Below, piece by piece: positions 1 to 64,000 of a stretch of 64,000 bases of DNA. How positions within the stretch are numbered: the stretch's first letter is position 1; each line of letters begins with the position of its first letter. The stretch covers positions 1,801,135 through 1,865,134 of the forward strand of contig BCGQ01000001.1 in the NCBI GenBank assembly GCA_001599355.1, in the 5' to 3' direction. A program made the translations under genes and the position numbers. The stretch comes from Nakazawaea peltata (lineage: Eukaryota > Ascomycota > Pichiomycetes > Alaninales > Pachysolenaceae). Under the pieces are notes generated by a model. It had not been told where the DNA came from. It saw only the letters and a list, made by a program, of their open reading frames with translations, and did no database searches.

Positions 1-498
1 AAACGCGAGTCCATGTGCTTGATTGTAGTTATGGTACGGATCTTGTCCGATAATGAGTACTTTTGTCTTAGCCAATGGGGTCAATCTACTCCAAGAGTAA
101 ATATCCTGAGCTGGAGGGAAGATTTTCTGACTCCTAATCTCCGAAATAACATACTCCTTCAATTTCAAGAAATACGGTTTAGTCAACTCTTTATGAAGGA
201 TTTGAAGCCATGAGTCGTCTAAGGTCTTAATCTCAAGCAGTAAAAGTGATTTCAGTTCTTCGGACAAAGATTCAATCCATTTTGATTTATCCCAATCTCC
301 AGTCAGAACGCCATTCACTGGCTTCTTCAAGTCCTCATGGAAAATTTCCGGATTTTTATTCTCTTTCGCGTCATCCTCAATTTTCAGTGTATTTGTAGTA
401 GAGATGGATACTTTTTGCTCTACTTTTGCTTTCTTGAAAAAGGAAGTAATATCATTCCTGACTCTTGGTTCAGATACCAGACCCAATGTTCTTTTCAT
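1..498 (-). CDS. UNG1: Uracil-DNA glycosylase, N-terminal 166 residues (runs off left edge)
   Basis: Reading the minus strand from the ATG at 498 gives 166 codons open to the window edge; an in-frame TGA lies a few codons upstream of that ATG. The protein contains GQDPYH at residues 151-156, the family 1 uracil-DNA glycosylase motif with the catalytic Asp (D153), followed by the expected HGLAF segment. It removes uracil from DNA as the first step of base excision repair. Residues 15-21 (NDITSFF) resemble a PCNA-binding PIP box with Asn in place of Gln, as expected near the N-terminus of this family. The C-terminal half, with the HPSPLS motif, lies outside the window. It diverges from the hydrolase gene at 732 across a 233-base promoter region. 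The family assignment is very secure. Confidence 0.95.
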   Translation of the reverse strand, partial: MKRTLGLVSEPRVRNDITSFFKKAKVEQKVSISTTNTLKIEDDAKENKNPEIFHEDLKKPVNGVLTGDWDKSKWIESLSEELKSLLLLEIKTLDDSWLQILHKELTKPYFLKLKEYVISEIRSQKIFPPAQDIYSWSRLTPLAKTKVLIIGQDPYHNYNQAHGLAF

Positions 499-731
499 TT
501 CACCTGAATCTACCTGTCTTCAATCTTTCGGCCTCCAATCTTCGTACTCTCACTGTTTCCATCGCTCCTTCGCTCCCCTTCTAGAAAAATCAACTTATCC
601 CCAAACCACCCCTAAATTCCCCAATAAAGTAACTCCGCACAATCTACAAGATAGGAAATTTATTTTTATCTACAAGCAAAGAGAAGAGCAATAAGAGAGG
701 GCTCAGAGAGTAGAGGTGGACAGTGATCAGG

Positions 732-2627
732 ATGAGTAAAGTTAAATCTCCATCATTGAGGTCTTCCAATTCTTCATCTAAGAGTATAGAAGCGAAACGA
801 TTTGAAGATGATCAAAACATTCCCGCCCCAGAAGAAGATCCTACAATCTCAGATAGAAGAGGGTCCAGCTGGTTTGGATGGGGTGCCACAGGGAGACCTT
901 CACCGGCAATATCAGCATCAGAAACATTTGAAACAACTAATGAAGGATTAAAGAGGAAAAGAGCAGAATCTGAGGATAACAATCTGGCTTCTGATGACGA
1001 ATCAGCCCCTACAGCGGTAGCAACCGAAAGTACGCCCCAAGGAGGCGAAATTGAGACCGGAGAAGGATGGATAAGTTGGGGTAGGAAGTTCTCACGTTCT
1101 AAAAATCTCTCAAGTGATTCACTTCGGAAGATGTTTTTGGATAATAATAAGGAGGCTCAAGTTAGAGAACCATCTAACGAGATTCTCAATAGTAGTCCTA
1201 AAGAGATAATCACTGATGGGAAGAATACGAGATCTGCATCTTGGAGTTTTTGGAATAATTCCACTATGACGTCCGCACAACAGATACTGCTGAGCAATGC
1301 AGTTGAAGCTGGTTCAGAAGATGCCGTGTTATTTGAGCCTAGAAAATCCGATAACACCAGATCTTCTATAGCTGTGGCTTCAAAGAATAAAAATACAAGC
1401 TCTAAAAACTCTATAATTGTGCCGACATTTGAAGAAGTGTTACCACTGGAGTCTTTGATGATCAAAATGAGAAATATGGTTTCTTTCAAGCCACCTCAAC
1501 ATCTCGAAAGAGTTAGACCAAAGGTGTTTAAACGTGTATTAATTGTAGGTGTCCATGGGTTCTTTCCTAATAAGATGCTTAGACCTTTGATTGGAGAACC
1601 AACAGGAACTTCTATCAAGTTTGCTAATGAGGCCGAGAAGGCTGTATTAAGATGGACTTCTAAGAACAACCTAGACGTATCTATTCAAAAAATTGCTTTA
1701 GAAAAAGAGGGTTGTATATTTGAGAGAGTTGATTATTTCTATAGTATTATGGAGAAATGGAAAGATGAGATTGCCAAATCGGATTTCATCTTCTTTGCTT
1801 GTCATTCTCAAGGAACCCCTGTTTCTATAACCTTACTCGGAAAGTTGATTGAAAATGGAATCATACAGAATGATTCATTCGATAAGAAAATCGGTATTCT
1901 TGCCATGGCCGGGGTTAATAATGGGCCTTTCTATGGGGTAGATCAGAAATTCTTTGTAAAAGCATACTCAACTATCGAACATGATTCGATGAGAGAATTA
2001 TTTGAATTCCAAAACTTTGATTCAATCCAATCTAAGAAATATTTAGAGAGTCTTCGGATTATTATCAGTAATAATACCAAGATATGTTTTGTGGGCTCAA
2101 TCGATGACCAACTTGTTCCTTTATATTCGGCAATTGCATCTCATATTGAACATCCAAATATATACAGAGCTTGTTATATCGACGGTTCTTCTAACACTCC
2201 TACATTTGTTAGTCGTGTGGTTTCTATCTCATTATGGCTTAAGAATTTGGGATTCTCTGATCATGGTATTATCAAAGAGATCAGCAACTCGTTAGCAGGT
2301 CCTCTAACAGGAGGTGGTCATTCCAAGATCTATTTCGACTCAAACGTTTACGACTTGGCTCTTAACTTCATTCTTTGCACAAACGATTTAAATATCTCCA
2401 ACCCACAACCAGTCCATGTTCAGAAATTCAACATCAAAAAGTTGAACAATAATCCTTATCATTTACCTTGGTGTATGAGAGGACTCATTTTCGAAAGTAT
2501 TAAACGTATCCCGAAAGGTCAACTACAAATAGAAAACGTCTCCATGGAATTTGACCAATGGAAACCAGAATCAAAAGTACTCAAAGACCTTAAATATAGG
2601 CTTAGTGCAATTAAAGCAAAGTTATGA
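732..2627 (+). CDS. Lipase-like alpha/beta-hydrolase fold protein, possibly YJR098C family
   Basis: The open frame begins at a GTG; the first ATG is at 732, giving 631 residues. Roughly the first 250 residues are Ser/Asn-rich, charged and probably disordered, with two SWFGWG/WISWG-like Trp motifs. The C-terminal half holds a hydrolase-like core: VLIVGVHGFFP (a beta strand plus HG oxyanion-type turn), GEPTGTS, then FFACHSQGTP, a nucleophile elbow in which His-Ser-Gln-Gly replaces the usual first Gly of GxSxG. The later DDQLVPLYSA segment fits the acid-residue region and GGHSK could supply the His. From memory it resembles the uncharacterised S. cerevisiae YJR098C family; substrate and location are unknown. 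It is convergent with UBX2, whose stop lies only 26 bases away. Confidence 0.6.
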   Translation: MSKVKSPSLRSSNSSSKSIEAKRFEDDQNIPAPEEDPTISDRRGSSWFGWGATGRPSPAISASETFETTNEGLKRKRAESEDNNLASDDESAPTAVATESTPQGGEIETGEGWISWGRKFSRSKNLSSDSLRKMFLDNNKEAQVREPSNEILNSSPKEIITDGKNTRSASWSFWNNSTMTSAQQILLSNAVEAGSEDAVLFEPRKSDNTRSSIAVASKNKNTSSKNSIIVPTFEEVLPLESLMIKMRNMVSFKPPQHLERVRPKVFKRVLIVGVHGFFPNKMLRPLIGEPTGTSIKFANEAEKAVLRWTSKNNLDVSIQKIALEKEGCIFERVDYFYSIMEKWKDEIAKSDFIFFACHSQGTPVSITLLGKLIENGIIQNDSFDKKIGILAMAGVNNGPFYGVDQKFFVKAYSTIEHDSMRELFEFQNFDSIQSKKYLESLRIIISNNTKICFVGSIDDQLVPLYSAIASHIEHPNIYRACYIDGSSNTPTFVSRVVSISLWLKNLGFSDHGIIKEISNSLAGPLTGGGHSKIYFDSNVYDLALNFILCTNDLNISNPQPVHVQKFNIKKLNNNPYHLPWCMRGLIFESIKRIPKGQLQIENVSMEFDQWKPESKVLKDLKYRLSAIKAKL

Positions 2628-2653
2628 CTATTTATTCTATATGCATACAGTAG

Positions 2654-4288
2654 TTAATTTTCTTCTTCCTCCAAATCGAACTCCACAAGTAAATTACCGT
2701 TTGGCCAAATTTCTTTAGTGTCTCCTACTTTCTTAGTCAGGTCCAGTTCCAATACAAATCGAGGAAATGGTTGAATCAACTCAAAGTTGAAACTATGTTC
2801 ATATCCTTCAAGATCAATGACATTAGGAAGGTATTTGGACTTCAAGATCTCCAAATACGATTCGTCACTATCCTCCTCATTCTCAATCCCCTTCAAGAAA
2901 ACTTTACACTCCACAAATAAAAATAAATCATAGAGACTTTTCGTAGCCAAGAACTTTTGAACAAGTCGTTCACCCGAATCAAATCTGAATTGGATTGTAG
3001 TATAATTTCCCTTGACGAATTGCTCTTCCGATTCCAAAAGTTTGATCGAGTTCACTACCAAAAAAGACTCATAAAGTTTCTCCTTCTTTAATTTCTCCTC
3101 TTGTTTTTGTATTTGTTCCAATTTGGCGTCCATTTTCAGCTTATCGGCCAATAAAGATTTATTATATGCATCATCTTGTTCTTGGCGAAGTCTTCTTGAG
3201 AGATCCTGCTCTCTTCTGTCGTAACGTTGAGAAATCAATTGAGGCTCATATATACTAATTGATTTTTGAAATTTCCTGAATATTCCTTTAATAAGATCCG
3301 AAGACATCTCCAGGGGGAGGGTCACCTTGTTAACAATTGACATCAATGGGAAATCATGACCTGATTTAGATACATTGGCAATCAATAATATTTGGGGTAA
3401 TTTCTTTACTTTCAACATCTTACCAACTTCAAATGGTTCAATGTAATCCACATTACCTCCCCATAACAACAGTTCATTTTTCTTAACAAAACGAAGACAA
3501 TTCGGGTTCTTAACAAAATCTTTGAAGATCTCTTTAGTATCCTCGTTCATTAAAATGACCAATAACCATTTCAATTCGGATTTGGCAAAATTATATGCAT
3601 CATTAAATTCTCCCTCTTGGAATGATAACTTTTCAACGTCTGTCTCTTTATTGTATTCGATAGTGTCTTGGTAGAAAGATTGAAAATTTGGCTGGATCTC
3701 ATTATGTAAAGGTTGAGAGGGGAAAGTCTTGGAATCTTTAGTCAAACCAACAATTCGGTTAAATCCGGGGAAAATGAAATCGATCAAATTACTTAAACCG
3801 GTTAATAAAAGAATTATGGTCTTTGGGAGGAGAAGAAGAATGAAAATGAGGGGTGAAGTCATTTTTTGTTGCTCTTGAAGCGAGACTATAGGGACACCTA
3901 ATTTGAGTTTCCATGAGTCTGAAATGACAGTAACTTTCGGGAAACGAGGGAATGTTTCATTTAATTCGAATCCACTTGGATTTATACGTTGAACCGTTGG
4001 AATTGAGGCCCTTCTACGGGCATGAACCAGGCTCAGCTCATCATGAGACTCAATACCAGTGGCAAACCCATGTTGAGAGTCATTGTTAGGTAAATCTCCA
4101 ATGGACTCTATTGCAGATTCATCGGCTTCATTTGGGAAGTTCCCATCAAAATACTGAGGAATAGCAACCTCGAGATTCCAGTCTGCCCTATTCAACAATC
4201 TGATCACCTTGTCTTTATCAGAGTCATCATAAGAAGTGACTTCTTTGAAGAAGTTCAATTTCTCCTGTTTTTCTGGTGAAATATCCAT
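2654..4288 (-). CDS. UBX2: UBX-domain Cdc48 adaptor of the ER membrane
   Basis: The frame opens at a TTG, but the first ATG is at 4288, giving 544 residues (S. cerevisiae Ubx2 is 584). An N-terminal UBA-like segment (LNFFKEVTSYDDSDKDKVIRL) is followed by hydrophobic hairpin segments around MTSPLIFILLLLPKTIILLL, a UAS/thioredoxin-like domain with FAKSELKWLLVIL, a charged coiled coil (residues about 360-420), and a C-terminal UBX domain with TTIQFRFDSGERLVQKF. This order is that of Ubx2, which recruits the Cdc48 ATPase to ubiquitinated ER-associated degradation substrates and to stalled mitochondrial imports. The C-terminal residues are acidic (DLEEEEN). It diverges from the kinesin gene over 358 bases. 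Confidence 0.85.
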   Translation of the reverse strand: MDISPEKQEKLNFFKEVTSYDDSDKDKVIRLLNRADWNLEVAIPQYFDGNFPNEADESAIESIGDLPNNDSQHGFATGIESHDELSLVHARRRASIPTVQRINPSGFELNETFPRFPKVTVISDSWKLKLGVPIVSLQEQQKMTSPLIFILLLLPKTIILLLTGLSNLIDFIFPGFNRIVGLTKDSKTFPSQPLHNEIQPNFQSFYQDTIEYNKETDVEKLSFQEGEFNDAYNFAKSELKWLLVILMNEDTKEIFKDFVKNPNCLRFVKKNELLLWGGNVDYIEPFEVGKMLKVKKLPQILLIANVSKSGHDFPLMSIVNKVTLPLEMSSDLIKGIFRKFQKSISIYEPQLISQRYDRREQDLSRRLRQEQDDAYNKSLLADKLKMDAKLEQIQKQEEKLKKEKLYESFLVVNSIKLLESEEQFVKGNYTTIQFRFDSGERLVQKFLATKSLYDLFLFVECKVFLKGIENEEDSDESYLEILKSKYLPNVIDLEGYEHSFNFELIQPFPRFVLELDLTKKVGDTKEIWPNGNLLVEFDLEEEEN

Positions 4289-4646
4289 TATGAGTCCACG
4301 AAACACTTCTGAGACCGACAATTCACACCAATACTCAAAATTTAATCAGTTGACCAACTAACTACAACTCAACACTTCATCAAGATTTACTAAGGTTGGT
4401 CTTTTGGATGCACGAAATTTGTAAAGCACACTACCTTCAAGGTAGTGCACGATGGGCTAATACCCAAATAAGGCAATACATAAATAGACATCGGATTGTT
4501 TATATTTCAGTAGATAAAGAGCAGAGGTCATCGGGATCATCAAGATAGTGGATACAGATAGTTTTCAGATCACTGAGACGAGACCTAAACTAGTGTATAA
4601 TTGAAAAAAAGAGAAATTGAAATTTTTAAAGTTAACCCACTTTTCA
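4289..4646. promoter_or_regulatory. Divergent promoter of UBX2 and the kinesin gene, with a 19-base palindrome
   Basis: No gene is visible in these 358 bases. At 4429-4447 there is a perfect inverted repeat with 9-base arms (CACTACCTT, one central base, AAGGTAGTG), which could be an operator. The GTAGTGCAC at 4442-4450, overlapping its right arm, recurs in other promoters of this window (40317-40325 reversed, 54736-54744). No factor is assigned. Confidence 0.5.
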
Positions 4647-6110
4647 ATGTCTTCTAATAATGGTATCAAAGTCATCGTAAGGTTGAGACCCTTGATTGAG
4701 AGGCTGTCGACTACCACCGATAATTCAAGTCTTTTCGTTAGCATGGAAGGGAATGTCACTTCAGTGTTGCCAAAAAATGGAAATTCTAGTGTGTCACTTT
4801 CTTCTCCAACGCCTAAGAGCTTTGTGGTAGACCATGCTCTTTGGTCGTTTGATGAGGATCATCCCAATTACGCCAATCAAGAGGATGTATATTACTGCTG
4901 TGGTGAGGAGTTTTTGAACCATACCTTGGAAGGATATAATACATGTCTTTTTGCGTATGGACAGACGGGATCCGGTAAGTCATACACGATGTTTGGTAAC
5001 GATCATGACGGACTTATCCCAAGGATTTGTGAGGGGTTATTCCTGGGGCTGAAACTGTTGGAAAAGTTGAATACTTCAGTGCTGGTATCTATCAATTATT
5101 TTGAAATTTACAATGAGGAAGTATTTGACCTTTTGGATTGCAGCACTGTCTTGAAAAAAAGAATGAGAGAAAATCTGGAAGGTCCATACGTTGAGAATTT
5201 GAACGAGATAGAAGTTAAGTCTACCGCTGAGATTTATAAATATTTGCACGAAGGAACTCAGCGCAGAAAGACTGCAGCTACGAAGTCTAATCTGAGATCT
5301 TCAAGATCCCATGCTGTATTTACGATTAAACTAGTACAAAATGAATATTTACTGAACGAGGTTGTACGAGAGAAGACATCTTTTATACGCCTTGTGGACC
5401 TTGCAGGGTCTGAACGAGCCAATAACACGGGGAATACCGGCCTTCGTTTGAAAGAAGGGTCCAATATAAACAAATCCTTGACGACCTTAGGAAGGGTCCT
5501 CACAATTTTGTCTGAGAATTCAGGTAAACCATCCACATCTGTCAAGCAGGTGGTCCCATATAGAGAGTCAGCATTGACTTGGTTGTTAAAAGAATCTCTT
5601 GGTGGTAATTCCAAAACATGTATGATATGTTGTATATCCCCCTCTGACTATGAAGAAACATTGAGTTCTTTGAGGTATGCCACGTTGGTTAAGAAAATCC
5701 AAAATAAAGCAAGAGTCAATGACGTCTCTAAAAAAGCTCAAGATATGGAATTATTAGAGAAAATGCAAATAGAAGAGAAACTGAAATTAAACCAAATAAT
5801 CGACGACCTTCGAAAGCAACTTGATGAAAACAATAATGCCGAATTGGTCAAAATTAGAAACTTGATCAAGTTCGATGCTGGCTTACAAAACGAGAAACTC
5901 TTCAAATTACGACTGCAAATATCTGAGAAAGATCATATGATTGAACTATTACAAAATGAGAGCAAAGGGCATTCAGTATCCCGAGCATCCGAAGTTATTA
6001 CCCAATTTGATAATCTTTACGACGAGGAATGGAAGACTTTGGAAAAGGAGTTGAGGCAGTGCTCTTCCGAATTGAGCGATCAAATAAGGCAATTCGAAAT
6101 AATCATATGA
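4647..6110 (+). CDS. Kinesin motor protein, kinesin-3-like motor with short coiled-coil tail
   Basis: The first ATG is at 4647 (the frame opens at a TTG ten codons earlier), giving 487 residues. The N-terminal motor begins IKVIVRLRPL and has the P-loop GQTGSGKS (105-112), switch I NxxSSRSH (215-222), switch II LVDLAGSE (249-256) and RLKEGSNINKSLTTLGRV. The segment YRESALTWLLKESLGGNSKT and the KKIQNKARVN exit match kinesin-3 (Unc104/KIF1) best. The remaining 120 or so residues are charged and coiled-coil-like (ELLEKMQIEEKLKLNQIIDDL). There is no FHA, PH or other cargo domain, so this is a very short kinesin. It probably moves along microtubules; the cargo is unknown. A GTAAGT inside the P-loop coding region is not an intron, because the frame reads through conserved residues. 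It is convergent with the kinase gene. Confidence 0.9.
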   Translation: MSSNNGIKVIVRLRPLIERLSTTTDNSSLFVSMEGNVTSVLPKNGNSSVSLSSPTPKSFVVDHALWSFDEDHPNYANQEDVYYCCGEEFLNHTLEGYNTCLFAYGQTGSGKSYTMFGNDHDGLIPRICEGLFLGLKLLEKLNTSVLVSINYFEIYNEEVFDLLDCSTVLKKRMRENLEGPYVENLNEIEVKSTAEIYKYLHEGTQRRKTAATKSNLRSSRSHAVFTIKLVQNEYLLNEVVREKTSFIRLVDLAGSERANNTGNTGLRLKEGSNINKSLTTLGRVLTILSENSGKPSTSVKQVVPYRESALTWLLKESLGGNSKTCMICCISPSDYEETLSSLRYATLVKKIQNKARVNDVSKKAQDMELLEKMQIEEKLKLNQIIDDLRKQLDENNNAELVKIRNLIKFDAGLQNEKLFKLRLQISEKDHMIELLQNESKGHSVSRASEVITQFDNLYDEEWKTLEKELRQCSSELSDQIRQFEIII

Positions 6111-6209
6111 GCCAGTTAGGGTGCTCACCTTGAAGGATCTTCGATATTTTTATGCAGCTTTAGCACTTAAATTAAAACTTAAATTAAAATTTAAAATAAT
6201 AAATTGGCT

Positions 6210-7352
6210 TCATAAACCTTGAATGAACTTCAATAATGTCTCGTCCTTTTCACGAGATACAAACTTGCTATAATCCTCATTTAAGCTAAAACACCAATTG
6301 CTTCGCATCACCTGTTTAATTGTTATCCTAGTTTGAGGCTCGGGGTTTAACATGCGAAGCAATAAAAGTTTCAAGTCCTCATTTGGGCAATTCGCGTTGA
6401 AAAGGAAAAGTGAGGGGTGATTGGCAAATGCAGCCCCCGATATGCAGTCAGCAGAATTAAGTTCATTGTCTTTGTAGAATTGCAGGTACTTTGCAAATGC
6501 CCTATCATTTGGAGATGATTCTTTCCAGGGGCGGACAAGAGAAGTAAGCTGGAAGTACATGATGCCTAGACTCCAGATATCAATTGCCGGCAACTTCAGA
6601 TTAAATGTCTTTCTATCCTTCATTTCTTTCAAAAATTCCTCATTATCGGCAGTATAAGAGTACAATTCGGGGGATTTGAAAGATTGAGTTCCCAAAGAAA
6701 GATCCGAATAGGTCGTTTCGGGGAACTTATCGGAAATTTGTTCAAATTGGTCTAAGTCAATTGCATATCCAAAATCGCCCAACTTGAGTTGCCCGTTTTG
6801 GTCAATTAATATGTTCTCGGGTTTGATGTCCCTATGCACGATCCTATTTCTATGAAGTTGCTGAACTATATGGATTATTCTGTAGAAAATCAAATCACAA
6901 TGACTTTGCTGCAACTTTACGCCAAGTTTTCTCAGTCTTGTGAAAACAGAAAGTAGATCACCGTTTGGGCAATAAGGCAATATCATGTAGAACTGCAGGG
7001 AATTGTTCTCACCCACACATAGATCAATTGGTCGTAAAATAGAGTCACATTGTTCAGAGGACTTCAATGCAGTCAAATATTCCCGCATACATTCAAATTT
7101 GTACGAGCTAAAGGGTTCATGAACTTTAAACTTCTTCAAAATAAGAATACGATGAGTCGCCTTAGTTTCTGCATTGATATTCAGACACTTGTAGATCAAT
7201 CCGCCAGCTCCTTCGGAGAGCATAGTCAGTTTTGTCTCGAGGTCCGCCTCACTATCGATGTAATCTGCAACAGATGATCTTACAACGTTATCTGAATGTA
7301 TATGCATATCGTTGATCTTCAATTGGTCCAGATCGTCATCATCAAGGGACAT
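6210..7352 (-). CDS. Ser/Thr protein kinase, NPR1/HAL5-like
   Basis: Starting from the ATG at 7352 the product has 380 residues. The open frame continues upstream to 7460, just after a TAG, without another ATG; the extra 36 residues look protein-like, so an upstream intron or a different start cannot be excluded. The kinase domain fills most of the protein: a Gly-rich loop [10 protein letters not shown], a Lys in [17 protein letters not shown] (catalytic D175), GDFGYA (D193), SFKSPEL in place of APE, and [12 protein letters not shown]. The DFGYA/ELYS-type activation region and the insert before PAIDIWSLG suggest the fungal NPR1/HAL5/RTK1 group, which regulates plasma-membrane transporters and ion homeostasis. 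Members usually have long N-terminal tails; this one is short. It borders the large gene-poor tract. Confidence 0.85.
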
Positions 7353-10300
7353 TTTATGGGGTCTGCAATGCAGGTCAATTGGATCCTTCTTTATCTCAAT
7401 TCGTGTTGCTTTATCTCCTGCTAACTTTCCAAAAACCGTGCTAAAATTCTCCGTCACCAACTACATGTACAATCCTATACTGCACAGTCCATTTTAATAC
7501 AACTCAGAGAAAGCTAAAACGTTATTTTGCCTGAGTTCATCAGTTGTAGATAATATTTTACTAGATGAGTTCGATGCATGAAAAGCAATCTGATTTTTTT
7601 TTCCAGTTGAGCTATGGAAATCTCCGAGCCTGGGGAAAGATTTTTTTTTATTTGCTGAATGACGCAGACGCACCGAAGAAACATGACATCGGGGTAATCC
7701 GAGACTAGATGAGTGGGGAACATCGATTTGGAAGATAATCTGATTTTCCATGCATTAAAGGAAGTACATAATTAGGGATCTTCTTATTAACATTCTATGC
7801 AATGAGAGAAGATATCTAGGCAAGAGTAATGATTAGCTACGAACTGTCTCACTAATTGTGCTACAATACGGCTGCCATGGAAAGCATACGGATGTAAAAT
7901 GTGCGCTTCGGAACTATGCGTGTTTCCAGAAGTCCATGTTTTTTCACATGTTTCGTCATCTTGCAGCCAATCTCGTAGTTAGTGTTTCTGCAAAGACCCC
8001 AATGTATTTCGGGCCGGGAGAAGACCTCTTTAATCCGGAAACGGCGATATCCAGAATCTACTTCAATATAAAGGAATTGATGGCGTTTCGCCTACTAGGA
8101 ACTGGAGAGCCCCATTTCGGTTCGCTTTTAGACGGAAACTGTATGTTCAATGACTTTTTGAGGACATTCCCCTCCTGTTATATAATCACTAAAAGTTAAT
8201 TGGCGAATGAATCCCATATAGTTTGAGTAAAGATCATAAACAGCACTCAAAAAGGTTGGATGCATGATCTAACTAACGCTTGCTTACCTCATCGGTAGAT
8301 AATCTATGAAAATGAAAAGTATAGATTCACCGTAATTTTTTTTTCACTATCGAGTGGCCCCATCTTCGGCAAGAAGTCTATAAGCCCGGAACTCGCGTGT
8401 CAAGAAATGGATCACATGGCTAGACAATAGGAGATACGTGATTCCAGACGTCAAAACCATCCCGGTATTCTCCTTCTTGTTTCGTAAATTTTTTTTTTAG
8501 TCAGCTCATTTTAACCTGATATTATGAAAAACCGTCTCCACTAGTGTACACGCCCCTTCTGGGACACAGAGAAGAGTGTTTTAGACACGATCCTCTTACT
8601 TCCAGTTAAAATATTTTTTTTGCAAATCCATTGTAGGAAAGATTTGCAGTTTCTCAGAGTAGTGGGGGTTTAACGCATGCACTGCCAACTTTAAAGACAA
8701 ACCCTTCAATTAATACGAAAATCTTTATGTATTCCGCGGTGCGAGGGAGCAGATAGCTTCAGACACACTTCAAGACCCTTGGTTTCAGATAAAATATTGA
8801 TAAGCCCATGAAGAAGTGCTCTCTACTTGGGGCTAGCAAAATCTGCTAAAAAAACAGCAGGAAAATCAAAAATTATTTAAAAAGAAACGATTTGGGGGTA
8901 AGAAAATCAGCACTATGTAGTGTGCAAGAAAGAAGTTCACAAATCTCATGATACGTACATACAATAACAAAGGTACGCATCTCAACAGTCAGCTGCATGA
9001 AACAATAAAAAATAGGCACTATTAAAATCTGTAGTGTCTGTAGCCAGTAAAAACAGACACCCTAGCTGCAGCCTTTGTGAGAAAATTTCTCTGCATCATA
9101 TGAAAAGCTTCCCACAATAGGAAGCTTTCACCCTTTATTACGTCGTTTCACGTAGACCCAGAAAGATAGGTCTGCCGCTAGGGATACGGCCAGGTAATAC
9201 AAAGCATATTACAGCGGCATCTCACAATATCAGCTCCTGCACTTCAAACAAATCAGCCTATCCCCATGCTGAAGAGCTCTGGTTGTCACCACAAGATAAC
9301 TTATTACAGGGGAGAAGATGCTCAATGATTCCGAATTTTTGTGTTTTTCTTTGCAATTATTTTTCACTTTCTCCTCGGGCGCTCGCTTGGGGCCTCGGAA
9401 GTACAAAAAAAGGAAAAATCAAGGAAAAAACATGGAGAAATTTGTGGAAGGCTTTAGGGATCCACGGGTTTGCCATAGTATATTTACTCTAGAGTGCACA
9501 CTCTTTTAACACAGATTACTTCTTGAAAAATTTATTACGACTCAATGAGTGATACTCAACATGATTGAGAGGATTGGAACCCCATTTCACATCCTATTCT
9601 CATTGAAGTCTCCTCTTTTTGAGAGCTCGATGTTGTACGGTGTTTCACGTATAGAAACAAGCTCAAAGAAACTGAAACATTGTCACAGATATGATTCAAA
9701 AATCTAATCTACAAAAACCACTGGGACTTTATCGGAAGTCATCTTAAGGTCCCATTATGACTCGATGAATGCCTTTCATGGGCGATCCTCCTCTCAGACG
9801 GCAGCTAAGAATTCTAATTGTCTAATGAAATGTTCCCCTTAACACAATACCATGGGGATTCATTGATTTAGATCAAACATATCCTTGCAGTTTATACGCT
9901 TTTGCATCTACATGTAATTAATAAAATTATAAGGCGTCACCATTCGATGAGAAACAACCATACAAATAAAATCTACGAAGAGCTTCTTTCCTAATTAGGG
10001 AATTTTCGAAAACGTATGTTATGCCTCAACTGGCTTTTGAGATCGAAGTAAAAGAAATAACTATCACGAGCGAATTGAGTTTTAAAATCTGTTTTATTAC
10101 GTAGTTTTGAGAATATTACATCGTTATTGCTCTCTAACTCTGTCAGACTCCGGATGAGCACTTCATTTTATTGTAATAGCACAGAGTCCATGTAAGCTCT
10201 GTTATTTCCTGTGGTTTTTTCTAATTGCTGAATAACTAGTAGGTAATAGCTCCTCGTTTTATTATTCCTCCTCGAAATGATGACTACTGAACGGATGAAA

Positions 10301-10714
10301 GCAAAAGAAATCCACCGGTGGTGAACTTTGCGCAACATTTCTTTTTTTACTTGCAGTGCATGATTACCCTTTGTGCGCATGCAGAAATAAAGGAGTCTGG
10401 TCCAAGAGATTATATCTTGATTTTTGCAGCATGAGAGACACTTCGCAAATCTAGTCACTAAAGACAATTTGTTTACTGAGTGCCATGGAGATAAGCTGAA
10501 TAATTTTTATTCTTTTTCTTTTTTTTTAAAAAAAATCCTTTGGCTTATCCCGGGTGACAGACCGAAAATCATATATAACTTTTGAAATATCCCTCGGATC
10601 TTCAATCTGAGGCAGTTCGAATAGCTTGACTCTTGCAGTGACATAAAATATAAAACAAAAATTTTAAAGACTAATAGTCAACTACTATAATCACTAATAC
10701 CGTGAGTGAGAACG
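7353..10714. other. 3.4-kb gene-free stretch upstream of the first zinc-finger gene
   Basis: I see no convincing gene. The open frames present (for example 7858-8199 and 9283-9509) begin at non-ATG codons or match no recognisable family. Visible structure: many poly(A/T) runs, including T9A8 at 10518-10534 about 180 bases before the zinc-finger ATG, and a hairpin with 9-base arms AAAGCTTCC/GGAAGCTTT at 9104-9128. The sequence is not noticeably AT-enriched compared with ordinary spacers here, and no tRNA or snRNA signature was found. I infer a large regulatory region for the gene at 10715, possibly with untranslated transcripts. Confidence 0.5.
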
Positions 10715-11710
10715 ATGACACAGCTCTCTTCACCCATGCCACCCCAAAGTATAGACTCTGATAACGTCAAGAATGAATATTTGATGAACACATTACTTCA
10801 AATGTCCCTGAATATGAATGAATTACTTCAGCAGATTCTTGGATCAGGTGAAGCAGTACCACTGTTCAAAGAACCATTCTTCACACCAAAGGATGAAAAT
10901 TATTCTTTGGAGAGAAACGACAGCACCTCCAGTTCCATCTCCCAGATGAACACACAGCATATTGACTCATATCTTCCAATCCCACCTCCAGCACTTCTAC
11001 CGGCCGATGCAAATATTATTAAGACTGTTCCTAACCCTGTGTTTCTGGACAATAACATGGCAAGGCTGTATTTCAACCTCGGTAGCTATTCGCCTAGTCA
11101 TGAGAGAAGGAATGCAGTTTGCATCACAGATGACAGACAGCTCTGTATTCTGCTGACACATCCCGTTCAGCAGTTTGGATATAACGATGACCGGAAGAAT
11201 AGCCAACAAGACTACGAAGATGAAGATTATGATGATTATGAAGAAGAAAATAACGATTTTGATGAACATGCCGTAAACTCTGTTACTGGTAGCTCTCTTG
11301 GAGCGGGAACAACTCCTGATGAAGAGCAGTCAGTTGAAGTTTACTCTGCCACATCCCCTCAAAAGACGCTACAATGTAAAATTTGTTTCAAGCAAATCTC
11401 TCGAGACATGAAAAGACATTTAAGAGTACATAGTAGAGAGTCAAGATTCCATTGCATATTTCCACACAAGTTTTGTCGTCATAGAACTCGCAAGTTTAAC
11501 AGACCTTATGACTTCAAAAAACATTTATTGAATGCACATTTCAAATTTGATGATCCAATTCTGAAAAGACTTCCGAATTTGACCGACAAATTAAGGCATT
11601 TGGGTACTTGTAGCTGCGGTCAACGTTTTAATGCCGAAGACTGGCTTGAACAGCATTTACTCACAACTGACATAACAAAAAAGTGCATCATGATCAAGGG
11701 AGAGCTTTGA
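10715..11710 (+). CDS. C2H2-like zinc-finger transcription factor, paralogue of the gene at 15972
   Basis: The first ATG is at 10715 (the frame opens at a GTG three codons upstream), giving 331 residues. The N-terminal two thirds are low-complexity, with an acidic stretch (DYEDEDYDDYEEENNDFDE) that may activate transcription. The C-terminus holds three zinc-binding units: C221-X2-C224-X10-H235-X3-H239; C247-X6-C254-X15-H270-X4-H275; and C299-X1-C301-X12-H314-X9-C324. Between them lies NRPYDFKKHLLN, then HFKFDDP. About 60 of 96 positions in this block are identical to the second gene by eye, with no gaps. The spacings differ from a classical TFIIIA finger. I infer a sequence-specific DNA-binding regulator; I cannot name an orthologue, although C2H2 cell-fate regulators of Candida (for example WOR4) are worth comparing. 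Very long non-coding flanks suggest complex control. Confidence 0.85.
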   Translation: MTQLSSPMPPQSIDSDNVKNEYLMNTLLQMSLNMNELLQQILGSGEAVPLFKEPFFTPKDENYSLERNDSTSSSISQMNTQHIDSYLPIPPPALLPADANIIKTVPNPVFLDNNMARLYFNLGSYSPSHERRNAVCITDDRQLCILLTHPVQQFGYNDDRKNSQQDYEDEDYDDYEEENNDFDEHAVNSVTGSSLGAGTTPDEEQSVEVYSATSPQKTLQCKICFKQISRDMKRHLRVHSRESRFHCIFPHKFCRHRTRKFNRPYDFKKHLLNAHFKFDDPILKRLPNLTDKLRHLGTCSCGQRFNAEDWLEQHLLTTDITKKCIMIKGEL

Positions 11711-14700
11711 TTAGGAAATATTGTATAGTATAGAAGGGATTCAATCGAATCACAAATAGCTGTTAATACAAAAGAAATTCATATCTAGTTACTCTTTTCG
11801 GTAATAAACTGACTTCACAAGAATTTTTCGCTAAGTTCGGTAGTAATGTTCGATGCGCAAGAAAACTTCGATGACCAGGAAGTTGGCGGATTTTACGTTT
11901 CTTTTTAAAAAAGAAAATTCCGCCGCGGTCAGCAATGTAGGAAACCCATAATAATAAAGTGGGACAAGAGGGGCAATATAATTCTAGGCTTCTTCCGTGC
12001 ACGAAAAATGATTTCTTTTGAATCTCAGCCACGAACGTTGCCATTCAAAGATAACTCTCAGATCCTTGTTGAAATGGGATACATGGCTTTGATTGGTGCT
12101 CAGATCTTAATAAGATGAAACAAGCATACTACGACTGGCAAAAGTGCTGAAGACTGTGCATGGCATAACAGGAAGAATAAATTTGTCGAATGCTCGTTTT
12201 TCCTTACGTTTGCAACTAGCCGCGGGTTACTTGAAGATTCTTCACCCGGAATCTAGCGTAGTAATCCTCTCTCGTAATTCGCTTCTTTTTTCTTTGCGTG
12301 ATCCACGCATGTCGTCTATTTTTTGTTTTCGTATTTGGGTGGAGCAATTAGTGGGGTAAGATGCTGAGGGATGGCGCCATTGGTGCCATCCAGAAAGGCA
12401 GGTGACTCGGTAAATGCTCAAGAAAACCATTAATGCGTCCTTCAGACAGACGACGGGTCTTGATTTCGAGAAACTAACCGTTGAATATTTTTTATAAGCA
12501 ATTACATGGCTCAGGTTGCTGCTAAAGATTGTGCATGAGCTTCTTTCTTTGCATAGAAATTTCTGTTTTTTTCTCTTTAAAGGGTATGGAACGGATTCTC
12601 CGACTTACACAAATATGCGGATTTCACTGCGGCAGATGGCCTGTTCCAAGGCAAGATTCTTCAAGATAACGATATTTAAAAGTCTAGATGTACTGTTATC
12701 GCTAACTCATCAAGTAATGCTAGAACACAATTACTTCTTCTATATAAATGCAATTGGGCGATCAATTGCATGAAAGCTCGAGCAAATACTGTCTGCTATC
12801 GACAATGTCAACAATATCGATTTGACTATTTGGGAAGATTTGCTGAATGTAATTATAATTTCTCTCGAATAGTGTTGTTATGTGAACTTTATTCTTCTTA
12901 AATATTTTATGGCCTGATATTTACAAACTTGACAGATCGCTAAATGAAAACAACAAACATTATACGAAACCCCAGTTTTACCCTAGATAAGAGAAATGCA
13001 GTAGTGATTACAAGGGGAATTGAGTGACATGACAAAACAACAATAGTCAATAAAGCAGCCGAATCGTAGCCCTCAGTAACTGTCGCTTGTCTTCTAAATA
13101 AACACTCAATATACGTAAAAATGCTTAAAAGCCCTTCGGTAAGCCTGCTTAAACAAACCCTTTTGTCCAATGTGCAGATTAGGATCAAAGCAAAATAAGA
13201 ATTCGAACAGTTACCAGAGAGAGATATATTATTGGGGACTATAAATAGACAGAGTGCGGGGTTGTTAACAATGTCAAAGAATCTAGAATGACAATACCAC
13301 AGTTGTGATCAACGTATAGATTTTGTTTTGAGAGTGCTAAGAGTTTGGTTTGAGAGTGGAATCCAACTAAACACAGATAGAGACAGGAACTGGTCCCTTT
13401 TCCTAATTTCAGATCTGAAGTTGTACAAGTTACATACATAATCCTGAGTGGTATCGGTGAGATCCAACCAATTCAATTGATTTTGAATCACTCAAATCAT
13501 AAAGTCAATCATAGATTACACTAAGTATTTCTTTGTTGATTGACGCTCATAGAGTTAGACTAAGAAAATACACGGACAACGTAATTTAAACTTTTCTTCC
13601 CTAACTTCTGCGCAGCGGTTTTTGAGCTTATAGAGCATTCTATGAAGTCATTTCATCTACGTCTGGGGGTATAATATTACCAGAAAGAGTGTTACTTTGC
13701 CCCTCTATTGATGCAGTTGTGGCTAAAGTAAATATTTATTCCTTCTACTTGGACGATGTAGCGAAGATTTGGAGAGCAACTGGGACACTGTTTCCTGATG
13801 AAGCTGTACAGATCATTCACGGTAAAAGTTGTCAAATGTTAGATGGATACATAGTGGATACAGATTTCAAACTATAAATGTATGGGGAACAAAAAAACTC
13901 AAAATTAAATAAGTTGCTAAAACGTAGGGGTACTAACATGATTGAGACAGCAAGATGAAATTAATCAATAGTGCTGCTGATGTAATCATCTTTAAAAAAA
14001 GACTTTAGGCCCGATGATCTTGGACTTGAGGAATCGTTCATGTAAAACCTAGATTTCATACTCCGTCAGACCTTTGGTAATGCCTTCATCGTTCAAATTC
14101 TATTTTCCACCTCATTTCATATAGATTTCCAACTTGAATTGACAGTGGTAAAGAGATGCACTTGAGAAGGGAGGCGTCATAGTGACCCGCGACCCTTAGA
14201 TGACAAATAGTGTATGTCAAACGGAATTGCCACTTCTGTTATCTCCATTTGGCAGTTAAATGCACTGGCTCCGTAGCTATGGGAGTCAAAATTTTCACAT
14301 GCCTCTATTACCCTACATCACTCTGTTTAAGGCACAAGTATGAGGCAGAATCGTAGATTTCACTCATCTTGGCCTTTTCTTACGTAATCGGAAAGATCCT
14401 GCAAGACACTAGTTTCTATTTCCTACCCCTTTGGGAACTTAACGCCCGTTCTCGGATGCATGATCAAATTGGATCTGAGCAATTAAAGAAAAAATAAAAA
14501 AAGACGGAAAATAATTAGCTATAGTTTTTTTTATTTAGAATTAGGGAGAACTAATTTTTGGGTTGACTAAGCAGTAATAATCCAGTAGACTTACCAAGGC
14601 TATGGAATCATGTCTGCCTGCAGCTTCCCAAGCCTAAGTAAGGAGTTCTATAACTTGCCAAGCCCTGTTGCTTTGCAATAGGTCGCTCGACAGGTGGAAG

Positions 14701-15971
14701 TCCCCACAAGGGAAAGTGAATTATACGCGGACCACTCTAGTAGTACCCTTAATTCGATTCATTGGAGAATGGCCGTGTACGTCGTCTTAAATTTAGAAGA
14801 ACTCCGTAACTCTATATATCTCCCTGAGCAAGGGTTATCATGTGATTGTTTATATAGTTCTCTGTTTTAATATTCCCAGTAGTACAGATGTCCTCGCCTT
14901 GAACCCCATTTCATTTACTTGACTTCAATCTGACAAGTACCGGAACTCCTCAATTATACCAACTATGCCCCTAGGAGTTGCCGAAAAATACTCGGTGAGA
15001 GAAGTCATTTCTCATAATCTGCACCAAGGGGTAATGTCCTTCGTTTGCCGCGAGCGACGAAAATTTTCTAAAGTTCTGTCAATTATCTGCAGTACAATAA
15101 GGCATTGTTTGGAGCCTTTCGGTCGCCTGCTAAAATCCTTCCAGAACAATTAGAACCCTCTCACTAGTGTCATCTGGCTTACTTTACAAATCATTATACG
15201 AGATGACCCCAACAACCCATCAGCTTGGGTACGTCATGGCCATGACTGTTTTATGGTTTGCTTAGCGAAAACCAAGTTTTTAGGAAAATAAATCATACTT
15301 TTCTGTTCGAGAGACTGAATCTTATCAAGTTCATACGATCAGCTACTACTGTGAGCTATTCGCTCCAATAAATCTAAGATCCAGAAGAGTAGGTCTGGTT
15401 GATTTGGTGCATCACCAGGTATCTCTGATTCGGGTGTACCTCGCGATCGCTAGATTCCCTTAGACGCTGCACTTATTAATGACATTACTAATACCACAAC
15501 CTTTAATTCCGATTATACCTCAAGTATCAACAAATCCTCTATGTATTCCGCTCTTTGATGCGCATCATCACAGCAATCGGATTCAAATTTCCTTCTGCGG
15601 CTATTTTCCATGCGCAATTCTAGAAGGAATAAGCCACATTGCATCGCTTCCTTTTTGAACTTTATTTTATCAGTTTCATGCGCACGGAGCTAAAAAAAGA
15701 ACACGGAGCACCTATATTTCCTATTTTGTCTCGTTAGCCTGTGAAACTGAGATACATTGTGGTTATGCATATTGTCAACGCCGGTATTCTGCATGTTGGC
15801 TCGGAATTCTCATTTGCTTTAGTTGTCTCAAGAGGATATACAGCTCAGTAGGGGCCAACTGTATAAATTGATTTGAAAATCCACCATGTTTTGACGCAAG
15901 GAACTCTATTCTATACTATAATTCATTGAACCATAATCACTTTATTGTGTCAAGATTAACTTTGACGAAAC
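11711..15971. other. 4.3-kb gene-free stretch between the two zinc-finger genes
   Basis: No gene is recognisable here. Small open frames (for example 12144-12359, 12516-12773, 13689-13877, 14965-15153) match no family and look like chance. A near-perfect hairpin lies at 12369-12391 (10-base arms GGATGGCGCC/GGTGCCATCC, one mismatch, 3-base loop). Gene spacing of this size is far above the rest of the window. It includes the 3' end of the first zinc-finger gene and the presumed upstream control region of the second. ATAATCACT occurs shortly before both zinc-finger ATGs (near 10690 and 15934). Confidence 0.5.
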
Positions 15972-17303
15972 ATGAATCACTCAAACCCAGCAGTTAGCAT
16001 GTTGGAGTCTTATAACACTAAAAACGATATGTGGTTTGTTAATAACGACGGTACAGAAAACTTATTTCAGATGCCAGTGAGTCAATCAAGTGAGGAAAAA
16101 TATTCCAAGGCATCACTCCCTATGTCTGATTACTTGGGAGCAAACAGTGAACAGTTCCCCTTGCTGCGCCAAGGTGTTGTTTCCGACTTGCACTCTATCA
16201 CTGCTGAAGGATTGAAGATATATGAACCCTTAATTAGGGGTTCGACGGGAATGCTTCTTTTGAATTTGATGCCAAATCAAGGATTATCAGATGAACCAAT
16301 TAGCCTTGTCCCTGTCCCTCCAATTAGTGAGCCGGTTAACTCCCATTATGTTCACAATGGAACAAATAAGTTGCTTTATTACCCTCCTACTATGAACGAT
16401 AATACAACAAACCCAAGTGTCTCTAGTAGTACCGGCTCATCTCTGTCATTGCTGTACACTGACAGCACAGACCTCAGCTCTATGATGGACACTCCAACAA
16501 AACCGGCTAGTCTGATCTTCCAGTCACAATTGTCTCCATATCTTCTACAACAGCTGGATCAATTGAATGGCTATTTGAAGGCTACCGCAGTTGCTCAAGA
16601 GAACTACACTACCCAATTGTCACAATTAGATGATAGAACTGATGTTGCTACTAGAATGTTGTCTGATTGTACTACATTTTCCCAGAACTGGTCAAATGAA
16701 AACCAAATACCAGAGGAATTCGACCTGTGCTCATCAAATGAGCACTCCTTAGTTGACGGAATTGTCTCTCAAAGTGAATGTTCATCCCCAATTGAAGATT
16801 CGCAGTTGAAATTCGATATGTCAATGTCTGACGCTGTCCAATCGCCGCAAATGTCCAACTTCTCAGGGAAGAAATTACAAAAGGGATTATCCCGTCATAA
16901 AAAAGAAGGTGGAGCTTCCCCTAAGGTCTGCCCGGTATGTAAGAAGACTATTCGCAGAGACATCTCGAGACATTTACGTACACATGAGCCAGTCTCAAGA
17001 TTTAAGTGCCTCTTCCCTAAACCATACTGCCGTCATAAGACTGGTCAATTTAACAGACCTTACGATTTCAAAAAGCATTTGTTGAACTCTCATTTTAAGT
17101 TCGATGACCCTAATATCAAGAAGTTACACAACTTGAACGAAAAATTGGAGCATATTGGAACTTGCAGTTGCGGATTAAAATTCACTGCTTCGGTATGGTT
17201 AAAGTCGCACATTTTAGTTTCATCACCTCAATACAGATGTCCATACATCTGGCAGCATAGCGAAGAAGGGCATGAGGAAGATTCTACAACGGCATGTTCG
17301 TGA
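15972..17303 (+). CDS. C2H2-like zinc-finger transcription factor, second paralogue
   Basis: The ATG at 15972 gives 443 residues. The N-terminal 300 residues are Ser/Asn/Thr/Gln-rich, without obvious domains and probably disordered. The C-terminal module repeats that of the gene at 10715 with identical spacing: C320-X2-C323-X10-H334-X3-H338; C346-X6-C353-X15-H369-X4-H374; C398-X1-C400-X12-H413-X9-C423. FNRPYDFKKHLLN is unchanged except for the last residues before HFKFDDP. A further His/Cys-containing tail (HSEEGHEEDSTTACS) follows. The pair lies in the same orientation, consistent with an old tandem duplication whose N-termini diverged. It is probably a nuclear regulator; target genes and orthologue are unknown. 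CTG codons in the N-terminal half may encode Ser. Confidence 0.85.
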   Translation: MNHSNPAVSMLESYNTKNDMWFVNNDGTENLFQMPVSQSSEEKYSKASLPMSDYLGANSEQFPLLRQGVVSDLHSITAEGLKIYEPLIRGSTGMLLLNLMPNQGLSDEPISLVPVPPISEPVNSHYVHNGTNKLLYYPPTMNDNTTNPSVSSSTGSSLSLLYTDSTDLSSMMDTPTKPASLIFQSQLSPYLLQQLDQLNGYLKATAVAQENYTTQLSQLDDRTDVATRMLSDCTTFSQNWSNENQIPEEFDLCSSNEHSLVDGIVSQSECSSPIEDSQLKFDMSMSDAVQSPQMSNFSGKKLQKGLSRHKKEGGASPKVCPVCKKTIRRDISRHLRTHEPVSRFKCLFPKPYCRHKTGQFNRPYDFKKHLLNSHFKFDDPNIKKLHNLNEKLEHIGTCSCGLKFTASVWLKSHILVSSPQYRCPYIWQHSEEGHEEDSTTACS

Positions 17304-19292
17304 AGAGATTTTCTTAACTATAGCTGTCTTCGAGACCTCATTTCTCCCCTGTTTTGGGGAGGCATTCTGCATTGACCTTTCTGGGTTTTTTTTTAGTTCT
17401 CCGTTCGAAATAATTTAATTTTAATGCCTAAGAAGCTTGAACTTTTTGTTCGTGTCTTATAATTGTCTTTGTTATGATAAAATGTAGTGTTCTGTATCTT
17501 TATTATTTCTGGAACAAGACAGTGGCTTCGTTTTTACTTTTATTTTCCGCCCCTTTGAAAATCTAGAAGGACAAGCCGACTAGCCTTGGCTGCTGTGCAA
17601 GACCAAAATTCAATTGATTAATTGTTCAAAGTTGGAAGTTCACAAAAGAAAATAGCATCAGAAGATAGTTACCGCGATAACTTGTCAACATTTACCTCTG
17701 AAGCTTTACCAATTATTACAGTAATCAAGAAAAATGAAACCCCCCTCGTAAACAAAAAAAAAAAATCTGAAAAATGTTACACTGGTACTAGAATTTTAGC
17801 GTTCTTACATAGTAGGCTTCAAATGTGAAGCAGCAGACGCACGTACAGATTTCTTGGGAATATAATGGCCGATGCGCTTATTGCTAGCTTCCACTACCGA
17901 CACTGAGGAGGAGTGCGAGAATTAATACCCGATTGGTAAAGAGGTGGTAAGTCTTCCAAGAATATCTGCGTTGTTTCTGGGCTGCAACAATTTTTCAGTC
18001 AAATCTGGTGCCTTTTTTCTCGTTCATGAATATAATCTTATAAACGTGGCTGAGATCAATTCTAGAGTACTAAAAGGGCTAGAGTCGAGACAATAAATTT
18101 ATTACTACTACGATTGAACACCCGATGAATTTACGCTTAGACACAGGGCGGGTCAATCGGTCCCGGTAATCATGGATTGTCTTTCCGAACCCATTTTTTC
18201 TTAAGACCATACTTCTACTATATAATATCGACTTATAATTTCGGTTCGCCTAATTCAATCTCGAATTCTTGAGTGTTGTCTCGTTTCCAGCAATATTCTA
18301 ATCCCTCTGCCTCTTGCTATTTTTTTGCACTTTAACGGTGGTAAGAAAATTTTTCTCTAGAATAGTTAGCGCAGCTGTGTATGCAGTGAGCACCCGACAC
18401 CTGCATCTTGTGCAGCTATTGTTAATATGCATGGAAAACAATTGGAACCCTCTATTTCAACTCTATAGAGGGCAATGATAACACTTAACTATCTGTTATC
18501 ACCGGTTAGCCTATTTATGATTCGTTAAGCGAGTATAAAATTAGAAATAATATTCTTGAGGAAACCTTGAAAATGTTGCTTTATATAATATGGTGCCAGA
18601 CGTTCAAGGATAGTTAGTTGGTACCACTAAAAGTGAAATTGGTCGAAATTTCAGATTGACTGAAAAGAATCATCAACGGAAGTGAAGTTACATATCCGAT
18701 ACGACTTTTTTAACATCCCTGATCTTTCGGTTCAGTTCAGTTCAGCATAGGTATGTATTGCCGACAAGATTTCTAGATTAAGTGATTCTTGCGATCGGGG
18801 GCCTCGTGAAAAATGCAAACGAGCGAGAAAAAAAAAAAAAAAGAAATAGATAACTCAAGTGCAGGATAGTTTTTGCGTATGCAGCCGCAGTATTCCAGAA
18901 TATGTAGAAGCCTTCGACGACTGCGCTGGAGAAGGTCTAGAAAACACGTCACACCCTCAAATGCCGACATGCTACATGACTGGCGGATTGTAAGATCTAG
19001 ATAACAAGATAACCCACGTATATCTTCTTTGTTGACTCGTATTTTTGACCCAAGTTCTAGCCTTAATCCTACCATAATTTGTGATTCCTAGTACCCTGTG
19101 CACTCCCTTTTCCCACTCCCAAATCGAGTTCACTAAATATAGAAGGGAAAACTATTGAGGCTCTTTCCGTTCTGCCCCATAACCAATTTAGTTATGCGCG
19201 CACGACTTTTACCTGGGCTCAATGAGGTACGAAAAGTAGGGCCATCAAGATAAAGTACCGGGTCGTGGAGGGACCATAAGTCTGAGTACATC
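17304..19292. other. 2.0-kb gene-free stretch between the second zinc-finger gene and the BAR gene
   Basis: No gene is evident. Open frames at 17622-17828 and 18773-19075 match nothing I know. The stretch contains A-runs near 17752-17764 and 18828-18842 and a poly-T near 17386. A CA/CT-rich block near 19100 precedes the BAR gene. It presumably carries the zinc-finger terminator and the BAR promoter, but it is longer than either needs. Confidence 0.5.
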
Positions 19293-20819
19293 ATGTCGTT
19301 GAAAGGTGCAAGAAAGGCGATTTCGCGTGCTCCTCATCAATTGATGGGTCACGCTATCCCTCAATATTCAGATGACACCTTTTCCACTTGGGAGAAAGAT
19401 CTCCAAACTAGTATACATGGATTGAGGTACATACAGACGGAGACCTACAATTACCGTGGGATATTTAAGGAGTTTCTTGAGAAGCAATTGAACATTTGTC
19501 TGCTTATATCGAATGAGCAAGTAATCTTGAGTGGGAACAATGAAGGAGAAACTTCCGACATTCAAATAATACGTGCTTTTAGATCCCTCCTTGAAGATTT
19601 GATACCACAAATCTCATCTCAATTTGATCAACTCAATGATGATGTTGGTGAGCGGTGTAAAGAATTGATTGCATATCTCAACAAGATCCTCAAAATGATC
19701 ACTAAAAGAGCTCATAAGAAGATCGATTTGGAGATTCATTCCAATAACGTCCAGAAGATCATCCAGAAGAAACTGCTGTATACCGAGAAAGACATGACCA
19801 CGTTATCAAAAGAACAAGAAGCATTGACTATCTCAAGGACTATCTTCACCGAGATCGATATCAAGGTGAAATTGATTGTCCCAGAGGCATTGGAAACTTT
19901 TGCCGAGATTTTATCTAAGTTAACCTTAGTGCTATCTCTGTCTCTCAAACGTATTTATCTGACCGTGGCTAAAGCGTTTCATGACTTTTCTAGACATCAA
20001 GGTATATCATCTACAGATATTGAAGCGATTATTAATGAATGGGAAACGGATTTCTCTTCCCCAAAATATAAACTTGACTCGATGAGTGTGATCAGAAAGT
20101 ACCGTAGTGGAAGTGGATCGTCATCTCCAAGTGTGGCTACGGTCATCACATCTACTGGGAGCAAATTGAAGAAAACAGCAGTGCATATCGGGGACAAAGC
20201 TCAAGATTCTACACAACTGATCATTCAGAAGGGGTTTCACCCTCGTAGTACTCATTTGAATTATAAACATCTCACAATCGAGAACCCTGTCCAGCCCACT
20301 ATGGAGACAGGTATCTTTAGTTCACTGGCTGATCCACTACATCAAATCGATAGTGTAGAAAGTATATTCCCAAACACGTTATGGGGAACTTCTGACCCGT
20401 CTAAATCACCTGCTCTCAACAATAGCAGCTGGTTGAAACCCCTCTCACTTCGAAAAAATAGGCAATCTTCAACTCCAATGTCACCTCTGGCTGAATCGGA
20501 GAGATCTTTCAGCACAGTAGTAACCGATTCCGATCTGAATCCTCTGCTGAGTTCATCTCCTCCTACGCCAGATTTAACAGATTCTGTACTAAATGCTCAT
20601 CCTGACCCAGTATCGTCTCAGAAATCTATCGATCTGCTTCTCCACGAGATCAAACAAATCAAAAAAGCCCATAGTAAGCATTTGGAGGTGAAAGGTTGTC
20701 ATGTCAATGGAGCCTTCAATAAGAAACTTGTCCATGTAGGAGATGCTCTGAAATTTCAAGTGCTGGCTAACTCAACCTTGAGTTCAAGGTTACTACAACT
20801 GTACAAGAATGATGTATAA
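19293..20819 (+). CDS. BAR-domain protein, Rvs161/Rvs167-related, without SH3
   Basis: The ATG at 19293 gives 508 residues. The N-terminus MSLKGARKAISRAPHQLMG matches the amphipathic N-BAR start of Rvs167-type proteins (MSFKGFKKAI-like), followed by a helical BAR region to about residue 240 (FSTWEKDLQTSIHGLRYIQTE, LKRIYLTVAKAFHDFSRHQG). The second half is Ser/Pro-rich and probably disordered, ending in a Lys-rich segment. No C-terminal SH3 domain is visible, unlike canonical Rvs167. CUG-clade yeasts carry extra Rvs161/167 paralogues (the Rvs162 and Rvs167-3 type in C. albicans), and this is probably one of them. Expected role: membrane curvature at endocytic or other actin-linked sites, probably as a heterodimer. 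It is convergent with NUP85, with only 20 bases between stops. Confidence 0.8.
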   Translation: MSLKGARKAISRAPHQLMGHAIPQYSDDTFSTWEKDLQTSIHGLRYIQTETYNYRGIFKEFLEKQLNICLLISNEQVILSGNNEGETSDIQIIRAFRSLLEDLIPQISSQFDQLNDDVGERCKELIAYLNKILKMITKRAHKKIDLEIHSNNVQKIIQKKLLYTEKDMTTLSKEQEALTISRTIFTEIDIKVKLIVPEALETFAEILSKLTLVLSLSLKRIYLTVAKAFHDFSRHQGISSTDIEAIINEWETDFSSPKYKLDSMSVIRKYRSGSGSSSPSVATVITSTGSKLKKTAVHIGDKAQDSTQLIIQKGFHPRSTHLNYKHLTIENPVQPTMETGIFSSLADPLHQIDSVESIFPNTLWGTSDPSKSPALNNSSWLKPLSLRKNRQSSTPMSPLAESERSFSTVVTDSDLNPLLSSSPPTPDLTDSVLNAHPDPVSSQKSIDLLLHEIKQIKKAHSKHLEVKGCHVNGAFNKKLVHVGDALKFQVLANSTLSSRLLQLYKNDV

Positions 20820-20839
20820 CATAATGTAATAATTTTAAT

Positions 20840-22918
20840 CTAACATTCATCTAAGAAACATAACCCTATTTGGTAGTTGATCTTATCTCTGACCATGCTC
20901 ATTAACTCAGGTACATTGCTAGGCAATGAACCGTCGATTAACTCCAATTGGAATCTCCAATCATTAGCTTTATCTTCTACCTGTTCCATGTATTCTTCAC
21001 TAACCATCAGACGATATAACAGTTCACATTCTTCATATGCTTCCACTACATCTTTAGGAGCATTTTCTTCCGAGTATTTTGATGACACTTGTGACTCGAA
21101 ATCTGACAGTAATCTCAAACTGGTGATAAGGTGTGACTTCTTGATAAAGTTTCCTGAATTTGCTCCAATCTGAACCTCGGATTTGGAGACATGCAAAAAT
21201 GGTGCCAATTGACACAAGAGCAAAGGTATGTACTTACTAGGCAAGTAAGGGAATTGGATCAACTGAATCAAGTATTCTATCAGTTCTGTATACTTATTCT
21301 CAGATTTGTTCAATAAGAATAAGTAGAAAATAGCATAAGGTGCCAAAGATTGTCTCAATGAGTCGGAAATTTCAAGATCATCGTCGGGGTTGGGGTTTGA
21401 GATTAACATATTTATCAACTCATCGGCAACTTTTTGACTCTTAAGCATCGAGTTCTCAAGAAGTAGCCAACATTTCTCTCTTAATGCCAGTAAATCTCCA
21501 CTTCTTCCTAAAAGAACTAAACTTTCATATATATTTCCCTTGTCGAACAACTTTTCACCGTTTTTAATGAGGATCGAAGTCAGTGTAGAGTGGAGTCTTA
21601 ATTTAGCACAAATTGACAAACACCATTCCAAATCATCATTAGTTGAACAATCATAGTTTGGTAAATATTCGGCAACGACCGAACGTGAATCATTGGTCTT
21701 CATATTTAAAAAGATACCTACACCAATTGGGATCAATTTCTGAATAGAAAGACATTCTAATCCATGAGAAATCAATAATGGTTCAGAAATTGATTTATCT
21801 TGGTCCTCTAAAAGGAATTTGTATCCACTGTATAATCCTTTGGCTTCGAATAAAACACTGGTGTAAGTTGCAGATGGGTGATCTAAAACTTCTAAACTCT
21901 TGATAACATTCAAATAATTACCCTGCATGGCATCAATACAAGCTTGTTCCCAAGTCAAAAGATCATCTGAGGTGTTCTTAGACACGAAATTCTCCAAACT
22001 GGATTTGAAATATTCACTAATGAAGTTCTCTGAAGGTAATTCAAAGAGATACTTCAGCAAGAAACATTCATACCAAGTGTCAGTATTCTTTAATATTGCC
22101 GAAGCAGAGCCTGTCATGATACTAACAATCTCATGAATGGCATTTTTGATGACAGAATTCGTCACGTTCAAATTTCTAAAGTTGTCTCTTAACTCACAAC
22201 ATTTCTGTTTCCAATGGATGAAAAGTTTGTTGTCCATACTGAACAGGACAGTGTCATACGAAGATAATAATACAGCCAAATCCTCTATCACCAAAAAGAG
22301 GTCATTATCAGAAGATTCAAGCGATTGGTATTTGGATTGCGAAATGGCATTCACCAGCTGAGCAAATAATCCTCTAGTGATCAACTTCTTAAGGTAAGAA
22401 GTCCAGAACAAAACATTTTGACATGGAGGCTTATCACCAGAGAGGACGGTCTCTGCAAGCTCCAAATCCGGTTGAATATCAGCTCTATTCACCCAGTTAA
22501 TAAACAAGACCAAGATCTCATCGGTAGTGGAATAAAATAAAGCACTTATTAAGCTCAAGATATTCATAACCTCCTCCAATTGGACCAACTTGGTGTCTGG
22601 GTCATCTGGGTCTTCTTGAGCACTTAGCTTGGTCTCGATCAAAGAATCCAAATCGGCAATCAATTTACTGATCGAAGAGTTCAAAATAAGCTGATTCTCG
22701 TGGTTCTTGATCAGCTTGGTCTTGGAGTCCTCGGCTATCACTATTCCAATGGCATCAGAAGGCAGATCATCGAGCAGAATGAAATCGTGATAGCTCTTGT
22801 CCTTGATCAAGTCCTCGAAATTCTGGAAACAGTTCTTTAAATACAAGTAGTACTCATCGGAGTGGTCATCTATAGTGACGGTTGGGTTGAAAGTGAGTTC
22901 TTCGTCACCAAAAGTCAT
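20840..22918 (-). CDS. NUP85: Nucleoporin of the Y-complex
   Basis: The ATG at 22918 gives 692 residues (S. cerevisiae Nup85 is 744). The protein is almost wholly alpha-helical, with the WxxxL-rich pattern of the ancestral coatomer element: NVLFWTSYLKKLITRGLFAQLVNAI, DTWYECFLLKYLFELPSENF and LEWCLSICAKLRLHSTLTSIL. Nup85 is a scaffold arm of the Nup84 (Y) complex of the nuclear pore, binding Seh1 through its N-terminal blade, here the region around residues 1-50 with EELTFNPTVTIDD. It shows no membrane segment or signal. Assignment rests on overall character and these segments, so it is good but not absolute. Confidence 0.8.
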   Translation of the reverse strand: MTFGDEELTFNPTVTIDDHSDEYYLYLKNCFQNFEDLIKDKSYHDFILLDDLPSDAIGIVIAEDSKTKLIKNHENQLILNSSISKLIADLDSLIETKLSAQEDPDDPDTKLVQLEEVMNILSLISALFYSTTDEILVLFINWVNRADIQPDLELAETVLSGDKPPCQNVLFWTSYLKKLITRGLFAQLVNAISQSKYQSLESSDNDLFLVIEDLAVLLSSYDTVLFSMDNKLFIHWKQKCCELRDNFRNLNVTNSVIKNAIHEIVSIMTGSASAILKNTDTWYECFLLKYLFELPSENFISEYFKSSLENFVSKNTSDDLLTWEQACIDAMQGNYLNVIKSLEVLDHPSATYTSVLFEAKGLYSGYKFLLEDQDKSISEPLLISHGLECLSIQKLIPIGVGIFLNMKTNDSRSVVAEYLPNYDCSTNDDLEWCLSICAKLRLHSTLTSILIKNGEKLFDKGNIYESLVLLGRSGDLLALREKCWLLLENSMLKSQKVADELINMLISNPNPDDDLEISDSLRQSLAPYAIFYLFLLNKSENKYTELIEYLIQLIQFPYLPSKYIPLLLCQLAPFLHVSKSEVQIGANSGNFIKKSHLITSLRLLSDFESQVSSKYSEENAPKDVVEAYEECELLYRLMVSEEYMEQVEDKANDWRFQLELIDGSLPSNVPELMSMVRDKINYQIGLCFLDEC

Positions 22919-23543
22919 AGCGCTGATGTTAAAATTAAGGGAATGGCGTGGATTCTTCGGGTTGGGTATTAATGGTGTCGTGCTGTAGTCTGTAGATCCC
23001 GAATTTACTCCAAATGATTGTGATGAATATCCAGATGGTTACCCTTCTTCCAATTCCTCATGGTTTTTGATCGCGAAGAGAAAGGATTTTTGTTTGGGTA
23101 TTTGAATTACTTAGAATGGAATTGAGTGTCCACGACCTTCGGAAAGGAGTAGGAAATTTATAGGGAAATACAGTGAGGGAATAGCAGGGAAATACTGTAA
23201 GAAAAAGCGCAGAGGAACACTGTAGGAAAACTGTAGAGAAGTACTGTAGGGAATGTATAGGGAAATACTGTAGGGAAATCTAGAGGGAAACACTGTAGGA
23301 AAATTTAGGGGCTATTAGGAAATAATATGCGGGAATGAATTTAGGGGCTATTAGAGGATGAATTAGTAGAGAGCACGGTGAATGGAAGGTGGAGGGAAAG
23401 TAAGAATGGCACATATATTAGACCATACACTAGCTAGAGCCTGAAATATCATACAGCAGTAACCAAAAATAGGCACACCATAGCATACCACATATATTAC
23501 AATATTAATACATATTTATACAACATCCTGATACACTACCATT
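22919..23543. other. Intergenic region upstream of NUP85, containing a degenerate tandem repeat
   Basis: No gene is recognised in these 625 bases. The first part is the NUP85 promoter. From about 23100 it becomes purine-rich and repetitive (listed separately). The last 150 bases are AT-rich with ATATATT blocks that fit the 3' region of the tail-anchored gene, whose stop is at 23544. A minus-strand open frame at 23111-23293 is only a shadow of the repeat. Confidence 0.6.
23155..23355. repeat. Degenerate short tandem repeat with core GGGAAATACTGTAG
   Basis: The core GGGAAATACTGTAG and close variants (AGGAACACTGTAGG, AGAAGTACTGTAGGG, GGGAAACACTGTAGG) recur about eight times over some 140 bases, with 12-20 base spacing. 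A second unit, GGGGCTATTAG, occurs twice right after it. The copies are imperfect, so this looks like an old or fast-evolving minisatellite, or a cluster of binding sites, between NUP85 and the tail-anchored gene. Confidence 0.75.
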
Positions 23544-24437
23544 CTAATTAGCAACCAAATAAGATATAACAAGTAGTAAAATCATACCAAGAATGTAAAT
23601 TGATGTTTTGAGAACAGAAATTAAAGTTCTTTGTGATCTTAATCTCTCGTATTCTCTTATTTCATTACTGATCCGTTGAATACGAGTCTCTAGAAGTGAG
23701 AGACGTTGATCAACTTGATGAAAAATGTCTTCTGATGGGTTTGTGGAATTAGGGGGATACAGAATCAGGGGTATATCAGAAATTTCAGCAGCGGAATCAG
23801 ATCCAGAATCAATTCCAGAATCAGTCTCATACTTAATATTGTGATTCCGGTCTATTGAGCTATCAGTTTTAGTCTGAGCAAGCACTGATTTTCTAGATTT
23901 AAATTCTTGAATTGCTAGATCTAACAATGATAAGTGGTCAGGCTTCTTCTCAGTTTTAACATTACTCTCTGTCGGAGGTGGAAGAGACATTTCCAATGGT
24001 TCAATCTTAACCTTTTTGATATCATCTTTAACATTAGACAAATTGACCTCTTCTGTACTACTCTTTCTTGCAGTCTTTTGCGTATCCTCTTTAATATCCT
24101 TTACATTATCCTTTTCCGTCTTGTAGATCATCTTCTTAAGCATATCTATCCGTTCCTGTCGTTTACGTGAAACTGGATAGACCGATGGCAGAACAATACT
24201 ATTTGAATTTCCATTAGATCGCACCTCATTGCTCTTAGATTTAATTGGTGAGGGATTCACCTGGGTGTGTTTGGGCTGTTGCATTTGTTCCAATAATCGA
24301 TCTCGTGTTTCTCTCAACCTGATAAACCTTGTTTTACTATCTTCAGTTTCTCTTCCTGCCTCCAATTGGTGAGGATTCAAAGTCGTGGGATCATTCCGCC
24401 GCTTACCAACTCCATCGGCGCTATTTACATGCTCCAT
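23544..24437 (-). CDS. Predicted tail-anchored membrane protein of unknown function
   Basis: The ATG at 24437 gives 297 residues. The body is charged and low-complexity, with basic motifs (KTRFIRLRETRDRLLEQMQQ near residues 36-55; SRKRQERIDMLKKMIYK near 90-110). A short amphipathic coiled coil (FHQVDQRLSLLETRIQRISNEIREYERL) precedes a single C-terminal hydrophobic segment (SVLKTSIYILGMILLLVISYLVAN). That arrangement fits GET-pathway tail-anchored insertion into the ER or another membrane, with the bulk facing the cytosol. I do not recognise the family. Two similar Arg/Lys-rich helices in the body may be an internal repeat. Its promoter holds the CCGAGGG repeat at 24613-24674. Confidence 0.7.
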   Translation of the reverse strand: MEHVNSADGVGKRRNDPTTLNPHQLEAGRETEDSKTRFIRLRETRDRLLEQMQQPKHTQVNPSPIKSKSNEVRSNGNSNSIVLPSVYPVSRKRQERIDMLKKMIYKTEKDNVKDIKEDTQKTARKSSTEEVNLSNVKDDIKKVKIEPLEMSLPPPTESNVKTEKKPDHLSLLDLAIQEFKSRKSVLAQTKTDSSIDRNHNIKYETDSGIDSGSDSAAEISDIPLILYPPNSTNPSEDIFHQVDQRLSLLETRIQRISNEIREYERLRSQRTLISVLKTSIYILGMILLLVISYLVAN

Positions 24438-24612
24438 ATCACACTTTTATATAATACATTAGACGATGTTAATCGTTTCTGATCAATCTTATTCTTGAGT
24501 TCAATGACCTCTTCTCTTCTGTTCTGTTCTTCACCATCAATTTATGTTTAGATTTTTGTTAGCGCGTGTTAGGGGTGGGAGCTTAGCGATTTATGAAATT
24601 TGATTCTTAGGG

Positions 24613-24674
24613 GACCGAGGGCATCCTTCATGACCGAGGGTGCTCATAGACCGAGGGTGCTACAATTCCGAGGG
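24613..24674. repeat. Four-copy CCGAGGG direct repeat in the promoter of the tail-anchored gene
   Basis: GACCGAGGG starts at 24613, 24632 and 24649, and TTCCGAGGG at 24666, spaced 19, 17 and 17 bases. The second and third copies extend to GACCGAGGGTGCT. The copies lie between the RIB1 stop (24713) and the ATG of the tail-anchored gene (24437), about 180-235 bases upstream of the latter. The regular spacing suggests multiple sites for one regulator; I cannot name it. Confidence 0.75.
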
Positions 24675-24712
24675 TAGTTTATCACATGATTCTATTCATT
24701 AATCATAATTTA

Positions 24713-25738
24713 TCATATATTAATTGGTTTCTGTAAAAGATGTCCCATTCTCTCTATCTTAGTCCTAAGATATCCATCAACCTCCTTCGATTCAACACCT
24801 CCTTTCTTATGTTGCCATGCTAATGGGATCATTGGTACTCTTTCTGTCACTTTAACCAAACGATCTCTTCCTTCAACAGCCACAATCTTATCAGGATTAT
24901 TAGTGAGTAACTTGATACTTGTTAAGTTCAAATCCAGAAGAATAGCTGTAGCTAATCCAAATGATCTCTTATCAGCAGGATGTCTCAACATTAAATTCAG
25001 TTGCACAGTATCAGCTCCAAGATCTTGTAAGTTGTATGCTTTCAATTTCTCACCTAATCCAATACCTCTACCTTCTTGTCTCAAGTAAACGATGCAACCT
25101 CTACCCTCTTTACCCATTAATCTTCCGGCTTCATCAAACTGCTCTCCACAATCACAACGGGCTGACCATGCTGTCTCTCCCGTATAACATTCAGAGTGAA
25201 TTCTCAGTAATGTATGTTGACATATACTTGATTCTGGTACGATCAAATTTCCTTCCTCGTCAAAGAACAATTCTTTCCCAGTTCTGGGGTCTCTATCGGC
25301 TTCGGTTCTTCCAGGGTATAATTTACCAACGTAAGCACCCCTAGTCATTCTATCACTTTGAGTTTCACCTGGTCTCTGCTTATATAGGCTTTTGGAATAT
25401 ATTTCCTCACCAAAGACAATCAGTAAATGCTCCTTATTATCAACGTTATTCGAATATAAATGCAAAAAGATCTCAGGACCTTGAGTAGTTGGGATACGAG
25501 CACGAGCAACACACTGTACTTCTGGCAACAGCTCTGGTAATAACTCTCTTTTTTTATCGTCAGTTGGACAGGATTCAAATGGGATCGCCAATGGCGTCGA
25601 TGGGAAAGATCCCGACGGCGAAATCGTCGGAGAAATCACCGGCAAATTGTCGAAAATATCTGCTCCTGCTCCTGCTCCCCCATCTACCACCACATTACTC
25701 TTCTTTACTATCGGCTTTGGTTGCGAAATACCGCTCAT
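24713..25738 (-). CDS. RIB1: GTP cyclohydrolase II, first enzyme of riboflavin synthesis
   Basis: The ATG at 25738 gives 341 residues (S. cerevisiae Rib1 is 345). After a Ser/Pro-rich leader of about 70 residues, the catalytic domain carries [12 protein letters not shown], the zinc ligands C184, C195 and C197 (ARCDCGEQ), [14 protein letters not shown] and the LLTNNPDK segment. The enzyme opens GTP to 2,5-diamino-6-ribosylamino-4(3H)-pyrimidinone 5'-phosphate, releasing formate and pyrophosphate, in the cytosol. Length, motif order and zinc cluster leave no doubt. Confidence 0.97.
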
Positions 25739-26051
25739 TATTATCGTTCCTATTTACACACGGCTGTTTAATATTCCCTCCCTCTATCTCTCACGATATT
25801 TATATCTATTGAAAAATCGCCTGCGCTTCTTCTCCTAATCTTAGTAATATCTTTGTAGTGCGTTTGGCTCTAGTTGCGTCATTACTAAATAAAAATTTTC
25901 CCGCTATCGAAGGGAGCGATTTATCCAGAAGATTACTGTTCCGGGAGGAAAATTAGTAATTATTACGGATATTAGGGACGGAAATGGAAGTTTGTGTTCT
26001 TATACACGACTAAAATAAATATTATGATTGTACACGACCTTTGAAGGGGGT
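25739..26051. promoter_or_regulatory. Spacer holding the RIB1 promoter and the end of the NADH dehydrogenase gene
   Basis: These 313 bases hold no gene. A pyrimidine-rich block precedes RIB1, and ACACGAC occurs twice near the far end, at 26006-26012 and within TACACGACCTTT at 26033-26044. The second resembles half of the palindrome found before SNF11 at 30955. No factor is assigned. Confidence 0.4.
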
Positions 26052-27749
26052 TTACTCTTTAGAACTATCTCTACCAAAGATGGATACTTTAAGCCAGTCT
26101 AAACAAATTAATACTTTGTTTTTCAGACTCATTGTCATGGCGACGTATGCAGTTCTCCAGAATAAGAAAGTTAACGAACCACCTGTAGCTACAGAACTCC
26201 AATCTCCCCATACTAAATCGGCGACGGCTCTTTCGGATCCAATATAAGCTAAGGCACCCATATGAGAATACTTGAAAGTGGTCAAATTTTGTTTGGCTTT
26301 AGTGAGTTTTCTTTCGATTTTGGATATCTGATCATCTACTGTTTCTCCCTCTGCCACTTTAGATAAGTCCCATTTACTTAACTCATACTCCAAATCTTCA
26401 ATCTTAGCAAGAGTTTCGAATAAGTTGGCTAAGTAAATACCTTGTTGATAAGCTACTTGAGCAGTCGGTGGGTTTTTAGTGATGGTACAGTCACCTAAAG
26501 CGAAAATATCGGTAGCCCCATTGACTTTCAAGAACTCATTGACTACAAGACCTCGTCTCTTCATTCTTTGATTTTTTTCTCCAATAGTCTCGGCAAGATC
26601 TTGTACTAAAGGTCTAACTCCATTACCTGTAGCCCAAACTAAAACACCATAAGGAAGAACCACCTCTTCTGAAGATCCATCTGCCTTTCTTACAGAAGCA
26701 ATAATCTCCTCTGAGTTGACCTGTTTAACCATAGTATTGACCCTCAAATCAATATTCAACTTATTAAATACAAATTCCGAATATGCAATCAATTTCTTAT
26801 TGAAACTGTTCAAAATATTCGGCAACAGTTCAATCAATTGAATAGTCACTTCGTTTTCAATGCCAGGGAACCATCTAGACAAATCGTCATCGATATAATC
26901 CTTGACTTCGGCAGCTAATTCGACACCAGTTGGACCTCCACCAATGACAGTGAAAGTCAATAATCTACGACGTTCAGGAGATCCTTTAGGCAACAATTGG
27001 GACAGTTCGATATTTCTCATCAATCTACTTCTAATTTGAACCAGATCTTGCAGTTCTTTCAAGAACAATGCATTCTCATAAACTCCGGGAGTATTGAAAG
27101 TGTTCGGTTGAGCTCCAACTGCCACTACTAAATAATCGTATTTGATCGTACTTGAAATTTGTTCATTAGCAGAAGAAGCAATACCTGGCATTGCCGAATT
27201 GGATTTATGAGTAACTGTCACCTCTTTGTTATCTGGATCAATTTTAGTCAGCTCAGCCTCAAAATATTGAACCTCGGCCGGAGTTTGTTTGGCAATCGCT
27301 CTCACTGGATCGATAATTGACTTCAAATCAATAGTCCCAGTAGGAACAGACGGCAATAACGGAGTGAATAAAAAGTAATTCCGAGGCGATACAATGATAA
27401 TATTGTACAACTCTGTGTTGAGATTTTTCAACAAAGAGATAGAACCCCACCCGGTTCCGAGAATAACCAAGGTCTTCTTCTTAGCCCCTTGAGCAGTGAA
27501 CTCGGATTGGGGCAATTGCTCAGATGGGTTCATCTCCTCATAGATCTTGTATCCCAAGTATCCCAATCCCAGTAATGTCGATAAATAAGTGGTCCTCCAG
27601 ATCAATAACCCGGTGCTTCTTATAGCGCCGGATCCTTTGGAAGTTTTCCTCTTTGAGGCCAAAAGAGCTTGCTGGGAAGAATTGAAACTTCTTTTATGAC
27701 ATTGGCGCCAACCTTGGCGAATTCCCACGTTCAAACCTCTCTTAAACAT
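26052..27749 (-). CDS. NDE1: Type II NADH:ubiquinone oxidoreductase, external (NDE1-like)
   Basis: The frame opens at a TTG; the first ATG is at 27749, giving 565 residues. A basic N-terminal presequence (MFKRGLNVGIRQGWRQCHKR) is followed by a hydrophobic segment (LLIWRTTYLSTLLGLGYLGY). The FAD fold VILGTGWGSISLLKNL is next, then SPRNYFLFTPLLPS and the NADH fold TVIGGGPTGVELAAEV, and the C-terminal amphipathic segment ends LDWLKVSIFGRDSSKE. The length and the segment before the FAD fold match the external enzymes Nde1/Nde2 better than Ndi1. It passes electrons from cytosolic NADH to ubiquinone at the outer face of the inner mitochondrial membrane without proton pumping. A standalone NDI1 assignment is the main alternative. 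Confidence 0.88.
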   Translation of the reverse strand: MFKRGLNVGIRQGWRQCHKRSFNSSQQALLASKRKTSKGSGAIRSTGLLIWRTTYLSTLLGLGYLGYKIYEEMNPSEQLPQSEFTAQGAKKKTLVILGTGWGSISLLKNLNTELYNIIIVSPRNYFLFTPLLPSVPTGTIDLKSIIDPVRAIAKQTPAEVQYFEAELTKIDPDNKEVTVTHKSNSAMPGIASSANEQISSTIKYDYLVVAVGAQPNTFNTPGVYENALFLKELQDLVQIRSRLMRNIELSQLLPKGSPERRRLLTFTVIGGGPTGVELAAEVKDYIDDDLSRWFPGIENEVTIQLIELLPNILNSFNKKLIAYSEFVFNKLNIDLRVNTMVKQVNSEEIIASVRKADGSSEEVVLPYGVLVWATGNGVRPLVQDLAETIGEKNQRMKRRGLVVNEFLKVNGATDIFALGDCTITKNPPTAQVAYQQGIYLANLFETLAKIEDLEYELSKWDLSKVAEGETVDDQISKIERKLTKAKQNLTTFKYSHMGALAYIGSERAVADLVWGDWSSVATGGSLTFLFWRTAYVAMTMSLKNKVLICLDWLKVSIFGRDSSKE

Positions 27750-28013
27750 CTTATCTCCTCCACTACTCACTATCTCTTTCAAGCAATAAAGAAGCAAAAT
27801 ACCCCATAATTAAATGTCATCGTTGATTTTCGCTCCCCTCGCAGTACATTTCTCAAAGAGGAAGTTGTTAGGAGGCCGGGACTTTTGAGGGGTAGATATG
27901 CAAGCAAACAAGAAGGTTTACAAAGGGGTGAGAATTGGGGGTAATGGGGGTAATCGCCGGGGTAAATACAAGGGACAAGCTAAGAGTAATATATTGGTGG
28001 TAATATATTGTAG

Positions 28014-28505
28014 TTAAACATTCCAAGCACTAATTACAAAAGCAAGAATGAAAGTGATATTGAAACTTGGTCTCTCAAAGATCATCTTTTCAACGTCAAT
28101 TTGACTAGTACCAAATTTGAGTATACGTTGGAATTTAACGTTGATAACATTCCGAGAATTCAACCATTGAATTAACAAATAAGTACTTAAAGTGACAGCC
28201 CATAAAACGTGACTTAATTTACCGATAATGATACCGGTGAACAAACCAACAAATGAACCAATTGACAACTCCTGATAATTCAATTTACCTCCAAAAGCAC
28301 CATCGTACTTTGGTTTCAACTCCAGTTGTGTTTGACGTAACTTATCACCAACATTTGGTTGTTGTAAAGTAGGAACTGCGTAGTCATTTCTAATAGGGGT
28401 CTTTGTAAGTTGCAGTACGTACATTGCCGAGGTGGCACCGACACCGAAGGCAACTTTCCTTCTTAAGACCGGGTTGTTGATTCCAATGAAGAGATTTCTG
28501 AACAT
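28014..28505 (-). CDS. FUN14: FUN14-family mitochondrial outer membrane protein
   Basis: The ATG at 28505 gives 163 residues. The basic N-terminus, a first hydrophobic stretch, and a central GGKLNYQELSIGSFVGLFTGIIIGKLSHVLW match the FUN14/FUNDC domain, with further hydrophobic segments at STYLLIQWL and ITFILAFVISAW. Yeast Fun14 is an integral mitochondrial outer membrane protein; animal homologues act in mitophagy and ER contacts. A divergent promoter with twin palindromes separates it from the orphan gene at 28749. Confidence 0.85.
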   Translation of the reverse strand: MFRNLFIGINNPVLRRKVAFGVGATSAMYVLQLTKTPIRNDYAVPTLQQPNVGDKLRQTQLELKPKYDGAFGGKLNYQELSIGSFVGLFTGIIIGKLSHVLWAVTLSTYLLIQWLNSRNVINVKFQRILKFGTSQIDVEKMIFERPSFNITFILAFVISAWNV

Positions 28506-28599
28506 AGTTGGTCAATAGTATGTAGTTGTTGTTAATTATCAACCTCAATCTCAATAGCAATTTGACACCTGGAGAAATTTCAGCTAGCGCACGCAACGT

Positions 28600-28662
28600 T
28601 GCTTATGTAAGCATATTGTTTTGTTAGCACAAAGCTTTGTTGGCACATTGCTTATGTAAGCA
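28600..28662. promoter_or_regulatory. Two identical palindromes TGCTTATGTAAGCA in a divergent promoter
   Basis: TGCTTATGTAAGCA occurs at 28600-28613 and again at 28649-28662, 49 bases apart. Each is symmetric except for the central TG, and the core TTATGTAA is bZIP-like. Between them lies the perfect palindrome ACAAAGCTTTGT. The cluster sits between FUN14 (start 28505, minus strand) and the orphan at 28749 (plus strand), so it could control both. Confidence 0.7.
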
Positions 28663-28748
28663 CATAGCACAGTAATAAAAAACGTCACAAAGATCTAAGT
28701 AGAGTTTGAATTGTAGAGGAAGTAGAGGGGAGTTGATTGGGAGTGAAA

Positions 28749-29528
28749 ATGCTTATTCTCACGGATTTTGATAGTGATAGCTTTAGTTTTGAGGAGGTGG
28801 ATCGAAGACAGGTGGTAGAATATAAGCAACTATCGCCGGCGGTATTTTTTGGCCCTATGGCCAGAATGCGACTCCACCTCCCTGACCAAAATGTGAGGGT
28901 TGTGGTGACATTTTCAGCTACAATCAAGGCAATAAGGCAATATTATCAGAATAACATGTCATCTGAGTCGATTATCATGTTGATTTTCGATGACCAGTTC
29001 GATATTAGCAAACATAATGCTCAGGAATTGAGTGTAATCGATGAGTTTCAATCGATTCAGTCTTTTTTATTAGAGCAAATGAATGACAAGTTCCATCTGA
29101 CAGCTAAATTATCGGTTCCTTTCTTAACTTCACCTGATATTTTGAAGAGTTTGAAAGTGGTGAACGAGTTTTTGAATAATGTGAGGAATCGGTGTCCTGA
29201 AATTGGCATTTTGATCAACTATAATGAGACCAAGCATACCCAGTCTGTATTATTACTGCTTAGTTATTTAGTTTGTTGTACTCCTGAGGTTGGAGTTCAA
29301 GGACTGCATGAGATTATACAAAGGTGGGGGACATTTAACATTGGAAATGGACAAGTTTTCCATGCTGGTGACTTGGATATGACTTCGCGGTCGTTACTAA
29401 CTCAACTATGGGAATCCCACTACCTCACTCAACAACAGCCCCATTTTGATACCCCTGATAAAAGGAAACCTTTAACTACAACACTGGATCTGGGTCAATC
29501 TAGTAAGAAGAAACGTATACTTGAATGA
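28749..29528 (+). CDS. Hypothetical protein with a basic nuclear-type C-terminus
   Basis: The frame opens at a TTG; the first ATG is at 28749, giving 260 residues. I do not recognise the family. The protein appears globular and alternates predicted strands and helices (VRVVVTFSATIKAIRQYY, SIIMLIFDDQF, IGILINYNETKHTQSVLLLLSYLVCC), and ends QSSKKKRILE, a plausible nuclear localisation signal. The SYLVCCTPEVGVQGLHEII segment vaguely recalls the non-catalytic N-terminal domain of dual-specificity phosphatases, but there is no CX5R motif, so this is only a guess. It is convergent with LSM5. Confidence 0.65.
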   Translation: MLILTDFDSDSFSFEEVDRRQVVEYKQLSPAVFFGPMARMRLHLPDQNVRVVVTFSATIKAIRQYYQNNMSSESIIMLIFDDQFDISKHNAQELSVIDEFQSIQSFLLEQMNDKFHLTAKLSVPFLTSPDILKSLKVVNEFLNNVRNRCPEIGILINYNETKHTQSVLLLLSYLVCCTPEVGVQGLHEIIQRWGTFNIGNGQVFHAGDLDMTSRSLLTQLWESHYLTQQQPHFDTPDKRKPLTTTLDLGQSSKKKRILE

Positions 29529-29611
29529 TTTAATGAATATATGATACTTAACTTAATCGTAATCTATCTCAATGATATCTTTATTCGCTTATATAATACA
29601 AATGACACAAA

Positions 29612-29919
29612 TCATTGTGGTCTTCCTCCTGGAACCATCTAAAATATGTTAGTAAACTGAATATGGAACGATTTTTTCGCTTGTTACTTACCATTGCAAT
29701 GTTATTTCCATTCAACAAAAGTTTTTTCTGCTTAGTGGTGGTTCCATCTGGGTTGAATTCGGTGACATCTTCCAAAACCATATTGACAAAGTCGTCGAAA
29801 CCAACCAATTTGCCAGTGAATTCTTTCTGGTGGGTCAATATCACGTAAATTTCAGATCCAATACATTTGTCGATCAACTCTAACGGTAAGATGGTAGATG
29901 GTGCACTCTCAGTAGACAT
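29612..29919 (-). CDS. LSM5: Sm-like protein of the Lsm1-7 and Lsm2-8 rings, spliced
   Basis: Two exons on the minus strand: 29919-29692 (76 codons) and 29638-29612. The 53-base intron (29691-29639) begins GTAAGT and ends with TTTACTAACATATTTTAG, an exact branch point. Splicing gives 84 residues ending [15 protein letters not shown], matching the Lsm5 C-terminus; the unspliced frame would end in an unrelated tail. The Sm fold is visible in [42 protein letters not shown] (Sm1) and [11 protein letters not shown] (Sm2). It takes part in U6 snRNA binding and mRNA decapping. The first ATG is at 29919; the frame starts six codons earlier at a GTG. Confidence 0.93.
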
Positions 29920-30147
29920 CTTGGTATATATGGTCACCTTTGAATAATCTGATTGTCTCCTTAATATGAACAGAAATGGACTAACCGCCGAGCTGAGTGG
30001 TTTTCGTTGAGTGGTGGATATGACTTCCTAGTTAGGATATTTCCTGATATGGAAATTTGATCAAACGAAGAAAAAGAGGAAAATTTGTTGATCAACGAAG
30101 AGAAGCGGCGGTTGATACCAGCAGAGACAGAAGAATAACAAAGCAAG

Positions 30148-30822
30148 ATGTCATTGCCAGATCATTTATATATTAGACCTTTGACGATATACGACGTAGA
30201 CCAATGTTTGGTCTTGGAAGAAGATGGATTCCCTGAGAACGAGCGTTGTAGTAAGGAAAAGTTGGAGTATAGATTATCGGTTTGCCCAGAATTGTGCTCT
30301 GGATTATTCATTAGAGAATTCGAGTTGGTTAAGAAAGACGACTCCAAAGACGATGAAAATGATGAAGATGATGAAGATGATACCTATTATCATAATTCGA
30401 GATTTGTCAGTGAGAGATTGATTGGTCAAATCATTGCTACTAAGACTTATGATGGAGTCATTACTGAGAGATCGATGGAGATTCCAAAATTCAAGTCTAA
30501 GCCATATGTAGTCGATGAGTCTATTAAGGACAATGATAAGATTGGTCATCGTGAGGACAGCAGTAACATTGGAATACATTCTTTTATCATCCATTCTGAA
30601 TTCAAGAAATTGGGTCTTGGAACCTTGATGTTGAAGGATTACGTACAGAAATTGAGCCAACAAGATGTCGGTGAGAAGATTGTTATCATTGCTCATGAGG
30701 AATTGATTCCATTCTATAAGAGAGTTGGTTTTGTCGATCAAGGTGTAAGTAAGTGTACTTTTGCTGGAACTACTTGGAATGATTTGGTTTTACCTTTGAT
30801 TAAGGAGGATCAAGATGATTAG
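30148..30822 (+). CDS. PAA1: Polyamine N-acetyltransferase, GNAT family
   Basis: The ATG at 30148 gives 224 residues (S. cerevisiae Paa1 is 191). YIRPLTIYDVDQCLVLEEDGFPENERCSKEKLEYRLSVCPELCSGLFIRE matches the Paa1/arylalkylamine N-acetyltransferase start. An acidic insert (KKDDSKDDENDEDDEDD) follows and explains the extra length. The acetyl-CoA site lies in SFIIHSEFKKLGLGTLML (a relaxed Q/RxxGxG/A loop), and FYKRVGF closes the GNAT fold. It acetylates polyamines and aromatic amines using acetyl-CoA. LSM5 lies upstream, head to head. Confidence 0.85.
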   Translation: MSLPDHLYIRPLTIYDVDQCLVLEEDGFPENERCSKEKLEYRLSVCPELCSGLFIREFELVKKDDSKDDENDEDDEDDTYYHNSRFVSERLIGQIIATKTYDGVITERSMEIPKFKSKPYVVDESIKDNDKIGHREDSSNIGIHSFIIHSEFKKLGLGTLMLKDYVQKLSQQDVGEKIVIIAHEELIPFYKRVGFVDQGVSKCTFAGTTWNDLVLPLIKEDQDD

Positions 30823-30954
30823 TGTTTAATGATCTAAGGATTAATATTGGATAAATGACTGTAGTCTTAACGAATGTTGTAGAAATGTCGTAGTAATGTC
30901 GTAGAGACCAAATCTTGATTGACCACAGTTAAAGCTGGCCCTGACATTTAATTT

Positions 30955-30968
30955 GGTCGTGCACGACC
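30955..30968. promoter_or_regulatory. Perfect 14-base palindrome GGTCGTGCACGACC upstream of SNF11
   Basis: GGTCGTGCACGACC is fully self-complementary and lies about 85 bases before the SNF11 ATG, after PAA1 has ended. TACACGACCTTT at 26033-26044 resembles its right half. Such symmetry fits a dimeric DNA-binding protein; the factor is unknown. Close by, at about 30880-30905, GTCGTAG occurs twice. Confidence 0.6.
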
Positions 30969-31051
30969 TTTTCCATACAAAAAAATCATCTTTAAGCGCT
31001 ATTTATCTATAAATTAGACCCTCATCGGATAGCAGTAAGAAGGAGAACAAG

Positions 31052-31636
31052 ATGAATCAGGGGAATCCATCACCGGAATACGATCTCGATAAAAAGAGAA
31101 TCACTGTATTGTTGGATATAAACAGTATATTGATCCAACAATGTATGGAGCTTCAACAGAAGTTACATAATCCGCATCAACAAAATGGCCAGGCTCTTCA
31201 GCAAGCCAAGGAATCATTCCAAGCATATATTAAGCGTATTCATTCTAACCTTACGATGTTAGCTACTATCAATGAGAAATATGTTAATCCGATCTCATAT
31301 CAACAGAAGCAACAATTCCCACAAATTTTGACTCCACCATCACAGTTACCTGCCGTATTTGAATTATATCAGAGTTTACAATCACTTTATCCAGAAGGAG
31401 TACTGTTTTATTCGAAGAAATTACTGCTGCTGCAACAACAACAGCAACAACAACAACCAGATCAAGGTAATTTCCAGATGAATAATATGAATAATGCATT
31501 TAATAATGGTCAAAATAACAAACCTACTCCTTCAAATACAGGAGGTAATATGAATGGGGTTGATTTATCGAATGGTCAAAATGGTCAGTTTAATGTGATG
31601 CAAATGAATCATGGAGGTTCCAGTATTGAATGGTAA
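31052..31636 (+). CDS. SNF11: SWI/SNF chromatin-remodelling subunit, Snf11-like
   Basis: The ATG at 31052 gives 194 residues (S. cerevisiae Snf11 is 169). The segment ITVLLDINSILIQQCMELQQ resembles the SS18/Snf11-type domain that contacts the Snf2 ATPase. The rest is Gln/Asn-rich, including LLLLQQQQQQQQ encoded by an imperfect CAA/CAG run near 31420-31455. I infer a small subunit of the SWI/SNF complex. The low-complexity composition leaves some risk that this is another Q-rich coactivator subunit. Confidence 0.65.
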   Translation: MNQGNPSPEYDLDKKRITVLLDINSILIQQCMELQQKLHNPHQQNGQALQQAKESFQAYIKRIHSNLTMLATINEKYVNPISYQQKQQFPQILTPPSQLPAVFELYQSLQSLYPEGVLFYSKKLLLLQQQQQQQQPDQGNFQMNNMNNAFNNGQNNKPTPSNTGGNMNGVDLSNGQNGQFNVMQMNHGGSSIEW

Positions 31637-32126
31637 CCGTTGTATTATAAGTGTTTAATTAATAGATGTGTATGTTTATTATCATAGGATTCAGGTATAG
31701 ATTTATTATAGTACTAAAACGAGTACTTTTAACTGTGGTAAAGCGTAGTTTTCACTGTGCTAAAATCAGGAGAAAAACGTCAATTTTCAGTGTGAGCTCA
31801 GTAGTACTTCTGAATGGCTACTATAATTCTGTCTACGGTATACTTTCTACTCTCTGATTTTCTTCCTGTCCACTCTCTACTGATCTCCGGTCCACTTGCT
31901 GTCATTTATATGGTCTCCAATAATCTGATAAAGTTTATCTCAAATACTGCTCCCGACTCTTCTCCCCCACTCTACTCCCCATACCCCTTTTTAATATTCT
32001 GTTCGCCTCTATTCGTATTCCGCTCCCCATCGCGCACTAGAAAAATTTTCTAAATCCCTAAAACTTTTTCATAAAGAAAATCTCAAAAGGGGCTAAAACA
32101 AACCATCCATCATTCCATAAAGTCCA
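31637..32126. other. Intergenic region between SNF11 and URB1
   Basis: This 490-base spacer holds no gene. The first half is the SNF11 3' region; the second is pyrimidine-rich and contains the ribosome-biogenesis motifs at 32025-32050. Small open frames here (31666-31857, 31814-32053) match nothing. Confidence 0.6.
32025..32050. promoter_or_regulatory. PAC-like and RRPE-like elements upstream of URB1
   Basis: The minus strand of CCCCATCGC (32025-32033) reads GCGATGGGG, one base from the PAC element GCGATGAG. Immediately downstream is GAAAAATTTTC at 32040-32050, an RRPE. This pair marks ribosome-biogenesis genes in yeasts and sits about 80 bases before the URB1 ATG, consistent with its nucleolar role. 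Confidence 0.7.
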
Positions 32127-35100
32127 ATGGCGGTTGATAAAAAACAATCCGCGGCTCATTCTAAATACTCTATCAATGTCGATCTGACATTGTATGACAA
32201 ATTAGACTCGCTTCTCAAGGAAAATGATATCAATCTGCTCTTGGAATTCCTCAAATCTAATCAGTCCCAATTGATCTCAGCCTGGACTTATTACAGTACG
32301 ATCAATGACTATGGGAAGTTCACTACATGCACTGTGAAGTTGACCAAGTTGATATCCAACCTGTCACAACATGATATACTCAGACCAGCTGGTATTCTGC
32401 TCGTCAAGGAGATCTTGGAGTCCAATTCAAAGGTAATTTACAGGGCGCTTAGTAACATGAAGCCATCCCTCACTAATCCTGCTATCAGAATGTTGAGCGC
32501 TATGGTGAATTTTGATTCTATCGCTGATGAGATGATCGGATTATTCGATTTCGGGTTGCCGGTGATCCCAAAATTGCTTGCCACCCCACAGTACCGTTCG
32601 AATTTCATCCAATTCTGGGCCGCTCTTTTATCCCACTGCAATCATTTGGCTCGTAAAGATCTTCTCACCAATTTCAAGAAAATTAATAATGGAATTTACA
32701 AGCAATTAGCAGAGGATGAAGATCTGGTGGTGGAGCAGGTCTTAGATTTAGTTGACCAGAAGGTTTTAGATGAACCTCATTACAATAAACAGATAAAGAC
32801 TAAAGTTCTTAACGAATTCACTTTAGGAAAGATGGTTTCGATATTTATGGGAGAAATCTCCGAACAATTAAGGACAAAATTGTACGATTTCTTGCTTAAG
32901 ACTATGACAGATCTTAAGAATGGAATTTGTTACCCTCAAGAGAAGGCTTGGACTCATACAGACTCCAATCGTTTGCATAATAGATTACTTTATACGGTAA
33001 TTTTACAATTGAGACCATTTGAAGATAATTCTCAATTGAATTTATTGGTTCTGGTACTTGAAAAGATCCCAGAACTCGTCGCTCCTTATACGCAACATGT
33101 CTATCAAATCCATGGATCTAATGATCCTAAATTGACTTCATTCTGGATTGGTCAGACGTTATTATTACAAGAGATTGTTAAATTACCTGTTCCTTCTCAG
33201 TTGATAGCTACAAATGAGCTGGAGCTCTCTTTAGACCTGTGTATTGAGAGTATTATACCTTCTCCACTTTCAAAAGCAGCTCTTATCAAGTCATTCCAAT
33301 GTGAATCTGCTATGATTCAACAGATCACCGCTCAACTGCTCTTATTGGTATTTAAGAAATTGGAAATTGTATTAACTCAGTTGGATAATTTGAATTATTC
33401 GGATTTCAAATTGAAATTATTAAACTATTTGGTCAAAGTTCGTTTACCAGATTCAACTATTATCAATACTTGTCTTAATAGTGAGTTGGCCAAGTCCAAA
33501 AGACTCTTATTATTGTCATATACTGTCATTCTCAAACATTACTTACAAAACTTTCCTACCTTATCTCTGTCATTACCTTCTGATATTTACATGTTGAAGG
33601 GAGATGGTACTGAACTTAGTGGTATTGAATTGGTTTTATTGGAAAACTACTTGGAATTACAGGAAACTGCAAACGATACTCAATCGGTGATCTCCAAATG
33701 GTGGAATGCGTCTCCAAATTCCAACTCTTTCTATGTCAATTTACTCAAACTTTCGACTAGTGGTGTTTTATATAACAAGATCTTTGTTATATTGAACAAA
33801 TTGACTGACCAAACGATCATTTTAGACTCTGGAGCTTTAATCTCGCAGAATTATGCCTTCTTACTGTCTTTAAAGTTCCCATTATCGAATGCTGAGCAGG
33901 CAAAGGTATGGAAATTCTTAGATGAATCCATTTCTAGGAGTGTTAGAACCTCGTATAAGTATTTGGATGGTGCTAGGGAGCTTCTGGGATCAGATTCCGT
34001 GTTAAGTCCAGTTGTAATGACCTTATTTGAACAATGGAAGTTCGTTGAAAAGACTCCACTGTTGGAGAATTGGTTCTGTTTCTTGATGAGATATTTCATT
34101 GTTTGTGGTGAGGATCTTGATGTGATTTTGACCTTATTTAAGTCACATGATATTCCTGTTAGTCCTTTATTGGATTTCACTGACTATGAGACTCGTTTTA
34201 TTGGTTCTTATGGAGGGTTCAAGGACCTCTTTTTGACTCTCAAGGATGATACTTTCTTTGAGTTTGTTCTTGCTGCTCCTTTGAAAGAGTTGAGTAAGAG
34301 AATTCCATTGAACAAATTGGATATTGTTGCTCTTTTGAAGAGGGTTGAATTGATAATTAAGGATGACCATCTCAGTTTAGCTAAATCTGAGTCTCATTTA
34401 CTTATTTTATTAGAGAAATTGGGCAATTACCTTTCGGCTTCCGGTGATAACTTCAAATTCTTATACAAATATTGGAAGAATATCTTTGTAAGTGCTGAAA
34501 AGACTGCAAGTGACAAGTTGATCTTTGTTAGTCAAATGATCAATGAGATTTTCAGTAGGCTTGATGAATCTAATACTCTTCAATTGGAGTATCGTTCTCA
34601 AATTATCAATCTCTTATCATCTAAGAAGTTTTTGAATATCGTGAAAGAATCTTGCTGGTGTTTAACTGATGACCAACTTAAGACTAACTTGACTCATGAG
34701 TCAAGTATGGTGAGAGCAGGAATTTTGAGCGAAATCCATAACAGATCAATGTCTTTGGATGTAAGTAATATCAGTATTGAATCCGAGGAAGAGTTACAGA
34801 AAGTCACTTCCTTAGTTAAACTGGGTTTATTGACCTTCAACGATAACTCATTCCTTGAAAATTTGATAGCTCAAGACGACTCCAAACATTATCCTCTTAT
34901 CAAAGCTCTTCTGGCCTCATCTCCAGATTTAGATGTCACCTCTATGACTATGAGTAATGATCTCCTTGTCTATGTTGGAGGTGCTGTTAATGTGTCATCG
35001 AAACCTCAATTCTGGGCTGGGGTAGTTAAATCATCCATTAACAACTTTTATGACAACTTCAACTTGGAATATTTGGACTTGTTATCCCAATGTGTCTCTG

Positions 35101-36818
35101 TGCTCGATGAAGATTTCGTTTTGAAGTCTCTTTTACGGATCATGTCGAACGATAAAGTGAATCTTCAAGGTAAGCATTTATTCTCGATTGAGTTATTAAG
35201 GTTCGTATCATCATTCCCTGATTTTAGCAACTCAACGTTCAAATCAGATTGTTTGATTCCTTACGTATCGAAGTGTGTTTTATATATCAACAAGTCTCTT
35301 GCTCAAAGAGAGATAATGCCGTCTAATTTTGAAGAGTTCTTAGCTAATTTCGACTCTATCCTTGTCAAGGCTGATATTTGGAGCTTCAGCTCGAAGTCAT
35401 TGAACACTCAGTTGGAGATTCTTCTTGGATCTGATTTAATTGGAGCTCAAATCCAATACCTCAAGTATCTGTACACTGTTATTCGTCGTGCCAATTCCAA
35501 GCTCATCGAGCATAGTAAATTGATGCAAATCTTGCTTTCAAATGAGACATTCACTGTCACAAAAGGAGAGTTCAAATTCTATTGGGCCCTTGTATTGCAT
35601 GAGTTGTACTCTAAAGATGAGAAAGCCAATTCGACTCAAACCATTCAACGGAGTATCTTATCGATGTATGGAGGCCTCCGTACTCCTGGAGATCAAATCT
35701 TGAAACATCTTTTGACATCGATTGAGTCTCATATTTCATTCAGTTTGATCAATCATATCTCAGAATGGGAATTCTCGGAGTTTGAGTCACCAGAGGACAT
35801 TAAATTCATCAAGAAAGAGAATAACGGTATAACAGTGACTATCAGCAAAGCCATTCTTTCCAGATCTATCAAACAACACGCACTTGATGATTTGTCTGGG
35901 TTTATCCGTTCTAAAGATTTCCTCGGTTTATACAAGAAGAGTCAATCTATCGATTGCGAAGTTTATGACGACGAATTCTTAATGCTGTTGATCATTAATA
36001 ACAATGAATTATTCAAGACTGAAGAAGAGAGTTCTGAGTTGAAATGTGATGTCAAAAAGTTGGTTCAAACAGACCTTTTACAATTCATTGTGATTAATTT
36101 AGTTCATGAGGACAAAAATATTGCTGGAATGTCTCAAAGACTCTTGGCTGCCATTTATTCCAGTATTGAAGAAAACACAAATAACTTATACAAAGTGTAT
36201 CTTGGTAATTTGTTAAGTTTAGAATCATCATCGGCTATTGTTGTCTCATTTTATGCCTGTTTATTGCCTGTATTACGTAATACTGGCCATCACTTGTATG
36301 AGAAACTGTCTAAATTCTTGTTATCTTCGACAAGATTAAAGGTGCAAGTGCCTTTATTCAGGCTGATCACCGAGCCAGGTACTGAAGAAACTGAAGGGTA
36401 TTATAGACAAGTGAATTGGTTATTGGAAACTCTTTGTCAGAATATCAAGACACCTGGGGATTTCAAGGTGTTGTCCAAAGAGAAGGTTATCGAATGGTTA
36501 ATGAGCTTGAATGACAATAAATATATCAATGCAGGCCTGCAAAGTATGATTTTGCTGATCTTATTGAAGATCATAAAATTAGGAGGTCTGAATTGGTTAT
36601 GTAGAAGTTATGGATTGATGTCATGGCTTGATACTATGCTGTCAACTACAGAAGATAGTGAGTCAGTTCAACAACAGCAAGTGAGATTGAATTGTGAGAA
36701 GATCTCATTGACATTGAAGTTGGCTGTAGAGGAAGATATGAATACTTCTAACAAACATAAATTAGAGGATTGGTTCGATAAAGATATTGGAAATCAATTT
36801 AAGAGGATATGTACATAG
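32127..36818 (+). CDS. URB1: Nucleolar pre-60S ribosome assembly factor Urb1/Npa1
   Basis: The ATG at 32127 gives 1563 residues (S. cerevisiae Urb1/Npa1 is 1764). It is a long alpha-helical protein of HEAT-like repeats without a catalytic motif. The N-terminal domain has LTKLISNLSQHDILRPAGILLVKEIL and SNFIQFWAALLSHCNHLARKD, as in the Npa1 N-terminal region, and the C-terminal part has NIAGMSQRLLAAIYSSIEE and GGLNWLCRSYGLMSWL. Npa1 joins the earliest pre-60S particles with Rsa3, Nop8 and Dbp6. The PAC/RRPE promoter signals support the assignment. Rix1 and Rkr1 are the alternatives considered, but their motifs are absent. Confidence 0.8.
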   Translation: MAVDKKQSAAHSKYSINVDLTLYDKLDSLLKENDINLLLEFLKSNQSQLISAWTYYSTINDYGKFTTCTVKLTKLISNLSQHDILRPAGILLVKEILESNSKVIYRALSNMKPSLTNPAIRMLSAMVNFDSIADEMIGLFDFGLPVIPKLLATPQYRSNFIQFWAALLSHCNHLARKDLLTNFKKINNGIYKQLAEDEDLVVEQVLDLVDQKVLDEPHYNKQIKTKVLNEFTLGKMVSIFMGEISEQLRTKLYDFLLKTMTDLKNGICYPQEKAWTHTDSNRLHNRLLYTVILQLRPFEDNSQLNLLVLVLEKIPELVAPYTQHVYQIHGSNDPKLTSFWIGQTLLLQEIVKLPVPSQLIATNELELSLDLCIESIIPSPLSKAALIKSFQCESAMIQQITAQLLLLVFKKLEIVLTQLDNLNYSDFKLKLLNYLVKVRLPDSTIINTCLNSELAKSKRLLLLSYTVILKHYLQNFPTLSLSLPSDIYMLKGDGTELSGIELVLLENYLELQETANDTQSVISKWWNASPNSNSFYVNLLKLSTSGVLYNKIFVILNKLTDQTIILDSGALISQNYAFLLSLKFPLSNAEQAKVWKFLDESISRSVRTSYKYLDGARELLGSDSVLSPVVMTLFEQWKFVEKTPLLENWFCFLMRYFIVCGEDLDVILTLFKSHDIPVSPLLDFTDYETRFIGSYGGFKDLFLTLKDDTFFEFVLAAPLKELSKRIPLNKLDIVALLKRVELIIKDDHLSLAKSESHLLILLEKLGNYLSASGDNFKFLYKYWKNIFVSAEKTASDKLIFVSQMINEIFSRLDESNTLQLEYRSQIINLLSSKKFLNIVKESCWCLTDDQLKTNLTHESSMVRAGILSEIHNRSMSLDVSNISIESEEELQKVTSLVKLGLLTFNDNSFLENLIAQDDSKHYPLIKALLASSPDLDVTSMTMSNDLLVYVGGAVNVSSKPQFWAGVVKSSINNFYDNFNLEYLDLLSQCVSVLDEDFVLKSLLRIMSNDKVNLQGKHLFSIELLRFVSSFPDFSNSTFKSDCLIPYVSKCVLYINKSLAQREIMPSNFEEFLANFDSILVKADIWSFSSKSLNTQLEILLGSDLIGAQIQYLKYLYTVIRRANSKLIEHSKLMQILLSNETFTVTKGEFKFYWALVLHELYSKDEKANSTQTIQRSILSMYGGLRTPGDQILKHLLTSIESHISFSLINHISEWEFSEFESPEDIKFIKKENNGITVTISKAILSRSIKQHALDDLSGFIRSKDFLGLYKKSQSIDCEVYDDEFLMLLIINNNELFKTEEESSELKCDVKKLVQTDLLQFIVINLVHEDKNIAGMSQRLLAAIYSSIEENTNNLYKVYLGNLLSLESSSAIVVSFYACLLPVLRNTGHHLYEKLSKFLLSSTRLKVQVPLFRLITEPGTEETEGYYRQVNWLLETLCQNIKTPGDFKVLSKEKVIEWLMSLNDNKYINAGLQSMILLILLKIIKLGGLNWLCRSYGLMSWLDTMLSTTEDSESVQQQQVRLNCEKISLTLKLAVEEDMNTSNKHKLEDWFDKDIGNQFKRICT

Positions 36819-36954
36819 CATAGTGATAGCATTTAATTATATGTAGACATATTATAGAGTATACTAGTGGTACTTCAGTAGATGATTCTTATATAGAGCT
36901 ATGTAGAGCTACTTCTGTAGATCCGCTTACGATACCGACTTAGATCTGTACTCA

Positions 36955-39081
36955 TCACATTTCAATACTCAGCCCAAGAACCTCCCCAATATCAGGATAA
37001 CGAACCTCGAAATTGTCTTCTCCATAATTAACTAACTCGACCAAGAACTCATCCCGACTCTCAGTAAGTGTCTCCATATCTCCTATAATACAGAGCTGTC
37101 TCTTACATCTAGTAATAGCCACGTTGAGTCTCTTGAAATTCTTGAGGAAACCCACTTGACCATCATAATTGGACCTTACTAACGAGAGAACAATCAGTTC
37201 CTTCTCACGGCCCTGAAATCCGTCTACTGTGGATATTTCTACCCCAGGAAATGAGCCATGGATTAACTTCTTGAGCCTGGAGACTTGGGCAGAGTATGTT
37301 GAAATAACCCCTATTTCCGTCTCCGGTACACCACTTTTCAAGAGACTTTTGATATGGTTGACAGCTAGGAGACATTCGTTTTCATTGTATTTGGAGAATG
37401 TCTTCAGCCGGTCTTCGGAGTCGTCTTGTTCCGGGAAATCTCCACCTTGAGTATCATACCATATGAGAGGCTCAGAAGTGTCATCGTTACGTTCTACATT
37501 ATTTAGATCTGCCAATATGATGTCTGAGCAAGACTCGGCAGTAGTTAACTTACCTTCATAAAGACGAGAAGATGAGAAATGGGCTATTTTAGAGTTCATT
37601 CGGTACTGAATATTCAAAAACTTGACAAACCCCAGGCTTTCTGTAGGATAAAGCTGAAGTAATCTATCAAATAATGTAGTATTCAATATCTTGAAACTAC
37701 GAGAACTCTCATCCTCAATCTTGATAGTCGGAGAAAGCTGTTTGTTATCACCAGCAATGACCAATCTCTTCACTTGTGGGAAATTGATAATCGGGATCCA
37801 ACACAGAGGTTCTAAAGCTTGAGAAACCTCATCGATTATTATGGTATCGAACAAAGGTTGTCCTGGTTGCAGTTGTTGTAAGGAAGTCAACTCTCTAGAG
37901 CCAGCTCCATGTAACGTAGAAACCACTACACGACTATTAAGAATCATATCAGCTACTAATTTCTTGGATCTCTTCAGCAAATCCCTTCTCAACTCCCTCA
38001 ACTCTTTGTAAATCTCATACTTTTCAGATTTCCTCTTAATCTTCTTTAATTTACGGACATTTAAATCGATTTCAACCATGATATCCTTGACTATGAGACC
38101 CAGATCTGACCCCTTACTGAGCACGTCAAGAGAATGCTTCAAATTCTGAGGTAACAACCTGGCTGGATGTCCAATACGAAGTAATTCAAAATTATTACTG
38201 AAGAAATCGTCAAGTCTCTCTAAGATGGTATCAACCGAGATATTTGAAGGACCACAAACTAAAATCCTGGAGGCAGATTTGGTCACAAGTAATTGTTTAA
38301 CTAATTCTACAACTGTAGATGTCTTTCCTGTCCCAAATGGGCCATGGATCACACTTATTGGGGAATTTAAACTAAAAGTGATAGCATCTTTTTGAGACTG
38401 GTTGAGTTTCTCGTTGTAGAAAGTAAGGTCATGTTTAGTACTACTTGAGGCAGTGGAGTGAGGCTTTACAAGACCAAGTAAGATTTGGACCAATTGAGAG
38501 GATGATTCCAGTTCCAATTCAGCCAATTTACGCATTGTAGATTCCATTCTATTATAAGTAATCTGATTTGATAATTTTACGATCCATACTTTGATATCAG
38601 GCAGTCCATACCATTTCATAAGCTTGTCCTGGACCTTATCGTAGTCAGTAAGAGAGACATTGATCTGTTTGGATGTGACTTTTGTCACTACACCATCAAC
38701 TACAACGTCTTGTTCCTCCTCCAGCAGATCTTGATCCTGTTTCTTAGATGAGTTTTTCAACTTCTTCAGTTTAGAGGACTCTCCACCTCCCTTGGAGGTG
38801 TCTATCTTTACGATATCACCCACTTTGAGAGACTCATTGTTATCTATGGTTTCATTACCATCGAAAACCACGCTGGGATGCTTACATAACTCCACTATGG
38901 TCTTGTCTCCGACTCCTGATCGTACATTGTCGACGAGTAAATTGAGCACAGCAAACCCTTGAAGCAGGAGGGCTTTAGGGGAGAGAGATGACAAAAGTTG
39001 ATTGGTCTGGGTGAAGTCGGCATCACGCTCTTCAAGAATCGATTTCAAAAACTTTTCTGAAAGCTTTTTATTCGAACTCAT
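36955..39081 (-). CDS. HCS1: SF1 DNA helicase A (SMUBP2/Upf1-like)
   Basis: The ATG at 39081 gives 708 residues (S. cerevisiae Hcs1 is 683). Superfamily 1 motifs appear in order: GPFGTGKTST (Walker A), IIIDEVSQALEP (Walker B), AGDNKQLSPT, NIQYRMNSKIAHF, VDGFQGREKELIVLSLVRSN and NVAITRCKRQL. A charged OB-like region (GVVTKVTSKQINVSL) comes before the core. Hcs1 is a 5' to 3' helicase that copurifies with DNA polymerase alpha. The codon at 37804-37806 in EP(CTG)CWIP is CTG, where human IGHMBP2 has Ser as I recall it, which suggests CUG decoding as serine. Confidence 0.92.
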   Translation of the reverse strand: MSSNKKLSEKFLKSILEERDADFTQTNQLLSSLSPKALLLQGFAVLNLLVDNVRSGVGDKTIVELCKHPSVVFDGNETIDNNESLKVGDIVKIDTSKGGGESSKLKKLKNSSKKQDQDLLEEEQDVVVDGVVTKVTSKQINVSLTDYDKVQDKLMKWYGLPDIKVWIVKLSNQITYNRMESTMRKLAELELESSSQLVQILLGLVKPHSTASSSTKHDLTFYNEKLNQSQKDAITFSLNSPISVIHGPFGTGKTSTVVELVKQLLVTKSASRILVCGPSNISVDTILERLDDFFSNNFELLRIGHPARLLPQNLKHSLDVLSKGSDLGLIVKDIMVEIDLNVRKLKKIKRKSEKYEIYKELRELRRDLLKRSKKLVADMILNSRVVVSTLHGAGSRELTSLQQLQPGQPLFDTIIIDEVSQALEPLCWIPIINFPQVKRLVIAGDNKQLSPTIKIEDESSRSFKILNTTLFDRLLQLYPTESLGFVKFLNIQYRMNSKIAHFSSSRLYEGKLTTAESCSDIILADLNNVERNDDTSEPLIWYDTQGGDFPEQDDSEDRLKTFSKYNENECLLAVNHIKSLLKSGVPETEIGVISTYSAQVSRLKKLIHGSFPGVEISTVDGFQGREKELIVLSLVRSNYDGQVGFLKNFKRLNVAITRCKRQLCIIGDMETLTESRDEFLVELVNYGEDNFEVRYPDIGEVLGLSIEM

Positions 39082-39149
39082 GGCGTCAAGTGGTGTACTT
39101 CAAAGGAAGGGAAATATGATAGGAAATTATAGGGAAGTAGGGGAAGGGA

Positions 39150-39215
39150 TAGGGGGAGGTTAGGAGGTTGGGGTCAGGAGGTTGAGGCTAGAAGATTCAG
39201 GTTAAGAGGTTGATG
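39150..39215. repeat. Purine-rich AGGAGGTTG-type repeats upstream of HCS1
   Basis: AGGAGGTT, AGGAGGTTG and AAGAGGTTG variants recur about four times in the 294-base spacer between HCS1 (start 39081) and the ATP7 stop (39376). The rest of the spacer holds the HCS1 promoter. The repeats are degenerate and possibly slippage-derived. Confidence 0.6.
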
Positions 39216-39375
39216 TCATCACTCACACTACAGTCTCTACACAATTCAACAATGGAATATTTATTATGATACAGTCACCAACCCTTCTAGAGCCGATGGA
39301 ACCGTGTCTATTTTATTTAACGTTCATTAAAAAACTGGCATGAAAGACGATATAGGAGATTCAAATCTAAACTCC

Positions 39376-40095
39376 TTACATGATGGTAAGGTCACCGAAC
39401 TTCTCCTTGTAACCTGGGACTTCCCATCTGTTGTTCTTGATCATATCCAAGACCTTGTCGTTGACGTCTGGTCTGGCCTTAAGAACGTCTTGGACGGTCA
39501 ATTGGTCGAATGGTCTGGCGTTTTCAATGTTACTCAAAGTCTTCTCCAAATCTTCCAATTCCTTCAATACAACGGTTTCGGTGGCCTTGGCGTTCTCGAC
39601 AGCCTTGGCTTGGAAGGATTCGATCAAGTTCAATTGCTTTTGTAAGTTGACCTTAGCTGGTTGGAAAGCAGTGACATCCTTCTCAATGGTGGAGACAATA
39701 TCTTGATTCTTCAAGGTGGCCTTGTAGTGAGCGAAGTCAACCTCAGTAGCTTGTTGCTTCAATTCGAACAAGGTCTTTCTAGCTTCGTCGTTTCTCTTCT
39801 TGAAAGCGGTCAAAGAAGCGGCGGTGGAGCCGGTCAAACCCAACTTGGAGATGATGTGAGCCCAGTCGATCTTGGAGGCAGCGGATTTCTATACTTAAGT
39901 TAGTAATTGTCAATTTCAATTGAGTGGAAATGGTGATATGGTACGGTTGTATCATGTGTAACAGCGCTCTTTCAGTTAAACTTATTAAGCAGCACTTAGT
40001 GCTCGATTGAAGGATTTACCCATCAATCCATCACGAATCAAAACCGCCCTTATCACACATGCTCTTTAATCCCAACTTACAGCAACAGCAGACAT
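39376..40095 (-). CDS. ATP7: Mitochondrial ATP synthase subunit d, spliced
   Basis: Two exons on the minus strand: 40095-40081 (MSAVA) and 39888-39376. The 192-base intron (40080-39889) starts GTAAGT and ends TTACTAACTTAAGTATAG. The joined product has 175 residues (S. cerevisiae Atp7 is 174), beginning MSAVAKSAASKIDWAHIISKLGLTGSTAASL. It also has FKKRNDEARKTLFEL, ARPFDQLTVQDV and the C-terminus YKEKFGDLTIM. It is a peripheral-stalk subunit of the F1Fo ATP synthase at the inner mitochondrial membrane. A CCAAT box at 40214-40218 (TCATTGGC on the coding strand) lies about 120 bases upstream and fits HAP-complex control of respiratory genes. Confidence 0.97.
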
Positions 40096-41164
40096 ATTTA
40101 GTGGTGTTTCAACTTGTATATGATACAGACAAAAGTATCGATCGAATACGTTTTTTATTTCTTCAACTTCAAAATCCTGTTGTGATTTTCGAGTTTTTCG
40201 CTTTGGATTTTGGCCAATGAGAGACGATTTTGGGGAGAAAAATTTTATTTTAATTTGTTTGCGAGTGTGGGGAGCGGAATATTAAAGGGAGGGGGGATAC
40301 AATTGGACGGAATATTGTGCACTACTTTTTGGTAGAGGTGAGCAAACTATTGAAAAGTGAAGAGAAAAAGTAAAGAGGTTGAGAATAATCTTAGTATGCC
40401 AAGATCGTGTGTACGTGTGTGTTTTTTTAGCAGTGATATTTGTTTGTGTGATAAAAAAATGCCTAGTGTGTGTATGGCTGTGTTTGAGGGTGTTGTGAGT
40501 GTAATGCCTTGATCATATTAGGTACAAAATCTAAGTTATTGAAATATTACCCCACTTGAATTGATGAACTTGACTGAGAGATTCCATAATCTTCTTCCAA
40601 TATCTTCCGATATCCCCTGATATCTGGGCCTACTTCTATCTGGTACCTATTCCTATCTGGTGCCTACTCCCCATCTTGCACTTACTAAACGATCCCGATC
40701 TCTCATACTTAGCATTTCGCTAACATTTTTCCCCGGCCCCTCAATTTCCTCTTTAACTTTTAGCGCATCTGTTTCTCTGCCTATTTTCGGTGACTATTTT
40801 CCCTAAGTATCTCAGATTATTTTTGGTTACTCACATCCAGTTCTTGACCAGTAGATAACAACAATTTACTAGTTTAGCACTGACATCGATCTCCGGTCAG
40901 TTCATCCTTTCACCCAAATGTCTCTCTCTCAACAGTCTCACTCTAATAATCTCACTTCCGTCTGCTCCCTGCTCATTGTATCCCCAAATTTCCCCCTAGT
41001 AAAGTTACCCCCCTCTCTTTTTTAATTTTCCGCTATCCATCGCACATTTCGCCCTATTTTCTCCCATTTTAACCGCCAAATCAAACCACTACACAACACC
41101 ATCTGCCATCTGCCATCTGCCACCTCCCACTCAGTCTAAGCCGCCCCCAACCCCCCGTTCGTCC
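40096..41164. other. 1.1-kb divergent control region of ATP7 and the Zn2Cys6 gene
   Basis: No gene is recognisable. Contents: the ATP7 CCAAT box at 40214-40218; GTGCACTAC at 40317-40325, matching reversed sites elsewhere; a GT-rich tract around 40405-40500 (GTGTGTACGTGTGTG and similar); and a pyrimidine-rich leader from about 40980 to 41160 with three tandem CATCTGC repeats near 41102-41118. I infer that the length reflects complex control of the regulator at 41165. Confidence 0.55.
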
Positions 41165-43831
41165 ATGTCAGAAAACCTTGACTCTGTACCGCCATCGGTC
41201 CAAAGTTCATTTCTGTCGATGCAATCTTCGGTGAGTCAGAACGCCCGTCCGCCGACTCATCTAACTTCAGACTCACCCTTGGACACTTCAGTTTTCATGG
41301 CTGATTCAGACTCATCGTCTTCGTCTTCAAAGAAGAAAAAGACAAATATCGCCTGTGTCCGGTGTAGAAGACGTCATATCAAATGTCCAGGTGGTGACCC
41401 ATGTAAAAAATGTATTCAGGCTAGTCAGCCCTGCGAATATATAGAGGCCGATCGCAAGATCGTGATGTCCATGAAATATTTGAACAAACTTCATGACGAT
41501 ATTGCTCGTTTGAAGATAGAGAATGCCAACTTGAGGAATAGTATCAAGAATAAAGAGACTGTTCGTGATAATGTGGTGACTTCTCTGGCTGATTTTAATT
41601 CGACTCAGTTACTACTGAACAATGCTCCTCATATCTCACAGCATCTTCATCATCCTAATAGTTTAACGACGGGTGACACTAAAGCGGGGGATAAGAACCA
41701 GCTGCTGGGTCTGCTTGGTCTGCTGGGTCTGACTCTCCCTGCCCTGCCACTGCTGTCTGATCCCTTCCAACAAGATCAAACAAATGACATCCCAATCCCA
41801 TTCCTCGATAAATACGGTAAATTAATCAACTCAAGGACCGGCGAGAAGATCTATGTCGGTTCTTCTTCCATGACTTTATTCGGTTTGGAACTCAATAACA
41901 TAATGCCAAAATCAAATGGATCTTCTCCAGTCGATACCAAAGATGATATATCTACTGTTTTAGAAAGAGAAGGAAATGCATATAGAATTAGATTAGGACA
42001 AACCAAGTTGAGTCCCGGAATCGCCGTAAACTTTACCTTGCCAAGTTATAGTTATGCCTTATTACTTGTCGATACGTTTATTTCATATAATGATGGTTGT
42101 TTCTATTTCTTCAATGAGGGCCTTGTTAAAGAGAACTTAAGAAGAATATATAAAGGTGAGAAGTTGTTTGTGACTGGAGATGACTCTGTGACTGTGGAAA
42201 CTATCTGGTTCTGTCAGTTATTGCTTATATTTGCCTGTGGAGAAATGTACTTGGGTACTGCTAATAAGCCAAATGGTAATAGGATTCACAAGAGTAATAA
42301 AAAGAAAGCTAAATCTCGGTTACCAGGTTCTGAATTCTTTTACCAGGCCAGTGAATTATTCACTGGTCTCTTTTCTTCGGGTGCTATCACCAATTGTGTA
42401 TTAGAAGGAGGTGTGGAAGTGGTGTTATTGTACGCTTTTTACTTACAAGTGGCAGATTGTACGATTGCCTCATACTTTTATTTTGGAACTGCCATCAGAG
42501 CTTGTCTCATGTTGGGATTTCATGTAGATGCAGGTAAAGAGAACTTGGCCAGATACGAATTAGAACATAGAAGAAGACTTTTCTGGACTGTCTTCATGTT
42601 TGAAAGAATGTTGGCTTCAAAAGCTGGATTACCTCTCTCTTTAACTGACGATTATGTTAGTGCCGAATTACCAGATGACTTCGATATGTCTGACCCACCC
42701 AAGGGTTGTGAATTCTACATATTCCCAGAAGCTGAGTATATCAAGAATTGTGTTAAAATCACCACCACAAATGCTTCTGTCTTGACCGAGTTATACTCTA
42801 AACAACCAAATAGTAATATTCTCCCCGTGGTTAACCAATTGGTATTGAAATTACTTGATTGGAAGAACAATTTACCCTCATTTTTACAATGTGACTTCTC
42901 CAAATCGGAGTTGGAAGTTTCTAGATTGAAAGTTAATATGATGACCGAATATTTCCAAGGAATGAACTTGGCTGTTAGACCATTATTGATGCATTTTGCT
43001 ATACAATTGAAGAACAGCAATAGTTTTGTTGATTTATCGTCTTACTCTAAGCAGATTTTGACTTTATTGAACTCTTCCTTCCAGGCTTCGATCAATACAA
43101 TCAGATGTCTTTGGGCTTTGATGCCTGAAAATATGGTGGCTTTGTTCGGATATATGGACAGAGAGTATCTTTTCACATCGCTGGCTACTTTGATTATGTT
43201 CAATAGAGCATTTGGAGTTTATGAAGCTACTTATCAGCATTTAGATCATGCTCTTTGTATCTTTACTAAGATGAGAAACTTGGGTAATAATCCAGCTCTG
43301 TTAAGAAGAGCTCAGTTATTGAAATTACTCTCATTACTAGACACCAATGGGGCCATGGCAAATTTACTACAGAAACATGACGATGATGTCACTGTTCCTG
43401 TTCCTGATACTGATAATATGGTAGGAAGATCTGATATGAAGCATGAAGAAGGAAGAGGAAGTACATTACAAGATCTTTTGAAACTGGGAAACCAAGGAAT
43501 TGATCATACTAATGGTCTGCACATTCATTTTAATGCCCCTACAACTGCCTCTCCTCATGTAGCAGCGATTGCTGGAATGGGTAAGACTCACCTGTCATCA
43601 CCAGCATTTAATTCTCCATCTTTGATGGCTCAAGACCCACCTTTGAATGCTCAAGAGCTTCTGTTAACTCCGGAGGTGTTTAATCAGTTCCTTACGGGAT
43701 CTAATACTGAGATGGAGATGGAGTTGTGGAATGATATTTCCAGTCAAGCTATGTGGCTTTCTGGAGATGTTGGAGAGGAGTTGAATACATTGTTGAATTA
43801 TAGTGGGAATAATCAAGAGCAGGCGCAGTGA
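41165..43831 (+). CDS. Zn2Cys6 fungal-specific transcription factor
   Basis: The ATG at 41165 gives 888 residues. The binuclear zinc cluster has C64-X2-C67-X6-C74-X5-C80-X2-C83-X6-C90, followed by a linker and coiled coil (VMSMKYLNKLHDDIARLKIENANLRNS) for dimerisation. The middle is the fungal-specific regulatory domain, with EHRRRLFWTVFMFERMLASKAGLPLSL. The C-terminal 150 residues are less ordered, with EMEMELWNDI as a possible acidic activator. At 41702-41755 nine of 18 codons are CTG, so the encoded segment is either Leu-rich or, if CTG is Ser, Ser-rich. The general layout recalls Tea1-type proteins, but I do not assign an orthologue or targets. Confidence 0.9.
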   Translation: MSENLDSVPPSVQSSFLSMQSSVSQNARPPTHLTSDSPLDTSVFMADSDSSSSSSKKKKTNIACVRCRRRHIKCPGGDPCKKCIQASQPCEYIEADRKIVMSMKYLNKLHDDIARLKIENANLRNSIKNKETVRDNVVTSLADFNSTQLLLNNAPHISQHLHHPNSLTTGDTKAGDKNQLLGLLGLLGLTLPALPLLSDPFQQDQTNDIPIPFLDKYGKLINSRTGEKIYVGSSSMTLFGLELNNIMPKSNGSSPVDTKDDISTVLEREGNAYRIRLGQTKLSPGIAVNFTLPSYSYALLLVDTFISYNDGCFYFFNEGLVKENLRRIYKGEKLFVTGDDSVTVETIWFCQLLLIFACGEMYLGTANKPNGNRIHKSNKKKAKSRLPGSEFFYQASELFTGLFSSGAITNCVLEGGVEVVLLYAFYLQVADCTIASYFYFGTAIRACLMLGFHVDAGKENLARYELEHRRRLFWTVFMFERMLASKAGLPLSLTDDYVSAELPDDFDMSDPPKGCEFYIFPEAEYIKNCVKITTTNASVLTELYSKQPNSNILPVVNQLVLKLLDWKNNLPSFLQCDFSKSELEVSRLKVNMMTEYFQGMNLAVRPLLMHFAIQLKNSNSFVDLSSYSKQILTLLNSSFQASINTIRCLWALMPENMVALFGYMDREYLFTSLATLIMFNRAFGVYEATYQHLDHALCIFTKMRNLGNNPALLRRAQLLKLLSLLDTNGAMANLLQKHDDDVTVPVPDTDNMVGRSDMKHEEGRGSTLQDLLKLGNQGIDHTNGLHIHFNAPTTASPHVAAIAGMGKTHLSSPAFNSPSLMAQDPPLNAQELLLTPEVFNQFLTGSNTEMEMELWNDISSQAMWLSGDVGEELNTLLNYSGNNQEQAQ

Positions 43832-44040
43832 CTGTGACTGCCATCTTACTGCTCATGTTTCTGCTTCATAATTGCTCTCGCTTCCCTTACCCCTCTTCTA
43901 CCCCTCCTCTACCCCTCCCCCTAATGATAACGATTATCTATATTTATAATTTCCTAATTGAGACATATCCCCAATTTCCTATCGTAGTATAAAATCTTTT
44001 CTTATCTCAGTAGATGATGGAGTAGCTGGGTGAAGATAAG

Positions 44041-45072
44041 ATGAACGAGAACCCACTTGATATCGTTGATATCTCGTCTATTGACCAAAGCACCGCATAC
44101 CAACTCTTTAATGCCGCCTCTACTCAAGGATTCCTTGTAATTGAAGGACATGATTTCACCTCTCTGGAAATCGACTACCTCTTTAAAGTGAGCAGCAAAT
44201 TCTTCGGGTTACCAGAAGAAGAGAAGATGAAATTCCCCATTAATGATGATAATTGCGGATATACGAAGATTGGATCTGAGAAATTGGACGATAAGGATTC
44301 TAAAAAGAAGACTGGTGATCCAAAGGAGAGTTTCTACTTCTCTAAACTTGACCTTGTCACTGGGTCCCCCAGCCAATCGCTCCCCTACGTATTTGAAGAG
44401 GAAAAAACACTCATCTCCAGCACTATCAAACGATTACATGAATTGGTGAGACGGATTTTGAAGCTTCTTCTGATTGGACTTGAAATTGACCCAGATGAAG
44501 GTGGTGAGAACTGGTTCGTCGACCGTAATAGACCTGACCAGGACACAGGCTGTGCTTTGAGGTTCTTGTACTATCCGTCGTACAAGAGCTCTGATCCGGA
44601 GGAGCAGATCAGAGCTGGTGCGCACACTGATTATGGAAGTGTGACACTTTTATTCCAACATGAACAAGTCCAGTCGAAGGGATTGGAGATATTTAGTCCG
44701 GTGACCAAGAAATGGGAACTGGTCCCGTTCATTCCTCTGTCTGAGAAGTATCTGCTGAAGGGGATTGCTGCTCCTATCGTTGTCAATATCGGAGATGAGT
44801 TAAGTTACTGGACTAATGGTGTGTTGAAGTCGACTATTCATAGAGTGAAATTTTCGGATGAGTTCCAACAAGACTTGGACAAGGACCGGTACTCCATTGT
44901 ATTTTTCTCTCAACTGGAGACCAATGTTGAATTAACTCCGGTTCCTAGTGATATCGTACGTAAATCAAAGGGAAGAGGTGCTGGTCATGAATGGGAAAAG
45001 ACTGGTAAAGCAATCACTTCTGGTGAATATCTTAGAAGTAGATTGAAAGCTACATATGAGGGACGTTATTAG
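44041..45072 (+). CDS. 2-oxoglutarate/Fe(II)-dependent oxygenase, isopenicillin N synthase-like
   Basis: The ATG at 44041 gives 343 residues. The N-terminal DIOX_N part is typical (DIVDISSIDQ, FNAASTQGFLVIEGHDF, FFGLPEEEKMKF). The jelly-roll core has the iron triad H195-x-D197 (GAHTDYGSVTLLF) and H267 (TIHRV), with R283 in DRYSIVFF binding 2-oxoglutarate. All catalytic residues are present, so it is probably active. Relatives hydroxylate or oxidise small molecules; the substrate is unknown. It is convergent with SWD2, leaving 15 bases between stops. Confidence 0.88.
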   Translation: MNENPLDIVDISSIDQSTAYQLFNAASTQGFLVIEGHDFTSLEIDYLFKVSSKFFGLPEEEKMKFPINDDNCGYTKIGSEKLDDKDSKKKTGDPKESFYFSKLDLVTGSPSQSLPYVFEEEKTLISSTIKRLHELVRRILKLLLIGLEIDPDEGGENWFVDRNRPDQDTGCALRFLYYPSYKSSDPEEQIRAGAHTDYGSVTLLFQHEQVQSKGLEIFSPVTKKWELVPFIPLSEKYLLKGIAAPIVVNIGDELSYWTNGVLKSTIHRVKFSDEFQQDLDKDRYSIVFFSQLETNVELTPVPSDIVRKSKGRGAGHEWEKTGKAITSGEYLRSRLKATYEGRY

Positions 45073-45087
45073 TGTGTATTTAAATAT

Positions 45088-46110
45088 CTATTTTGATTTT
45101 GTGTCTGGAATCCAAAGAGTAACTTCTTTATCGGCTGTAGCTAAACACAGTAACTTTGGGTTGAATAAACTCATTCTTGGTAATCCATACTCGGCTGGTA
45201 AGGCCACGATAGGGTCCAATTGTTTTGGAGATTCTTCTTTTGGAAGGTCGACTAAAGGCTGAAGATCCCAAATCAATAATTTTGACTCACCACTTCCTCC
45301 GTATACGAATCTACCATCAGGAGAGACGGTGGTTGAGCCTGAATCTGGGAATTCGCGAGCCGTGAAAGTACGTGATTTCTTCAAGACTCCCTTCACATGG
45401 CCTTCGAATGCATCTAATACTAAATGATCTGTATTACTCATGAAAGTGACGATAATATGACTTCCATCATTGGTGAATTCTAACTTGTTAATTCTATTAT
45501 TTGGAGCAGTAAACTCTTTAAGGCTGAAAGTAAGGAACGGAGCTTTATCGTAGTTCTTGACATCATAAAGACCAACTTCATTCGTGTCGGTCGAAGCAAT
45601 AGCAAACACATATCCAGTAGGATCAAACAGTAGTACAGCTGGTGACTTCAAACTCATTGTACCTTGACAATTGGCAGATCTCAAATCCCACATCTTAACT
45701 GTATTATCCAACGATGAACTCATGAACATATCATTGATAGGCGCCACTTCTAATGCCGTCACCATATATTTGTGTCCCCTGAAATATCTCAAATAACTGT
45801 TATCATGCAAAGATAAATATCTGATTGTATCGTCCTCTTTGGTTGAGGCATAGAGACAACTATGAGAAGAATGAGTGAACTTGGCCAAATGAGTACCATA
45901 TTTCTTACTCAAAATCGGTTTAGAATGAGTTCCCTTGGTCACATCATACAATTGAATCGATTCGTCTACTCCTGATGATATCAAATATCTCCCAGTATCA
46001 TCGAAGTCGAGGGAGGTGATTGGGGAATCAAGCTGGTGATAGCGTAACGTTTTGGAAGGTTTGAAACTTTTCATCACATCTTCTGTGATCTTGAGATTTG
46101 ATCCTGACAT
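45088..46110 (-). CDS. SWD2: WD-repeat subunit of COMPASS and of the cleavage/polyadenylation factor
   Basis: The ATG at 46110 gives 340 residues (S. cerevisiae Swd2 is 329). It has about seven WD-type blades: ITSLDFDDTGRYLISSGVDESIQLYD, YFRGHKYMVTALEVAPINDMFMSSSLDNTVKMWDLR, FAIASTDTNEVGLYDVKNYDKAPF, PDGRFVYGGSGESKLLIWDL and VTLWIPD. The GHKYMV...DNTVKMWDLR signature and the FDP segment match Swd2/WDR82. It joins Set1 in H3K4 methylation and the APT part of CPF in transcription termination. The codon at 45628-45630 is CTG at a position that I recall as Ser in WDR82 (VASFDPEG). Confidence 0.92.
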   Translation of the reverse strand: MSGSNLKITEDVMKSFKPSKTLRYHQLDSPITSLDFDDTGRYLISSGVDESIQLYDVTKGTHSKPILSKKYGTHLAKFTHSSHSCLYASTKEDDTIRYLSLHDNSYLRYFRGHKYMVTALEVAPINDMFMSSSLDNTVKMWDLRSANCQGTMSLKSPAVLLFDPTGYVFAIASTDTNEVGLYDVKNYDKAPFLTFSLKEFTAPNNRINKLEFTNDGSHIIVTFMSNTDHLVLDAFEGHVKGVLKKSRTFTAREFPDSGSTTVSPDGRFVYGGSGESKLLIWDLQPLVDLPKEESPKQLDPIVALPAEYGLPRMSLFNPKLLCLATADKEVTLWIPDTKSK

Positions 46111-46338
46111 GACTAACTGGTTGGCGCTATGTCCAAGTGATCTTTGCAGTTGAGTTGAGTCGCGTTCGAGTCGAATCTCCGAGCCCCTTTAAGTCTTCAG
46201 ACGCTGAGAATTTCTTAAAATTTGCCCTATTTTTTTGCTAAGAAAATACGACAAAAGGGGCGCAAAATCTTGAAATTCAATTCGATTTAAAGGGCAAATT
46301 AACTAAAACGAGTCTTAACTATTAACCGAATAGATAAG

Positions 46339-46635
46339 ATGGCTTTAGGAAAGATCTTCCATTATTCATTTGACGCCTTGTTGGTGTCAGTTCTTTTAGC
46401 TGCTGTTCACCGTAATACAGGTTTGGTTTTCAATACCCATGAGTTTTCTTCAACCGATATCAGAAGTGTCTTTGTGAGATACCTTGCAGTAGGAGAACTG
46501 GGTTATGATTATTTGGTTGGAACTATGAAGAGATCGGGATATTTCACCCAAAAGAATGTCACTAGTGTTGATGATTTGAAGAACAGAGTCAAACAAACTG
46601 TGAATGAATTTATTGATGAGGCGGGGAAGAACTGA
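46339..46635 (+). CDS. Small DUF1748-family protein
   Basis: The ATG at 46339 gives 98 residues. The start MALGKIFHYSFDALLVSVLLAAVHRNTGL closely follows the fungal DUF1748 pattern (a K-hyHysFDailvStvLAgv-RrtG motif, from memory), with one hydrophobic helix. The C-terminal 30 residues are polar (DLKNRVKQTVNEFIDEAGKN). The family is small, conserved across fungi and poorly characterised; I infer a membrane association, probably mitochondrial or endomembrane. It is divergent from SWD2. Confidence 0.75.
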   Translation: MALGKIFHYSFDALLVSVLLAAVHRNTGLVFNTHEFSSTDIRSVFVRYLAVGELGYDYLVGTMKRSGYFTQKNVTSVDDLKNRVKQTVNEFIDEAGKN

Positions 46636-47361
46636 ACTGGGCACAGAGTTAGTATGTTAGTTCTTGTGCGTGTGATGGCCAGGTCAGATTAGGTAAAGGG
46701 GCAAATGGCAGGTGCACCAAGATTGAATGTTCCAATTTGCCCATTTCTCGCTTTCGGATCCTCTTTCGGATCCTCTTTCACATCATCACCTTATGCTTGA
46801 ATTTCTTATACTTTGTTAAAGGAGCTTTTTGTTTCTGAGTTATTTACTAATAAGGGGTAAATTTTACTTAGATATTTAATGATATTTAAATTATTTGGAT
46901 GATGTAGATTTGAGAAGGGTGGACTAGTCAAAGTCACTTTGATGTAGTGCATCCTTCTTATTGCTTCTCTTTTCTTTCTCTTCACCTTGACCTCCGCCCA
47001 CTTGACTTCTGTCAACTTCATTTTACTTCTCTACCTCTCCCTCTTCTTTCTCTTCTTCCCCCTTTACTACTTCAATTTACCCTATATAAAAATTATATAC
47101 CCTAAATTTACACACAGAACAAAATTCACCGGTCACAAATCACCCAATCCCCTAAATATCCTTCCCCTCACTTCAATTAGATCAATTAATTCCCTACCCT
47201 CCATTACTGCATATGCCCCCCTGCCCCTTCTCCTCTTCAAACCTTATTTCGATCCACACAGTAGGAAAATTTTTTTTGTCTAGACCCTACTTTTCAGAGG
47301 ATTCAAAGTCACGAGTTCTTGGTACGAGAGTCAGATTACCAAGAAAAGCGATTCCAGAGAG
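46636..47361. other. Intergenic region and pyrimidine-rich leader upstream of ECM5
   Basis: These 726 bases hold no gene. The first 200 bases carry an exact 14-base duplication (TTCGGATCCTCTTT twice, near 46752-46780). From about 46970 to 47235 the plus strand is strongly C/T-rich, creating a long chance open frame at 46987-47283. At 47244-47258 is TTATTTCGATCCACA, shared with the RCO1 promoter, followed by a poly-T run 100 bases before the ECM5 ATG. Confidence 0.55.
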
Positions 47362-50300
47362 ATGAGTGAGATGAGTGAGATGAATGGGTCGGATCCAAAG
47401 AGACCTGATATACGAAGCTCGTCTAATGGGTTGTTCTCCAGTTTGATGAATCCTTCTCATACAGATCTGCAGACCCCTCAACTACCTCAGCAACTGGGTT
47501 CATTACCGCAACTGGGCTTACCACAATCAACACCCGCTCAGAGTCTGCCTCAACCACTGTTTTCTCAGAACATGCCATATCTTCCTTTCCCTGGTCAGTT
47601 CTATCCACATACCCCACAGCCTCATTCGACGATTCCATTCCAACCGTTGTACGTTCCTCCAGTTCCTCAACAGAATACGCCGAATGGGTTTAATGATAGA
47701 ACAGACTTTGGCCTGCCTTATATCAAGCAAGAATATTCTGTGCCGGAAGGGTCACAAGCCCTCCCTGGACAAACTCAATCACTGGCTCAGATGCCCCAAG
47801 TGCTACCCAAACCACTCCCAGCAATAACCCCTCATAACAACGACCAATTCATATTCAACCCACCTCATTTAGATATCCCCCAAGATTTCGAGTCTATTGA
47901 ATCCTTCCAAATATCTCAACTAGACCCTTACATGTTCCTGGAACAACACTATAAAGACAATATCACCGCAGTTAAGATCAAGACTAATGACACCTGGCGG
48001 AAGGCTAATTGTAACCCCATACAACATTCACTCCGATTCCGAGCCCGATCTCAAATATTGGGACCACTGTCTGATACCGATTCTAACAGAACTTACGATA
48101 GAATCATAGGACAGTTTCTGCATGAAAGTGATGTACTGAAATACATTAGTGATGACGATATGAAACAGATGGATAGATTAGTGAATATTAGAGGAGGTTA
48201 TTCTAAAGTTGAAGAAGGTCAATTATGGCCGATGATACTGAAAGAAATGGGGTACAAACCGGAGATTGCATTAGATCTGTTACTTCAACGTTATAAGAAG
48301 TTCATCAAGGATCAACCTGCCGACAAGTTCAATTCCAATGGTAAAAGACTATCAGTATTTGATGAGGCTGATGATATTAAAAGACACAAGACAAGAAGCT
48401 CAGCTGATGTCCCATTGGTAGTCCTGTCCAATTATGAATATAGACGTGAAAGAAAGTATTTGGCCCAGAAGGGATTCCCTAGCATATATGACAATGTGAC
48501 AGTAAAGAGAATTGGAATCACTGACGGAGATAGCCGAGTTTTTGAAGAGTGGTTACTGAAGAAGAATCTTATTGATTCTTCTGTATTTGATCATTCTGGT
48601 CATTTCTCACTCGAAGAGTTCGAACAAAAGAACAATGCCTTAAAAGAACATACGTCTCTCGACAAACTCTCCAATATTGAAGAGATTGAGAATTTATATT
48701 GGGATTGTATCACTCAAAGAAAGTCTTTAGATGTAAATTCAGCTTTGAGATTAGTCAATTCAAAGTCATTCTTCAAATCAGCCGATAAGACTCAACCTTG
48801 GAACTTGAATAGTATCCCAACTAACAATCATTCACTTTTCAAATACGTTTCTAAAGATATCGAGCTTTATTCTACTCCATTTTTGAATATTGGAATGATG
48901 TTTAGTACTGAGAATTGGACTATGGAAGATCATTGTCTTCCTCTCTTAGACTATCATCATCTGGGACTGGCTAAAGTTTGGTATTTCATACCTCCTTCTC
49001 ATAGAATTCGGTTCGAAGAATTGTTATTGGAACAACATAAAAGAACCTCTCATAAATGCATTCAAAACAAGCGTTCGAGACATATAGATCCATTTTTCTC
49101 CAGTTATATTGATGATTCTGCATCCTTGATGCAATGCAATACTGATTTCCTGTTCACTCCTCAGATATTGAAAGACAATGGAATTCACTTGAAAAAAGTC
49201 GTACAATATCCAGGTGATTTCATATTGAAATATCCAGGTGTTTACTCATTCTGCTTCTCTACAGGAGTTTCTGTTACTGAGTCCATTAATTTCGCTCCCC
49301 AATTGTACCTTGATTTCAGTTTCGACCTGGCATTCACTTTACTGCTGCAGGGTGTAATCTCACAGTTCTCCACTTTCGATATTCTTATAGGTATTGCCAA
49401 GTCATGTAAATATCCCTCACTTGTAAAGGCTGCTAGAAAGATTTATAGTAAAGTATTAGAGCATGAGTTGAAGTTGAGACAAGAAATTAGAGCTATTGTA
49501 CCGGCTTTGTCCGAGAAAGTTAACAAGAATTTCGATTATTATCTCGCCGATGATGATTTATCAATTTCAATTCCTTCTGTTGTTTATCTTGTCAATGAAG
49601 AGTCTCGTCAATTCTCGATGTCTCTTCAGAACTTCCTCGAACACTATAAAAAAGACAGACAAAAGTTCGAGAAGAATGTCCCTCATATTGAATTACTTGT
49701 ATTTTATGAGGATGAGAAATTAAGAGCATTTGAAAGACAATTGAACCGTGAGATCACCACTCCAGAGGATTGGTCTTTAAGATTGGAGTCCAATTTGAAA
49801 GAGGACTCAAAACCTACTTTAAGATTGCTTAAGCAGCTTCATCTGGAAGGAGAGAAGGTTTTCACACCTGAATATCTTTCTACTGCTTATGATCCTACCT
49901 CAGAACTGGTCTATTATAACAGATTTTTACAGCTTGGAGAACGTATTGAGAAATTCCAACTGTGGATCGATACTGCTCAAAGATATCTTTCATCTAGACA
50001 CCAATCCAGAAAACGTACCAAAGGCCGGAAAGAAGAGACCACTACTGTAGATATCAATGGAACTGATAAGTTAAGTATACAAGAATTATGCAAATTGATT
50101 AATGACATTCCAACCTTATCCTTCTATACTGAAGAAATGGATCAATTGATAACTTTATCAATGGAAATTGAGAGCTATGAGACAAGTGCAAGAAAACTAT
50201 TATATAATTTTGTTTCTTCCGAGAGTTCGAATTCTAGTTCAGCAGAACCAAGTATGGAAGAACTAAGTAATATTTTAAATCTTGGGTTATCATTCAGATT

Positions 50301-52344
50301 GGATTTACCCTCTGTGACTTTCTTGAAAGATGTCGAAATGAAGGCAGAATGGCTCAAGACATATAAAGAACTGACTCTGAACAAAAATATGACCCATGTC
50401 TTCAAAGATTTATCCATGTTGGATAGTTTCTTGAACAAAGGTCGGAATATTGAGACCATCAGACTGCACCATGTAAGTAAATTGCATTATTTGGAAGAAG
50501 TTTCGGTGAAAACTAAAGATTTGATCCTTCTGTGTGAGAAGGTTGTTTCAAAGGCTTGTAAATTGACCGATATTTCACAAATAGAGTCTGTTCTGCATGA
50601 AATATTCGATTATCCAGTGGATTCCAGTTTAAGAGTTTCAATTCTGAAGCTACTTGCTGACCTGGAAGAGGTGAATCAAAAGAGCTCTTCATATCTTTCA
50701 CTGATCGAGTCTGTACAAAATTTGGAGGCAGATTTGTCGTCGTTACCTAAATACCAACAAGTAAAATCCTTAGTAGAAAGAGCCCATTCTTTGAATATGG
50801 CTTTACCAACGTTTAAAAAATTAGAGTCCCAGTATTATAAAGGTGCGGAACAGTGGTTGAAATCATTAAGAAAGCTGTTAAATAAGATAACTGTATCTCT
50901 GGCTAATTTGAAAAACAGCTTGAGTTCTACTCTGGAAGGTGTCAAACTGACTTTGGGAAACAGAGAAGATTTAAAACTTGTAGGCATTGAAGATGGCCCT
51001 TCTTCTAATGCGAATATATACTGTATTTGTAGATTAGGTGAGAGTGGTCTTATGGTTGAGTGTGAGAAATGTTCCGAGTGGTATCATTCCGGTTGTTTTA
51101 ATTTGACCAAGAACAAGATGCTGAGTGATCAAGTATTTATTTGTCCGATTTGTCGTGACAGCTCTCAAGGCTCTGAGAATGAATTGGTTTACTCCAATTC
51201 TAAAACTAGTTTCAGACCAGAAGCCGAAGAGTTGCTCACTTTATATCGTAGCCTGAATGCTCAGTTAAAGTTTGTTCCTGTAGATGAATATGGTGAATTG
51301 AAGGAGATTTGTGATGATATTTTAGCTTTCAGAAGTCTGATGAAGGAGCATTTGAGATATGATGCTGATCAGCAATTGATTGAGGATAATATTCACCAGT
51401 TGAGATTCTATTTAAGAAAAATGAAAGGAGCTCCTATAAAGCTTGAAACTGACGAGGCCGCTTTATCTAAAAGATTGGATGAGATTGAGAAGGAACTTAA
51501 ACTGAAAGAATCTGCAACTGTTGAACCGGAGAATACTGAATCATCACCACAAGTTCATGACACCCCTAAAGTTGAGAGTGGATCTGTTGATGGAACTGAC
51601 AACCACTTAAATCACGTCTCTAAGGTAGAATCAGTAAGTGACCTAAAAAATGAGGATGCTAGTGTAGAAGTGAAACAGGAGACTGCTGATACTGGGAATG
51701 AAGTAAATTTAAAAACTGAAACAGCTTCTGAAGAGTTACCTAAGGCACAGACTGAGGTTGAGCTGCCACCGCACCCAATACCTGAAGCTTCTGAGGAGAA
51801 GAAAGAAGTTACCCAACAGCCAATTTCTGAGGTACTAGTTGAACTGGATGTGACTCTCGAGGATGGCTCGAAAGCTTTAGTTGGTTCCAGCTCTGATCTG
51901 ATAGTCGGTGGTTCCAATGTGGTGCATGGCGAAGCTGCCGCAGAAGTTCCAGTAGCAGAAGTTTCAGCTCCAGAAGTTTCAGCTCCAGAAGTTTCAGCTC
52001 CAGAAGTGCTAGTCGCAGAAGTATTGGCTCCTACAGTATTAAATCAAGAGCTGCCTAGTGAGATCTTCAGACCAGAAGTAGAAGTACCGGTGATTAACAA
52101 ACTGACTATTCAAAATTTAGATCTGAAAACGGATCTGCCGCCTTCAGATTCCGTTGATAATGCCTTTACAATGAAATCCTCAGACCTGTCTCTGGAACCT
52201 GCCCTGGATACTCAACCCGCTCCTCTCACCCAAAGCCCAAATCTTCCAAATCTCACTACACAAAATTCGACATCTGAATCTGTTCCCCCAGAATCCAATT
52301 CCCCTCCATCAAACCAAAGTATTCCAAACTTACCCCCAAATTAG
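47362..52344 (+). CDS. ECM5: Ecm5-like JmjC/ARID/PHD chromatin protein with degenerate JmjC
   Basis: The ATG at 47362 gives 1660 residues (S. cerevisiae Ecm5 is 1411); ATGs also occur at codons 4 and 7. A Pro/Gln-rich leader is followed by a KDM5-type ARID (NIRGGYSKVEEGQLWPMILKEMGYKPEIALDLLLQRYKKFI, about residues 270-315), a JmjC domain (about 490-660), and a PLU-1-like helical middle. The PHD finger runs from C1221 to about 1268 (CICRLGESGLMVECEKCSEWYHSGCF). In JmjC the first iron ligand His is Thr (T520 in WTMED, with E522 kept) and the distal His is Ser (S629 in VYSFCF). I infer that it is not an active demethylase, as in S. cerevisiae Ecm5, which works with Snt2 and Rpd3. The tail is acidic and Pro-rich, with three exact 15-base repeats encoding VSAPE at 51961-52005. 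Confidence 0.88.
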   Translation: MSEMSEMNGSDPKRPDIRSSSNGLFSSLMNPSHTDLQTPQLPQQLGSLPQLGLPQSTPAQSLPQPLFSQNMPYLPFPGQFYPHTPQPHSTIPFQPLYVPPVPQQNTPNGFNDRTDFGLPYIKQEYSVPEGSQALPGQTQSLAQMPQVLPKPLPAITPHNNDQFIFNPPHLDIPQDFESIESFQISQLDPYMFLEQHYKDNITAVKIKTNDTWRKANCNPIQHSLRFRARSQILGPLSDTDSNRTYDRIIGQFLHESDVLKYISDDDMKQMDRLVNIRGGYSKVEEGQLWPMILKEMGYKPEIALDLLLQRYKKFIKDQPADKFNSNGKRLSVFDEADDIKRHKTRSSADVPLVVLSNYEYRRERKYLAQKGFPSIYDNVTVKRIGITDGDSRVFEEWLLKKNLIDSSVFDHSGHFSLEEFEQKNNALKEHTSLDKLSNIEEIENLYWDCITQRKSLDVNSALRLVNSKSFFKSADKTQPWNLNSIPTNNHSLFKYVSKDIELYSTPFLNIGMMFSTENWTMEDHCLPLLDYHHLGLAKVWYFIPPSHRIRFEELLLEQHKRTSHKCIQNKRSRHIDPFFSSYIDDSASLMQCNTDFLFTPQILKDNGIHLKKVVQYPGDFILKYPGVYSFCFSTGVSVTESINFAPQLYLDFSFDLAFTLLLQGVISQFSTFDILIGIAKSCKYPSLVKAARKIYSKVLEHELKLRQEIRAIVPALSEKVNKNFDYYLADDDLSISIPSVVYLVNEESRQFSMSLQNFLEHYKKDRQKFEKNVPHIELLVFYEDEKLRAFERQLNREITTPEDWSLRLESNLKEDSKPTLRLLKQLHLEGEKVFTPEYLSTAYDPTSELVYYNRFLQLGERIEKFQLWIDTAQRYLSSRHQSRKRTKGRKEETTTVDINGTDKLSIQELCKLINDIPTLSFYTEEMDQLITLSMEIESYETSARKLLYNFVSSESSNSSSAEPSMEELSNILNLGLSFRLDLPSVTFLKDVEMKAEWLKTYKELTLNKNMTHVFKDLSMLDSFLNKGRNIETIRLHHVSKLHYLEEVSVKTKDLILLCEKVVSKACKLTDISQIESVLHEIFDYPVDSSLRVSILKLLADLEEVNQKSSSYLSLIESVQNLEADLSSLPKYQQVKSLVERAHSLNMALPTFKKLESQYYKGAEQWLKSLRKLLNKITVSLANLKNSLSSTLEGVKLTLGNREDLKLVGIEDGPSSNANIYCICRLGESGLMVECEKCSEWYHSGCFNLTKNKMLSDQVFICPICRDSSQGSENELVYSNSKTSFRPEAEELLTLYRSLNAQLKFVPVDEYGELKEICDDILAFRSLMKEHLRYDADQQLIEDNIHQLRFYLRKMKGAPIKLETDEAALSKRLDEIEKELKLKESATVEPENTESSPQVHDTPKVESGSVDGTDNHLNHVSKVESVSDLKNEDASVEVKQETADTGNEVNLKTETASEELPKAQTEVELPPHPIPEASEEKKEVTQQPISEVLVELDVTLEDGSKALVGSSSDLIVGGSNVVHGEAAAEVPVAEVSAPEVSAPEVSAPEVLVAEVLAPTVLNQELPSEIFRPEVEVPVINKLTIQNLDLKTDLPPSDSVDNAFTMKSSDLSLEPALDTQPAPLTQSPNLPNLTTQNSTSESVPPESNSPPSNQSIPNLPPN

Positions 52345-52393
52345 CCCCCAAAAATTACCCCCCACATTAACCCCCATTATTTAACCCCTTACG
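52326..52393. repeat. TTA-CCCCC-type repeats across the ECM5 stop codon
   Basis: TTACCCCCAAA, TTAGCCCCCAAAA, TTACCCCCCACA, TTAACCCCCATTA and TTAACCCC follow one another over about 65 bases, spanning the last codons and the 3' end of ECM5. The unit is imperfect. It resembles slippage-prone low-complexity DNA more than a regular repeat array, although TTAACCCC is telomere-like in appearance. Confidence 0.6.
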
Positions 52394-52964
52394 AATAAAC
52401 GATCCCTTTTGCCCGCTGTAACTTTCCCAAATGGGGTGTAAATATTTCTCCATTTTCCCACTTAACGCGCGAGCATGTCATTATTTTTTCTCATTAACGC
52501 GAGCTCGCGCATCCTCACTGGGAAAAAAAAAGACGAAATCGGACTTTTCCATTCAAGTTCATTTTCGAGATTCGGTAAAGTAGACCCAGAACGTTGAAAG
52601 GAATCCGATGAACGCCGAGAAGAATCGAAAGCAGATTCTCATCACAAGACAAAGAAATTATATAGTAGTAGCTATCACATCACCTATCACCAAAAAGATG
52701 GAAACAAGATTGATTTCCTCTTTTTGCTCCCCCTCTCACTTCCCTCGTCTCCGTTCCGCTCACCCTTCTGCTGCGTCTCACCCCCACTTCTTCCTCACCC
52801 TCCATTCCCCACAGTTCCTCCAAGAGGGTGATCAAAACGGGGTGTAAAAATTTATTATGTTCACCATTTTTGTAGGGAAAAAAATTTCCACCTCTCTTTG
52901 TATTTTTTGTTCACAGATTCAAAGTGGTCGATAGGACAGTTGATACTAAGGACATCATATCGAA
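52345..52964. other. Intergenic region upstream of the metal transporter gene
   Basis: No gene in these 620 bases. TTAACGCG occurs at 52462-52469 and 52494-52501 (each with the MBF/SBF-like core ACGCG), the second leading into the self-complementary GCGAGCTCGC. A C/T-rich block around 52725-52825 and a poly-A near 52522-52532 follow. The open frame at 52608-52847 matches nothing known. Confidence 0.5.
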
Positions 52965-54608
52965 ATGCTTAGAACGCTATCATTATACCAAAGCGGATCG
53001 AGTGTTAGCTTGTCTGTGAGAATTCTGGCTAAACAGAGACATTTCTCCACCTCGATCTGTCTTGCTCATTCTCATACTCATTCTCCAGGTGATCATTCAC
53101 ACACCCATGGACATTCTCACACCCATGCCGCTGATCTGGATTATAACAGTGACCACCATCCAATTGGATGTTCTGGACACTCACATGCGACAGAAATCCC
53201 AAAACCAAACCCACTGTCTGACCCTAATCTGAGATACGATATAGATGAACATGGTAGAAAGAAGTTAAAGCTGCATCCATTCCAGTCTACTTCGGCCCAT
53301 GACGATGCCGATTATCCGGAATTGAAGAATTTGACTTTGGAAGGTGAAGAATTCGAGATTCGTTTGAACGAAGAAAAGCCAACTTTATGGAACAAGATGA
53401 AGAAATTAGTCGACCCTAGCTCGCCTATCATCAGCCCAGCTTTACATTCGCATTCTCACGCTGGTGGAGAGTCCGGTCATTCTCATACTCATGGCGGTCC
53501 TTTAAGTGAGGAGGAAAAGGAATTCTATAAAGCTGGTTCATTCAGAAAGAACCCGGGTGTCAAGATCACTTTGATTGGTTTGGGTGTTAACATTGGTATG
53601 GCTGCCACTAAACTGGTTTCTGGGGCATATTTCCACTCTCAAGCTCTTGTCGCCGATGCTGTACATTCGGTTGGAGATACCATTTCTGATGTCCTTACAC
53701 TTGCTACTGTTAATAGCGGTGGTAAAATCCCTAGTGATACCTATCCATTGGGTTTCGGAAAGATCGAAACTCTTGGATCTCTCTTTGTAAGTTCTATCTT
53801 GTTATATGCAGGAGTCCAAATTGGATTTGCTTCGTTACTCGATATTCTTACACCTATCTTGCCTCATGCAGTTGTCGATATTTTGTCTGCAGTACCTGTA
53901 CATTCCCATTCTCATACTCATGTCGTCACTGTTGCTGATCCTTCATTGGTTTCTGATGTTGCCTCTCATGCTCATGAGCACACTCATGGCCATGAACATG
54001 AACATGCCGGAGAATTACTGCAGGGAGTTGTTCGTGAAGTTGCTAATATCAATGCTGCTTGGGTCGCTCTGGGTTCTATTGTGATCAAGGAATGGTTATT
54101 TAAGGCTACTAAGAAAATTGGAGATCAAATGGGATCCAAGGTCTTGATTGCAAATGCTTGGCACCATCGTGTCGATTCAATGACCTCTTTAGTGGCCTTG
54201 ACTACAATTTCTCTGGGATATTTCTTGAATATCCATTGGTTGGATTCCGTAGGAGGATTAATCGTCTCGTTAATGGTTGTAAAAGTGGGTTTGAGTGGTA
54301 TCATTCAACTGCTCAAAGAATTAGTCGATAAACTGATCCCAAAAACTGACGCTCGTTATGAAGAATTAGAAAATCAAGTTAATGTCTTCTTAATGAAACA
54401 AGATCCAAATTTCATCATCAAGGATTTGGTAATATTACCTTCAGGTGCCAATTTAAGTTGTAACATTGTTATTGGTATTCCTTCGTACAACAAATCTTAT
54501 GAGAATCAGTTAACTATGGATAAGGTTACTGAGCTTTCTAAATCTCTTAAAGATGATTTGTATGGATCCAAGCTTAACTTGAAGAAGGTTTCTATTGAAG
54601 TTAATTAA
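52965..54608 (+). CDS. Mitochondrial cation-diffusion-facilitator metal transporter (MMT type)
   Basis: The ATG at 52965 gives 547 residues. A mitochondrial-type presequence (SLSVRILAKQRHFSTSICLA) is followed by His-rich stretches (HSHTHSPGDHSHTHGHSHTH; later HSHAGGESGHSHTHGG). CDF transmembrane segments begin at VKITLIGLGVNIGMAATKLVSG. The metal site lies in LVADAVHSVGDTISDVLTL, its second half in NAWHHRVDSMTSLVALT (the HxxxD pair), and PLGFGKIETLG sits between helices. A second His-rich loop (HSHSHTH, HAHEHTHGHEHEHAG) interrupts the middle. This matches Mmt1/Mmt2, which export iron from mitochondria in S. cerevisiae. The size fits both paralogues, so no symbol is given. Confidence 0.9.
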   Translation: MLRTLSLYQSGSSVSLSVRILAKQRHFSTSICLAHSHTHSPGDHSHTHGHSHTHAADLDYNSDHHPIGCSGHSHATEIPKPNPLSDPNLRYDIDEHGRKKLKLHPFQSTSAHDDADYPELKNLTLEGEEFEIRLNEEKPTLWNKMKKLVDPSSPIISPALHSHSHAGGESGHSHTHGGPLSEEEKEFYKAGSFRKNPGVKITLIGLGVNIGMAATKLVSGAYFHSQALVADAVHSVGDTISDVLTLATVNSGGKIPSDTYPLGFGKIETLGSLFVSSILLYAGVQIGFASLLDILTPILPHAVVDILSAVPVHSHSHTHVVTVADPSLVSDVASHAHEHTHGHEHEHAGELLQGVVREVANINAAWVALGSIVIKEWLFKATKKIGDQMGSKVLIANAWHHRVDSMTSLVALTTISLGYFLNIHWLDSVGGLIVSLMVVKVGLSGIIQLLKELVDKLIPKTDARYEELENQVNVFLMKQDPNFIIKDLVILPSGANLSCNIVIGIPSYNKSYENQLTMDKVTELSKSLKDDLYGSKLNLKKVSIEVN

Positions 54609-54795
54609 TGGATAGATATATGAATATGTAGTGGTTTGATGGCCAAGGTAATTGTCTCATCCTTTCTCTGATCTCTAATTCCCCCCGTCCCTCTCATCTT
54701 CATCCCTCATCCCCATCCTCATCCCCATCCCATTGGTAGTGCACCATCTCCCAATTATCCATCGAAAAAATTATTCCTCCTTAAAATTTTTCAAG

Positions 54796-54861
54796 ATGAG
54801 TTTGAAGGATTTAACGCCATTGAAGATCAGTAGATTAACAAGAGAAGATGTCGTTGAATAA
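54796..54861 (+). promoter_or_regulatory. Upstream open reading frame overlapping the CHP1 start
   Basis: An ATG at 54796 opens 21 codons ending in TAA at 54859-54861, out of frame with and overlapping the CHP1 ATG at 54848. If transcripts include it, scanning ribosomes could miss the main start. Just before it, AAAATTTTTC (54783-54792) is an RRPE-like element, which may place transcription initiation downstream of this ATG. Confidence 0.45.
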
Positions 54862-55300
54862 TTTTGATGCTGAAAAGGCTGAGAACGCCGAAGATATTGA
54901 GAAGCAATTTGCCGTCAAGGCCGTTATGCAAGCCGAGACTTACTGGGGCTTACTTCAAAAGATCCCAGGCTCTAAATTGAAGTTGACCAAGTACGACGAT
55001 GAAATCCTTGAGGAACTTTACAACCACTTCCCAGAGTTCAGAAACCCAGAGTATGTTCTGAAGATTAATGAGGATGAAATGAAGAGTGCTGTAGGTAAGG
55101 AAAGATGGAGAAAGTACTTGAAGTTATTCGAAGGCAAAATCGAAGATTACAACTTTGGTACTCTTGTTAGAGTTAGCAGTGATGGGGAATACGACCAAGA
55201 GGGAACCATTTTCGTTTTGAGATTACAATTCTACTGTATTGAGCTTTGTAGAAACAGATATGGTTTGAACGACTGGATCCAACAAAAGTTCGGAAACTAG
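54848..55300 (+). CDS. CHP1: YPL225W/PBDC1-family protein, eEF1A co-translational chaperone
   Basis: The ATG at 54848 gives 150 residues (S. cerevisiae YPL225W is 146). The PBDC1 fold is recognised by AVMQAETYWGLLQKIPGSKLKLTKYDDEILEELYNHFPEF, KINEDEMKSAVGKERWRKY and GTLVRVSSDGEYDQEGTIFVLRLQFYCIELCRNRYGLNDW. In yeast this protein helps newly made eEF1A fold at the ribosome. The RRPE-like element in its promoter suits a translation-linked gene. Intronless and small, it shows no membrane segment. Confidence 0.9.
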   Translation: MSLNNFDAEKAENAEDIEKQFAVKAVMQAETYWGLLQKIPGSKLKLTKYDDEILEELYNHFPEFRNPEYVLKINEDEMKSAVGKERWRKYLKLFEGKIEDYNFGTLVRVSSDGEYDQEGTIFVLRLQFYCIELCRNRYGLNDWIQQKFGN

Positions 55301-55453
55301 ATCCATATATACATCATCCCAATACGAAATGACATGCCTATAATCTTTTAGCTTTTTTTAGTATGTAGCTCATTGATCGTTTGTAGAAATGTAAAGTGAG
55401 GACAGAAGTTAAAGGAGTTACGAGGTCGAGATAGAGGTACAGACACAGATAAG

Positions 55454-56397
55454 ATGCTTTGTAGATCAATTGTGCCGGCGAGAACGGTTGTTAGGGCTCT
55501 GAGATTGTTCTCCAATTCGAGTGTATTAAACTCCCAAGTTAGAACTGCCGGGTGCATTGTGAGTACTGTCAGCAACTGAACTAACAAAACATATACTGAC
55601 TTGAAAACTAGATTATTGGAGATGAAGTGTTGAATGCCAAGATCACCGACACCAACTCAAAGTTTTTCGGTAAATACTGTTTTGACAATGGAATCCAACT
55701 TTCCAAAGTATCAATTATAGGAGATGACCCTGAAGAGATTATTTCCACTGTTAAAGAATTCGATTCCAAGTACGATTTGATAGTCACCAGTGGTGGAATT
55801 GGACCTACGCATGATGATGTCACGTATGACAGCATTGCCAAGGTGTATGGATTGGGTCAGAGAATTGATCTCGAACTGAAACAAAAGATGTATGACACAT
55901 ACAAAGATCTCATTGCAACTTTTACCGAAGAGCAAAAGCTGGCCAATTTGAGAATGGTCAATTTACCCTTTGGACCAAATGTCCGTAATTTGTATGCTCC
56001 AAACTTATGGGTGCCAATTGTCAATATCAATGAGAAGTTGAACATTTTGCCGGGCATACCTCGTTTATTTGAGAATATGTTGTTGAATGGGATTCACCCA
56101 AGTATAGAATCGAAATTGGATCCCGAAATGCAATTCCAGTCCTTCTTCGTCTCCACTAATGTCCGTGAATCCCTGTTGGCTCCTTTCCTCTCCGACTTAT
56201 CCAAGAATTTGAAGACTCCCGATATCAAGTTGGGTAGTTATCCTCATAAGATTCTCAATTCGGTGAGCATTACGGGGCGTAAGAAGGATTTGGCTGAGTT
56301 AAGATCATTAGTAGATCTGTGTGTAGAGGGGTTACAGGGTACTGAGATCACTAGAGAAGAGGAAGAACTGTTATCTCATAAATCTTATGAAGTGTGA
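55454..56397 (+). CDS. FPY1: MoCF-type FAD pyrophosphatase, spliced
   Basis: Two exons: 55454-55558 (35 codons) and 55612-56397. The 53-base intron starts GTGAGT and ends AACTAG, with ACTAAC inside. The join gives 296 residues reading TAGCIIIGDEVLNAKITDTNS, the continuous N-terminal motif of the MoCF/MogA-like family; the second exon alone lacks its start. TSGGIGPTHDDVTYD and NINEKLNILPGIPRLFENML follow. S. cerevisiae Fpy1 hydrolyses FAD to FMN and AMP. The first 28 residues (MLCRSIVPARTVVRALRLFSN) are basic and hydroxylated with no acids, so I infer a mitochondrial presequence. Confidence 0.85.
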
Positions 56398-57260
56398 TTA
56401 TTTGCTTAGATAGTGGGTGCTAACTCATTGAGATAACTCATTGTATAATTGAATGGATATGTGGTTACTAACTGTACTGAAACTATACTGATGCTATGTA
56501 GAGCTGCTAAGTGCTGAGTAGTGCTGTCTACAACTATCTACGACTCACTCTTGCCTAACTCCAACTTCAATTGATCTCCCATCTTTTTCGTTCTCACCCC
56601 TTTACATTTCAATTTATATCTGATATAAATTAAAATCCCTCAAACTACAGCGAAAACGAAAAGGGGTTAAATTTTAAACTATAAAGATTATGCATAGATG
56701 ATTGGTGATAAAAATCTAATTGAACTTATTCTATTGATTATATTCTAATTGAAGTTTCTAGTTGAACCGAATAGTATAATTAAGAATTAAATGGGGAGGG
56801 GGGTACAAATTGGGGGTACGAATTTAGGGGTGTAGTGAGGTGAGGTATACCTATTAGTTAACTTTAACGCTCACCAATCAAATACATATATAAACCACTA
56901 CCCTCTATAACCCTAACCCCATATCTTCTCCACCTTTGTGCTTCCCCTCACATCACCACCTCAACCAAATCACCCCTTTACCCCTTTACCCTCCCTAAAA
57001 TCGAACTGCCAAGTTCTCTATGCAGACGCGACATGGAAAAAATTATTTCGATCCACAAAGTGTTAGAAAAAAAAACTGGCAGTTTCTTGTGTCGATCTGG
57101 TTTTTGAGGAAGTGAAGCTGAAGAATAGAAGTGGCGACTGGTGAACTGTTGAGACTTCATATTTATTTGGTTTGTTGGGTTGTTTGAGTTTGGTGAGATA
57201 GGAAGAGTCCAAGAGACTTAGTTGACGCGAATCGTGACTAGACACAAACTCCGTACTTAT
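56398..57260. other. Intergenic region upstream of RCO1
   Basis: These 863 bases hold no recognisable gene. AT-rich DNA near 56640-56790 is followed by C/T-rich DNA from 56880 to 57000. TTATTTCGATCCACA at 57043-57057 is identical to the ECM5 upstream element, again just before an A/T run. CTGCCAAGTT (57007-57016) and AACTGGCAG (57074-57082) can pair around it, forming an imperfect inverted repeat. Confidence 0.55.
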
Positions 57261-59351
57261 ATGACCGAGCTGCGAGAAGAAGAACTTAAGAGGAGCCCGA
57301 TGTCTTCGGAAATCATGAGCAGTAGTGCTACTCCAGATACTTCTTCAGGGATCTTGGAGAAGGAGAGAGTGAGGAGAAGAACCCCAAGAATGAACTATTC
57401 GGAGGCTGAACTTTTCGATAAAGAATTTCGTATGCTGGGTAAACTGCTGTTGAAGCTGGAAATCGATCCTCCTTTAATACCCGATGATGATTCATGGGAA
57501 GAACCTCCTTTGGCTGATCCTACACCTATAGTGACAGGACTTCCCTTGGGTTCGTTGCCTACAAAGAAGATCAAGAAGGAAGCTTTATGGCCTCGGAAGA
57601 AGACGGGCGGGAGGAAAAAGCAGCAGCCCACAGAAAAAGACGATGTCGAAGGTGCGGATTTAGATGATTCAGGAGATGAGTTGGATTCTCGTCCTGAGGC
57701 TTCAGATGTTACTCTGAAATATGTTGATGGGTTGAAGACAAATCTGTCCGAGTCTTTGGTACAGCCTAGTGTCGAGAGAGTAAAATTACATTTAAAGTTG
57801 AAACCTACTAAAAAGAAGGGCTCTGAAGAATATATCAATCACATTTCTTCCTCTCCGCCACCCCCACCGGAACAAAAAGTTATAATTAAGGACCCTGAGA
57901 CACCACAGAAGATTAAGCCAACTAAGGCCACAGAAAATATGAAGAAGATCAAGAAATCGTAAGTATAAAATGATGCCCTATTTAACGTGTTTGCTCCCCG
58001 CTTAAAGATTTACTAACTAAAATTTTTTTACAGTCCAAAGAAAAACGCTTTTAATGCTTTCGGATTTGGTGCACAAAACTTACTGGGTCAAAAGAGGGCC
58101 GGGGCATTCGATTTCGAAGATTCCACAAAGGTATGTTTCAAAAATAATTTTTCCCACAATTTTGATTTCTGGGTTCACGACTTGTTTTTAGTTACTAACA
58201 TTTCAAAGGATAATGATGATTTTTGTTCGGCATGTGGAGGGACTGGAACTTTTTTGTGTTGTGAGGCATGTCCTAACTCGTTCCATTTCTTATGTTGTGA
58301 CCCACCTTTAGATGAGTCCTCTTTACCGGAAGGAAATTGGTTCTGTAACGAATGTTCTTCCAAGCGTCAAAAAACCACCAAATATGATGTTGGTATATTT
58401 TCGAAATTGTTGGATCTGGCAGAGAGACGGAATCCTCGTAAATTCGAGCTTCCGAGAAGATTGAGAGAATCTACTTTTGAAAGCGTAACTACCGGTCCTT
58501 CAGGTGAATATCAAGACAATTCTGTAATCAAATCTAGACCTGTACGGTTAGGTAGACTTGAAGAGGCTGAATCATTAAATATTTACGATAAGAATGGCCA
58601 ACCACTTCTTTGTTATAAATGTGGCCTTTCTGGTGTCAATAACCCAATTGCCAGATGCGGGTATTGTGACTTGTCATGGCACTTGGATTGTTTGACCCCT
58701 CCATTGACTGGAGTTAAGACTCTTGGTACCAAATGGAAATGTCCTAACCATTCTTCAGATTTGATGACTGGGGCTAAACGTAGATTAAAGAGACAGACAT
58801 TCTTGGACCTGTCAATGACAAGAGGTTTCAAAAATAATGGAGATGTGGAGATCATCCCAGAAGATGACGATAGCAGCTCAGAAGCTGTATCCTTAGCGAC
58901 TCCCGATTATTTCAAGGCATATTATAAGAATGGTGAAGTTCACGCCCCAATGGGGGATCTGATGGAGAAATTGGTAACAATTAATAACATTGTTTACAGG
59001 ATCCCTGAAAGAGGAATCATTTTAGACTTTATTGAAAACAGCAAGGTGAAGAAATTGAAGGAAATTGAAGAAATCACTAAACAAAATACCGAGATTCAAG
59101 AGCAACTCAAGGTGGATCCTGCCAAATCTCATTACGTGGAATCTGTAATTGAACTCCACTCTCAACCAAGGACGTCTGCTCCAATGACTCCACTCGGAGA
59201 TCTCCTAGAAGTAGTCAACAAAGAACTGAAAGAAGAACTGTTAAATGAAGAATTGACAGAAGATGAAATCAAAGACTTGAAATACTTGAAAAAACTCATA
59301 GAAATCAAAGGAAGAGATCGGTTAATGGCATTCTTACAGGACAGTAAATGA
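57261..59351 (+). CDS. RCO1: PHD-finger subunit of the Rpd3S histone deacetylase complex, spliced
   Basis: Three exons: 57261-57958, 58034-58130, 58209-59351. Intron 1 (75 bases) runs GTAAGT to TTTACTAAC...TTACAG; intron 2 (78 bases) runs GTATGT to TTACTAACATTTCAAAG. The joins keep frame and give 645 residues (S. cerevisiae Rco1 is 684). Exon 3 opens directly with PHD finger 1 (DDFCSACGGTGTFLCCEACPNSFHFLCCDPPL), and PHD 2 follows about 80 residues later (LLCYKCGLSGVNNPIARCGYCDLSWHLDCLTPPL). Between them, FSKLLDLAERRNPRKFELPR resembles the Sin3-interacting region. Rco1 with Eaf3 targets Rpd3S to H3K36-methylated gene bodies. The first exon is low-complexity and basic; its frame opens at a TTG, and the first ATG is at 57261. 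Confidence 0.93.
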
Positions 59352-59428
59352 AACTTGTATATTAAGTACTAACACTGTATAATAATAGAAGACACTGCTT
59401 CGCAGTTTATTTACAAGTTCAAGTAAAT

Positions 59429-62400
59429 TTATTCATCATCATAATCATCATCATTCTCCAGCGCATAATTGATCTTGGTCTTGGATCTGCTGGACTTTCT
59501 CAAAGGTTCTGTTGGTTCTGGCTTCTTAGCCACCTTCTTTGGGGTCCTATCTAAGACACTCACCACTTTTTGCTTCTTCGGTTCAGATCCTCCATTCGAT
59601 TTTTGAGGTCTTTTCGCTTGTCCCATCCCAAGAGAAGCTACTTTAGATCTCACAAGTTGCAATAACTTCTCGGTTATCGAGTCATCAATGAAGGAAGTTT
59701 GAACTAAACGCTGAGCCTCTTCATCTGAAGAAATCGGTGTATATAAATCCAGAGGCAACTTAAATGCCCCTGGATATGTCGATATGATCCAACTCTTGTT
59801 ATCAGCTAATGTTTTAAGAGCAAGCTGAGTGAGATCTGAAATTCTGTAAATCTCAACAAGTTTAGATTTAGATCCTTCTGGGTCGTCAAGGTAATATTTA
59901 TCATACTCTTCCGCACTGAAACTACTATCACGGTATTGTTTCAATCTAGAAGCAAAATAGAACAAAAGCGAGATGTTGTCTTGGTTAGCAATGCAACTTA
60001 AGTAGAAGCAGATATATTCTAATGCAAAAGAATAACTCTGTAATAATTTGGAAAGATCTGTATCCTTGTTATACTCAGTGACAAGCTCTTCATACTCCTG
60101 ATGATGAGCTATCATATGTAAGAATCTCACAAATGCTCTCTCGTACACCAATGAATTCTGTTGCTTTGTGGCACTCTTCTTAAGATAAGAGGATCTGATC
60201 CAGGTACGCACATCAGATTTCAAGGACTTATCAGGCTCATGAGCAACAAAGAAAAGTAATGGGAGGAATCTTTCACTGATGGATTCATTGAAGAACATTC
60301 TTTCCACTGAGCTCAAGAATTCAGACCGTACCTCTTTGCATTCATCTTGAACTAAGAATACAAGCCTATTGAATATAGTTGGAGTCAATAATTTGTTGTA
60401 TATGAGCACGTTTGAAATCTCCAAGAACATTTTTCCAGAACTCAATCTTAATAAACTTTGATAGTTCTGTGGTGTTGGAGTTCCAGACTTGACAATCTCA
60501 CCCCCGTTCCCAATCAAAGACATGAATAATTTGAAAACAGGTTCAGCCAAAGAAAACATTTCTTGATCGTCAGAAGACAGTTCTGTGATTGTTCTAGAAA
60601 AGGAAAGAAGCCTATTAGTGAATATTCTCAAGGCCAAAATCTTCTGATGACAGCATTGGAACTTGCCAGCTTCGAAATCCGATTCTTCAATCCATTTTTC
60701 ATTGTCTTCATCATCTTTAACCAGTCTGTTAACCAATAATATCTCTTTGATCAACAAAGTAGTGATATCGGATGAATACTGATCAATTAGAGACACCGAC
60801 TCGCTATAAAATTCGGCAATGACAGCCAAATGACTGGTGAAGTTCTCATCGTCAACTCTTAACGGATAAATAGCATCAAGTATATCCTCAGTATAACTGT
60901 ACTTGTGCCTTGACAAACAGATAATCCTTACACTGTATGAGGACTCCAACACAGAGCCTTTAACAGCAAGTTTTGACAATTTATCATAGAACTCAATGGA
61001 AAGATGGTCATTAAAATCGGGATATTGGCCCAAAAATTGGAATATCGACATCAACACTTGCAGGTATTTTCCTTTCTGATCATTATCTTGAGAAGACAGA
61101 ACAAACTCGGCCATCTCATGGATATGAGATTTGAAAAGTCCTGGAACTTCAATTGAAATAGACTCTAAAAGCTCCTTCGCTTGGTTATAATGCTCGTTAG
61201 TAGGATCTTTTGAGATTGACATCATCAATGGGATGTTACTTTTGTTGGTCAAAATCAATGAACATCTATATATCAAAAGTTTGAATACCGTTAACATTGT
61301 GGAAGTAGGAATATTGATATCATCATCGACCCGCACAGTTTTTGAATCACTGACTTTATTAAGAAGCTCTTTGATAGACAGTTTCACCAATTCATAATCA
61401 CTATCAGTAGATATACAATTGTTGACTAATTTGTAGAATCTTCTGTTGTTGATACTGACAAATCTCTCTAAACAGATTCTGGCATTGTAATTCAGTGGAA
61501 TACCTACACAAAGCCAATCAATCACCTTATCAAGCTTGACCCTAATCTCACCTTCATCCATAGATGCTATATTTCCAGCATTATAATTCTCACAGAGCTT
61601 TAAAAACCTGGCCATCAGATCAGACATCTGTTGTTGTCTTCGTAATACAGCATAAAATGAAGCCTTTGCCTTCTGGGATAAGTTCTTCAAAACAAACAAC
61701 ATGCGTTCAACTCTTAATTTGTCATCACTCTGGAATGGAAGTATCTTTTCTAATAAAGATATATCCACTATTGAGTTAATGGCCTTATCATTAATATAAA
61801 TAAGATTCAAGATATGTTCAGGGATCCAAATGATTAATTTATTCTCTCGTTCTTCGGTCCAACAGTCATCGTAAAGATTCCCTAACATTTTAATGATCTC
61901 ATTTCTTGTGTCCAGATGCTTTTCTCTCATTAATTGACTCAATGTGTTCATTAATGACTCACTGATAATCTTGTCAAGCAATAATTTGGAAGGAAGAGCA
62001 GCAAGAGTTTTACAAGTGACATAACGTACTCTAGTATCGGTATCCAACAACAACTTGGTGATCCCATTCACTATATCATCGATATCTTGTTTGGAGCTTA
62101 GTAATACCGGCAAACACGACTCAATCCATTTACATCTCACTTGCGAAGAAACATCCAATGTTTTCTTCAACCAACTAGTATAAGTATCGGAGTGAACCTG
62201 AGAGAAATTAAGCTTCGAAGGTTGAATTGCAATAATCTTTGATACAGTATCGGTAGCCATAAGTCTGATAGTGATATCTGCTGAATCCAATTCATCCTCA
62301 ATGAGCCCCATAACAGAAGTAAGCAACTCAGGAATATGTTTCCAAATCTCGACGGAAAGTTTATGTAATTTTGTCAAATTTTCAATGAGTTTCAAATTCT

Positions 62401-63206
62401 CTTTCTCTTGATGAGATCCTTCATACACCACCTCAGAGAAGAATTGAGTTATTAATCTGGAAATCCGGTCGGTATTGGTATTACAAATACTCAACGTGAA
62501 ATTTAATGAAGGATTCACCGTATTAGGTAATGATCTATCGGTAATGAACTTATTCAAAATCAATTTTAGCACTTTCTGGGGGATCGTATCACTTTCACTC
62601 ACAATTTCCGATAAAATATCACAAATAAGGGGCTCTAATTTGATGGGAAACGTAGGTTGATTAGCCAAATTGTAGAATATATCGAAAATGGATTCGATCA
62701 ATTTATCCGAGTCCGGCAAATCGGTGATTAATACAATGCTTCGCACCTCCGATAATTTAGATAACAAGTAAAAATATTGCAGGAAACAACCATTGGTCTC
62801 ATGTTCATTGAGATGTCTGAATTGACTGAAAAACAACTTGAAAATATCAGATAATTGTGATGCTGTGTAAGGGGCGTCCGGCGCGAAGATCCTTAAGATA
62901 TCAGAGAGACAACAAGCGACGTAGGATTGGACGGTCAAGTTGGAACTTTTGAGAAGTTTCTTGTTGACTAGCAGCTCTCTCACATATTCAAGGGACGATA
63001 GATCGATTTTATCTTGGTCCACATTTGATAACTCTTTGGAAAGAGTCTATTGAGATGAGTTAGTAAAAGGGGGTGGTGGCAATGAGATGAGAAGAAACAC
63101 ATACTTTCAAGCGTGAAATCAACTCTTTAGAAGAGATCTGATCATCAACAGTAGACAAGATCTTCTGTTTGAACAGAGTCGATGGAATAGTCCGCGCTCT
63201 AGTCAT
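59429..63206 (-). CDS. PDS5: Cohesin regulator Pds5, spliced
   Basis: Two exons on the minus strand: 63206-63105 (34 codons) and 63046-59429. The 58-base intron begins GTATGT and ends TTTTACTAAC...CAATAG. The product has 1239 residues (S. cerevisiae Pds5 is 1277), all HEAT-like helices. SSNLTVQSYVACCLSDILRIFAPDAPYTASQLSDIFKLFF is the Pds5 N-terminal signature, and RYVTCKTLAALPSKLLLD and RCKWIESCLPVLL mark internal repeats. A basic/acidic tail (KKVAKKPEPTEPLRKSSRSKTKINYALENDDDYDDE) ends the protein. Pds5 maintains and releases sister-chromatid cohesion. The joined first exon (MTRARTIPSTLFKQKILSTVDDQ) shows that the intronless start at 63022 is wrong. Confidence 0.93.
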
Positions 63207-63288
63207 AGTTGACCGCAATGAATTTGATCCTTAAATGAGTTAAGCGCCCTTAGAATTAACTATTTTTTTTTCTTTAAATGATTTTTTT

Positions 63289-63294
63289 ACGCGT
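63289..63294. promoter_or_regulatory. MluI cell-cycle box (ACGCGT) upstream of PDS5
   Basis: ACGCGT lies 83 bases from the PDS5 ATG, within a poly-T flanked, otherwise AT-rich promoter of 185 bases. MBF uses ACGCGT to drive G1/S genes, and cohesion genes are typical targets in S. cerevisiae. A single copy is only moderate evidence. Confidence 0.6.
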
Positions 63295-63391
63295 TATTTT
63301 CAATTAGACCTAAATAGGAAATAAATAGGTGATTAGCCGAAAGGGGAATAGTACAAAAAGGGAAGTCTAATTAAACACTATATAGGTTGGT

Positions 63392-64000
63392 TTATTTATT
63401 GATACAAGACCAAAGAAGCTTGAGGATAGAGATAATAGGACCATAGTTGGTACCATTGTTGTTGTTGTTGTTGTTGTAGTTCTGTTGTTGCTGTTGGTAG
63501 TGATTTTGTTGTTGTTGTCCACCAAATCCACCTTGTTGGTAATGAGGTTGTTGCTGTTGTTGATAAGATCCTGGTGGTTTGGAAGGTTTTTGGAAATTGG
63601 TTGGATTTTGAGGCCAAGAACTCGGGATACTGGCATTTTCCAAGTTAACTACCAAAACACCAGTATTATGAGGATCAATGTAACATTTCAAATTGGACTC
63701 ATGGCACAATTCTTCAACTGCTGGCTTTAATTTAGCAACTCCATTAGCACTATGTAAACCTTTACCGACAATAACTTCCAATTTGGATTCATGTCTTTGG
63801 ATACCAGCAACTATTTTTTGTTTCAAGATATACTCCAGTTCCTTAACGTATAAACCATGTAAATCGATCTCATTGGAATCACTGTCTGCGTTGTTCTCCA
63901 CAAATACATACTCAGCAGCTTGTCCATTATAACCTTCGGCAATTTCCAACTGTTTCTTAGCTTCCTCAGACAATTCATGAGCCCTTTGCTTGTCACCGCT
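63392..64000 (-). CDS. DUF1771/Smr-domain protein, C-terminal part (runs off right edge)
   Basis: The frame is open to the window edge, reading SGDKQRAHELSEEAKKQLE, the end of a DUF1771 helix; the start codon is outside. The Smr domain follows: IDLHGLYVKELEYIL (the LHGL-type LDxH motif) and LEVIVGKGLHSANGVAKLKPAVEEL (the GxG-type core). The last 70 residues are Gln/Asn/Gly-rich (QQQQNHYQQQQQNYNNNNNNNG), encoded by CAA/AAC trinucleotide runs at about 63455-63495. This layout resembles S. cerevisiae YPL199C, a presumed RNA- or DNA-nicking-type protein of unclear role; the Q/N tail is longer here. At least 202 residues are visible. Confidence 0.85.
   Translation of the reverse strand, partial: SGDKQRAHELSEEAKKQLEIAEGYNGQAAEYVFVENNADSDSNEIDLHGLYVKELEYILKQKIVAGIQRHESKLEVIVGKGLHSANGVAKLKPAVEELCHESNLKCYIDPHNTGVLVVNLENASIPSSWPQNPTNFQKPSKPPGSYQQQQQPHYQQGGFGGQQQQNHYQQQQQNYNNNNNNNGTNYGPIISILKLLWSCINK

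Follow-up and report, generated by a model that had tools for sequence, protein, structure and literature searches.

Efg1-type words throughout a gene-free tract around two tandem C2H2 genes suggest a densely controlled gene switch

Organization of the tract

Two C2H2 zinc-finger genes on the forward strand, ZF1 and ZF2, were found alone in an otherwise gene-free tract of about 12 kb within the window, i.e., the whole 64,000-nucleotide stretch of DNA that was analyzed (Table 1). Gap 1 separates ZF1 from a protein kinase gene transcribed divergently, and gap 3 follows ZF2 on its downstream side and lies upstream of a BAR-domain gene, so that it is upstream of neither zinc-finger gene. The measured lengths of the gaps agree with the 3.4, 4.3, and 2.0 kb given in the initial annotation, and are several times that of the usual spacer within the window (1,989-4,261 bp vs. 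a median of 254 bp).

Table 1. Features of the gene-free tract, with Efg1-type words counted in the gaps
Feature	Position	Strand	Description	Efg1-type words
Gap 1	7353..10714	+	upstream of ZF1 (3,362 bp; no gene found)	14 TGCAT + 4 ATGCGY; 5.35 per kb
ZF1 TATA-like box	10572..10577	+	143 bp before ATG; another at -66	
ZF1 gene	10715..11710	+	ORF for a C2H2 protein of 331 aa	
ZF1 three-finger domain	11375..11695	+	residues 221-327	
Gap 2	11711..15971	+	upstream of ZF2 (4,261 bp; no gene found)	16 TGCAT + 7 ATGCGY; 5.40 per kb
ATGCGCA cluster	15558..15684	+	three places in ~130 bp; the first reads both ways	
ZF2 TATA-like box	15862..15867	+	110 bp before ATG; nearest upstream ATG at -86	
ZF2 gene	15972..17303	+	ORF for a C2H2 protein of 443 aa	
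ZF2 three-finger domain	16929..17249	+	residues 320-426, 58% identical to ZF1	
Gap 3	17304..19292	+	1,989 bp, no gene found; ZF2 on the 5' side, BAR-domain gene on the 3' side	7 TGCAT + 2 ATGCGY; 4.52 per kb

The 28 other spacers of the window, with a median of 253.5 bp and 801, 863, 1,080, and 1,276 bp as the longest, were computed without placing the first exon of an ATP7-like gene. Genes were identified by Pfam in two apparently long spacers, namely an ATP synthase d gene (39379-39888) in one of 2.08 kb (39082-41164) and a Mitofissin gene (46303-46632) in one of 1.25 kb. Donor and branch signals put the start of the ATP7-like first exon at about 40095, with a spacer remainder of 1,069 bp. 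After placing this spliced gene, the largest spacer outside the tract is about 1.1 kb; with the ATP synthase d and Mitofissin genes located, the earlier statement that spacers elsewhere are at most 1.1 kb holds.

Search for hidden genes and RNAs

The earlier claim of only two genes in the tract was borne out by codon, Pfam, and Rfam scans, which added none. A codon-usage scan of the gaps (stop-to-stop frames, ≥40 codons) revealed nothing gene-like, with a best score of 8.3 compared with 27.6-68.2 for the four genes located within or next to the tract in the same scan. The six-frame Pfam search of the three gaps (E ≤ 0.1) gave a single sub-threshold match, DUF3109 (E = 0.026; 14.8 bits vs. a cut-off of 33.5). 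ARAGORN detected no tRNA gene in the window, and Rfam gave no match in the window at gathering scores and none in the tract at E ≤ 1. Scanning for donor-branch pairs in consensus forms yielded only two candidates, both unconvincing. A candidate gene spanning 7936-8299, to be spliced from a donor at 8141 with a branch-like AACTAAC at 8271, was rejected, having a product of about 71 aa (derived by hand) and a frame that was not among the best-scoring. Comparison of gap 1 with gaps 2 and 3 gave two matches with a best E of 0.46, and gap 1 thus has no visible promoter ancestry in common with the other two.

In C. albicans, many unannotated transcripts have been described in such regions, according to the available text of PMC2924316, and the gaps could likewise be filled by long non-coding transcripts, or by genes with short ORFs, that escaped detection. 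The lack of coding signal or Rfam match, which is still compatible with non-coding transcripts, together with the unconvincing donor-branch candidates, makes this explanation extremely improbable.

Zinc-finger proteins and their promoters

The paralogy proposed for the two genes was confirmed by alignment, with 62 of 107 residues identical (58%; E = 2e-45). The N-terminal parts are acidic in ZF1 (net charge of -24 over 216 aa) and rich in S/T/N/Q in ZF2 (37% over 315 aa). The finger spacing of ZF1, as read from the sequence, is C-x2-C-x10-H-x3-H, C-x6-C-x15-H-x4-H, and C-x-C-x12-H-x9-C. The codon agreement between ZF1 and ZF2 is no more than chance predicts, which points to an old duplication; judged from these comparisons, the two are old tandem duplicates.

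Stp-type factors are mainly nutrient regulators; Stp1/2 carry an N-terminal regulatory region processed by an amino-acid sensor protease, and Stp3/4 bind TGCGCTA-like DNA. The fingers of ZF1 and ZF2 presumably resemble those of Stp1/Stp4 and not those of Rme1, as compared with provisional reference sequences. BLAST against the Stp sequences gave 32.7-38.9 bits, the maxima reached by 200 shuffles each being 26.2-29.3, and hhalign gave probabilities of 90 (Stp4) and 94 (Stp1). Rme1, the first guess for the identity of the pair, was rejected on finger layout; the Rme1 sequence scored 18.5 and 20.0 bits by BLAST, below the shuffled maxima of 24.3 and 25.0, with an hhalign probability of 3. The Rme1 word ACCTCAA was not enriched in the gaps (1 vs. 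1.5). Assignment to Czf1, which has a Zn2Cys6 cluster (available text of PMC3384613), was likewise rejected, both proteins being of the C2H2 type without a Zn_clus match in Pfam at E ≤ 0.1.

Modeling of the finger domains with AlphaFold gave two poor predictions (mean pLDDT of 54.6 and 59.5); a Foldseek search with the second of these returned 18 matches, of which none reached E ≤ 0.001, and carries no weight. A profile search of the PDB (E ≤ 5) retrieved 28 sequences, mostly generic zinc fingers, with a best E of 0.0084. Relatives of the finger domain were sought in two contig collections, in which none of the pattern matches was confirmed (151 in viral_contigs and 36 in genome_contigs); this result is uninformative on rarity in yeasts because the collections cover viruses, bacteria, and archaea. 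The literature searched, which consisted largely of papers outside subscription, yielded no report of Stp-like genes arranged as a tandem pair within an extended region free of other genes.

A/T tracts were found at -196 and -187 of ZF1, and the 230 bp upstream of the gene contain no ATG; together with the TATA-like boxes, these signals look like those of a proximal promoter that gives a short leader. The long 5' leaders proposed earlier are not indicated, since TATA-like boxes lie 110-143 bp upstream of both genes, a feature also found within 300 bp in 9 of 25 other genes examined.

Efg1-type words in the gaps

The published words for Efg1, an APSES regulator, include TGCAT, RTGCATRW, and CATGCGY (available text of PMC8980467 and PMC8075579), the last of which is an in vitro word (PMC8980467). 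The combined density of TGCAT and ATGCGY in each gap (4.5-5.4 per kb) exceeded that in all 19 other spacers of at least 200 bp (pooled, 1.15), and this richness in all three gaps is new here. Gap 3, despite being upstream of neither zinc-finger gene, is nearly as word-rich as gaps 1 and 2. Among 1-kb windows of coding sequence, at least 1 of 44 reaches 7 sites, matching the better gap windows (range, 1-9).

TGCAT occurred 37 times in the gaps, compared with 11 in the other spacers (uncorrected hypergeometric probability, 1.2e-5). Dinucleotide shuffles predicted about 22 occurrences in the gaps (1.7-fold excess), and 37 was reached in 0 of 200 and 3 of 300 shuffles in separate runs (p = 0.008 with 500). 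Under a second-order Markov null, the excess was not significant (37 vs. 28.5; p = 0.11), nor was it significant in any single gap by dinucleotide shuffling (p = 0.056-0.088). RTGCATRW was found 8 times vs. 2.7 under the dinucleotide null (p = 0.014) and 3.7 under the second-order null (p = 0.046), CATGCGY 5 times vs. 1.0-1.1, and ATGCGY 13 times vs. 5.2-5.5, the last two with p values of 0.002 (dinucleotide) and 0.006 (second-order), so that the ATGCGY excess survives both nulls. The palindrome ATGCAT was not enriched in the gaps (6 vs. 3.3; p = 0.11).

CATGCGY was absent from gap 3, and gap 2 contained five of the six ATGCGCA counts (5 vs. 0.4 expected), including the cluster that precedes the ZF2 ATG by about 290-410 bp. 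In unbiased rankings, which favor the APSES reading, CTGCA was the most gap-enriched of the 512 5-mers relative to the other spacers (34 vs. 6; 3.9e-7), and ATGCGCA was the top 7-mer after poly(A) against shuffles. ATGCGCA partly overlaps the Efg1 word CATGCGY. The initial annotation had proposed that ZF1 and ZF2 may form a regulatory circuit with cross-binding, considered here as a self-contained circuit of two members. The pair are adjacent paralogues with fingers 58% identical, and the enriched GCGCA (20 vs. 7.8) could be their own site; nevertheless, no motif was found for ZF1 or ZF2, the Stp3/4-type word TGCGCTA had a single occurrence in the gaps compared with two in the other spacers, and the in vitro Efg1 motif is already able to explain ATGCGCA. 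Such a circuit thus gained no support from these counts, and we regard it as improbable.

Composition and words of other factors

Words unrelated to Efg1 were also gap-rich relative to the other spacers, including CATGG (23 vs. 4), TGCAA (28 vs. 7), and AAGCC (17 vs. 2), and composition therefore accounts for part of the word enrichment. The GC dinucleotide was generally higher in the gaps than in the other spacers (1.07 vs. 0.73). The MCB-type word ACGCG, another reported Efg1 site, was not enriched in the gaps (2 vs. 5.4), nor were words of Ndt80, Wor1, Tec1, and Ste12; the Wor1 word TTAAAGT was found twice vs. 3.3 expected. Poly(dA:dT) tracts of at least 8 had a density of 1.14 per kb within the gaps compared with 0.38 for the other spacers and 0 for coding sequence.

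These data bear on the possibility that the gaps are mostly inert spacer grown by lost genes or expansion, with words that represent the unselected composition of the genome from which compact spacers and genes deviate. In its favor, the dinucleotide composition of the gaps differs from that of the other spacers (delta* of 83, vs. 56 when the other spacers are split into two halves and compared), with gaps 1 and 2 nearly alike (25), the TGCAT excess fades under the second-order null, and the non-Efg1 words above are gap-rich too. Nevertheless, the Pfam search revealed no gene or transposon remnant except the sub-threshold DUF3109 match, long A/T tracts are in excess in the gaps, the ATGCGY excess persists under the second-order null, and both genes of the tract encode regulators, a class expected to have long upstream regions. 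An inert origin is therefore a possible, if somewhat unlikely, explanation.

Genetic code and the centromere alternative

None of 16 aligned CTG codons met leucine in alignments of Ndi1, Swd2-like, and kinesin proteins (residues read by eye; three further CTG codons of these genes lie outside the alignments and were left out). CTG as leucine was accordingly rejected, and the host is probably a CUG-Ser yeast, reading CUG as serine. The Candida setting of the initial annotation is too specific, as support is limited to this decoding.

Small regional centromeres of CUG-Ser yeasts resemble the tract in being gene-free over several kb, and the 4.3-kb gap or the whole tract could represent one. The length fits the 4-18 kb without genes described for C. 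albicans (available text of PMC7263194) and the ORF-free 2.1-2.6 kb in six table rows for C. auris (PMC8262905), and unique repeat-free sequence is also found in such centromeres. However, the tract differs from them in having neither long inverted repeats nor a trough in GC (gaps, 0.383-0.388; genes, 0.388) or GC3 (genes in or beside the tract, 0.38-0.43; window range, 0.31-0.65), a trough described for C. auris and relatives, not for all yeasts, in the available text of PMC8262905. A centromere would also leave the word enrichment of all three gaps unexplained, and is decidedly unlikely because of the absence of a GC trough.

Proposed regulation and comparison with known systems

The gene-free tract rich in Efg1-like words suggests, short of proof, a densely controlled gene switch. 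We propose that the tract may be a cis-regulatory domain of unusual size, surrounding ZF1 and ZF2 as an old tandem pair of Stp (Stp1/Stp4)-like C2H2 genes. An APSES regulator, the Efg1/Sok2 orthologue, would bind at numerous positions throughout the gaps and, together with other factors, set the expression of ZF1 and ZF2 from their nearby TATA promoters, and the pair would form a densely wired node within a program of development or nutrient response. Based on sequence features, we give this APSES-controlled domain about even likelihood. A more specific version, in which an undescribed developmental switch node of a CUG-Ser yeast consists of a shared 12-kb super-enhancer-like domain, with the Efg1 orthologue controlling both genes from dozens of sites and the ATGCGCA cluster near ZF2 letting the APSES input or the pair itself lock the state, is a doubtful extension.

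If the APSES-controlled domain is real, the association of developmental regulators with oversized intergenic DNA would extend to a new gene pair, and Stp-type factors could be hubs under APSES control. Gap length combined with APSES-word density might also provide a simple test for finding regulator hubs from raw sequence.

The initial annotation had likened the tract to the oversized upstream regions of master regulators, a reading supported in part, by gap size and by Efg1 words against other spacers and dinucleotide shuffles; long leaders are not indicated. Wor1-bound intergenic regions of C. albicans, a size class that the gaps fit, have a median of 3,390 bp vs. 623 bp genome-wide in the old annotation and 1,346 vs. 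262 bp in the new one (available text of PMC2924316). Like the WOR1, EFG1, and CZF1 loci of C. albicans, the tract combines regulator genes, intergenic regions several-fold the usual length, and Efg1-type words; unlike loci of the Wor1/Efg1 circuit, it has no enrichment of Wor1, Ndt80, or Tec1 words and no sign of long leaders. Rme1, an autoregulating regulator of chlamydospores in C. albicans (available text of PMC7718266), is similarly a developmental transcription regulator, but the finger layout of ZF1 and ZF2 is unlike its own. The presumed likeness to Stp1, Stp2, Stp3, and Stp4 of S. cerevisiae and C. albicans lies in the three-finger order and in stretches of finger 2 (H-x4-F-x-R-x-[DY]) and finger 3 (CG-x2-F-x4-5-[WF]), whereas the extra finger of Stp4 is absent. 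In C. albicans, STP4 is listed as affecting white-opaque switching, with an upstream region bound by core switch regulators, and STP2 is likewise listed as switch-affecting and core-regulator-bound (available text of PMC7793994). ZF1 and ZF2 differ from the Stp family in their tandem arrangement, and the tract differs from the WOR1, EFG1, and CZF1 loci in being common to two tandem paralogues.

Gene content of the tract

The gene-poor tract (7353-19292) was evaluated from an ORF list of the window in which CTG was read as serine, ATG starts were required, and ORFs of at least 150 aa were retained. Only two of the 29 ORFs, encoding the C2H2 zinc-finger proteins ZF1 and ZF2, lie between 7352 and 19293. 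The three gaps measure 3362, 4261, and 1989 bp, and the oversized flanks described in the initial annotation were confirmed, as the largest of the other spacers (intergenic DNA outside the tract) is about 1.1 kb once the ATP synthase d, LSM-domain, and Mitofissin-domain genes are placed. A codon scan, scoring stop-to-stop frames of at least 40 codons by the codon usage of the window itself, gave only 8.3 for the best non-gene frame of the tract, compared with 27.6 to 68.2 for four genes in or beside it; the scan works, because it pointed to these three missed genes elsewhere in the window. The window sequence contained no N, no tRNA by ARAGORN, and no Rfam match at gathering scores (none in the tract at E ≤ 1), and repeats in the tract were short and chance-like (up to 32 nt at 75%). 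The tract is real.

Features in and around the gene-poor tract
Feature	Position	Strand	Remarks
Divergent protein kinase gene	start at 7352		left border of tract
Gap 1	7353-10714
ZF1	10715-11710	plus	331 aa
Gap 2	11711-15971
ZF2	15972-17303	plus	443 aa
Gap 3	17304-19292		upstream region of BAR-domain gene
BAR-domain gene, presumably Rvs-like	19293-20819		right border of tract
Nup85-like gene	20840-22918	minus
Degenerate 24-bp tandem array	23149-23310		about 6.7 copies, in 625-bp spacer upstream of Nup85-like gene
LSM-domain gene	29584-30027 (approx.)	minus	below 150-aa cut of first ORF list
ATP synthase d (ATP7-like) gene	39379-40095, main part 39379-39888	minus	codon scan; apparent intron after first few codons; missed by ATG-based ORF list; main exon with GC-rich third positions (0.647), unlike neighbouring genes
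Mitofissin-domain gene	46303-46632 (approx.)	plus	below 150-aa cut of first ORF list

Across 27 genes with 13,842 codons, CTG was used 245 times. In alignments to solved structures, inspected by eye, six of the seven CTG residues of the Ndi1-like protein were covered and faced A, I, S, K, A, and A; both of those in the Swd2-like protein faced A and D; and for the kinesin, eight of ten were covered, facing M, Q, I, S, N, T, D, and E. Leucine was never found opposite CTG in these three alignments, which favours a CUG-Ser yeast.

Gene-free tracts of similar size occur at the centromeres of CUG-Ser yeasts (excerpts of PMC7263194 and PMC8262905), and those of C. auris and its relatives coincide with troughs of GC and GC3 (excerpt of PMC8262905). 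GC is flat across the tract and GC3 is 0.38-0.43 for the genes in and beside it, which makes such a centromere unlikely; one of the C. albicans type, on unique sequence, is conceivable.

The zinc-finger pair and its promoters

ZF1 and ZF2 share 62 identical positions over the C-terminal 107 residues (E=2e-45), and all further matches reported had E above 1. Among the 61 identical residues with degenerate codons, the codon was shared at 29, against 29.5 expected from codon usage alone, which suggests that synonymous sites are saturated and that the duplication is probably old. In Pfam, ZF1 had no family and ZF2 had only a sub-threshold Di19 match (18.6 bits vs 27.5), and structure models were too poor for use. 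By inspection of the sequence, the fingers are laid out as C-x2-C-x10-H-x3-H; C-x6-C-x15-H-x4-H; C-x-C-x12-H-x9-C, resembling S. cerevisiae Stp1 and Stp4. Against provisional Stp1 and Stp4 reference sequences, BLAST gave 32.7-38.9 bits (maxima of 26.2-29.3 in 200 shuffles each) and hhalign gave probabilities of 94 and 90, respectively, making the likeness of the pair to the Stp family a lead rather than proof of membership. Rme1, likewise compared through a provisional sequence, was rejected (BLAST below the shuffled maxima, hhalign probability 3).

Upstream of ZF1, TATA-like boxes lie at -143 and -66, A/T tracts start the list of further elements at -196 and -187, and the nearest 230 bp are free of ATG. 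For ZF2, the TATA-like box lies at -110 and an ATG precedes the gene at -86. Both belong to the 11 of 27 genes examined that carry such a box within 300 bp upstream. The two promoters look ordinary and proximal, so the long 5' leaders once proposed are not indicated, with distal starts possible.

Efg1-type words in the gaps

Regulator words were counted on both strands of the gaps (9,612 bp) and the other spacers (11,245 bp), using 34 patterns, several of which are variants of one word; of five labelled controls, ATGCA is the reverse complement of TGCAT and hence no control. The Ndt80 and Efg1 words came from papers, and the labels of the remaining words are provisional. None of the Wor1, Ndt80, Tec1, Ste12, Ume6, GATA-factor, or Rme1 words was enriched in the gaps, nor was the MCB-type word ACGCG (2 vs 5.4). 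Efg1 is reported to be able to bind MCB (excerpt of PMC8980467).

TGCAT, the Efg1 consensus used across four Candida species (excerpt of PMC8075579), occurred 37 times in the gaps and 11 times in the other spacers. Dinucleotide shuffles of the gaps predicted about 22 (37 reached in 0 of 200 and 3 of 300 shuffles; p=0.008 with 500), and exceeded shuffle expectation as well were RTGCATRW (8 vs 2.7), ATGCGY (13 vs 5.2), and CATGCGY (5 vs 1.0), the last an in vitro Efg1 motif (excerpt of PMC8980467). The palindrome ATGCAT was not enriched in the gaps (6 vs 3.3). Under a second-order Markov null, TGCAT lost significance (37 vs 28.5, p=0.11), whereas RTGCATRW (p=0.046), CATGCGY (p=0.006), ATGCGY (p=0.006), and ATGCGCA (p=0.002) kept it; taken gap by gap, TGCAT reached only p 0.056-0.088. 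CATGCGY is absent from gap 3, and five of six ATGCGCA counts fall in gap 2, with three places inside about 130 bp, roughly 0.3-0.4 kb upstream of ZF2.

The most telling new result is that each of the three gaps (5.35, 5.40, and 4.52 TGCAT plus ATGCGY per kb) tops every other spacer of at least 200 bp (19 spacers, maximum 3.79, pooled 1.15). Per 1-kb window, the gaps held 1-9 sites, the other spacers 0-3, and coding sequence a mean of 1.7 with a maximum of 7 (44 windows). Unbiased rankings point the same way: CTGCA tops the 512 5-mers for enrichment in gaps over other spacers (34 vs 6, 3.9e-7 uncorrected), and, when the gaps are compared with their shuffles, only poly(A) outranks ATGCGCA among the 7-mers (6 vs 0.7). 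Gap 3, upstream of the BAR-domain gene, is nearly as rich in APSES words as gaps 1 and 2.

The strongest objection is that this excess follows in part from composition. GC of the gaps (0.383-0.388) equals that of genes (0.388). The GC-dinucleotide ratio is about the expected level in gaps (1.07) vs depleted in other spacers (0.73) and genes (0.72); by delta*, gaps 1 and 2 hardly differ from each other (25) and either differs from gap 3 by 51-58. These dinucleotide features allow a neutral interpretation, which is the chief ground for doubt. Pointing the other way, A/T tracts of at least 8 occurred 11 times in the gaps (1.14 per kb), 4 times in the other spacers (0.38 per kb), and never in genes, an excess as would be expected of nucleosome-poor promoter DNA. 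CCCCT was more strongly enriched in other spacers (47 vs 22.6 expected) than in gaps (15 vs 9.2), a CCCCT/AGGGG difference that looks as if ordinary spacers and long gaps used different regulators.

Words other than Efg1 motifs are also gap-rich relative to other spacers (CATGG 23 vs 4, TGCAA 28 vs 7, AAGCC 17 vs 2), as inert spacer DNA might show. For this reason, we give only roughly even chances to the favoured reading, in which the tract is the extended regulatory DNA of a tandem, anciently duplicated pair of Stp-like regulators with predicted input from the APSES regulator (the Efg1/Sok2 orthologue), and consider inert spacer less likely but plausible.

Comparison with Candida albicans switch loci

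The initial annotation likened the tract to master-regulator loci of Candida and proposed cross-binding between ZF1 and ZF2. The cross-binding is without support here, but the comparison is sound in kind, given the sizes of Wor1-bound regions and the listing of Stp4. In excerpts of PMC2924316, Wor1-bound intergenic regions of C. albicans have a median of 3,390 vs 623 bp (1,346 vs 262 bp with new annotation), and at WOR1 the bound DNA spans about 6 kb. Czf1 carries a Zn2Cys6 cluster (excerpt of PMC3384613) and is hence of a different kind from ZF1 and ZF2. The Stp4 upstream region is bound by the core regulators, and the mutant is listed with values of 3.3 (white-to-opaque switching) and -2.2 (opaque-to-white switching) (excerpt of PMC7793994), or 3.25 and 0.47 in a second review (excerpt of PMC7826875). 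The locus is a fresh instance of an already known kind.
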